From: a virus
Virus record (IMG/VR): IMGVR_UViG_3300033182_000142
Location: 1 to 30,557 of that record
Direction: 5' to 3' (one strand)
Length of the DNA stretch: 30,557 bases
Shown: piece after piece, positions 1-30,557 of the stretch
How positions within the stretch are numbered: the stretch's first letter is position 1
Layout: the number at the start of each line of letters is the position of its first letter
The notes under the pieces: model-generated
Database searches by the model: none
What the model was told of the DNA's origin: nothing
Seen by the model: the letters and a program-made list of their open reading frames with translations, nothing else
Position numbers and translations under genes: made by a program

Positions 1-2173
1 TATAACCAGAACGACGAGTATTAAACAGAAGCGTTCCAGCTGGGTACAACGATGCGTCCGGAGCGTCAATGTCCAGGTAGTCAGATGTCACAAGATCACT
101 AATTTCTGGGAAATCATCTGATATTGGATCAGTTGTGCCATTTGTGGCCCAACGTGCATCAGCAAATAGTATACCATTTTCTGTGGTTTGATCTGTTTTA
201 TCAATAGACACCCACTGACTTACACCGTCAACAGTTTCCCAACGATTAATAAGAGGGTAGTTTTCTAAGTCTGATGTATCAACCCATAAGTCGCCGTTGA
301 CTAGTGGAGTTTGATCAGATTGTGTAGTTGGAGCACTTGCACCAACCTGAACGCCCGCTGGATCACAATCTGTTAGATCAAATCCTCGAACATCATTAGA
401 AACATTGTTATAGCCTTTCCATGTTGAACCATCGTGAATCATAATATCCACGTCAGACACTGACGAATAGTACCACATAGTACCATCTACTGGATCTTGA
501 CCTGGCGCAGTATCTTGAGCTGCATATGATGTGCCATCTGGATCTGTTACTGGAACCCAATTTGATATTGTAACACCTACATCAGTTCCTTCATCAAATG
601 TACGGTTAACACCATCAACTGTGTAAAGGAACCCGGCGTCGGCTACCGGAGTACCTGCTGTATCAACTAAATCAATAGTACCACCTTGTGTGTGAGAGAT
701 CTGAACAGCACCTGTTGCTAATACAGATGCAGTTACATTGTCAACGTTTGCTGCTAGTACTGCTGCTACAAAATCTGACGCTGTAGTGCCTCCAAGCGTA
801 GCAGTTACTGGTGTTGACATTGCAGTTGATCCAGCAGCCGATGCGCTAATAGTAAATGTGTTACCTGAAGTAAATGTTGGCGAAGTTTCGCCACCTGCAA
901 CTGTGGTATACCCCGAAGCACGACGCTCTTTTAATTTAAGAATAGCGGTATGATTATTATATATGTCATACACTGCGTATGTACTATCTTGTGCAATGTT
1001 AATACCGCCGCCCGAACGATCAAGTTCGTAGTTAGCAGTTTCGTCATTTGCATACACTGGACAAGATTGTGAGGTCCAAGTACCAGTAACTGTTGAGTAT
1101 TTCTTAAAAACTAAATTCATGCCGTTGTTAACTGAAGTAGTCTTCTGCCATACAGAACCTGTAGGACGAGGAGTTGAGTCAGTTGAACGCCAACGTGGAA
1201 TTGAAGTGTGTGCTGATTGTTGTAGGATTGGTGCGTAATAAGTACCAACTGTAATACCACAATCTGCAAACGGAGTACCTGAGGTATCCGCTAGTACAAC
1301 ACTAACATCTAGCGACGAGTCTGCATCACCAGAACCTGTCTCAACATAAATTTCTAGTTTGTTGTTAACTGCGGCTGCTGTAACACCTGTAATACCTGCG
1401 CCGGTAATATCTGAAGCAAATGAAGCAACAGTAGTACCTGTTAACGTAACTGTAGTGCCGTTGATTGTAACCGTTTCAGCTGGTGTTAATGTAGGGCCAG
1501 CAGTTGAACCAATGACAGCAGGAATGCTTGCTTTCCAATCGTCTGAACCAACAAGTACCCATTCGTTTGACTTGTTTTTGTAGTACATTGGGTTGTTAAC
1601 GTTAGTAGCAACAATCGCATAAGAACCTACAGTACCAATACTCGCTTTAGGAATACCAGTATCTAAGTCATCAGTTGATGTAATAACTGTTGGAACTTTG
1701 TTAGTAAATGCATTAGTAGTGTTTGACCATTCAAAAATACCCCACGATGTTTCTGCAGTGTCTAACCACCAGGAGTTATTTGTTGGGGTACCTGTTGGGC
1801 GTGATAGGCTTGCTGCTAATTCTGCAAGGTCAATATCAACACGCTGAATGTATGCGCGGTTACTTACACCTAGTACAGAGTATGCTGCTAATAATCCGTA
1901 TTCGTTTAATTCGTAACCGTTGATAGGAGTACCACCAGACGTGTTATAGAAGAACGGATTACCAAATGTGTTTACAAGTTCGCGTTGACTTGTGATTAAA
2001 TAAATATTGTTGGCGTTGGCTGCTGTCGTTCCTTGTGCTACTCCTGTGCCTGCTGCATTTACTTTATTCTGTGCAGTAGCAAGAAGAATATACGGTACGC
2101 TGTTTGTAACAGCTGAACGATACTGGCTTTCGTCTACGATTGAGACTTCAACGCCTGGTGAAACTAGTGCCAT
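1..2173 (-). CDS. 18: Tail sheath protein gp18 (3' end outside window)
   Basis: Contractile tail sheath subunit. The reading frame starts at ATG 2171-2173 and stays open to the window edge, so at least 724 residues are present and the C-terminus is missing. The start MALVSPGVEVSIVDES is the typical T4-family sheath N-terminus, and NEYGLLAAYSVLGVSNRAYI (near residues 90-110) is the conserved core that follows. A GAGG ribosome binding site lies 8 bases before the ATG. T4 gp18 has 659 residues. The extra length here comes from inserted beta-rich domains, including two related units at about residues 224-304 and 428-514, each ending in a D-T-x-G-T-P-x-A-D motif. It is divergent from the plus-strand zinc protein and has its own late-type promoter. 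The family call is from recalled sequence similarity; the insert function is unknown, perhaps surface-exposed decoration. Confidence 0.93.
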   Translation of the reverse strand, partial: MALVSPGVEVSIVDESQYRSAVTNSVPYILLATAQNKVNAAGTGVAQGTTAANANNIYLITSQRELVNTFGNPFFYNTSGGTPINGYELNEYGLLAAYSVLGVSNRAYIQRVDIDLAELAASLSRPTGTPTNNSWWLDTAETSWGIFEWSNTTNAFTNKVPTVITSTDDLDTGIPKASIGTVGSYAIVATNVNNPMYYKNKSNEWVLVGSDDWKASIPAVIGSTAGPTLTPAETVTINGTTVTLTGTTVASFASDITGAGITGVTAAAVNNKLEIYVETGSGDADSSLDVSVVLADTSGTPFADCGITVGTYYAPILQQSAHTSIPRWRSTDSTPRPTGSVWQKTTSVNNGMNLVFKKYSTVTGTWTSQSCPVYANDETANYELDRSGGGINIAQDSTYAVYDIYNNHTAILKLKERRASGYTTVAGGETSPTFTSGNTFTISASAAGSTAMSTPVTATLGGTTASDFVAAVLAANVDNVTASVLATGAVQISHTQGGTIDLVDTAGTPVADAGFLYTVDGVNRTFDEGTDVGVTISNWVPVTDPDGTSYAAQDTAPGQDPVDGTMWYYSSVSDVDIMIHDGSTWKGYNNVSNDVRGFDLTDCDPAGVQVGASAPTTQSDQTPLVNGDLWVDTSDLENYPLINRWETVDGVSQWVSIDKTDQTTENGILFADARWATNGTTDPISDDFPEISDLVTSDYLDIDAPDASLYPAGTLLFNTRRSGY

Positions 2174-2211
2174 ATTATTATCCTCTTAATTTGGTTACAA
2201 TAAATTGTTAG

Positions 2212-2240
2212 TTGCAAGTATTTATTAGTATCACTATTAT
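2212..2240 (+). promoter_or_regulatory. Candidate sigma70-type promoter for the zinc protein
   Basis: TTGCAA (2212-2217, 4 of 6 to consensus), a 17-base spacer and TATTAT (2235-2240, 5 of 6) precede the plus-strand gene. It is weaker than the two sigma70 promoters on the minus strand, but its spacing is ideal. Confidence 0.45.
2219..2226 (-). promoter_or_regulatory. Late-type promoter for gp18 (AATAAATA)
   Basis: AATAAATA on the minus strand matches the T4 late consensus TATAAATA at 7 of 8 bases and lies 45 bases before the gp18 ATG. It sits inside the spacer of the divergent sigma70-like promoter, so the two would compete for the same DNA. Confidence 0.6.
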
Positions 2241-2286
2241 TTCGCTCATTATCTAGACCTTTAAAAGGCCTGTGGTAAATATCAGT

Positions 2287-2628
2287 ATGGAAAGACCTAT
2301 TTGCGAAGCCTGTAATGAGCGTCCTTGCGCTGTAAACTACAAGAAAAACGGCACAACATACTATCGTAAGAAGTGTAATAAGTGTAATGGCAAGCGAGTT
2401 AAACCATTTGTACCACGCTGGCGACAAAAAGGATATAAAAAGAAGATGACTTGTGACAAGTGCGGCTATCAAGCTCGCTATGGATCACAAACAGTTGTAT
2501 TCCATATGAACGGTGACTTAAATGATGCAAGTTTAACTAACTTGAGAACTGTTTGTTTAAACTGTGCTGTAGAAGTTGCTAAATCTGATGCGCCTTGGAA
2601 GCCAGGCGATATACTAAAAGACTTTTAA
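2287..2628 (+). CDS. Small Cys-rich zinc-ribbon / degenerate HNH-like protein
   Basis: A 113-aa protein with four CxxC pairs: C6/C9, C30/C33, C56/C59 and C90/C93, consistent with two zinc ribbons. The second half (H73, a GD..D turn, N86-L87, then CLNC) follows the outline of an HNH nuclease. The usual DH at the first catalytic position and the final His are absent, so nuclease activity is doubtful. Similar short proteins occur in T4-like marine phages without an assigned role (recalled, not checked). ATG 2287 is chosen because the following MERPIC reads as the natural start; a GTG at 2272 would add five residues. It is alone on the plus strand between gp18 and the exonuclease and probably early expressed. 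DNA or RNA binding is an inference. Confidence 0.8.
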   Translation: MERPICEACNERPCAVNYKKNGTTYYRKKCNKCNGKRVKPFVPRWRQKGYKKKMTCDKCGYQARYGSQTVVFHMNGDLNDASLTNLRTVCLNCAVEVAKSDAPWKPGDILKDF

Positions 2629-2753
2629 ATTAAGTTCATCATTTCTGCTGCTACAAACAATACTTTAAGACTCAGTAGGCCCATAGCGGCTGCAATAACA
2701 AAATAACACCAGCAACACGAAGTTGATTTCTTTGGAAATGGACAATGTTTCAT
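2625..2753 (-). CDS. 42-aa Cys-rich single-pass membrane peptide
   Basis: A short frame runs from ATG 2751-2753 to TAA 2625-2627. The N-terminal third is polar and Cys-rich (MKHCPFPKKSTSCCWC). It is followed by about 20 hydrophobic residues (YFVIAAAMGLLSLKVLFVAA), read as one transmembrane segment. It begins 8 bases after the exonuclease stop, so it could be its operon partner. Its stop overlaps the stop of the convergent zinc-protein gene by 3-4 bases. No strong ribosome binding site is seen, so expression may depend on translation of the upstream gene. The function is unknown; a small inner-membrane peptide acting on the host is possible but unsupported beyond the hydrophobic segment. Confidence 0.55.
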   Translation of the reverse strand: MKHCPFPKKSTSCCWCYFVIAAAMGLLSLKVLFVAAEMMNLI

Positions 2754-2761
2754 AAAAATAC

Positions 2762-3286
2762 TTATGCCAAACTCTTAACACCCAGTTTCTCAAAGGTGTT
2801 TTGTAATAATACGATTTGATTGATAACATCTTCAAATGCGTGGTGACTGTTGCCTAATTTCTCACGGTCTGGGCTCATTTTAAATACAGTGCGAGCATCC
2901 ATTACTTTATAATACTGCCAAGGAATAGGCATGCCTTGGCTCTTAAATGCGTGTTCAATAATAGTCATATCAAACGCAATACCGTTTGCCCAAATACGCT
3001 CTGCTTTCCACATCAAGTCTTTTAGTTCTTCAAGCATAGCACGGAACGGCACACGCCCTTCTTCGTTGAATGCTTCTTCTGTAGCAGCACTTTCTTGCTG
3101 TGCCCACCACTGCATAGTTAGATCATCAATAGTGCGGCCTTCTTGTGAGTCTGTGTCTACCCGCTGATACATTTTGTGTTCGTCGTAGATCGTTTTGCTA
3201 AACGGGTCAAACGCACACGCAGCAACAGTTAAGATAATAGAGTCAGGTGCACTGCCTAATGTCTCGATATCAATCATCAAGTCCAA
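2762..3286 (-). CDS. dexA: DexA-like DEDDh 3'-5' exonuclease
   Basis: A 174-aa single-domain exonuclease of the RNase T/DnaQ superfamily, resembling T4 DexA. Visible motifs are ExoI D6-x-E8 (MIDIETLG), ExoII D106 (NGIAFDMTIIEH) and ExoIII H148-x-A-x-x-D153 (HHAFED), giving the full DEDDh set. The likely reaction is metal-dependent 3'-to-5' hydrolysis of single-stranded DNA or RNA. TTG 3286 is used as the start because GGAG lies 8 bases upstream and DexA proteins carry a few residues before the IDxET motif; ATG 3275-3277 would remove three residues. A perfect sigma70 promoter lies 33 bases upstream, so early expression is likely, unlike the surrounding virion genes. A role in host DNA breakdown or recombination is inferred from T4. 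Confidence 0.88.
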   Translation of the reverse strand: MDLMIDIETLGSAPDSIILTVAACAFDPFSKTIYDEHKMYQRVDTDSQEGRTIDDLTMQWWAQQESAATEEAFNEEGRVPFRAMLEELKDLMWKAERIWANGIAFDMTIIEHAFKSQGMPIPWQYYKVMDARTVFKMSPDREKLGNSHHAFEDVINQIVLLQNTFEKLGVKSLA

Positions 3287-3318
3287 AATGGTATCTCCAA
3301 CAGATATTGTTAGTGTGT

Positions 3319-3347
3319 ATTATAGTATGAGTTTAGGGTTTTGTCAA
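3319..3347 (-). promoter_or_regulatory. Perfect sigma70 promoter for the exonuclease
   Basis: On the minus strand, TTGACA (3347-3342), exactly 17 bases, then TATAAT (3324-3319). Both hexamers match consensus at every base. The -35 box overlaps the last codons and stop of the upstream basic-protein gene. This points to host RNA polymerase and early transcription. Confidence 0.88.
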
Positions 3348-3751
3348 CGACGGCGTGGTTTGATTTGTTTTATAGATTTGATTTGCTTAACTTTGCCGGG
3401 CTTGTTTGGTTTGCGCTTTACTTTTTTAGGTTTGCCAAGTGCTGATTTTTGCATTGCTTTGGTTTGCTTGTTTAGCAATGCTAGTAGTTTGCTTGATGGT
3501 GATACACGCTTGGTTTTTGATGCTCTGCGAGCCTGGCGTATTTTTGTATTAGCGCGAGTGCGCTTCATACGATTTGCTTTGTCCATGTCTTTAGGCGTAC
3601 CGCAGGTACTGATGTCAGGAACAATTCGTCCTTTCTTTAATCCGCTGGTGCAACGCCATTTTAGTTTAAGAGCCATACCAGTATTTGCCTTTGGGTCGCC
3701 TGTGCGACTCCAAATTATTTCGTGCTCTGGAAGGAACTCTGTTGCTCGCAT
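3344..3751 (-). CDS. Small highly basic protein downstream of gp13
   Basis: A 135-aa protein whose start ATG (3751-3749) overlaps the gp13 stop as TAATG, so translation is probably coupled to gp13. An upstream TTG at 3766 is rejected in favour of this overlap. The N-terminal half has an ordered look, with WSRTGDPKANTG near residue 15 and a KWRCTSG..KGRIV stretch near residue 35 that resembles a Cys-containing beta hairpin. From about residue 60 onward it is dominated by Lys and Arg and ends in RRR. Such a tail suits DNA or RNA binding. I associate similar proteins with marine T4-like phages but recall no named function. Coupling to gp13 suggests a virion or neck role, perhaps contacting packaged DNA. 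Confidence 0.8.
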   Translation of the reverse strand: MRATEFLPEHEIIWSRTGDPKANTGMALKLKWRCTSGLKKGRIVPDISTCGTPKDMDKANRMKRTRANTKIRQARRASKTKRVSPSSKLLALLNKQTKAMQKSALGKPKKVKRKPNKPGKVKQIKSIKQIKPRRR

Positions 3752-4503
3752 TAGCCAATGACCCAAGTTAGAGGTTGAGAACCATCTACATAAGTTGCTA
3801 GGTCTTGTAGTAGCTGCTGCTTCTCTTGCTGACCTTCTGCTTTCATTGCTGCACCGTTTAGTGCTGTACCGCCTTGCGGACCTGCGATGCTTGCATACTT
3901 CTCACGAGCTTGACCGATAATCATTTTGGCTGCTGCTGCGGTATAGTCTTTTAACCACTGCGACGTTTGATAATCTTGTAGCAGTGTTACTTCAGGCTTT
4001 GCGTTGAATGTCCACAGTAGTATGTCTTCGCCTGAACCTTTTGGGTCACGCACTACACGCAACTCTTTAGTTACACTGTTGAACGTGTAGTTCATAAAGC
4101 CGCCAAACATACGCATAGCAAGTTCTGTATACTGCGAGTACATCTCAAACGTTGCTAGACCGCCCGCATAGGTATAGTTCAGCATATAAACATTTAAGGT
4201 TGCTTGAGAGAATGGATCAAAACTGCTTGAGTAAGGACCTGTAGCATCACCTAAACTGCGACGGAAGATTTGACGTACATGAGTTACTTCTTGCGGAAGG
4301 GTATAAGTGTCCTGCCCTTCCTGCATTTCTAAAAACACATAACTCTCTTCTGTGCTCGCTTGGCTACGTTGGCGGAATACGCCTAGTGCTTCTTCGTATG
4401 CGATTTCGTAGTGCTCTGGATCTAGTTCAATGTCAATGATGCCATCGCCTAGTTTGAGTGCTACATATTTGAAAAGATCTTGCTTTAGTGTTTCTAAACT
4501 CAT
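3751..4503 (-). CDS. 13: Neck / head-completion protein, gp13-like
   Basis: A 250-aa protein matching the gp13-type neck protein of marine T4-like phages. Recognisable segments are the N-terminal LKLGDGIIDIELDPEHYE, FRQRSQASTEESYVFLEMQ near residue 45, a VRQIFRRS motif near residue 75, MFGGFMNYTFN near residue 130, and EKYASIAGPQGGTALNGAA near residue 205. In T4, gp13 and gp14 form the neck that seals the packaged head and accepts the tail. T4 gp13 has 309 residues, so this is shorter. It lies on the opposite strand from gp14, separated by the 382-aa gene and two promoters. A CTAAATAG octamer 26 bases upstream may be its late promoter. The gp13 name rests on recalled similarity in marine phages and on position; a generic adaptor protein is the alternative. 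Confidence 0.78.
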   Translation of the reverse strand: MSLETLKQDLFKYVALKLGDGIIDIELDPEHYEIAYEEALGVFRQRSQASTEESYVFLEMQEGQDTYTLPQEVTHVRQIFRRSLGDATGPYSSSFDPFSQATLNVYMLNYTYAGGLATFEMYSQYTELAMRMFGGFMNYTFNSVTKELRVVRDPKGSGEDILLWTFNAKPEVTLLQDYQTSQWLKDYTAAAAKMIIGQAREKYASIAGPQGGTALNGAAMKAEGQQEKQQLLQDLATYVDGSQPLTWVIG

Positions 4504-4528
4504 GTGTTACCTTCTGCGGTTAGTAACA

Positions 4529-4536
4529 CTATTTAG
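4529..4536 (-). promoter_or_regulatory. Possible late promoter for gp13 (CTAAATAG)
   Basis: CTAAATAG on the minus strand contains TAAATA, the conserved part of the T4-type late octamer, 26 bases before the gp13 ATG. The same 9-mer GCTAAATAG occurs once more before the giant fibre gene (17165-17173 region). Weaker than the other octamers. Confidence 0.35.
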
Positions 4537-4540
4537 CTGA

Positions 4541-5689
4541 TCAATGCACTCTCAGTATCACAATGTTTTCGTTAAAGCGTCCGTTGAGTGGAGTTTCAAG
4601 TGCTTTGATCTCTTTGAACAGTTTGCGGCTGTTGGGCTTGCTTGCTTTGAGAATTTCTTTGAGCTGTTCCTCTGGCTTGCGTAGGATCTTGCTTACACTC
4701 TTAATAGTGTCAATACCTACAAGCGAGTTGTTCTTAACCATAATAGGGCCAGCCATCTCATCTGCAACAAAGTACATGAGTTTGCGTGTTTTTGTGTTGA
4801 ACGCAAACACTTCTTTACACTCAATCAGTTTAGTAGGCTTAACTGATTCCAACTTAACCTTGTGGAATATGCCTTCTTTCATGTACTTGAGTTTGCTTAC
4901 CTGCTTTTCAGGTGTTTGTGGCTTGCGCTTGCGCACTGTGCGAGTTGCTTTCTTCATTGCAACATAAGAGTGACAGTCTGACACTACTTGCTCGCAGAAC
5001 TTGATCATATTACGCAACATAATCTTGCCTACATTGGCATAACCTTCAACAAGATCCTCATCCTCGCCCTTTTGCACCAGCTCAAATTCAGCAATCTTTT
5101 CTTTAAATGCATCTTCAACAATAGAAATATGCTGCGGCAGGATGTTAAATTCAGCAATCACACCTTTGACATTGGTGTTCTTGTCAAACTTGCAGCCTGT
5201 TTTAACAAACTCATCAAACAAACCTTCAATTTCACCTGCACACTGAGCTGCTTTGTCACGCATACGATCTTGAATGCTTGGACCTTTAGGCTTTTCTTCT
5301 ACAGTTTCGTCATCTGTTGGTTCAACAGCAACGTCAGCCCACTCTTTAACTTTAAAAGTGATGCGATCCTTTTCCTGATCAGTTAGTTCAAAGCCTTTAG
5401 TAGCCATACGAGCGAGAAAACCAATAGTAGGTACAACCGTAGAGTCTGCTACTTTGCTTACTAGGCGAGCGTATTCTTCGTTTTCGCTTGCTACAAAGTA
5501 GTTATAAAGCATAACCTTGGCTTCTTTCTTGCCAAAGTGGTAGTTGTACCAGTTAAACGCAATCAGCATTTCCGCAGTGCGGTTATCGTCATCTGGTTGT
5601 TTGTCCCAGGTAGGCTCATAACCAGTGTATTTCGCATCTGCTGCTGCTACACGGAAATCTTCTTTTTTCTTTGCAGGGCGTTTTGCCAT
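4541..5689 (-). CDS. Conserved-type phage protein of unknown function, early promoter
   Basis: A 382-aa soluble protein starting at ATG 5689-5687, with AAGGAG 7 bases upstream; a longer upstream frame is rejected because it would read back through the promoter. The start MAKRPAKKKEDFRVAAADAK is basic, followed by an aromatic stretch (FNWYNYHFGKKEAKVMLYNY) near residues 45-65. There is an acidic linker near residues 125-145, and a basic RKRKPQTPEKQVSKLKYMKE block in the middle. The C-terminal third (V-N-x-L-x-GIDTIKSVSKILRKPEEQL) looks helical. I recall similar proteins in T4-like marine phages near the neck genes, always unnamed. It is preceded by a near-perfect sigma70 promoter, which argues for an early regulatory or nucleic-acid role and not a structural one. 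No catalytic motif is evident. Confidence 0.82.
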   Translation of the reverse strand: MAKRPAKKKEDFRVAAADAKYTGYEPTWDKQPDDDNRTAEMLIAFNWYNYHFGKKEAKVMLYNYFVASENEEYARLVSKVADSTVVPTIGFLARMATKGFELTDQEKDRITFKVKEWADVAVEPTDDETVEEKPKGPSIQDRMRDKAAQCAGEIEGLFDEFVKTGCKFDKNTNVKGVIAEFNILPQHISIVEDAFKEKIAEFELVQKGEDEDLVEGYANVGKIMLRNMIKFCEQVVSDCHSYVAMKKATRTVRKRKPQTPEKQVSKLKYMKEGIFHKVKLESVKPTKLIECKEVFAFNTKTRKLMYFVADEMAGPIMVKNNSLVGIDTIKSVSKILRKPEEQLKEILKASKPNSRKLFKEIKALETPLNGRFNENIVILRVH

Positions 5690-5717
5690 TGCTTGCTCCT
5701 TTTTTGCTAGTCTGTGT

Positions 5718-5746
5718 ATTGTAGTGGTATTTGAGTAGGCTGTCAA
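5718..5746 (-). promoter_or_regulatory. Strong sigma70 promoter for the 382-aa gene
   Basis: On the minus strand, TTGACA (5746-5741), a 17-base spacer, and TACAAT (5723-5718; 5 of 6). It is 29 bases from the chosen ATG at its near edge. It lies back to back with a plus-strand late octamer at 5751-5758. Confidence 0.85.
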
Positions 5747-5750
5747 CCTA

Positions 5751-5758
5751 GATAAATA
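5751..5758 (+). promoter_or_regulatory. Late-type promoter for gp14-gp15 (GATAAATA)
   Basis: GATAAATA matches the T4 late consensus at 7 of 8 bases, 57 bases before the gp14 ATG. It sits 4 bases from the -35 box of the divergent sigma70 promoter, so early and late polymerase sites abut here. Confidence 0.65.
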
Positions 5759-5815
5759 CAAAAAGTTGCAGAAAAAACCTCTGCATAATCAATAATTTAG
5801 CAAAAGAACACAATT

Positions 5816-7036
5816 ATGCCAAGATTATCACTATGGTCTGAAAATAAACGTAACGATTACAAGTACTTAGACCGCATTATCAGCGAACAATACACTGTAG
5901 GCGGTATGGATATGTATGTCCACAAGTACCTGGGTCCTAAGGTTGGTGGTGACTATTCTACCCAAAGTAGCAATTATGACGTCACAAGGCCCGTTTATGA
6001 CGAGACCAACCCTCTATTCATCGAGGACTTGTTCACTCTTGAAAACAGAGATCGTGACTATGACGAAAGCATTTATCGTATGCGCGGCATTTACAATGTT
6101 CAAGACCTAGACTTTAACCTATCACAGTTTGGTTTGTTCCTTCAAAACGATACTCTGTTTATTACGTTCCACTATAACGACATGATTGATACGTTAGGAC
6201 GTAAACTAATGAACGGTGACGTTATTGAACTGCCCAACTTAAAAGACTTCCATCCGCTTGATCCTAGTATTCCTATTGGACTGCCAAAGTTTTATGTTGT
6301 ACAGGATGCAAGTTTTGCAGCAGAAGGTTTCTCCAAAACATGGATGCCTCACTTGTGGCGAGTTAAAGCAGTACCAATGGTTGGTGCGCAAGAATACAAA
6401 GACATCATGGATGGCTACATCAATGAGAAGGGCGAAGATACTGGTGTCTTAGGTGTTAATGGCGATACGCCAATTGGCGATTACCTAAAGCAGTGTGCTA
6501 CCAACTTGGATATCAATGACAAGATTGTAGCACAAGCAGAAGTTGAAGTTCCACTGTCAGGTTATGACGTTACTAAATTCTATGTAGCGCCTTATAGCGA
6601 TGGCGAACCAGCTGATGGGTCTGGTATCTCAGTTGATGAGATTGTATTTCGTGCTGATAGTGACCTTATTCGTGCAGACCGTTCACTTGTTACACCCGAA
6701 AGCTCAGGCTACGCACAAGGTTACTTAACAGGCAATTCTGATGCTCCTAACGGTGTTCCAGTTGGAACTGGTGTGCAGTTTCCAACCAATGCTAATACTG
6801 GCGACTATTTCTTGAGATTAGATTATGCCCCAAACCGTATGTTCCGTTACGATGGAAAGCTCTGGGTGAAAGTAGAAGACAATGTACGCACAGAGTTGTC
6901 GTATTTAAACAACGATAATTCTACTCAGCGAAGCTCATTTGTAAATAACAGAGAGACAATAAACACAGCAGATCGCGGCACTATCTCAAGTCGACAGTCA
7001 TTAAGCGATTTGTTTAACCCTAAGGCAGACAACTAA
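5816..7036 (+). CDS. 14: Neck protein gp14
   Basis: A 406-aa neck protein. Family hallmarks are EQYTVGGMDMYVHKYLGP near residue 25, the block ENRDRDYDESIYRMRGIYNV near residue 75, GRKLMNGDVIELPNLKDFHP near residue 130, and WMPHLWRVKAVPM near residue 180. In T4, gp14 joins gp13 to form the neck that closes the filled head and docks the tail. T4 gp14 is only 256 residues. The extra C-terminal part includes VQFPTNANTGDYFLRLDYAP and a DGKLWVKVEDN segment (about residues 320-365), a module that I associate with marine phage structural proteins. It is first in a plus-strand pair: its stop overlaps the gp15 start as TAATG. The ribosome binding site is weak (AAGAA). Late expression is inferred from the upstream GATAAATA. 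Confidence 0.92.
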   Translation: MPRLSLWSENKRNDYKYLDRIISEQYTVGGMDMYVHKYLGPKVGGDYSTQSSNYDVTRPVYDETNPLFIEDLFTLENRDRDYDESIYRMRGIYNVQDLDFNLSQFGLFLQNDTLFITFHYNDMIDTLGRKLMNGDVIELPNLKDFHPLDPSIPIGLPKFYVVQDASFAAEGFSKTWMPHLWRVKAVPMVGAQEYKDIMDGYINEKGEDTGVLGVNGDTPIGDYLKQCATNLDINDKIVAQAEVEVPLSGYDVTKFYVAPYSDGEPADGSGISVDEIVFRADSDLIRADRSLVTPESSGYAQGYLTGNSDAPNGVPVGTGVQFPTNANTGDYFLRLDYAPNRMFRYDGKLWVKVEDNVRTELSYLNNDNSTQRSSFVNNRETINTADRGTISSRQSLSDLFNPKADN

Positions 7037-8415
7037 TGGCACAAGTAGATTTTTTTTATGACGACCAAATTCGTCGTTTCTTATTGCAGTTTACTCGTAT
7101 CTTTAGTGGGTTTCAAGTAGAGTATGGCAAAGACGACTCGGGGAACCCAACATACCAAACAGTGCCTGTTCGATACGGCGATGCATCAAGACAAGCACAA
7201 ACTATTATTGCCAATAACAGTGCAAACTCAATGCCGTGTGCACCAATGATGAGCTTTTATATTAGTGGGCTTGAGTATGCGAGAGACCGTGTACAAGATC
7301 CTTACTTCGTTGACAATAGAACATTTCGTCAACGCGAATGGGACCCGGCAACTGAATCATACGAAAAGACTCAGGGGAATGCATTTCAGGTTCAACGTCA
7401 TATGCCTGTGCCATACAACATGCAAATTAAACTAGATATTTGGACTACTAATACGCAACAGAAGTGGCAGCTAGCAGAACAGATACTTCCTATGTTTAAC
7501 CCTTCGTTAGAAATACAATCAACCGATAACTATATTGATTGGACCAGTTTGAGTGTAGTAGAACTAACCGGTGTAAACTACACTTCGCGCTCAATTCCAA
7601 ACAACGAAGAGCAGATTGATATTATGACCTTAACATTCACACTTCCATTCTGGATCACTATGCCAGCAAAGGTTAGTAAGAACGGGGTTATACACAAAAT
7701 AATTGCTAACATATACGATTCCGACGGCGATATAAACAATGCTATCACAGACGACGACATCTTACTTGGTACACGTTTAAAAATCACACCGCATGGGTAC
7801 AAAGTCTTATATATTGGTAATGAACTACAAGTAGTTGCACATAATGCAGTAGGTACCAGCCAAGACGATTTATCTTCATTGGACTTTGATATGACAAGTA
7901 CACTGTTGTGGCAACCAATTATTGAAGAATACGGCACACTTCGTCCTGGTATTACACAAATACGTTTTGAGGACGAAGACGAAGGCTTAGAAATTGTTGG
8001 AACTATTGCTTATAATCCAACAGACGAGAAGAAACTTATCTTTACCGTTGACGAAGATACACTGCCACAAAATACTCTTACCCCTATTAGCAAAGTTATC
8101 AATCCACTAACAGCAGGACCAGGTGCAGGACTAGCAGCGGCAGCAACAGGACAACGTTACTTGCTAACAGAATCAATTGGCAACAGCGAGAACACTGATG
8201 CAGCAGATGCATGGGGCTCACTGGTTGCTAACAAAAACGACATCATCCAATACAATGGCACAAACTGGACGGTACACTTTGATTCTAGTACTGTTGACTC
8301 AAGGGAATATGTAGTCAATAACCACACTTCGTTACAATACAAATGGACTGGCTCTGAATGGGTTCGCAGTTACGAAGGCTTGTATACAGGTGGCAATTGG
8401 TCAATAGTGATATAA
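7036..8415 (+). CDS. 15: Tail terminator / sheath stabiliser gp15
   Basis: A 459-aa protein. The N-terminal 220 residues align in outline with T4 gp15 (272 aa): FFYDDQIRRFLLQFTRIFSG matches T4 YFYNSSFRRY, followed by VPVRYGD, then WQLAEQILPMFNPSL matching T4 EQILPYFQPH. In T4 this protein caps the tail tube and sheath and binds the neck. The C-terminal half is an extension unlike T4. It contains an Ala-Gly hinge near residue 360 and then a small repeated-looking module with DIIQYNGTNWTVHFDSS and SLQYKWTGSEWVRSYEG. That module type suggests an exposed carbohydrate- or surface-binding decoration (inference). Translation is likely coupled to gp14 through the TAATG overlap. Confidence 0.9.
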   Translation: MAQVDFFYDDQIRRFLLQFTRIFSGFQVEYGKDDSGNPTYQTVPVRYGDASRQAQTIIANNSANSMPCAPMMSFYISGLEYARDRVQDPYFVDNRTFRQREWDPATESYEKTQGNAFQVQRHMPVPYNMQIKLDIWTTNTQQKWQLAEQILPMFNPSLEIQSTDNYIDWTSLSVVELTGVNYTSRSIPNNEEQIDIMTLTFTLPFWITMPAKVSKNGVIHKIIANIYDSDGDINNAITDDDILLGTRLKITPHGYKVLYIGNELQVVAHNAVGTSQDDLSSLDFDMTSTLLWQPIIEEYGTLRPGITQIRFEDEDEGLEIVGTIAYNPTDEKKLIFTVDEDTLPQNTLTPISKVINPLTAGPGAGLAAAATGQRYLLTESIGNSENTDAADAWGSLVANKNDIIQYNGTNWTVHFDSSTVDSREYVVNNHTSLQYKWTGSEWVRSYEGLYTGGNWSIVI

Positions 8416-8837
8416 ATGCTGTAGGCGTTTGGTTTTACTGTACTACAACTGAACGTTATCTCTACTTAATGCGCAACGATCCTAAATACCCTTATCATTG
8501 GGGATTACCTGGTGGCAAATGCGAGTGTGACGAAAGTTTGCTAGATACTATATCTCGCGAGTGCATTGAGGAAATGGGTGCTATGCCAGACTATATTAAA
8601 CTGGTGCCTATTGAGAAGTTTACAGATAATGGAAATCACTTTTCTTATCACACATTCTTGTGCTTGGTAACTGATGAGTTTATGCCAAATCTAAATGATG
8701 AACATTTAGGTTATGCTTGGCTAGACGAAGGTACTATTCCAAAGCCACTACATCCAGGCTTGTGGAACACTATAAACGTTGATGAGATTGTTGCTAAGAT
8801 TGAAACTGCTAAAGACGTTTACTTGCGTAACCAATAA
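8358..8837 (+). CDS. Nudix hydrolase
   Basis: A Nudix-fold pyrophosphohydrolase. The full Nudix box GX5EX7REUXEEXGU is present: G53, E59, R67-E68, E71-E72 and G74 in the frame from ATG 8358. Hydrophobic strands before it (INAVGVWFY, RYLYLMRND, WGLPGG) are typical. The substrate cannot be told; nucleoside diphosphate derivatives are common. The start is uncertain: ATG 8358 overlaps gp15 by 58 bases, whereas recalled homologues begin at the INAVGVWFY segment, which here starts with an ATA codon at 8412. A TTG at 8397 just after AGGTGG (8388-8393) is a third choice. The 3' end overlaps the convergent minus-strand gene by 19 bases. Role: possibly clean-up of damaged or signalling nucleotides during infection. 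Confidence 0.9.
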   Translation: MGSQLRRLVYRWQLVNSDINAVGVWFYCTTTERYLYLMRNDPKYPYHWGLPGGKCECDESLLDTISRECIEEMGAMPDYIKLVPIEKFTDNGNHFSYHTFLCLVTDEFMPNLNDEHLGYAWLDEGTIPKPLHPGLWNTINVDEIVAKIETAKDVYLRNQ

Positions 8838-9511
8838 CCATTTGAAATATCACATTCTGAACGGAACTGGTTAATAGTAATTGTAGATAAGTTCTTGTGC
8901 TTTTTCCATTCTTCAGGGGTGTTGCCTTGGTGTATACAGTGGTAGAACTTTGTGCCTGGGTATGCTGCCATAACATTACCTACACTTGTAATCATAGTAT
9001 CTCTACGCCGTAAACCATCTAGAGTATACTCGTCGTAACCTACTAGATACACTTCTTCGTGTCCATCAAATGCGGCCAGGTATGCTGCTACACCTTCTTC
9101 AGTAGTCTTAACACCATAAGGAATAATAAAGAACTCGCCTGGGTGTTTCAAACACTGTGTGGTGCTGGTGTAGACCATAATCTTTTCAGTTAGGTCGCGC
9201 TTGATTAAGTCGTTGAGCAAGTCTTCGTTAAAAGTAACGTGGAAGTTTGGTTCAAATTGTGTATATAGGCCACCAGTAGCGTATGAGTGGACTGCTAGGC
9301 TGTCAAGCAAGCCTTGACGTCCTGATAGCATATGAAGTGGGAACTGTTGAGAACCTGCGCCGTTGCTTACACAAACAGCACGACCAGAAATTGACTTAAT
9401 CTTTAGAGGATTCTCAACATACTCACGTGTTTGCTCGCGCTTGCCGTTTTTGATAGTGAGGCTGGTTACTACATACTCGCCTTCGTAGTCTGCTCTGTAG
9501 AGTTCTTGCAT
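8819..9511 (-). CDS. Rossmann-like protein, possible glycosyltransferase, after a tail fibre
   Basis: A 230-aa protein whose ATG (9511-9509) overlaps the preceding fibre gene's stop as TAATG. Residues about 44-60 (AVCVSNGAGSQQFPLHML) resemble a nucleotide-sugar binding glycine loop, and EEVYLVGYDEYTLDG near residues 152-166 matches in outline the IYLLGFDLGS segment of the GT42-like protein at 24587-25165. A sialyltransferase/DUF115-type fold is therefore plausible, but the catalytic His seen in the other protein is not clear here. Neighbourhood suggests it modifies or assists the fibre encoded just upstream. It could alternatively be a fibre assembly chaperone. The function is not established; the paralogy to the other protein is my inference from two short motifs. 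Confidence 0.8.
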   Translation of the reverse strand: MQELYRADYEGEYVVTSLTIKNGKREQTREYVENPLKIKSISGRAVCVSNGAGSQQFPLHMLSGRQGLLDSLAVHSYATGGLYTQFEPNFHVTFNEDLLNDLIKRDLTEKIMVYTSTTQCLKHPGEFFIIPYGVKTTEEGVAAYLAAFDGHEEVYLVGYDEYTLDGLRRRDTMITSVGNVMAAYPGTKFYHCIHQGNTPEEWKKHKNLSTITINQFRSECDISNGYWLRK

Positions 9512-11406
9512 TATCTTACACCTACAACAACTTCAATAAGTTCTTCACCTGCTAGTGCTTTGCCCTTGATTGCTTTACCAATAATAGAACCTGCAGGTGG
9601 ATCACGAAGCGGATCGTCCCAGGCAACAGCAACACCAGGTGTATTAGATGCTACCATTAAATCGCCCGGATGTACAATACCTGTAGCACGACAAGGAACA
9701 CGACCTGATAGTGCGATATATACACCGCCATCTAGTTGTTCGTTCATCATAAACGCAGGGTTTGTGGATACTACGCCTGCTACTCTGCGTGTAGCATATT
9801 CGTCTGCTAGTGTAACTTCTTGCTCGCCGCCAAACTGTAGCACTGTGCCTGCGGTGTATTCAGCATCAGGCATATACTTTTCTGCTAAGTCAGCGTATTG
9901 TGCTGATGTTGCTGTACCTGAGAAAATTCCTGCTGTTAGGTTTCCAGATCCATCTCTAAGTGCAATAGTATTTGCAGTTGCACTTGTTGCTGATTGATAT
10001 CCATCAAGCGTATCGGCATCTAAACCAGAACCTGCTCCATCTACCGTTTTGATCAGAGTCAGAATCTCTGATGCTGTCTGATCAGCAGTAGCACCTGATT
10101 CAATGCCGTCTAGTTTAGAACCATCACTTGCTACATCTCTACCATCTACAGTTCCAGATAAAGTTAAGTTTCCATCCTTATCCAACTTCATCTTTTCAGT
10201 GCCGCCTGCAACGCCACTAGTCTTTGATGTGTTACCAAACATCCAACGGTAATAACCACTGGTAGAGTCCGTCAAGCCAAACGATAAACTATTTTCACCG
10301 TTAATGGCTACGTTAGCACTCAAAGCAATATCTGATGTAGTGGTTACAGTGTTTGTACCAACAGATAATGTTTGAACAGTAAGAGTGCCAGACATGGTAT
10401 CGCTGCCAGTAGCAGAAACAAAGTCTGTTGATGCTGCTGTTGCTGCACTGCCTAAGCCTAGGTTAGTTCGTGCTGTTGCTGCGTTGGTTAAGTCTGACAA
10501 GTTGCTTGCCTTAGCAAGTTTTTCGCCAATACTGGTTGTTACTGTTGTTGAGAAGTTAGCGTCATCGCCTAGTGCGGCTGCTAGTTCATTAAGTGTGTCT
10601 AGTGTGCCAGGAGCTGAATCAACTAAGTTTGAAACTGCTGTGCTTACAAACGCTGTAGTAGCAATCTGTGTTGTGTTTGTTCCTGCCGGTGCTGTTGGTG
10701 CAAGAGGAGTGCCAGTTAGTGTTGGACTTGCTGTAGGTGCTTTAGCATTTAATTGAGTTTGTATGTTTGACGTAACACCATCTGTGTAGTTTAGTTCTGC
10801 TGCTGTAGCAGTAACGCTCAGTGTGCTTAATGTAATGTCGCTTGTTAGTGCTACTGTGCCTGTAGTTGTAGGCAGTGTTAGTGTGCCTGTGTTGCTAATG
10901 GTGCTAATAACAGGACTTGTTAGCGTTTTGTTTGTTAGTGTTTGTGTTCCAGTGAGTGTAGTAACTGTTGAGTCAATAGAAAACTCATTGCCCGACAACG
11001 AAAGCCCTGTACCGGCTGTATAACTGCCTCCGGCTGCTGACCAACTTAGGTTGCCTGCACCATCAGTTGACAATACATACCCAGCACTTCCGTCTGAGGT
11101 TGGAAATGTTAGTGTTCCGTTAAGAACAAAACTAGATGCTTTTAATCCTGCTACTTGTAGATCCGAATAAGCAGCAAGTGTTACATTACCTGCGGTAGAA
11201 CCTTGTTCTGTAGAGTTTGCTAATACAAACTCGTCTGCCGATTCGTCCCACAGTAGTACACGATTTTGATCGTCTCCTCGTTCAAAAACAATACCAATAT
11301 CTTTTGTATTAGTACCTTCTGCTCCGTTATTAATAACAATAACTGGGTCGTTGAATGCTGCGGTTGTTGTTGTGACTTGTGCAAGTTTAGGTCTAGTTAA
11401 GCCCAT
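9511..11406 (-). CDS. Tail fibre protein with conserved C-terminal domain
   Basis: A 631-aa fibre starting at ATG 11406-11404, with GGAAGA about 10 bases upstream; a longer frame from TTG 11457 is rejected because it would run through the late promoter. The N-terminal region contains DIGIVFERGDDQNRVLLWDE, a module shared with the 1847-aa fibre. The middle is a beta-structured G/T/S-rich shaft with LTGTQTLTNKTLTSP and a DTLNELAAALGDD module also present in the 839-aa fibre. The last 130 residues begin with AQYADLAEKYMPDA and contain AGVVSTNPAFMMN, ALSGRVPC and IIGKA, a domain repeated at the end of two other fibres. That domain looks like a trimerisation or self-cleaving intramolecular chaperone (Peptidase_G2-like; inference). 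It has its own late promoter. Role: host recognition. Confidence 0.85.
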   Translation of the reverse strand: MGLTRPKLAQVTTTTAAFNDPVIVINNGAEGTNTKDIGIVFERGDDQNRVLLWDESADEFVLANSTEQGSTAGNVTLAAYSDLQVAGLKASSFVLNGTLTFPTSDGSAGYVLSTDGAGNLSWSAAGGSYTAGTGLSLSGNEFSIDSTVTTLTGTQTLTNKTLTSPVISTISNTGTLTLPTTTGTVALTSDITLSTLSVTATAAELNYTDGVTSNIQTQLNAKAPTASPTLTGTPLAPTAPAGTNTTQIATTAFVSTAVSNLVDSAPGTLDTLNELAAALGDDANFSTTVTTSIGEKLAKASNLSDLTNAATARTNLGLGSAATAASTDFVSATGSDTMSGTLTVQTLSVGTNTVTTTSDIALSANVAINGENSLSFGLTDSTSGYYRWMFGNTSKTSGVAGGTEKMKLDKDGNLTLSGTVDGRDVASDGSKLDGIESGATADQTASEILTLIKTVDGAGSGLDADTLDGYQSATSATANTIALRDGSGNLTAGIFSGTATSAQYADLAEKYMPDAEYTAGTVLQFGGEQEVTLADEYATRRVAGVVSTNPAFMMNEQLDGGVYIALSGRVPCRATGIVHPGDLMVASNTPGVAVAWDDPLRDPPAGSIIGKAIKGKALAGEELIEVVVGVR

Positions 11407-11438
11407 ATACAGTAATCTTCCATAAAAGTAATTTACAC

Positions 11439-11446
11439 TATTTATG
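11439..11446 (-). promoter_or_regulatory. Late-type promoter (CATAAATA) for the 631-aa fibre
   Basis: CATAAATA on the minus strand, 7 of 8 to the T4 late consensus, 32 bases before the fibre ATG and just downstream of a terminator. The same octamer is used before the 1847-aa fibre and the 148-aa gene. Confidence 0.7.
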
Positions 11447-11471
11447 CCACTAGACAACCAGAAATTAAAGT

Positions 11472-11502
11472 CAAAAAGAAAGGCGGTTGCCCGCCCTTCT
11501 TT
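11472..11502 (-). terminator. Intrinsic terminator of the 1847-aa fibre gene
   Basis: An 11-bp stem (11476-11486 with 11491-11501) with a TTGC/GCAA loop. On the minus transcript it contains one G-U wobble and is followed by UUUUU. On the plus strand the same position is an A-C mismatch, so the hairpin is tuned for the minus strand. Confidence 0.85.
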
Positions 11503-11526
11503 TATTTAGGTATTATAATCTTGCGA

Positions 11527-14500
11527 TTATAGGCGACCTACTACAACTTCAATGATGCCTTCGCCATCTTCGTTGTTGCCTAGTGCCTTACCAATAACAG
11601 AACCCATTGCAGGATTTTCTTCTGCACGAGCCATACCGTTACCAGCTGATACCATCATGTCGCCTTTGCTAACTGGGCCAACTACCTTACAAGGTACACG
11701 ACCAGTCAATGCAACTGCTACACCGCCTTCCAACTCTGCGTTCATCAAGTGAGCAGGGTTAGTAGAAACGATACCAGCAACCTTTGTATCCATGTCATGG
11801 TTACAAGTAGTTACTTCAGCATCACCGCCAAAGCATACAACAGTACCTGGCTCAATGTCAGCGTCTGCTGTGTACTTCTCTGCCAAGTCCGCGTATTGCG
11901 CAGTTGTTGCAGTACCAGTAATAGTACCTGCTGAGAAGTTACCTGAACCATCGCGGAATACGATAGTTGAAGCAGTGTTAGCAGAAGTAGCGTTTGATGT
12001 TACAGTAAATGTACCACCTTCGCTGCCTACTGAACCTGAGATACCGTTACCAGATGTAGCACCTGCTGCAACATAGTTACCGGTTGTGTCAGTGCCAAGT
12101 GCAACAGAGTTTGCTGCTACACCAGAAGCTACTGTAGCTGTTGCTGCGTTACCAGTAGTATCCTGGTTACCAGCTGTGTTAACACCCGGTAGGTCAATGT
12201 TAGCTGAACCGTTAAACGATACACCACCAATAGTACGAGCAGTTGCTAGTACTGTAGCCGATGCTGCGTTACCGGTAGTATCTTGGTTACCAGTTGTGTT
12301 AACACCTGGTAGGTTGATATTAGCTGAACCGTTAAACGATACACCACCAATAGTACGAGCAGTTGCTAGTGCAGTAGCAGTGTCTGCGTTACCAGTTACA
12401 TCACCAACTAAGTCAGTTGCTAGAGACTTATTCATTGCCCAACGATCTGAAGCTGAAACATAAGTCAATGTAGCTGATGCACCATCAACTGTTAGACCTG
12501 CGCCGTTAGCTGCTGCTGCGTTTGCTGCACCTTGTGCTACTGTAATGTTAAGGTCTGCTACTGTTAGTGTAGTTGAGTTAACTGTAGTAGTTGTGCCGCC
12601 AACTGTTAGGTTACCAGTGATTTGTACATCGTCGTTCAACGCAATGTAGCCAGTGCCATTACCAGTAAGTGTTAGGTTACTGTTAGTAGTCTTGGCAGTA
12701 AATGAATCAGCTGCAATCTGGTTACCAAACGAGATTGCGTTGCCGTCGCTTGATGTGAACGATGCACCTGCTTCAAGTTGTACAGGACCTTTAAGTTGGA
12801 TAATACCAGTACCAGTAGGATCAAGTTCAACGTCGCCAGATCCACTAGTTTGAACACTAATGTTCTGGTTAGTGTCAGCAGATACAACGATTGTACCTGA
12901 GTCGTCTTGTAGTACTTTCTGTCCGTTAACGTACAAAGAGCCCTGCGATACATAAACGTCTCGCCACTGCAATGATGGACTACCTAAGTCAAAACCAGTA
13001 GTACCATCTGAGTCTACAGCTGGCATCAAACCGTCATCTGTAAAGTTAGCGATAGTTACACCATCAATAGTGAACTCAATGTCGCCGTCTGTGCCAGTGT
13101 CAGTAATAGCGATACTAGTATCGTTCTTAGCAATAGCGTCAACAGCAATGTTACCTAGTGTAGTATTACCTGTAACAGTTAGGTTACCTGTAATAGTCAT
13201 GTTACCAGTTGCATCAATAGTGCCGTCGCCGTTAGCGTCAATAGTAGCAGTACCAGTACCGTCGTCAATACCAGTTACACTTGCAGTAGTTGTCATAACA
13301 CGAGCGTCAATAACATCGCCCGAAGCTGGTGCTTCTGTAAATGTTAGTGTAGTGCCTGAAACACCGTAAGCAGTTGTAGGAATCTGTACAACACCGTTGA
13401 TAGATACGATAGTTGTAGCAGTTGTACCACTGTTAGATAGTGTAAACGCTGTAGTTGAACCGTCACCTGAGAACGAGTCAGCAACAACAACAGTAAAGTC
13501 TGCTGTCATGTTACGCCATGCGGTACCATCGTGGTATTCTAGTGCAGTATTGGTAGTGTTAAAACGCATCATACCTTGTGCACCAGTACCTGGACGTTGT
13601 GCTGTAGTACCCGCAGCAATCATGAACGAGTCAGTTGCGTCAATCTTCAACGAAGCATCAGCAGTAGCAGTGCCGCCGCCAATAACAACTGTGTCGGTGC
13701 CTGCGTCTACTGTAAATAGAGTAGAGTTTGTGTCGCCTTCAACAACAAAGTCTACGTCTGCGCCAGCTTCGTTAACACGGATTGCAGAACTTGCTGCGCC
13801 GTCAATTGACAAAATACCAGTGGTATTTGTAATAGAAGAGCTTGTGCCATCATGTACAAGTGTTAAGTCGTTACCAGCACCTAAACGTAAGTTGTCGCTG
13901 TCGCCTAAAGAAACGTTGCTGCTAAACGTAGTTGCACCAGTTACGTCTAGAGTTGAATCTAGCGTAGTAGCACCAGTTACATCAAATGTGCCAGCAATAT
14001 CAACGTTAGTAGCCAAGCCAACTTCAACAGAGTCGCCAGTTACTGTAACAACAGTTTCGTTAGCAACATCGTTGAACGTTAGTGTGTCGCCACCAGAGAT
14101 AGTAGACGAAGTAGTGCCATCAGTGATATCAAAACCAGAGTTAGCAACACCATCAACGTATGCTTTAGTAGCAGCATCTTGGTTAGCAGTTGGATCTGCC
14201 AAGTTAGTCAACTTGTTAGCACCTGCGTCAAACGTAGTTGAAGCGTCAAGTGTTACGTTGTTTAGCGTAGATGCGCCATCAACGTTTAACGTACCAGTTG
14301 TAGAGATGTTACCCGAAGTATCAGCAACAGTGAACGCACCGTCTACATCAATACCACCATCTAGCGAAGCAACGCCAGTTACGTCTAGTGTGCCGCCAAC
14401 AGCAGTGTTGCCGTTTGAAGCAGTAACGTCAAATGCTGTACCAACTTCAAAAGTTGTGCCGTCAAATGTTAGGTCTGAACTGTCTTCTAGCGAACCTGCT

Positions 14501-17070
14501 GTGCCAGCAATGACGATACGGTTGTCTGTCAAGTCACTAACTGTAGCAGAAGCTAGAGTAGTTTCACCTGTAACACCTAGTGTACCGCCAACTGTTACAT
14601 TGTCTGTAACTGTTGCAGCGTCAACGTAGATGTTAGCCCAACGATCAGTGTTGTCACCGATATCATAAGTTGAGTCAGCACCTGGAATCATGTTTGATGA
14701 AATATCAGCAGTGATTGTTACAGTGTCAGTAGCAGCGTCACCAAGTGTAACATTGCCATTGAAAGTAGCAGCACCGTCAACGTTAAGTGTACCTGAAGTA
14801 TCAACGTTACCTGATGAATCGGCAACAGTAAATGCGCCATCTACATCAATACCACCATCTAGACTTGCTAGAGCCGATACATCTAGTGTACCAGTGATAG
14901 TAGTGTTAGCAGCAGCAAGTGTACCAGTTGTAGAAACGTTACCAGTTGAGTCAGCAACAGTGAATGCGCCATCTACATCAATACCGCCATCTAGTGAAGC
15001 TAGACCTGATACGTCAAGTGTGCCAGTGATGCCAGTGTCAGTAAGTGTTGCGTCGCCAAATACAACGTTTGCTGCTGTACCTGAGAATACTTCTGCTGTG
15101 TTAGTAGCATCTACTAATGCTGTAAATACGCCAGCTGAATCATCATAACCAAAGAAACCAACTTTAGCAGCACCGTCGTTGTACAAGAATTCTGTACCGC
15201 GGTCTTTGTTGTCGTCAACTGAATCGTCACCAATTGTGTAAACTGGATCAGAGATAGTAACAGTAGTTGAGTTAACTGTAGTAGTTGTACCTTGAACAGT
15301 CAAGTCACCTGTAACAGTTAAGTCATTGCCGATGGTTACGTCGTTTGGTAGAGAGATAGTAACTTCGTTGTCAGTAACTGCTGTAACGATTTCGTTAGCA
15401 GTACCAGAGAAAGTAAACGTATCTGTACCAACTGTAACAGTATCAGTACCAGTGTCGCCAGCAATTGATAGTGAAGAAGCTGATGCTGCTGTATCGTCTA
15501 CATACTTTTTAGTAGCAGCGTCTTGGTTAACTGTTGGATCAGCAACGTTAGTGATTTTGTTAGCGCCTGCGTCAATTGTGCTTGAAGCATCAATTGTTAC
15601 GTTTGCCATTGTAGTATCACCATCTACATTCAAGTCACCTGAAGTAGAAACGTTACCTGAAGTATCAGCAACGGTAAACGCACCGTCCATATCAATACCA
15701 CCGTCTAGCGAAGCAAGACCAGTTACGTTCAATGCTGCGCCAAAGTCTGCTTGACCAGTTACGCTTGCTGTGCCGTCAACATCTAGGTTGCCGCCCATGT
15801 TCAAGTTTTCTGCTAGACCTAAGCCACCATCAATAATAACAGCACCAGTGGTGTTGCTTGTTGAAGTAGTTGTGTCGTTGAAGTTAGCTGCGCCATCTAC
15901 ATCTAGAGTTGAGTCAAGTGTAGTTGCGCTAGTTACATCAAATGTACCTGCGATATCAACGTTGCTTGGCAAGCCAATTGTTAGCGTGTCAGTAGCAGAA
16001 ACAGCTACTTCTACTTCGTTAGTAGTACCAGCAACTGTTAGTGTATCTGAAGCAGATATGTCAATGGTTTGTGAAGTAACACCGTCTGATAGTACCCAGC
16101 CTGCTTGTAGTGCTGTATCAATGTATGACTTAGTAGCAGCGTCTTGAGCAGATGTAGGATCTGCCAAGTTAGTCAACTTGTTAGCACCAGCGTCAAATGT
16201 TGATGATGCGTCAAGTGTTACACTGTTAAGTGTTGAAGCACCGTCTACGTTCAATGTACCGGTTGTGCTAATGTTACCTGATGTGTCAGCAACAGTAAAT
16301 GCGCCATCTACATCAATACCACCGTCTAGTGAAGCTAGACCAGAAGCAGTAATAGCAGCAACAGTAGTTGCGCCAGTTACACCTAGTGTACCGCCAACTG
16401 TTACGTTGCTTGAGAAAGCACCAGTTGTTGCACCAGATAGTGCGCCTGATGAGATTGAAGCAGTGCCGTCAGTTAGTGTAGTACCTGTAATAGTACCGTC
16501 TGTAGCGATAGTAGCGTTTGCGTTAACGTCAATGCCGCCATCTAATGAAGATAGTCCAGTAACGTCAAGTGTACCACTTGCTGTGATGTTTACAGCAGAG
16601 ATATCATCTGATAGTGTTACGGCGCCAGTTACACCTAGTGTACCGCCAATAGTTACGTTGTCATCAAACTCACCGCCGCCAGCGTGTAGGTTAGCGTAGT
16701 CAGTAACTGTAACAGTAGTAGACGAGTCTGAGTCTGAAGTAAATGCTACAATAAATTCGTCTGCTGATTCGTCCCATACAAACGCAATGTTAGTGTCATC
16801 ACCACGCTCACCAATGAAACCTAAGTCTAATGCGCCTGCGCCAGATTGGTCTGGTGCAAACACAAGCATAGGATCGTCTACAGAAACAGTAGTAGAGTTA
16901 ACAGTAGTTGACGTACCGTTAACCGTTAAGTTACCTGAAACTGTTAGATTTGATCCGTATGTTAAGTTATCTTCCAAAAGTCCGGCTGTTACCGATTTTG
17001 CAACTGTTTTAGCAGATGCAACAATGGTAGAGTCCGTAATTTGGTTATTCTTTATACGAGTAATTGCCAT
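11527..17070 (-). CDS. Giant repetitive tail fibre protein (1847 aa)
   Basis: The largest gene in the window. ATG 17070-17068 follows AGGGGAA. The protein is almost entirely G, T, A, S, D, V and N with periodic beta-strand repeats. There are six SLDGGID units, five of them continuing DGAFTVAD, three copies of a DAGANK(L/I)TN..DPT..QDAATK unit that looks helical, three TTVNSTT modules, and two 40-residue TARTIGGVSFNGSANI units near the end. A module at about two thirds (TAQRPGTGAQGMMRFNTTN) recurs in the 839-aa and 140-aa proteins. The last 130 residues are the shared YADLAEKY domain. No membrane segment is visible. Such proteins are long trimeric fibres that reach the host surface. The gene forms its own transcription unit: late promoter, 5' hairpin and strong terminator. 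Confidence 0.88.
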   Translation of the reverse strand: MAITRIKNNQITDSTIVASAKTVAKSVTAGLLEDNLTYGSNLTVSGNLTVNGTSTTVNSTTVSVDDPMLVFAPDQSGAGALDLGFIGERGDDTNIAFVWDESADEFIVAFTSDSDSSTTVTVTDYANLHAGGGEFDDNVTIGGTLGVTGAVTLSDDISAVNITASGTLDVTGLSSLDGGIDVNANATIATDGTITGTTLTDGTASISSGALSGATTGAFSSNVTVGGTLGVTGATTVAAITASGLASLDGGIDVDGAFTVADTSGNISTTGTLNVDGASTLNSVTLDASSTFDAGANKLTNLADPTSAQDAATKSYIDTALQAGWVLSDGVTSQTIDISASDTLTVAGTTNEVEVAVSATDTLTIGLPSNVDIAGTFDVTSATTLDSTLDVDGAANFNDTTTSTSNTTGAVIIDGGLGLAENLNMGGNLDVDGTASVTGQADFGAALNVTGLASLDGGIDMDGAFTVADTSGNVSTSGDLNVDGDTTMANVTIDASSTIDAGANKITNVADPTVNQDAATKKYVDDTAASASSLSIAGDTGTDTVTVGTDTFTFSGTANEIVTAVTDNEVTISLPNDVTIGNDLTVTGDLTVQGTTTTVNSTTVTISDPVYTIGDDSVDDNKDRGTEFLYNDGAAKVGFFGYDDSAGVFTALVDATNTAEVFSGTAANVVFGDATLTDTGITGTLDVSGLASLDGGIDVDGAFTVADSTGNVSTTGTLAAANTTITGTLDVSALASLDGGIDVDGAFTVADSSGNVDTSGTLNVDGAATFNGNVTLGDAATDTVTITADISSNMIPGADSTYDIGDNTDRWANIYVDAATVTDNVTVGGTLGVTGETTLASATVSDLTDNRIVIAGTAGSLEDSSDLTFDGTTFEVGTAFDVTASNGNTAVGGTLDVTGVASLDGGIDVDGAFTVADTSGNISTTGTLNVDGASTLNNVTLDASTTFDAGANKLTNLADPTANQDAATKAYVDGVANSGFDITDGTTSSTISGGDTLTFNDVANETVVTVTGDSVEVGLATNVDIAGTFDVTGATTLDSTLDVTGATTFSSNVSLGDSDNLRLGAGNDLTLVHDGTSSSITNTTGILSIDGAASSAIRVNEAGADVDFVVEGDTNSTLFTVDAGTDTVVIGGGTATADASLKIDATDSFMIAAGTTAQRPGTGAQGMMRFNTTNTALEYHDGTAWRNMTADFTVVVADSFSGDGSTTAFTLSNSGTTATTIVSINGVVQIPTTAYGVSGTTLTFTEAPASGDVIDARVMTTTASVTGIDDGTGTATIDANGDGTIDATGNMTITGNLTVTGNTTLGNIAVDAIAKNDTSIAITDTGTDGDIEFTIDGVTIANFTDDGLMPAVDSDGTTGFDLGSPSLQWRDVYVSQGSLYVNGQKVLQDDSGTIVVSADTNQNISVQTSGSGDVELDPTGTGIIQLKGPVQLEAGASFTSSDGNAISFGNQIAADSFTAKTTNSNLTLTGNGTGYIALNDDVQITGNLTVGGTTTTVNSTTLTVADLNITVAQGAANAAAANGAGLTVDGASATLTYVSASDRWAMNKSLATDLVGDVTGNADTATALATARTIGGVSFNGSANINLPGVNTTGNQDTTGNAASATVLATARTIGGVSFNGSANIDLPGVNTAGNQDTTGNAATATVASGVAANSVALGTDTTGNYVAAGATSGNGISGSVGSEGGTFTVTSNATSANTASTIVFRDGSGNFSAGTITGTATTAQYADLAEKYTADADIEPGTVVCFGGDAEVTTCNHDMDTKVAGIVSTNPAHLMNAELEGGVAVALTGRVPCKVVGPVSKGDMMVSAGNGMARAEENPAMGSVIGKALGNNEDGEGIIEVVVGRL
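12131..12370. repeat. Two-copy 120-bp tandem repeat inside the fibre gene
   Basis: 12131-12250 and 12251-12370 are adjacent copies with period exactly 120 bp (40 codons); the segment 12210-12250 is identical or nearly so to 12330-12370. They encode the two TARTIGGVSFNGSANI units. An in-frame period allows copy-number change without loss of frame. Confidence 0.85.
14281..16560. repeat. Dispersed degenerate repeats encoding SLDGGID units
   Basis: Related blocks encoding SLDGGID occur near 14340, 14850, 14980, 15690, 16310 and 16535. Five are followed, in the coding direction, by DGAFTVAD. Spacing is irregular, and whole sections (for example 14150-14370 and 16120-16340) repeat as larger units with the DAGANK element. 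Confidence 0.8.
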
Positions 17071-17120
17071 GTTAGAATATTCCCCTATTCAAAAATATTT
17101 GCAAATATTATTTTATGGAT

Positions 17121-17139
17121 AGAAGGCATCCTGCCTTCT
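17121..17139 (-). other. 5'-leader hairpin of the giant fibre mRNA
   Basis: A perfect 8-bp inverted repeat AGAAGGCA/TGCCTTCT with a 3-base loop. No U-tract follows on either strand, so it is not a normal terminator. It begins 8 bases past the CATAAATA octamer on the minus strand, so it would lie at the extreme 5' end of the transcript and could protect it from decay. Confidence 0.7.
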
Positions 17140-17146
17140 ACAAGCA

Positions 17147-17154
17147 TATTTATG
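17147..17154 (-). promoter_or_regulatory. Late-type promoter (CATAAATA) for the giant fibre
   Basis: CATAAATA, 7 of 8 to the late consensus, 76 bases before the ATG at 17070. Two further octamer-like sequences lie upstream on the same strand: CTAAATAG at 17166-17173 and TATAAATT at 17197-17204 (the latter overlapping the end of the 839-aa gene), so tandem late starts are possible. Confidence 0.7.
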
Positions 17155-17199
17155 ACGTAGGGGGTCTATTTAGCGGCTGCGATAATAATTTTAAAAAAT

Positions 17200-19719
17200 T
17201 TATAAAATAACTGCTTCTACAATACCAGTGCCGGATTCTAATGCGATAGCAAAAGACCAACCTGTTCGTGTGTTGTCTACGGTTGCAACGCCTGGTGTTT
17301 GCGACGGTGCTAGTCTGTCACCTTTATTTACCTGCCCTTCAACTCGAACTGGCACTCGTCCTTTAAGTGCAATAGTAGCACCGTCAAGGCTTTTGTTCAT
17401 CAAATAAGCAGGATTTTCTGAAATAACACCTAGTACTGAATGTGCTGTTGCAGTAGTTGCTGCTGTTACTTCCGCATCGCCGCCTACTGCCATTACTGTA
17501 CCTGTAGGGTAGGCTTTGTCAGAGCGATAACGCTCTGCTAAGTCAGCGTATTCTGCTGAACTTGCTGTACCATCAATGTTTGGTACAGTTAATGTATCCG
17601 ATAAAGGATTGTAAGTGATGCCAGCATCAGTATATACAGATTCTGCCAAAGCCGAACCGTTATTTGAATCAACAAACGTTAGGTAATACTCGTCATCAGA
17701 TTCTGCCGAAACTGTTTTAACTGTATTTGCGGCTGACGCTGTACCGCTAATATTCGGAACAGTTAGTGTGTTTGTTGCCGGATTGTAATATAGTGCCGAA
17801 TCTGTATAAATTATTTCAGGGGTTGCTGAAGTATTATGCGAGTCAACAAATGTAATAGGGTGATTAGCGTTAGCTGTTGCTTGTCGTGTATCAACTCTGT
17901 CAGCTGTAGCAGCATTACCCGAACAAGCATTAGCATTAGCAACATTGTTAACAGTAACAACATCGGTAGTGCTATCGCCGCGAGCAAGAGTAATAGTAGC
18001 ATCGCTAACTGTTAGAGCATTTGCTGCTGTGCTTAGTGCTTGGTTAGAAGTTTTAGCAACTTTTGTGCCAATATCTGTTGCTACTGTGGTAGCAAAGTTA
18101 GGATCATCGCCTAGTGCTGCTGCTAGTTCATTTAGTGTGTCTAGCGTAGAAGGAGCACTTGCTACTAGATTCGACACGGCTGTATCAGCATAACTTTCGT
18201 ACGCACTAGTAATAGCAGTTTCGCGTGTGTCTGTGTATGCATTTGCTGTTGTTACAGCATCTGTTTCTGCACTTGCTAGAGCGGTGCTTAAACCGTCAAC
18301 ATTAGCAATAGTATGGTTATGGCTATCATCTACTACTGCCGCAGTTAAAGTTACGTTAGCACTACCATCAATACTTACATTGCCTGTTAAGTCGCCTGCT
18401 AGTGTAATAGTGCGAGCAGTTGTCCATTTTGCAGCATCTTCTGAAGTGACATTTAATGCTGCTTCTGTTGAGCCATCACTTTGGTAAACACCAAGTGTAT
18501 TATCGCCATTATCTTTAATCTGCAAACTACCTAGATAGATAGTTGAGCCTGCTAAGTGTAGTTCATTCCACTTGTTTGAAGCAGAGCCTAAATCGTATGT
18601 TTCATTTGCACCCGGAATAACATCGCCTGTTACTGTAACTGTAGTGTCAGACACACTAACCACATCAGTGCCGTTCATGTTAATTGCTGCGTTAGTGTCA
18701 ATGACACTAATACTATTAGTAGAATCTGGACTGGTAATACCTGTTACAACACGCGAAGCAGCAACATAACGAATAACAACTTCGTCTGACGCTAAAGGTG
18801 CTTCTGCAAAAGTAAGCTGGTCACCGCTAACTGTATAGCCCACGCCCGGATTTTGAACAATACCGCCAGTAACAACGATGATAGCATCAGCAGTAGTTGC
18901 TTGTTGTAATGTAAATGTTACTGTAGAATTATCGCCTGTAAGCACTTCAGAATCATGAGTAGATGCTGCACCTCCGGAACCTACTGTTTCCCAAGTTGAG
19001 CCTGTCCATATCTCAACTTCGCCTGATGTTGAATTAAAACGTAATTCACCTTGTGTAGGCGTACCAGAGCGTTGTGCAGTTGTGCCTACTGGAATAACTA
19101 AACCGGTAGTAGCATCCATTACAATAGGATCACCAGCACCCACTGCCATTTCGTTGTTGGTGAATACAAAGTCGCCTAGATCGCCGCCAACACCAAAGTC
19201 ACCTGTATAACGTGCACCAGAGATGTAAACCGATTTACCAGTAAACGAAACACCGTTAGGTAAGTTTGTGCCAATAAAGTGTAACACACCGCTCTGATAA
19301 TCAAAGAACCATTCGTCGTCGTTGTTAGAACCTGTAGCAAATACTTGATCGCCTGTAGTAGCGTTAGCAGCATCGCTAGAATCATGTATGTAAACTTTTA
19401 CTTGATATGTTGAACCAAACTCAGGAGATATCCAATCTGTTAGGTTAGTTTTCCACGAACGGTTTGCTGTTGATGTAATGTCAGCAGCACATTCAACAGG
19501 TGCACTTGTAGGATAAACAGTAACAACACCCGCTGAACTTCCGGGAATAACGCCTGGAATACTACCCGAATCTTTCATTACACGGTCTCCACGCATCTGT
19601 AGTGGCGAAGGTATAGATTCGTTTGGTGCTTTCTTTTGTGTATTAGTATCTGTTTTAGTTAGAGCGTAGCCTAACTTCTTCCACAAATAGTCAACTTTTT
19701 GGTTATCTGAAATAGCCAT
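17200..19719 (-). CDS. Tail fibre / appendage protein (839 aa)
   Basis: Last gene of the fibre operon. ATG 19719-19717 overlaps the stop of the preceding gene as TAATG; AGGAG is 10 bases upstream. The N-terminus MAISDNQKVDYLWKKLGYAL, followed by KAPNESIPSPL, is a module that I recall at the start of many marine-phage structural proteins and may be the virion attachment part. Next comes an ordered domain to about residue 175. The module VPVGTTAQRSGTPTQGELRF (about residues 210-330) is shared with the 1847- and 140-aa proteins. A shaft follows with DTLNELAAALGDD, also in the 631-aa fibre. The protein ends in the common domain, here as AEYADLAERYRSD, with the Cys of GRVPC replaced by Val. Host binding is inferred. 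Confidence 0.85.
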   Translation of the reverse strand: MAISDNQKVDYLWKKLGYALTKTDTNTQKKAPNESIPSPLQMRGDRVMKDSGSIPGVIPGSSAGVVTVYPTSAPVECAADITSTANRSWKTNLTDWISPEFGSTYQVKVYIHDSSDAANATTGDQVFATGSNNDDEWFFDYQSGVLHFIGTNLPNGVSFTGKSVYISGARYTGDFGVGGDLGDFVFTNNEMAVGAGDPIVMDATTGLVIPVGTTAQRSGTPTQGELRFNSTSGEVEIWTGSTWETVGSGGAASTHDSEVLTGDNSTVTFTLQQATTADAIIVVTGGIVQNPGVGYTVSGDQLTFAEAPLASDEVVIRYVAASRVVTGITSPDSTNSISVIDTNAAINMNGTDVVSVSDTTVTVTGDVIPGANETYDLGSASNKWNELHLAGSTIYLGSLQIKDNGDNTLGVYQSDGSTEAALNVTSEDAAKWTTARTITLAGDLTGNVSIDGSANVTLTAAVVDDSHNHTIANVDGLSTALASAETDAVTTANAYTDTRETAITSAYESYADTAVSNLVASAPSTLDTLNELAAALGDDPNFATTVATDIGTKVAKTSNQALSTAANALTVSDATITLARGDSTTDVVTVNNVANANACSGNAATADRVDTRQATANANHPITFVDSHNTSATPEIIYTDSALYYNPATNTLTVPNISGTASAANTVKTVSAESDDEYYLTFVDSNNGSALAESVYTDAGITYNPLSDTLTVPNIDGTASSAEYADLAERYRSDKAYPTGTVMAVGGDAEVTAATTATAHSVLGVISENPAYLMNKSLDGATIALKGRVPVRVEGQVNKGDRLAPSQTPGVATVDNTRTGWSFAIALESGTGIVEAVIL

Positions 19720-22700
19720 TAACTAGCAACTCCTACGCTTAATGCGGAAATACTTTCGCCGCTTGCTAATGCTATACGCACTAGTACTACGTTGCCTGTA
19801 GCGTTTGACATGTTTTCAGATCCTAAAGTTAATGTGTACGAACTATTTAAGCTAGTTCCTGTTGGAACAATATCTGCCGCAGTAAACGCACAGCCATTAC
19901 TGCCGTTACCGCCATTGCCTGTGTCGGCACCCGGTACACCTGCACCTGCGTATTGAACAGTTGAGTCTAGCCAACCGTTTAGAGTTGATGCACTGTCAAT
20001 CGCTGTTCCTGGAGCTGCAATCCACAAACCCGTAATACCAGTGCTAGAAGTAATAGCAACGTCAAAGTTAGCAACTACCTGTCTGCGGAAAGCAAACGTA
20101 AAGTATTGTGTGCCTGTGTCACCTGAACGATCTGGACCTGCTGGCAAGTTTGTGCTGTGATCTGTTGTATCGTGCTGTAGCAAGCCTTGTAGTACGCTTG
20201 CTTCTTGCGATCCTGACATACCAGGATCTGATGTGCTTGTATAAGGATCATTTGTGTAATAGTTAGTAGCACCATTAAACGATGGCGTATCTGTGGTTGC
20301 AGCAATAAAGTCTGCAATACGCAAACCATCGTCTGTGTAAACACCGTTACCCAAACTGTCACTAACTGGAATAATAAACTCGTTAATACCTGCAGGAGTT
20401 TCTGTTTGAACACGAATAACTTGATCTAGTTCTGCATAACTGCCTGTGCCGTTAACGTTCTTCATTCTAAACTTGATTTTTTCAGCAGCGGTTACACTAG
20501 AACTTGTTAGTGTAATAGTTTGATCGCCAATAGCATATGGTGTGCTTGATGTTTTACCAGTGTTAGCATTAGGAATGCCACCTGTTAAGTACGAGCTTGC
20601 GCCATCTAGGTCAGCATAAGTTTTGTATTGTGTGCTTAGTACGCTGTCGGTTGTTCCGTCAACGTTAGTACCGCCTGTGATTTCAAACGGTGTAGTTGTG
20701 TCTTGATATGCTTGACCAATCCAATCGTAAACTTCGACACCGCTCAATGTTAGTGTTGAGCCGCTGGCGTAGTACGGAATGCCTGAAATATAGTTGTATG
20801 TTACACTATCTTCTGTTAGTGTAGCACTGGTTAAATCAACTGTTGGAGTGTTAGTAACATCGTCACGCACAATAGCAACATAGTTGGTGTTGCCTGTTGC
20901 GTCGTGTTCAATACGCTCGTCGTTAACACCTACTGAGTAAGCAGTAATTGGTGCTGTGATCTTGGCATCAAATGTCTGGTAGAAGCCAGTTGGGTAAGTT
21001 GCTGCTGATATAGTATCATTGGCATCTCTGTTGTCACTAACTACCAAATATGTAAATGTGCCATTCTCATTTAGTGTGGTTGAGAATGTTTTAGAACCTT
21101 GTGTTGTTCCATTGATAACTGCTGACGCTGTGCCACTCAAACCGTTGTAGGCGTTAGCAATAACGCTTGTGTCAATAGTGCCAGATGCATAACGACGTGC
21201 TGTAGTTGTGTTTATGCTGTCGCCTGCGCTTAGTGGGCTTGTGTCCGAATTGTCAGTGAAGCCAGCAGCAAGTTTAGGACTTGTGCCTTGTGCTACATCA
21301 GCTAGAGTAATAGTTTTTGAACTAACACCTGCTGGTGCTGCTGGAACACTATTAAGTTGGAATACAATAGTTTCAGAATCTGTTTGCGCAGTAATGTCTG
21401 GTGTGCCGTTAGCAGTAAATGTTAGAGTATGATTTCCAATAGTTTCACCGCTGTAATCGTGATCAATAGTTGCGCCAATAGTACCAGCAGTTGATCCATC
21501 TTCAGAAAGCGTGTCATTTGTGCTTGTATCTCCCCAATCGTAAACATAATCGTCACCGTTTTGTGATGTGTTTGTAACACGAACTAGCGCACGGTTGTTA
21601 CCATTATAGTCTGTGCCATCATAAATGTCGTAGATGTTGTCGCCTGTTTTGTCGCTAACTGTGATTGCTGTGCCAGCAACATTAGCGCGAACATCTGGCT
21701 CAACGTGAACTGTAAAGTCTGATGAGATAAATGGCGAACTGCTGTGATTAGAAATAACACGCAAGTTACCCGTGTAGTCAACTGCTGTGCCGCTTGCTTG
21801 GTTAGCACTGCTTAACGCATAGGTGTGGCTAATAGTGCCACTTGTGTCACCACTTGCACCAGAACCTACATTAACTGTAGTTGTATTACCATCGCCCCAA
21901 GTGTACAAGTATTGAATGCCGTAGGTAGCATACGAACCAATAGTTGACTCTGTGTTGTTTGTAAACGTAACAGGTAAACCGCTAGTGCCTTCTTCGTTGA
22001 TACCAGTTGTTGTTGATAACGCAACAGTTGGTGTATGCGTGTCATAAATCTTGAATGCGTTGTTGTCATCTGTTGGAATACTAGCAGGCAATGCCGTAGT
22101 GTGCGAGTCAAGTGTAAGCGTTACAGTCCTTGTTTGTTCTTCTTCAGTTGAAGTGGTAAATGTATGACTAATACGACCACCGCCAACGCCGCCAGGGTTG
22201 CTATCGCTAGATACGACAGTGTCTGACGAGCCATCGCCCCAATCCCATGTATACTGGACTGTAGCGCCTGATGTATTTGTTGTAGTGTTTTCAAAGTAAA
22301 TTGTGTCACCGTCGTCCCATTGTGTGATAGGCGATCCGCCTGTTGCTGCTGCGTATGCCGAGAAGCTAACAACAGGATCTGCTGTGTAAAGTGTTATGTA
22401 ATCTTCGCGGGTCTTACTGATACTACTGCCTGCGCCTGATCCATTATGATTGTATGCTGTTACTGTAACATCAAACGGTGATCCAGTATTAGTAGCATAA
22501 GTGTGTGTTGGTGTTGAGTCTGTTGTACCAGTTGTGGTGTTGCCGTCGCCCCAGTTAATGGTGTAGCGAGTTGGGTTACCATCTGCTGTGATAGTTAGCG
22601 TAGTAACCATACCAGCGCCACCAGTTAAGTTGTCGCCAGTAAAATCAATGTTAGCAACAGCAGTATCATTGATCATATTTGTTGCTAGTTCGTTTAAGTC

Positions 22701-23126
22701 ATCAATGGCATCAGTTACATAAGTTGAAGTAGTCCAATCGTTAATCGCGCCTTCAGGGTATAGCGATGTATCAGTTGGTGTGCCTAATGTTACAGACATA
22801 CCAGTAGTACCAGTTGATACTAAAGTGTCAATTGATGACCAAGTTAATCCGCCTGCACCATCGGTGGTTAATACATAATCAGCACTGCCGCCAGAGATTG
22901 TAATATCTCCAACTGCACCTAAGTCTAGGTCGCCCGAAGTAGAACGTATTTGGCTACCGTTGATGGTTATGTTATCAACTTGTAATGATTGTGTAGGGGT
23001 TGCTGTGTTAACACCAATGCGGCTGTTAGCAACGTCTACATATAATAAGTTTGTTTCAATGGACAGATCGTTATCTCTTGCGAGATTATCTGATAACATA
23101 TTGCCGTCAATTTTGTTAATAGCCAT
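19719..23126 (-). CDS. Large adhesin-like tail protein with PKD-type repeats (1135 aa)
   Basis: ATG 23126-23124 starts 3 bases after the preceding stop. The N-terminus (MAINKIDGNMLSDNLARDND, then NSRIGVNTATPTQSLQVDN) looks like a fibre attachment module. Four WGDG-type signatures lie at about residues 192, 296, 410 and 531 (the last as WGDT). Each is followed by an H-T-(Y/F) or HDY motif 15-25 residues later, the pattern of PKD/Ig-like domains spanning roughly residues 165-580. The remaining half is beta-rich, with a VYDWIGQAYQD segment. It lacks the YADLAEKY C-terminal domain of the other large fibres and instead ends in an NVVLVRIALASGES strand. PKD domains usually mediate carbohydrate or protein contact. 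Likely a tail spike, baseplate extension or adhesin; the exact place in the virion is unknown. Confidence 0.84.
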   Translation of the reverse strand: MAINKIDGNMLSDNLARDNDLSIETNLLYVDVANSRIGVNTATPTQSLQVDNITINGSQIRSTSGDLDLGAVGDITISGGSADYVLTTDGAGGLTWSSIDTLVSTGTTGMSVTLGTPTDTSLYPEGAINDWTTSTYVTDAIDDLNELATNMINDTAVANIDFTGDNLTGGAGMVTTLTITADGNPTRYTINWGDGNTTTGTTDSTPTHTYATNTGSPFDVTVTAYNHNGSGAGSSISKTREDYITLYTADPVVSFSAYAAATGGSPITQWDDGDTIYFENTTTNTSGATVQYTWDWGDGSSDTVVSSDSNPGGVGGGRISHTFTTSTEEEQTRTVTLTLDSHTTALPASIPTDDNNAFKIYDTHTPTVALSTTTGINEEGTSGLPVTFTNNTESTIGSYATYGIQYLYTWGDGNTTTVNVGSGASGDTSGTISHTYALSSANQASGTAVDYTGNLRVISNHSSSPFISSDFTVHVEPDVRANVAGTAITVSDKTGDNIYDIYDGTDYNGNNRALVRVTNTSQNGDDYVYDWGDTSTNDTLSEDGSTAGTIGATIDHDYSGETIGNHTLTFTANGTPDITAQTDSETIVFQLNSVPAAPAGVSSKTITLADVAQGTSPKLAAGFTDNSDTSPLSAGDSINTTTARRYASGTIDTSVIANAYNGLSGTASAVINGTTQGSKTFSTTLNENGTFTYLVVSDNRDANDTISAATYPTGFYQTFDAKITAPITAYSVGVNDERIEHDATGNTNYVAIVRDDVTNTPTVDLTSATLTEDSVTYNYISGIPYYASGSTLTLSGVEVYDWIGQAYQDTTTPFEITGGTNVDGTTDSVLSTQYKTYADLDGASSYLTGGIPNANTGKTSSTPYAIGDQTITLTSSSVTAAEKIKFRMKNVNGTGSYAELDQVIRVQTETPAGINEFIIPVSDSLGNGVYTDDGLRIADFIAATTDTPSFNGATNYYTNDPYTSTSDPGMSGSQEASVLQGLLQHDTTDHSTNLPAGPDRSGDTGTQYFTFAFRRQVVANFDVAITSSTGITGLWIAAPGTAIDSASTLNGWLDSTVQYAGAGVPGADTGNGGNGSNGCAFTAADIVPTGTSLNSSYTLTLGSENMSNATGNVVLVRIALASGESISALSVGVAS

Positions 23127-23129
23127 CTA

Positions 23130-23552
23130 TTATACCTGTGTTGAAGCTACGCCGTGAATCACGGTAATCTGCACACCGGTTGGCGGTGCACTTGTAAACG
23201 TAATATCATAACTTCCATCTACTGTGTAGTTTGTTGTTGGTGTTTGGAAAATACCATTCACAAATACCAAAATGTTTTCTGCGTAATCTACTGCGTAAGT
23301 CATTGATCCAAATACAGTTGTTGATGCATCGCCTGTAAACGAATCTACAGTGATATCAACCATGCCTTCTAGTGCTAGACTATCCCACGAACTTCCATTA
23401 TACACTTCTAAATTACCTGATGTTGTGTTAAAGCGTGTTGCTCCTACACTAGGTGCAGCAGGACGTTGTGCTGCTGTGCCAACAGGCAAAACAACAGACT
23501 CAACTGTTCCTTGGTTTAACAATGAGTTTTTGAGTGTATAACCTTGGGCCAT
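23130..23552 (-). CDS. Small fibre-module protein (140 aa)
   Basis: A stand-alone copy of a module found inside two large fibres. LPVGTAAQRPAAPSVGATRF, then TSGNLEVYNGSSWDSL, corresponds to TAQRPGTGAQGMMRFNTTN..LEYHDGTAWRNM in the 1847-aa protein and to the equivalent part of the 839-aa protein. The second half (SFTGDASTTVF, ILVFVNGIFQTP, FTSAPPTGVQI) also aligns with the domain that follows in both large proteins. The start is ATG 23552, one base after the preceding stop. It is in the late fibre operon. It may be a fibre collar or connector subunit that packs like the internal module; this is inference from the shared sequence. Confidence 0.82.
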   Translation of the reverse strand: MAQGYTLKNSLLNQGTVESVVLPVGTAAQRPAAPSVGATRFNTTSGNLEVYNGSSWDSLALEGMVDITVDSFTGDASTTVFGSMTYAVDYAENILVFVNGIFQTPTTNYTVDGSYDITFTSAPPTGVQITVIHGVASTQV

Positions 23553-23553
23553 A

Positions 23554-23868
23554 TTAGATGCTCGTGTAACTTACTACTGCGTTAAACGTAGTTGCTGCGC
23601 TGCCTGTAGCAACCAGTGTGTCGCCGTTTTCTAGCAATAACTTTTCGCCGCCTGCATACAACTGGTGTGTATCTGCTGCGTTGATTGAGTAGTCTTTGAT
23701 TACAATGTTGTCATTGCCTGCCGAGTCACCTGATGGTACCAAGTGAATAGTAAGTGTCGCTGAACTACCAGAGTAGTTTGTAAATGAGGCAAATGTAATT
23801 GCAGAATTACCGCTCGAGGTATAAACTGTTGTTGCTGTATTGCCTACTAGGTTTGTTTCTAATGCCAT
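23554..23868 (-). CDS. Small beta-rich structural protein (104 aa)
   Basis: A 104-aa protein with the pattern of a jelly-roll or beta-sandwich: NLVGNTATTVYTSSGNSAIT, FTNYSGSSATLTIHLVPSG, NIVIKDYSINAADTHQLYA, then KLLLENGDTLVATGSAATTF. No Cys, no membrane segment. The start ATG 23868 has AAGGA 8 bases upstream that overlaps the intergenic gap from the 228-aa gene. Similar small proteins appear among marine phage virion genes (recalled, without a defined job). Position within a tight five-gene fibre operon suggests a tail or fibre accessory subunit. Confidence 0.8.
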   Translation of the reverse strand: MALETNLVGNTATTVYTSSGNSAITFASFTNYSGSSATLTIHLVPSGDSAGNDNIVIKDYSINAADTHQLYAGGEKLLLENGDTLVATGSAATTFNAVVSYTSI

Positions 23869-23877
23869 TTTTAATCC

Positions 23878-24564
23878 TTAGAAAATAATGCTGTAGACGA
23901 TTGCTTTTGCTTTTGAAACCAATTCGTCATTTGTTGATGTAGTTCTGAAATATACGCCAGAACCGCCTGAACCTTCTGTTTTGTGGTAAAGTATGTTGTA
24001 GCCTGCTTCCGCTGTTGGATCACCTGTGCGAAGTTTTAACTTTAGGTCGGCGTCAATATATACATCACCACCTGTGTCTGGAGCAATGACAATATCACCG
24101 CCGCCTACAGAAACAATTGACTGCCCGTTAACATCTAGATCACCGCCAAGTTGCGGAGTAGTGTCTTGTACTACATCTGTTAGTGCTGTGCCGCCACCGC
24201 CTGAAGTGAAGCCAATATCGCTCCATATATTACCGTCAACCGATAACTGCCAAGCGTCTGTGGTTTCGTTAAAGCGTATACCTGCGCCGTATCCAGATGT
24301 GCCATCGTTTAACGTACCTCTGTCAACTACTACGGCTGCTTCGCCAAGCGTGACACCTGCTTCGGTTTCACCTTCATTGAGCATGATTGTGTTGTTGCTG
24401 ATGTTTAGGTTTGTTTCACTTACAACAGCAGAATCACCTGTTACAACTAAGTCGCCTTTTACACGAAATACTTCCGTAGTCACTGTTACTTCATTGGCAG
24501 TGTTGCCATCTTCATCAATTGTCTCAATGTTATAGTCGCCGAGAATTCGATCAGTAGTACTCAT
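23878..24564 (-). CDS. Fibre-related structural protein, first of fibre operon (228 aa)
   Basis: A 228-aa protein beginning at ATG 24564 with AAGG upstream. Early segments (RVKGDLVVTGDSAVVSETNL, NISNNTIMLNEGE) echo the LTV.GNLTV..T.TTVNSTTV modules of the giant fibre; GIRFNETTDAWQLSVDG resembles the RFNTTN..L module. A QLGGDLDVNGQSIVS segment near residue 140 is a short beta turn repeat. The C-terminus (about residues 185-228, ILYHKTEGSGGSGVYFRTTS) looks like a compact tip or attachment domain. As first gene behind the perfect late promoter, it may be the most abundant member of the operon, perhaps the part that links fibres to the baseplate. This is inference from order and modules. Confidence 0.8.
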   Translation of the reverse strand: MSTTDRILGDYNIETIDEDGNTANEVTVTTEVFRVKGDLVVTGDSAVVSETNLNISNNTIMLNEGETEAGVTLGEAAVVVDRGTLNDGTSGYGAGIRFNETTDAWQLSVDGNIWSDIGFTSGGGGTALTDVVQDTTPQLGGDLDVNGQSIVSVGGGDIVIAPDTGGDVYIDADLKLKLRTGDPTAEAGYNILYHKTEGSGGSGVYFRTTSTNDELVSKAKAIVYSIIF

Positions 24565-24586
24565 ACAATTTTACCTTGTTATTGTA

Positions 24587-25165
24587 CTATTTATATAAAG
24601 ATTGAAACTCCGTTTTAGTAATCGTTTTTAGATTTTCAATGGCGTTCATTTTGTCGTACCTGCAGCTTGCATCTGTTACGACTCTGTAAAAATCAATACG
24701 CTTGTTTTCTTTCATTATCTGCATTATTTGATTAAACCAGTTACCGCCAAATGTTGCTTTGTCAGTTGACTTTTTATAATGTTGCGAATCGGCGTATAGG
24801 TTGTTAAACAAGTCGCCTACACTGCCTAGGTCAAACCCTAGCAAGTAAATTTTTAAATGCTCTTGTTTGCTGCGGCATGCTAGGTTAAGTGCATTAGGGC
24901 CCGAGCTCATTCCGCTATAGGTTGGATCAAGTTTTTTACTGCCTGAGTCTGCAAAGGGTCTGCGTGTCCAATGTACGCAGTTATCATTCTTAGGCCAACC
25001 ACTATCTTGTATTTCTCTGCTGATACCAGGATCTGTTGACACTAACACATCAGGATCAAATTCTCTATACAGAGCATTGCACCCAAATATCTCCCCATGC
25101 TTTCTTAGTGCGTGTAAGTCAATGCCTTTGCGGCTTACACCATTTCCTAATACAAACGCAGTCAT
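24587..25165 (-). CDS. GT42-like (sialyltransferase-fold) glycosyltransferase candidate
   Basis: A 192-aa protein whose motifs follow the bacterial sialyltransferase family GT42 (Campylobacter CstI/II type) as I recall it. These are FVLGNGVSRKGIDL (residues 4-17; CstII has AGNGPSLKEID), EIFGCNALYREFDPDVLVST (25-44), SSGPNALNLA (87-96), KIYLLGFDLGS (105-115), and DSQHYKK (126-132), where H129 corresponds to the catalytic His region of CstII. It is shorter than CstII (about 260-290 aa). Substrate and donor are unknown; the phage could modify a capsid or fibre protein or host surface glycan. It lies between the gp23/148-aa units and the fibre operon. Its ribosome binding site is inside the upstream terminator hairpin. 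Its last codons contain the next operon's late promoter. The fold call is moderate; DUF115-type proteins are the alternative. Confidence 0.8.
   Translation of the reverse strand: MTAFVLGNGVSRKGIDLHALRKHGEIFGCNALYREFDPDVLVSTDPGISREIQDSGWPKNDNCVHWTRRPFADSGSKKLDPTYSGMSSGPNALNLACRSKQEHLKIYLLGFDLGSVGDLFNNLYADSQHYKKSTDKATFGGNWFNQIMQIMKENKRIDFYRVVTDASCRYDKMNAIENLKTITKTEFQSLYK
24588..24595 (-). promoter_or_regulatory. Perfect late promoter TATAAATA for the fibre operon
   Basis: TATAAATA, exact T4 late consensus, on the minus strand 23 bases before the 228-aa start codon. It is encoded within the last codons (Tyr-Lys-stop) of the GT42-like gene. It would serve the five genes from 24564 to 17200. Confidence 0.8.
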
Positions 25166-25166
25166 T

Positions 25167-25201
25167 AAAAAACCCTCTTAACGTATGTATCGCTAAGAGG
25201 G
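25167..25201 (-). terminator. Terminator whose 3' arm is the next gene's ribosome binding site
   Basis: Perfect 8-bp stem CCCTCTTA/TAAGAGGG (25201-25194 with 25180-25173), a 13-base loop and then six U on the minus strand. The 3' arm AAGAGGG is 7-8 bases before ATG 25165, so it also reads as the Shine-Dalgarno of the GT42-like gene. In the folded state the site is paired. Confidence 0.9.
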
Positions 25202-25222
25202 CGGGTATGAACTAAAAACTAA

Positions 25223-25669
25223 TTATTGTACGTCGTTCTCAATTTGAGCAACGTCAATAGTACCAGTTGAGATAGTTTCTGTGTCGTCTGCAATATCAGT
25301 AAATGATAGTGCTACTTTATCGCCAGAGTGTGTAATACCAAACTTGTTTGAAATACGCTCTAGACGGTCTGCGCCTGAACCAGGTAGTGTAACAGTCATA
25401 GTCATTTCGTCTGCTGCTAGTGCGCCGTCGTTTTTATCAACAACAGTACATACGCCTTCGTTTGAACCATCAGATACTAGGAACTTGCGAGAACCTTTCT
25501 GGCGGATGATATAACCATCTGCTTCTGCGTTAGCACCAACTTTAACACGAACAACAACTTGTGCGCCTGTTAGTGCTGTGTTACCACCAGCAACACCTAC
25601 AGAGTAAGTACCGCCAGTTTTTGCCTGGCCGCTAGTGTTAGTTTTTTGAATTTTTAGTGGACGTCCCAT
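25223..25669 (-). CDS. Probable virion structural protein (148 aa)
   Basis: Starts at ATG 25669-25667 with GGAG 7 bases upstream; the longer frame reading upstream (Arg/Pro-rich) is rejected as leader. The start MGRPLKIQKTNTSGQAKTGG is a type that I recall for small structural proteins of marine T4-like phages. The body is beta-rich: a GGNTALTGAQVVVRVKVGAN strand pair, then DGYIIRQKGSRKFLVSDGS and CTVVDKNDGALAADEMTMTV, ending in a short acidic stretch. One Cys, no membrane segment. It forms a single-gene late transcription unit immediately after gp23, bounded by terminators at both ends, which suggests high and separate dosage. A head decoration or tail component is the likely role; neither is proven. 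Confidence 0.8.
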   Translation of the reverse strand: MGRPLKIQKTNTSGQAKTGGTYSVGVAGGNTALTGAQVVVRVKVGANAEADGYIIRQKGSRKFLVSDGSNEGVCTVVDKNDGALAADEMTMTVTLPGSGADRLERISNKFGITHSGDKVALSFTDIADDTETISTGTIDVAQIENDVQ

Positions 25670-25738
25670 TTGTTTTCTCCTTAATGTTGACGTTCTAGGT
25701 CTACGCGGTGGGTGCCGCATAAGTTCTATGAACAACAG

Positions 25739-25746
25739 TATTTATG
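25739..25746 (-). promoter_or_regulatory. Late-type promoter (CATAAATA) for the 148-aa gene
   Basis: CATAAATA on the minus strand, 69 bases before ATG 25669, just after the gp23 terminator. The leader would hold a short GTTC-ATA-GAAC hairpin near its 5' end. Confidence 0.7.
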
Positions 25747-25770
25747 CTGTACTATCAAGAACTTACAGTC

Positions 25771-25805
25771 AAAAAAATACCTGCCGAAGCAGGTATTTTT
25801 ATTTT
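25771..25805 (-). terminator. gp23 terminator with UUCG tetraloop
   Basis: On the minus strand a 12-bp stem AAAAATACCTGC/GCAGGTATTTTT closed by TTCG, the very stable UUCG loop, followed by UU (part of a seven-U run). It follows the gp23 stop by about 20 bases. The plus strand reads CGAA and also has T-runs, so it may work weakly both ways. Confidence 0.92.
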
Positions 25806-25822
25806 CTAGCCTACGCTTAGAA

Positions 25823-27013
25823 TTAAGAGAATGACAAGTTAGATACTGAAATCTCTGAAACGTAGTCACCAGCGTTACCTAGTGAAGATGCTGTGTTGCT
25901 TAGTTCCACATAACCGTAGCGAGTCATGAATGAAACAACTGGCTCAAATGTTGATGGATCTAGTACAACGCCTGAAGACATTAGAGGAACGTATGGGCAG
26001 TAGAACGCTGCTGCGTCTGCCTCTGAAGAACCTTTGTAGCCTACTAGGACTGCTTGTGTGTCTGAAGCATATGAGTCAACATATACTTTCATAGCTGAGT
26101 TTAGCGTACCAACGAACTTAGTGTTAGTCGGAGCTTCAAATGTACCTTCAGTTGAACGTGCAAATGCAGAAGTTGTAGCTGATTGTAGTACAGTTAGAGC
26201 TGCTGGAGAAACAACTGCCCAGTTACCAGCGCCACGACGTGTACGTTGTGCGATCTGGTTAGCAGCGCGGTTCATCAATACTGCTAGTGCAGCATGCTCG
26301 TCGCCTACGAATGTAGCAGTACCAGAAACTGTTGCTTGGTTGTAAGCAAAGTCAGTAGATGCTAGTGAACGTAGAGAGTATAGAACCTCTTGGTCGATCT
26401 CAGCAGTAATTTCTTGAGCTAGTGCAGCCATGATTTCTGCTTCAACGTCGATACCGTGCATTGATTGTGCATCTTGTGCAGCTTCAAAAGTCCAGCGAGC
26501 TTGTAGCTTACGAGTACGAGCTTCAACTGTTTGCTTTAGAATCTGAACAGAAATGTTACGACCACCTGAACCTTCTAGTGCAGAAGTTGCGCCACCGTTG
26601 TAGTTAGCTTCAGATGAACCAGTACCAGAAGAGTATGCAGTAGCAATCTTGAATGGTGATAGTGCTTCTTCGCCAGCTGTAGTATCAGTGTTAACGCCTG
26701 AAGTATCGTTCATTGTAGTGCCATAACGTACACGCAAAGTGTGGATTTGGCCTACAGGACCAGTCATAGGTTGTACACCAACGATTTCGTTAGCGATAAC
26801 AGTCGGCATTACTCGACGGATAACTGGAAGAATAACGCGGTTCAAAGAAGCAACGTTACCAGAAGCAGTAGCGCCGCCAGAAGCAGCCTCTGCCAAATGA
26901 GTGCGAGTATTTTCCAATACTGCTGCCATTGTGTTACGGCGTGAACCCTGAAGACCTTCTAGAAGTGCTTCTTTAGTCTCGCCCCAACGGCTTTCTAATA
27001 GTTCTTTAGACAT
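25823..27013 (-). CDS. 23: Major capsid protein gp23
   Basis: A 396-aa major head subunit. The conserved block VGVQPMTGPVGQI (residues 78-90) is the hallmark of T4-family gp23, followed by HTLRVRYG. Later landmarks are RKLQARWTFEAAQDAQSMHG near residue 190, and AEIMAALAQEITAEIDQEVL. T4 gp23 has 521 residues and marine relatives about 450-470, so this is a short version. LAE|A at residues 40-43 fits the gp21 cleavage rule (hydrophobic-x-E, then small), so the first 42 residues may be the removed propeptide. AAGGA lies 8 bases before ATG 27013. It is the last gene of the gp67-gp21-gp22-gp23 run, 29 bases after gp22, and ends at a strong terminator. Hexameric capsid lattice of the prohead is the known role. 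Confidence 0.96.
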   Translation of the reverse strand: MSKELLESRWGETKEALLEGLQGSRRNTMAAVLENTRTHLAEAASGGATASGNVASLNRVILPVIRRVMPTVIANEIVGVQPMTGPVGQIHTLRVRYGTTMNDTSGVNTDTTAGEEALSPFKIATAYSSGTGSSEANYNGGATSALEGSGGRNISVQILKQTVEARTRKLQARWTFEAAQDAQSMHGIDVEAEIMAALAQEITAEIDQEVLYSLRSLASTDFAYNQATVSGTATFVGDEHAALAVLMNRAANQIAQRTRRGAGNWAVVSPAALTVLQSATTSAFARSTEGTFEAPTNTKFVGTLNSAMKVYVDSYASDTQAVLVGYKGSSEADAAAFYCPYVPLMSSGVVLDPSTFEPVVSFMTRYGYVELSNTASSLGNAGDYVSEISVSNLSFS

Positions 27014-27042
27014 TTTAAATTTATCCTTATTGCAATTTAAGA

Positions 27043-28152
27043 TTAAAGTCCCGCCAACTTCTTCATTGCAATGATGTTTGAGTTGTCATCATTGTCAACT
27101 TTAGCAGTAGTAACGGATTTTTTATCACCAGTGACTTCTTTTGACTCAGAGATTACAGTTTTCTTAGCAGGTGCTTCTGCTGTTACTTCTTTGTTCGCAA
27201 GAACTGCTGGCAAATATTTGTCAAATACAGACTGTAAACGGTTTGTCTGTACATTTTCTAAAAGCGAACGCATAACTGTTGCTTTACTTTCGTTAAGCGG
27301 AGTTAATAGTTCATCCATGATCTCAGTACGAGCGTTCGCTTCTTTGATCATTTTTAGTTCAGTGTTTTTAGATTCTACAAGAGCTTTTGCTTTTGTAGTA
27401 ATCTCAACGGCTTCAGCTAACTTAGAGTCTTTAGCTTCAATTTCTGAATGTAGGCGTTTGATTTCAGCGTTCTCATTAAGTAGAGTTGAGCCAAATTCAG
27501 CAGCATACGCTTCAAAAATACGACGACCAAAGTTGTTCTCACGAGCAACTTTAATGTCTTCATGAAGTGCAGACAATTCGTTAGATAGATGCTTGGCTAC
27601 AACACCTTTCACTTTAGCAGCGTTTTCAGCAACGAAAGATTCTTTCAATGCTTCTAACTTCTCTTTTGCTTCAGCTACTAGCTGTACCTTAGATTCAACC
27701 AAGTCGCGCTTGTCTTGTGCAAATTCGTTAATCTCTTTTGCAAGAGCTTTAACAACAAAGTTTTCCAACTTTGCAAAGCCTTCGCTTTGAATAGCACGGT
27801 CTTTACGCAACTCGCTAATTTCCTCTGCTAGTTTTGATGTCATAAAGTTGTTGAACTTGCCAGCACCTTCCAACATCTTAGTTTGGAACTTAACGCGATC
27901 TTCAGCAAGTGCAGCTTTTTCTTCTGCAAGTGCTTGAATCTCTGTGTTTAAACCTTCAGAAACCATGCGATCTAATGCTTCAACCATAACACTTTTATCG
28001 TGTTCGTAGCGTTGTGCAAACTCTTCACGTAGTTCTGCACGAACCTCTTCACGAGCTTCAGTAATCTTCTTATCCCACGCTTCGTTGAGTTCAGAAGAAA
28101 CATCTTCGTTAATTAGGCCGCTATCAATCAATGATTTGATTGCATCTAGCAT
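27043..28152 (-). CDS. 22: Prohead scaffold protein gp22
   Basis: A 369-aa protein, nearly all helical: Glu-, Lys-, Ala- and Leu-rich heptad-like segments from about residue 20 to 290 predict long coiled coils, as expected for the prohead core scaffold. It starts MLDAIKSLIDSGLINEDVSS, similar in style to T4 gp22 (269 aa). The last 60 residues are Lys/Thr/Asp-rich and probably flexible, ending NIIAMKKLAGL. In T4 gp22 organises the core and is degraded by gp21 during maturation; many x-x-E sites fit this. GGAG precedes ATG 28152 and the gene starts 11 bases after gp21. Identification rests on position between gp21 and gp23 and on composition. Confidence 0.92.
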   Translation of the reverse strand: MLDAIKSLIDSGLINEDVSSELNEAWDKKITEAREEVRAELREEFAQRYEHDKSVMVEALDRMVSEGLNTEIQALAEEKAALAEDRVKFQTKMLEGAGKFNNFMTSKLAEEISELRKDRAIQSEGFAKLENFVVKALAKEINEFAQDKRDLVESKVQLVAEAKEKLEALKESFVAENAAKVKGVVAKHLSNELSALHEDIKVARENNFGRRIFEAYAAEFGSTLLNENAEIKRLHSEIEAKDSKLAEAVEITTKAKALVESKNTELKMIKEANARTEIMDELLTPLNESKATVMRSLLENVQTNRLQSVFDKYLPAVLANKEVTAEAPAKKTVISESKEVTGDKKSVTTAKVDNDDNSNIIAMKKLAGL

Positions 28153-28163
28153 GTTTTAGTCTC

Positions 28164-28796
28164 CTAACGTAATTTAAGATCAGCAATTAACTTACCAATC
28201 TCAGATTTTAAATATTTTTGTACGCGATTATCAACTACTGCGTCTTTGGCCATAGCATGTAGCTGTTGGCCACCTCGCATATTCATCAAACCTTCATAAA
28301 TGGCTGTTGGATACGCATTAGGCGCACTTGGTTGAGCAACAACGTCCACGGTAACGATTTCAAAGTCACTTACATGACCATTGCCTTCGTTAACGTTACC
28401 TGATCCACGCGATGATACACCTAATTTAACGCCGCTTTCAAGCATTGTTTCAACTAGTTTGCCCATCGGTGTTGGTAAGATCTTCATCTTACCGTATCCA
28501 TTTGGTCCGTCCATCCACATTTCAGTAATCATGTGTGATACACGGTCTAAATTAATTTTTAAATCATCTGGGTGATCTACTTCACCTAGAACACTGTAAC
28601 CACCGCTAATCTGTTCATTCAATGTTGAAACTGCTTTCTCAATCTCGTTAACAGGATATACACGCTGGTTGGCATTCTTTACACCACCTTGGATGCAGAT
28701 GCCCTTCATATGAAGGCTCTTAGAAGAGCCTTCTCCGCTGCTTTCAACAACAATGTTAGCAGCATCGAAGGTTAAATTCTCTTTTAAGTATGCCAT
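28164..28796 (-). CDS. 21: Prohead maturation protease gp21
   Basis: A 210-aa serine protease of the herpesvirus-like prohead protease clan (peptidase U9/S77 type). Motifs shared with T4 gp21 are GGVKNANQRVYP near residue 37, GEVDHP with catalytic His75, MITEMWMDG at 89-97, and GVSSRG at 126-131 holding the catalytic Ser (128 or 129), then VTVDVVAQPSAPNAYP. In T4 it cleaves core and capsid proteins after hydrophobic-x-Glu and then self-destructs. Length is near the T4 value (212 aa). Start ATG 28796 is 15 bases after the gp67-like stop. Ribosome binding site is weak, so translation may depend on the upstream gene. Confidence 0.95.
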   Translation of the reverse strand: MAYLKENLTFDAANIVVESSGEGSSKSLHMKGICIQGGVKNANQRVYPVNEIEKAVSTLNEQISGGYSVLGEVDHPDDLKINLDRVSHMITEMWMDGPNGYGKMKILPTPMGKLVETMLESGVKLGVSSRGSGNVNEGNGHVSDFEIVTVDVVAQPSAPNAYPTAIYEGLMNMRGGQQLHAMAKDAVVDNRVQKYLKSEIGKLIADLKLR

Positions 28797-28811
28797 ACTA
28801 ATACGGTGTCC

Positions 28812-29525
28812 TTATGATTTTGGCTTCGGTGCGTCTTTCATGTCTGGCTCAGTTGTGCCACCCATGTCTTTAGCTTCTGGAGCAGGACGACCTGACTCTT
28901 CACCTGATGACATTGCTGGCTTTGCTTCTGCGCCTGCTTTGCCTGAGTTATCAGCGTTAGCAGATTTCTTATTAACACCTGACTCTTCTGAAGTTACAGG
29001 AGCTGGAGCTGCTTTTAATTCAGCTGCTTCTTCTAGCTCTTCAGACTCTTCAGTAATTTCTTCTGCGTCTTCTGCAACGTCTTCTTCAGCTTCGTACATG
29101 CCTTCCATTTCTGGCATTTCTGCTGGCATTTCTTCTGCTGGAGCAGCTTCTTCGCCGCCCATTAGTTCTTCAAACTCAGCCATTAATTCGTCTAGTTTAT
29201 CTTCTAGGTCAACAACACGGTCTTCCAACTCTTCGTGGTCTTCTTCATGCTCGTCTTGCTCACCATCCATGTCGTAGTCAACTTCAGCTTCTTCTTCGCC
29301 GTCAACCATTTCCATGTCTTCGTCTTCGCCTTCGACAACGCCTTCTTCTTCAGCTTCAATGTCGTCAACTAGGTCGTCAACTTCGTCTTGAGCAACAGCG
29401 TCTTCGTCCATCAAAGACTCATAAATTTCACGTGATTTCTCAACAACGATCTCGTGGAATAGGTCTTGTGCCTTTGCATCCTCGTCATTGATCACATATT
29501 CAATTAGTTTTTCAAATTTGTTCAT
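28812..29525 (-). CDS. 67: gp67-like prohead core protein, very acidic
   Basis: A 237-aa protein. The first 40 residues (FEKLIEYVINDEDAKAQDLF, then HEIVVEKSREIYESLMDED) follow the pattern of T4 gp67 (MEQLIEAIKSNDLVAARKLF..). The rest is dominated by Asp and Glu to about residue 165, with a short heptad stretch EELEDRVVDLEDKLDELMAE (about 95-115). It ends in a Pro/Ala/Lys-rich tail. T4 gp67 has only 80 residues, so this is a long version. In T4, gp67 helps build the prohead core and is cut to small internal peptides. Position, directly before gp21, is as in T4. GGAG precedes ATG 29525. Similarity by eye is over a short region, so gp68-type function is the alternative. Confidence 0.78.
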   Translation of the reverse strand: MNKFEKLIEYVINDEDAKAQDLFHEIVVEKSREIYESLMDEDAVAQDEVDDLVDDIEAEEEGVVEGEDEDMEMVDGEEEAEVDYDMDGEQDEHEEDHEELEDRVVDLEDKLDELMAEFEELMGGEEAAPAEEMPAEMPEMEGMYEAEEDVAEDAEEITEESEELEEAAELKAAPAPVTSEESGVNKKSANADNSGKAGAEAKPAMSSGEESGRPAPEAKDMGGTTEPDMKDAPKPKS

Positions 29526-29562
29526 ACCAATAATTCTCCAATAAAGTATGGCTTAGTGTGTG

Positions 29563-29570
29563 TATTTACA
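29563..29570 (-). promoter_or_regulatory. Candidate late promoter before gp67-like (TGTAAATA)
   Basis: TGTAAATA on the minus strand matches the late consensus at 7 of 8 bases, 37 bases before ATG 29525. A second octamer, TTTAAATA (29592-29599, also 7 of 8), lies upstream. The first sits in an 8-bp inverted repeat (TAGTGTGT/ACACACTA, 29554-29575), which would be either promoter dyad or mRNA 5' hairpin. Confidence 0.5.
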
Positions 29571-29585
29571 CACTAGTCAGAAGAA

Positions 29586-29648
29586 AAGGTATTTAAAGGT
29601 GTCAAAAGGCGCAAAAAGACTCTTTTTATGACAAAAAAGTTAAAAAGT
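29586..29648. other. Helically phased A/T-tracts (predicted curved DNA)
   Basis: Runs of A (or T) of 3-6 bases are centred near 29587, 29598, 29607, 29617, 29627 (T-run), 29637 and 29646, about one per 10 bp. This is the classic arrangement for intrinsic bending. It fills the 129-base gap between the 75-aa stop and the gp67-like promoter. Confidence 0.7.
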
Positions 29649-29654
29649 GTCAGT

Positions 29655-29882
29655 TTACATTGGTGGCATTGCTTCTGCTGCTGGCGCATATTGACGTTGA
29701 ATATCTTTTAAGTTATCTTTATATTCAACATTACGCAGGTCTAGCATGCTTCGCAATTTATTGATTTGTTTTAGAGTTAAACGAGTCTTGCGAACGTACT
29801 CCTCGAAATCAGGCTGGCTGTTGTCGTCTTGTACATCTTGATAACCTGGGATAGCAGGTTCAAACATTTCGTTTAAATTCAT
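29655..29882 (-). CDS. Small conserved-type head protein between gp20 and gp67 (75 aa)
   Basis: A 75-aa charged protein starting at ATG 29882, 11 bases after the portal stop. The pattern is an acidic N-terminus (MNLNEMFEPAIPGYQDVQDD), then a basic helical segment with RKTRLTLKQINKLRSMLDLR (about residues 31-50), and a short tail ending in PPM. I recall proteins of this form in the same position in marine T4-like phages, with no assigned function. Position between portal and core proteins suggests a portal- or core-associated role during prohead assembly. Only a poor ribosome binding site is visible, so translation may be coupled to gp20. Confidence 0.82.
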   Translation of the reverse strand: MNLNEMFEPAIPGYQDVQDDNSQPDFEEYVRKTRLTLKQINKLRSMLDLRNVEYKDNLKDIQRQYAPAAEAMPPM

Positions 29883-29893
29883 AACTTTATTTA

Positions 29894-30557
29894 TTATTGT
29901 GGTGGCGGTTCTGCGCCCGGAGCAGGTTGCCCAACAGCAGGAGTAGGTTCTACACCGCCTTCTTCGCCTTCTGGTGGCATTTCGCCCATCATCTCAGCAT
30001 TGCCTAGGTCAACGTCAAAGCCGCCCGGCATAACACCTACGCCGCGCAAGTCGCCGCCTTCTGGGCTCATGTCTGGTGCTGCGCCTTGCTCTTCTTTCCA
30101 TAGCTTGCTGTTTTCTGCAAGTTCTTCTTCGGTCAAGCCCAAGAAGCGTGTCATTAAGAATCGCTTGCTCATATATGGTAACTGTTCCAAACCCTGGAAT
30201 GTACCTACACGGCTTGCATCAAGCTCTGATTGGCGATAGCTTGCAAAGTTCTGAGGTGGTGTAAACTTCAAGTCAAACAGACCTGAGTCAATGTTAAAGC
30301 CTCTCCAACGCAAGAACATTTTAAACTCGTCGTCGAGTGCATCTGCTAGTGTACGTTGTAAGCGTTGGCAGTATTCGTTGAAACGATTCTCTTGGATTAG
30401 TGCTGTACCTACACGGCCGTCACTTAGTGGGGTAGCGTTTTCGTCTGGACCTTGTGGTAGGTATGAGCTTGGTACACGCAAACCACGTGCTAGTTTGTTG
30501 TTAAAGTAGCGGAGGTCGTCGATCTGGCCTAGGTTTTCACCTCCCGGTAATGTCTCA
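29894..30557 (-). CDS. 20: Portal vertex protein gp20 (5' part outside window)
   Basis: The C-terminal 220 or so residues of the portal. The frame is open at the window's right edge, reading ETLPGGENLGQIDDLRYFNN, which matches the conserved T4 gp20 segment TTLPGGQNLGEIDDI. This is followed by KLARGLRVPSSYL, then FNEYCQRLQRTLADALDDEF and FDLKFTPPQNFASYRQSELD. The dodecameric portal sits at one capsid vertex, nucleates prohead assembly, and is the channel for DNA packaging. The C-terminal 70 residues are Gly/Pro/Glu-rich and likely disordered. A Met at 30481 is internal, not the start. It leads the operon toward gp23. Confidence 0.95.
   Translation of the reverse strand, partial: ETLPGGENLGQIDDLRYFNNKLARGLRVPSSYLPQGPDENATPLSDGRVGTALIQENRFNEYCQRLQRTLADALDDEFKMFLRWRGFNIDSGLFDLKFTPPQNFASYRQSELDASRVGTFQGLEQLPYMSKRFLMTRFLGLTEEELAENSKLWKEEQGAAPDMSPEGGDLRGVGVMPGGFDVDLGNAEMMGEMPPEGEEGGVEPTPAVGQPAPGAEPPPQ

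Follow-up and report, generated by a model that had tools for sequence, protein, structure and literature searches.

The C-terminal domain of the phi29 pre-neck appendage protein gp12 removes itself by self-cleavage after use. A similar, recently solved domain, D4 of Dpo31 from the marine podovirus Carin-1 (PDB 28nb), is described as a phi29-like auto-chaperone; it is trimeric, carries a DYAE motif, has phi29 gp12 as its best DALI match and was systematically missing once the proteins had been expressed (PMC13317679). Peptidase_S74-type chaperones, such as those of the K1F endosialidase and the T5 L-shaped fibre, are also C-terminal and trimeric and are removed after folding (PMC10579305). As for the T4-like fibritins, their C-terminal domain swapping is described as ancient and as followed by vertical divergence (PMC3797505).

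Here we analysed a DNA stretch of 30,557 nucleotides (the window), which is a fragment of an uncultured jumbo (giant) T4-like phage. Three neighbouring tail-fibre genes in it end in a domain, termed YAD after its YADLAEKY motif, which has the fold, the D-x-A-E motif and the C-terminal position in common with the C-terminus of phi29 gp12 (PF11962; 3suc, 3gqh), but is shorter (about 120 vs. 163 residues), has Ala where phi29 has Ser ahead of the Asp, and is found in jumbo T4-like phages, whose fibre genes bear three copies per locus. The likeness to Dpo31 D4 is a weak profile match (E 0.08), one of the marginal matches to which a PDB search with the profile of 110 YAD copies was limited; unlike the YAD locus, Dpo31 is an enzymatic podovirus tailspike that does not involve three fibres of one locus. 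The Peptidase_S74-type chaperones would do the same job as YAD with another fold, an alpha-helical body with beta-hairpin tentacles vs. the all-beta YAD model. Fibritin resembles the window in its shared C-terminal modules of ancient exchange, but it is a collar fibre encoded by one gene, and the abstract mentions neither a slot system nor an alternation between one and two ORFs (PMC3797505).

A close comparison was provided by a related phage (REL) whose gp23 is 91% identical and whose gene order is that of the window. When cultured phages were searched with the locus at the DNA level, the sole match was gp23 of Vibrio phage 2.275.O, so that the fibre comparison relied on IMG/VR contigs. All genes of the locus lie on the minus strand, and the fibre genes are referred to below as slots. 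Slot 1, the 839-aa gene (17200..19719), starts with a 206-aa head (19102..19719; phrog_9417, E 2.8e-33; 73% to the relative's R1266) and ends with YAD (17203..17607; 66% to R966); its residues 1–555 correspond to R1266 and residues 611–839 to the next gene, R966. Slot 2, the 1847-aa gene (11527..17070), has many internal repeats, and both its ends, the head (MAITRIKNNQITD..., 16741..17070, 77%) and YAD (11530..11949), are orthologous to those of R2386. Slot 3 (9511..11406) encodes 631 aa when read from the ATG at 11406; a TTG at 11457 opens the longest possible ORF, of 648 aa. Its head (MGLTRPKL..., 11173..11406) is orthologous to R307 (70% to the head of R307, 45% to the slot-2 head), and its tail with YAD (9514..9945, 64%) to the next gene, R735. 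The locus also includes a 1135-aa fibre/structural protein (19719..23126; phrog_8578, E 1e-65; a weak PKD_4 match, E 9e-4, below the gathering score) and a 140-aa gene (23130..23552), which combines a stand-alone TAQR module with an adaptor-like beta domain.

The modules that an earlier note on this DNA had named as common to these genes were all found in their places. The C-terminal domain of the 631-aa protein matches that of the 1847-aa protein at 55% over 160 aa (blastp, E 8e-45) and that of the 839-aa protein at 52% over 107 aa (E 2e-26), although the third copy spells YADLAERY rather than YADLAEKY. The GERGDD..WDESADEF motif within the slot-2 head (about 16753-16812) is indeed shared with the slot-3 head (about 11227-11286; E 3e-12), where it opens as FERGDD. 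The DTLNELAAALGDD module is common to slots 3 and 1 (131 nt at 77%, 10511..10641 vs. 18053..18183; best stretch 104 nt at 82%) and belongs to a region common in phages generally, and the TAQR..RFN..W module connects slot 2 (13318..13644), slot 1 (18748..19122) and the 140-aa gene (E ~4e-19). Similarity from composition alone was excluded: the named modules that blastp detected score 60–163 bits, whereas the best between-gene score was 28.9 bits in 50 trials with partners shuffled in 30-residue blocks, which kept the local composition. A further shared module, missed by the earlier note, links the 631-aa gene (11035-11105) with the 1135-aa gene (22833-22903; 71 nt at 76%). The closest DNA repeats of the locus (120 nt at 93%) lie not between genes but within the 1847-aa gene.

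The same note regarded this sharing as directly proving that modules were duplicated and exchanged within a single locus. Paralogy and a modular build were confirmed, but direct evidence of exchange could not be upheld for this phage. In a tree of about 55 copies from some 30 related phages, YAD domains group largely by gene position rather than by genome; one common origin was rejected for the three window copies (p-AU 8e-6) and also for the 631-aa and 1847-aa copies alone (p-AU 0.002). The TAQR module, studied on the same scale, likewise sorts largely by position (single origin of the three window copies rejected, p-AU 2e-4), and the copy of the 140-aa gene falls into one clade across phages (support 98/99). 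Synonymous divergence between modules within the window is near saturation, with pS of 0.56-0.76. For slot-matched gene pairs from the window and the relative, pS is 0.47-0.69, equal to or below the values between modules within the window, which indicates that these resemblances are older than the split of the two phages. No sign of recent intralocus gene conversion was detected for YAD and TAQR, whose copies within the genome are not closer to each other than to their slot-matched relatives. The sole borderline case is the DTLNE module, with dS of about 1.0 and 68% amino acid identity between two window genes vs. 55–57% to the relative's copy; since the region is matched in 628 records of phages that infect many different hosts, with mycobacteriophages making up more than half, the module may equally well have come from outside as by exchange within the locus. 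Between-slot moves are few and were seen in other phages, in both the YAD and TAQR trees; for instance, in L067 and L238 the YAD copy of slot 1 groups with those of slot 3. Judging by these trees and synonymous sites, the shared pieces of the window appear to be old family resemblances and not recent swaps.

The YADLAEKY domain itself is best read as an auto-chaperone of the phi29 gp12 type. Pfam Peptidase_G2 (PF11962), the IMC autoproteolytic cleavage domain, was found at E<=0.1 in 85 of 110 diverse YAD copies (best E 2.6e-9), the match covering about 60 of its 228 profile positions. The copies of slot 1 (E 6.3e-7) and slot 2 (E 3.8e-6) are above the gathering score, and the slot-3 copy gave no Pfam match of its own. 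Searching the PDB with the three window sequences alone yielded nothing credible, and NCBIfam no meaningful family. The slot-2 copy, modelled with AF2 at pLDDT 92, is all-beta, and its best structural matches are to phi29 gp12 (3suc, Z 14.9, 2.1 Å over 111 residues; the isolated fragment 3gqh_A, Z 14.7). In the latter, model residues 31–148 align with gp12 692–854, placing Asp31 onto Asp692, the residue directly after the cleavage site of phi29. All 110 of 110 copies keep the D, A and E of D-x-A-E, where phi29 reads S691-D692-F-A-E. The preceding residue is Ala in 109 copies and Gly in one, compared with Ser in phi29, so that YAD may be cleaved in another way or not at all; we count this as a difference from phi29 gp12, such a Ser not being known as a requirement of the family. 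By analogy, the putative sites lie before Asp726 in slot 1 (codon 17542-17544), Asp1728 in slot 2 (codon 11887-11889) and Asp523 (648-aa numbering) in slot 3 (codon 9889-9891). The domain is found at most 6 aa from the stop in 275 of 275 ORFs, never twice in one ORF, and the N-terminal heads to which it is attached are of at least five kinds. A Peptidase_S74 identity was rejected, the model having no alpha-helical body and no member of that family appearing among the matches listed for the 110 copies.

In contrast to its ends, the part of a fibre between head and YAD is replaceable. In the near-identical phages L091, L092 and L097 the flanks are 84–95% alike, and the stretch from head codon ~74-99 to ~25 aa before YADLAE differs, comprising 5.3, 0.8 and 2.3 kb, respectively. 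Lectin-like (Laminin_G_3) ORFs occur in the stretches of L091 and L097, and Gly-rich (Gly_rich_2) ORFs in L091 as well. Moreover, head and YAD reside either in one ORF or in two neighbouring ones: the 839-aa gene maps to R1266 plus R966 and the 631-aa gene to R307 plus R735, with at least three such changes in slot 3 and at least three in slot 2. We found no outgroup bearing both the slot-1 head and YAD, and from the sequences the slot-1 difference may be either a fusion in the window lineage or a fission in the relative. The separate YAD genes of the relatives begin with Mtd_N (PF18454; R966, E 3.5e-10; R735, E 5.1e-10; L140, E 1.6e-7), the N-terminal domain of the Bordetella phage Mtd; unlike in Mtd, it is followed there by a long fibre that ends in YAD.

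Several other explanations should be weighed. That the three genes recently swapped modules within the locus, thereby driving host-range change, is very improbable: the modules are real, DTLNE is somewhat closer between the window genes and a few between-slot moves exist elsewhere, but the rejected single origins largely refute this for YAD and TAQR, synonymous sites are near saturation, and the wide spread of the DTLNE region speaks equally for an outside source. Still less probable is an assembly artefact of the metagenomic contig as the origin of the fused genes. Although the slot-1 fusion was found only in the window, the ORFs of the fused genes are intact, in frame and without stops, L067, L068 and L092 also have a fused slot 3, and slot 1 is split in both REL and L227, two independent contigs.

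As to YAD, an uncleaved, permanent trimeric cap or tip of the mature fibre is the alternative to be taken most seriously, though we consider it unlikely. Its fold also occurs in trimeric capsid cement (decoration) proteins (Z 8-13), none of which acts as a cleaved chaperone; Ala, not Ser, precedes the Asp; and some YAD domains stand alone on short ORFs (in L091 about 180 aa, counted from the first Met), for which it is harder to see an intramolecular role. The Phage_cement match of the slot-1 copy (E 2e-4, 21.9 bits) is under the gathering cut-off of 27, and we set aside a cement protein identity in favour of a related fold. The best fold and family matches to the phi29 gp12 C-terminus and Peptidase_G2, the invariant D-x-A-E at the cleavage site and the strictly C-terminal position argue against a cap. 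A receptor-binding tip, conserved through one receptor common to the three fibres, would agree with the distal position of YAD, but is hardly credible given that hundreds of contigs carry YAD on unrelated fibres while the preceding sequence varies, and that the candidate binding domains sit in the replaceable part.

We therefore favour, as probable on the whole, an explanation in which this jumbo T4-like phage has three fibre slots that are old paralogues, each encoding a fibre with a slot-specific head, a replaceable middle and a C-terminal YAD domain. Most likely in the manner of the gp12 domain, three YAD copies would meet at the fibre end, aid trimeric folding of the shaft and then probably be cut off before the invariant Asp of Y-A-D-L-A-E. 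As a general folding tool, YAD can be carried by all three fibres of one phage. The copies parted long ago and are passed on slot by slot, and recent change consists of replacement of the whole sequence between head and YAD, for which the conserved ends are likely homologous flanks for recombination, and of fission or fusion of ORFs. In two-ORF phages the YAD protein might even cap and fold in trans the fibre of a separate upstream gene, an idea that we regard as doubtful; if true, adhesin cassettes, including those of several ORFs, could be inserted between head and chaperone without breaking assembly.

The note's proposal that module exchange probably drives host-range change finds little support: what the genes share is a domain for folding and one of adaptor-like type rather than receptor-binding tips, and the parts that change between near-identical phages lie in between. 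Being a chaperone-type end of every ORF counted, YAD is uninformative on host range when shared. The 140-aa module was also set aside as a receptor binder, its C-terminal half resembling the T7 gp17 N-terminal and T4 gp10-type adaptor domains with moderate scores (Z 7.5-8.8). Any effect on host range would rather come from the middle, and the search for its determinants shifts there from the shared ends. A domain so far annotated as hypothetical, tail fibre or structural protein is now identified as a probable self-removing folding aid, carried by the cultured jumbo phages PA5oct, Atu_ph07 and Phosso, by Campylobacter phages and by hundreds of environmental contigs. The PA5oct protein is gp359, which its record lists as detected by MS/MS. 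The set of near-identical phages lets the limits of fibre exchange be read directly, and suggests a testable rule: the head and the chaperone are fixed, and the middle is free.

The three fibre genes of the window occupy slots 1, 2 and 3 (839, 1847 and 631 aa; 17200..19719, 11527..17070 and 9511..11406, all on the minus strand), each with a slot-specific N-terminal head and a common C-terminal YADLAEKY (YAD) domain. Every between-gene similarity named in the earlier note was found, with scores above those of local-composition shuffles (best shuffle 28.9 bits, 50 trials), and an additional module is common to the 631- and 1135-aa genes. By DNA identity, the youngest duplications lie not between genes but within the 1847-aa gene (a 120-nt tandem repeat, 93%). 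The tandem and dispersed internal repeats of this gene (12130-12396, 14153-14399 and 14785-15030) form the 120-nt family at 93% as well as 132-nt and 247-nt families, which suggests changes in shaft length via slippage or unequal crossing-over.

The 30,557-base window, an IMG/VR virus record, contains T4-type structural genes, including those for gp23 (Pfam E 3e-97) and a gp15-type tail sheath stabiliser (7036-8415, plus strand, E 7e-31), the others being named by sequence and order only. Among cultured phages, the nearest gp23 proteins belong to the jumbo phages Vibrio phage 2.275.O (68%), PA5oct (66%) and Phosso (66%). A Rv2179c-type 3'-5' exoribonuclease (2762-3286, minus strand, Pfam E 4e-34) lies amid structural genes, near a possible HNH-like ORF (2272-2628, plus strand, weak match, E 0.047). 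Between gp15 and the fibre locus is a NUDIX hydrolase (8358-8837, plus strand, Pfam E 1.2e-14), whose ORF overlaps the gp15 gene by ~58 bases.

The fibre locus lies on the minus strand, flanked by gp23 and the 230-aa gene, and the order 228-104-140-1135-[slot 1]-[slot 2]-[slot 3]-230 (numbers denote gene products in aa) was found, complete or partial, in dozens of contigs. The 192-aa (24587-25165) and 230-aa (8819-9511) genes stand one on each side of the fibre locus; their direct alignment is weak (E 0.011), a single ORF in L091, L097, L142 and other related loci matches both, and they seem, by sequence, to be distantly related. The 192-aa gene has weak alpha-2,3-sialyltransferase matches (phrog_4603, E 8e-4; Pfam CST-I, 0.026), and the two products may modify fibres or surface sugars. 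The 228-aa gene (23878-24564) may represent another, shorter paralogue of the slot-2 head, because its orthologues at L067 and L074 also match that head (39-40%).

A relative, contig IMGVR_UViG_3300022200_000019 (REL; loci L226, L147, L066), is syntenic with the window over the fibre locus, with identities of 91% for gp23, 61% for the 192-aa gene, 53%, 55%, 54% and 48-52% for the 228-, 104-, 140- and 1135-aa genes, and 57-76% for the 230-aa gene, gp15 and the gene preceding gp15; the NUDIX hydrolase is 70% conserved. Synonymous divergence (pS) was 0.56-0.76 between genes within the window and 0.47-0.69 between slot-matched window and REL genes; by this comparison, none of the modules shared between genes clearly postdates the window/REL split. 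The earlier note's claim of direct evidence for exchange within one locus is not supported for this phage. Nearest to an exception is the DTLNE module common to the 631- and 839-aa proteins (68% aa, dS 1.0); the region containing it matches 628 phage records, 351 of them from mycobacteriophages.

Inheritance is slot-wise. In a maximum-likelihood tree of 55 YAD copies, slot-2 and slot-3 copies form separate sets, and the window copies pair with their REL counterparts: slot 2 with R2386, slot 3 with R735, and slot 1 with R966 and the copy of a second, independent contig (L227). Slot labels, which were given according to the heads detected and the order of the genes, and in part manually, required 7 changes on this tree vs. 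26 when shuffled. The AU test rejected a single clade of the three window copies (p 8e-6) and of slots 2 and 3 (p 0.002). Exceptions occur in other phages, as the slot-1 copies of L067 and L238 sit among slot-3 copies. For the TAQR module, present in the 1847-, 839- and 140-aa proteins, a tree of 53 copies grouped every stand-alone 140-aa copy into one clade (support 98/99), and a single clade of window copies was rejected (p 2e-4).

Two REL genes correspond to one window gene in both slots 1 and 3, because the 839- and 631-aa proteins each match two adjacent REL genes: residues 1-555 of the former match R1266 (55%) and 611-839 match R966 (57%), while residues 1-122 of the latter match R307 (55%, rising to 70% over the head) and its end R735 (64%). 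Both R966 and R735 start with an Mtd_N domain (E 3.5e-10 and 5.1e-10). Slot 1 is likewise split in L227, and the 1847-aa protein aligns with R2386 at its two ends and across the TAQR region. On the tree, at least three changes between one and two ORFs fall in slot 3, and three in slot 2.

In L091, L092 and L097, the DNA on either side of slot 3 is 84-95% identical, whereas from head codon ~74-99 to a point ~25 residues ahead of YADLAE, most of the L092 sequence is unrelated to that of L091 and L097. The head and YAD domain thus form constant ends around a cassette that can be replaced. In L092 the cassette spans ~0.8 kb in one ORF. Those of L097 (~2.3 kb) and L091 (~5.3 kb) hold separate ORFs, some of which encode Laminin_G_3 lectin-like proteins (E 3e-30 and 1e-54); L091 additionally encodes a Gly-rich protein (E 3e-14). 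The L091 cassette (11320-16574 in L091 coordinates) comprises the Gly-rich adhesin-like protein, a protein with three Laminin_G_3 domains and a short, ~180-aa YAD protein.

The YAD domain is last in its ORF in 275 of 275 cases, never occurs twice in one ORF, and is joined to five or more unrelated heads. Of 110 diverse copies, 85 matched Pfam Peptidase_G2 ("IMC autoproteolytic cleavage domain"; best E 2.6e-9), the window slot-1 and slot-2 copies exceeding its curated cut-off. For the AF2 model of the slot-2 copy (pLDDT 92), VIA-align ranked first the pre-mature phi29 gp12 (Z 14.9, 2.1 Å, 111 residues) and second its C-terminal fragment (Z 14.7; model 31-148 on gp12 692-854). The invariant Asp of YADLAEKY is model residue 31, and phi29, whose gp12 is cut between 691 and 692, reads S691-D692-F-A-E. 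A PA5oct protein with this domain is annotated as detected by MS/MS. The auto-chaperone role of the gp12 domain is restated in a study that reports the same kind of domain in Dpo31 (DALI match, phi29 gp12); there it was consistently missing from the expressed proteins, and fragments without it were mostly insoluble (PMC13317679). By analogy, the YAD domains would promote trimer formation and then probably cleave themselves off, although Ala in place of Ser before the Asp is a genuine reservation. The 140-aa gene product and its two internal copies have C-terminal halves like the T7 gp17 and T4 gp10 adaptor domains (Z 7.5-8.8), so that this module, like the YAD domain, looks structural and not receptor-binding.

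The modular build of fibres is an old theme. Cassettes would probably recombine through their conserved ends, and their change may affect host range. For T4-like fibritin, exchange of a C-terminal fibre module is reported to be ancient, not ongoing (PMC3797505). What is new is that a widespread, unnamed fibre end is recognised as a probable phi29-type auto-chaperone, three per locus, within a head/cassette/chaperone layout in which genes are repeatedly split and joined.

Follow-up and report, generated by a model that had tools for sequence, protein, structure and literature searches.

A putative terminator hairpin with an embedded ribosome binding site and a late-promoter-like loop upstream of a GT42-like gene in uncultured T4-like phages

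Background

The late genes e, soc, 49, I-TevI, I-TevII and segB of phage T4, and mobE of phage Aeh1, are described in PMC3014915 and PMC2988022 as carrying hairpins that sequester the ribosome binding site (RBS) and hold a late promoter, and these reviews interpret the T4 hairpins as screens against early and middle transcripts. The late-promoter box TATAAATA is placed at -13 to -6 in T4 (PMC1524935); the T4 late promoters listed in PMC2988020 include single deviations from the box and are AT-rich after it. Packing a second function into a terminator stem-loop also has a precedent in the HMP-PP riboswitch (PMC6478431), although that element is a ligand sensor whereas the second functions proposed here would be a promoter and an RBS.

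In the open-access literature searched, we found no report of an intrinsic terminator that contains a T4-type late promoter. Here we describe a hairpin in which the logic of the T4 gene e and I-TevI hairpins appears to be fused to an intrinsic terminator, extending the known T4 trick.

Results and discussion

The locus and the GT42-like protein

The window, a 30,557-base IMG/VR fragment, carries a T4-like structural module whose minus-strand genes comprise a portal fragment, a prohead protease, gp23, a 148-aa gene and a GT-like gene (Table 1). Among isolates, its gp23 is closest to those of large T4-like phages, Vibrio phage 2.275.O coming first at 67.7%; further relatives are Pseudomonas phages such as PA5oct, Sinorhizobium phage Phosso and CBB-like phages.

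Table 1. Features of the window around the hairpin
Feature	Position	Strand	Basis
Terminator hairpin, 12-bp stem, 7-nt loop ATACATA	25172..25202	-	Folding and shuffles; covariation in relatives
Shine-Dalgarno (SD) AGAGGG within 3' arm	25173..25178	-	SD-like run in arm of 68/74 regions
U tract of putative terminator, doubling as SD-ATG spacer	25167..25172	-	T content before ATG in relatives
Late-promoter-like site GATACATA, core TACATA 25184-25189, one base off TAAATA	25184..25191	-	Motif statistics; promoter activity inferred
Predicted late-transcript start, leader AGAGGGUUUUUUA	25178	-	Inferred from T4 spacing
Major capsid gene, gp23 family	25823..27013	-	Pfam PF07068, E 2.9e-97
148-aa gene, upstream of hairpin	25223..25669	-	ORF list gives TTG 25735; SD belongs to ATG 25669
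GT-like gene, 192-aa protein, GT42/Maf-like fold	24587..25165	-	ORF of 192 codons; profile, model and fold comparison
Late-promoter-like site CATAAATA of 148-aa gene, separate	25739..25746	-	Motif scan
Late-promoter-like site TATAAATA of next gene, overlapping GT stop codon	24588..24595	-	Exact TAAATA at same place in 75/76 regions

According to its structure model (mean pLDDT 90.9), the product of the GT-like gene has a fold like that of the GT42 sialyltransferases (CstI/CstII) and Maf glycosyltransferases, which agrees with the GT42-like assignment first made from the sequence. The model aligned with Maf 5mu5 (VIA Z 13.1, rmsd 3.7, 166 residues aligned) and with CstII 1ro7 (VIA Z 10.3, rmsd 3.8, 172 aligned), and Foldseek matched CstII at E 1.8e-4. 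The Pfam profile CST-I (PF06002, GT42) scored 14.4 bits, below its curated cut-off of 25, and we therefore call the protein GT42-like by fold and do not file it as a GT42 member. Unlike these enzymes it is short (192 aa), and it shares 14-18% identity with them; CstII has a catalytic His, whereas no His is invariant among 24 relatives of the phage protein. PHROG 30607, of unknown function, matched 24/24 aligned relatives and the sialyltransferase PHROG 4603 matched 13 of the 24.

Anatomy of the hairpin

On the minus strand the 5' arm (25202-25191), the loop (25190-25184) and the 3' arm (25183-25172) run into a stretch of T at 25172-25167, followed by an A at 25166 and the ATG at 25165. The sequence-only reading had proposed a hairpin with an 8-bp core, six U and this ATG; the arrangement is real, and the stem extends to 12 bp with two G-U pairs. 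Being G+C-rich, stable and followed by a U tract, it has the sequence pattern of an intrinsic terminator and resembles the intrinsic terminators of T4-like phages. Folding of the 81-nt region gives -22.9 kcal/mol vs -11.2 (sd 2.7) for shuffles (z -4.39), with 0/200 shuffles as stable. The claim that the 3' arm provides the only SD in reach also holds, AGAGGG being the sole SD-like run within reach of the ATG at 25165. A different true start codon with a free RBS of its own is excluded: an in-frame stop lies within the 3' arm just upstream of the ATG, with no intervening start, and the GT genes of relatives begin at the same place, with a conserved N terminus.

Within the window alone, terminator-like sites in 22000-28000 were no commoner than in shuffles (5 vs 5.1), and sites with at most one mismatch from TATAAATA were not above chance (37 vs 38.6, a count outside which GATACATA falls, being two off the 8-mer). 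A single sequence thus makes the weaker case; it is the comparative evidence that carries the hairpin claim. Two further candidates were rejected. No sigma-70 promoter was listed in the loop, and translational coupling to the 148-aa gene was set aside because its stop ends 20 nt before the stem, which we judged too far for opening.

Conservation and covariation in relatives

Relatives were collected from scans with gp23 and with a GT alignment, the GT relatives being the best 80 of at least 591. The comparison used 80 distinct upstream regions, the window counted in and four loci without a usable start left out; the loci come from metagenomes and are to some extent redundant. Conservation of the stem in related phages had been named as a check on the sequence-only reading, and it was found: a hairpin was present in 77/80 regions, and TANNTA stood in or at the loop in 74/80 (among the matches listed). 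The regions without the element are L065, L128, L129, L148, L153 and L158; in L128 a terminator without the motif is accompanied by a separate GTAAATA just before the ATG.

Covariation was assessed in hairpins with at least 8/9 pairs in the 7-nt-loop register (44 of the 74, 43 distinct). In the 43 gap-free sequences 97.5% of cells were paired, a percentage that leans upward because good pairing in a single register was the selection criterion, and 10/11 pairs had changes on both sides. Shifting the partner by one column lowered pairing to 50% and 61%. This comparison of sequences indicates that the hairpin is selected and is not there by chance.

The element also separates clearly from other terminators at the same loci. 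GT terminators contained the motif in 69/71 cases and had an ATG within 20 nt in 68/71; for the other terminators the figures were 3/97 and 0/97, and the usual terminators of these contigs, unlike the element, have UUCG or CGAA loops (33/97). At least five T among the last six nucleotides before the ATG were found in 70/74 GT regions vs 1/410 other genes with an SD; the other-gene sets (803 regions, and the 410 genes with an SD) exclude 25 GT duplicates. A home-made covariance model, whose E-values are rough, gave the GT element as the best hit in 10/10 relatives' contigs, at E 1.1e-4 or better in nine and 0.199 in G003, the model itself including members from three of the ten (G002, G007 and G009). 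Among the matches listed, the pattern TANNTANNNNGAGGATTTTTTATG had 97 distinct matches, 92 of them directly 5' of a GT gene, and one more (L237) preceded a GT gene in another frame. Judged from this distribution of sequences, the element is tied to the GT gene. The view that a terminator overlapping the next gene's RBS is unusual thus stands against 0/97 other terminators in these contigs, but for the GT gene the overlap is the rule, and T4 offers close precedents that lack the U tract.

At L237:7384-7500, a 16-codon frame begins at the ATG that follows the fused hairpin, and the GT gene lies in a different frame just downstream. The phage collection searched held no isolate with the element; a related gene occurred in three records, and in two pelagiphages the related genes overlap the preceding gene. 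Inspection by eye of 12 relatives in cellular genome bins revealed no such hairpin.

The loop motif as a late-promoter core

The loop site GATACATA agrees with the late-promoter box TATAAATA at 5/6 core and 6/8 overall positions. In a wider set (8 rows skipped; element absent in 6/153, namely L065, L128, L158, L162 twice and L163), the hexamer, among the matches listed, was exact TAAATA in 12/147, one base off in 135/147 and two off in 0/147. The TANNTA search pattern biases this set's TANNTA share, for which 74/80 is the figure to quote, and leaves the middle two bases unbiased. With the outer TA..TA fixed by definition of the motif, these two free positions read CA in 79, AC in 23, AG in 15, AA in 12, TA in 9 and AT in 9 of the 147 matches listed, and no TAGATA loop was among them. 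For independent positions in unrelated rows, one would expect about 28 double changes. Loop states change at least 20 times on the protein tree (73 of 74 GT proteins), so shared descent alone does not explain the pattern.

Elsewhere in these phages TAAATA was the only TANNTA clearly enriched upstream of the 803 other genes (295 vs 72.4 expected); the runner-up reached 1.48-fold, and TACATA was below chance (16 vs 32.5). Since TACATA and the other variants are not enriched elsewhere, late promoters in these phages do not usually take the loop form. The next gene has an exact TAAATA within 60 nt of the GT stop codon in 75/76 regions (10.1 expected), and in the 120 nt before the hairpin no exact TAAATA was found in 77/77 regions. 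Genes for gp55-like sigma factors were detected in 9/10 relatives' contigs (E 6.7e-7 to 3.0e-6 over about 70 residues). On sequence grounds, the loop looks like a T4-type late promoter that is usually one base off consensus. The neighbour's promoter keeps TAAATA, and 12/147 is not far from the 1/7 given by one exact and six one-off forms, so selection may ask only that the loop be good enough, without favouring strength. An enzyme gene next to capsid genes would be well served by a weak promoter.

The predicted start lies 9-16 nt before the ATG in 73/74 regions and falls on A or G in 71/74. Predicted pairing of the SD averaged 0.97 in read-through RNA vs 0.22 in the late RNA (n=74), reaching 0.99 in the window's read-through RNA, in line with the earlier expectation that read-through transcripts would hide it. 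Both cut-offs (sealed read-through RNA, open late RNA) were passed by 51/74 regions, and 6/74 arms lack an SD-like run near the start.

Comparison with the T4 hairpins

Our comparison of sequences placed the late box inside the hairpin in T4 e, I-TevI, I-TevII and segB. None of the six hairpins (these four, 49 and soc) has a run of five T after the stem, which argues that the examined T4 hairpins are not plain intrinsic terminators; gene 49 (TTTATT) comes closest to a U tract. A scan of T4 returned 62 terminator-like sites, and only gene 49 combined an SD in the arm with a start within 16 nt. As in the T4 hairpins described in the reviews cited above, the SD here is predicted to be hidden when RNA reads through, and initiation at the putative late promoter of the hairpin would give RNA without the 5' arm. 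Unlike them, the element is fused to a putative intrinsic terminator and its loop motif is usually one base off. The upstream genes here are capsid genes, so dose may be at stake and not timing, in contrast to the T4 screens.

Proposed mechanism and alternatives

The anatomy, conservation, covariation, motif statistics and gp55-like genes reported above lead us to propose that the hairpin is probably a three-in-one gene boundary: a terminator, a lid on the RBS and a late promoter in the loop. Transcription of gp23 and the 148-aa gene, the capsid genes, would end at the U tract, and transcripts that read through would keep the stem and so seal the RBS of the GT-like gene. A T4-type late-promoter core (TAAATA or one off) in the loop and its edge would be read by gp55-bearing RNA polymerase, with initiation about 6 nt downstream of the core, inside the 3' arm. 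The late RNA would then carry a 13-nt leader, AGAGGGUUUUUUA, before the AUG, without the 5' arm and with the SD free. Since a late start would free an SD that is predicted to be sealed in read-through RNA, synthesis of the enzyme would depend on the gene's own weak late promoter, independently of the heavy transcription of the neighbouring capsid genes.

The sequence-only reading held that something must open the stem, such as a promoter or processing site in the loop or an antiterminator. Among these, the comparative data favour the loop promoter, but late initiation would omit the 5' arm, so nothing needs to open the stem. A transcript start within 25166-25193, which that reading counted against itself, is here the prediction, at 25178. 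Several observations weigh against the three-in-one boundary: the window's loop differs from the core at one base and from the 8-mer at two; TACATA and the other variants lack enrichment at other genes; the sequence after the motif is a G+C-rich 3' arm, unlike the AT-rich T4 late promoters; an SD-like run near the start is missing from 6/74 arms, and only 51/74 regions pass both cut-offs; and the SD would be at the very 5' end if the leader is the usual 10 nt. More tentatively, and with somewhat less than even confidence, these roughly 40 bp may act as a dosage insulator, in which a capsid terminator, an RBS lid and a late promoter at or just below consensus shield an enzyme needed in catalytic dose; the Maf/CstII-like enzyme would modify the capsid or the adjacent small protein.

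The overlap could also reflect compaction only, the terminator's 3' arm doubling as RBS, with low expression from read-through and no promoter in the loop. Overlap of terminator and RBS does occur without the motif: a hairpin together with an ORF of at least 60 codons is present at 12 of the 93 listed non-GT matches to GAGGATTTTTTATG, and TAAATA stands in the hairpin of just three of these 12 (L359, L409 and L436); a DnaJ-like gene in L234 has a terminator beside its ATG without the motif, and the exact TAAATA loop is itself rare (12/147 listed). Compaction leaves unexplained, however, why TA..TA is present in 74/80 regions, why double changes are missing and why other terminators have the motif in 3/97 cases, and the SD is predicted to be paired in the very read-through RNA that would have to be translated. 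We regard it as unlikely. A loop that is conserved on a variable stem would also suit an RNA recognition element (UANNUA) at which a protein or small RNA opens the hairpin or blocks termination, giving an antitermination switch, and sensor-embedded terminators exist, as the HMP-PP riboswitch (PMC6478431) illustrates. Yet the letters permitted in the loop are those of the late-promoter core, a motif enriched at other genes, and Rfam gave no match to a known RNA family at the hairpin; we rate such a switch as quite improbable. An RNase processing site in the AU-rich loop, where cleavage of read-through RNA would remove the 5' arm and free the RBS, is in our estimate very improbable. In T4, primer extension cannot separate initiation from processing (PMC2988020), but a sigma factor would account for the TAAATA-like preference more readily than a nuclease, and cutting the loop might leave the 5' arm paired.

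If the three-in-one boundary is correct, the classic hairpin of T4 can be combined with an intrinsic terminator to form a single compact gene boundary, kept across a large group of uncultured phages and with a similar form occurring singly at other genes. The natural one-base late-promoter variants, which these phages carry alongside the strict promoter of the neighbouring gene, would offer a probe of how gp55 reads the middle of the box, and the loop series would also be useful for learning how phages shield low-dose genes from capsid transcription.

Related boundaries and other elements

Several other genes have boundaries of comparable form. Upstream of a DnaJ-like gene (L176:9682-10530, minus strand; G001), a terminator-like hairpin holds TAATTA in its loop region, and six T precede the ATG. 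Two relatives lack the full form: the terminator of L234 does not contain the motif, and in L235 no U tract accompanies a hairpin around TATAATA. At L206:18779-19874 (minus strand; G003), TATAAATA lies in a hairpin over the RBS with four T after it, resembling the T4 homing endonucleases; the protein matches a homing-endonuclease PHROG and, more strongly, a PHROG labelled NAD synthetase. L359, L409 and L436 have TAAATA in a terminator-RBS hairpin, and L436 weakly matches major head proteins.

Within the window, a terminator-like hairpin with a UUCG loop follows gp23 at 25773-25800 (minus strand), and after it comes a separate late-promoter-like site; this is an unfused version of the same kind of boundary. 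Rfam placed RF02980 ('freshwater-2', cis-regulatory, 57.3 bits) at 25667-25740 (minus strand), in the leader of the 148-aa gene, spanning from the end of that gene's late-promoter-like site to its ATG. The family was present on the capsid strand in 13/13 relatives scanned (L003, L008, L018, L022, L023, L024, L029, L030, L034, L039, L040, L041 and L073), and it therefore looks like the leader of a late gene of T4-like phages. In the L040 phage contig, the interval between gp23 and freshwater-2 contains two glutamine riboswitch aptamers in tandem at 7450-7561 (RF01739, 48.4 and 61.1 bits).
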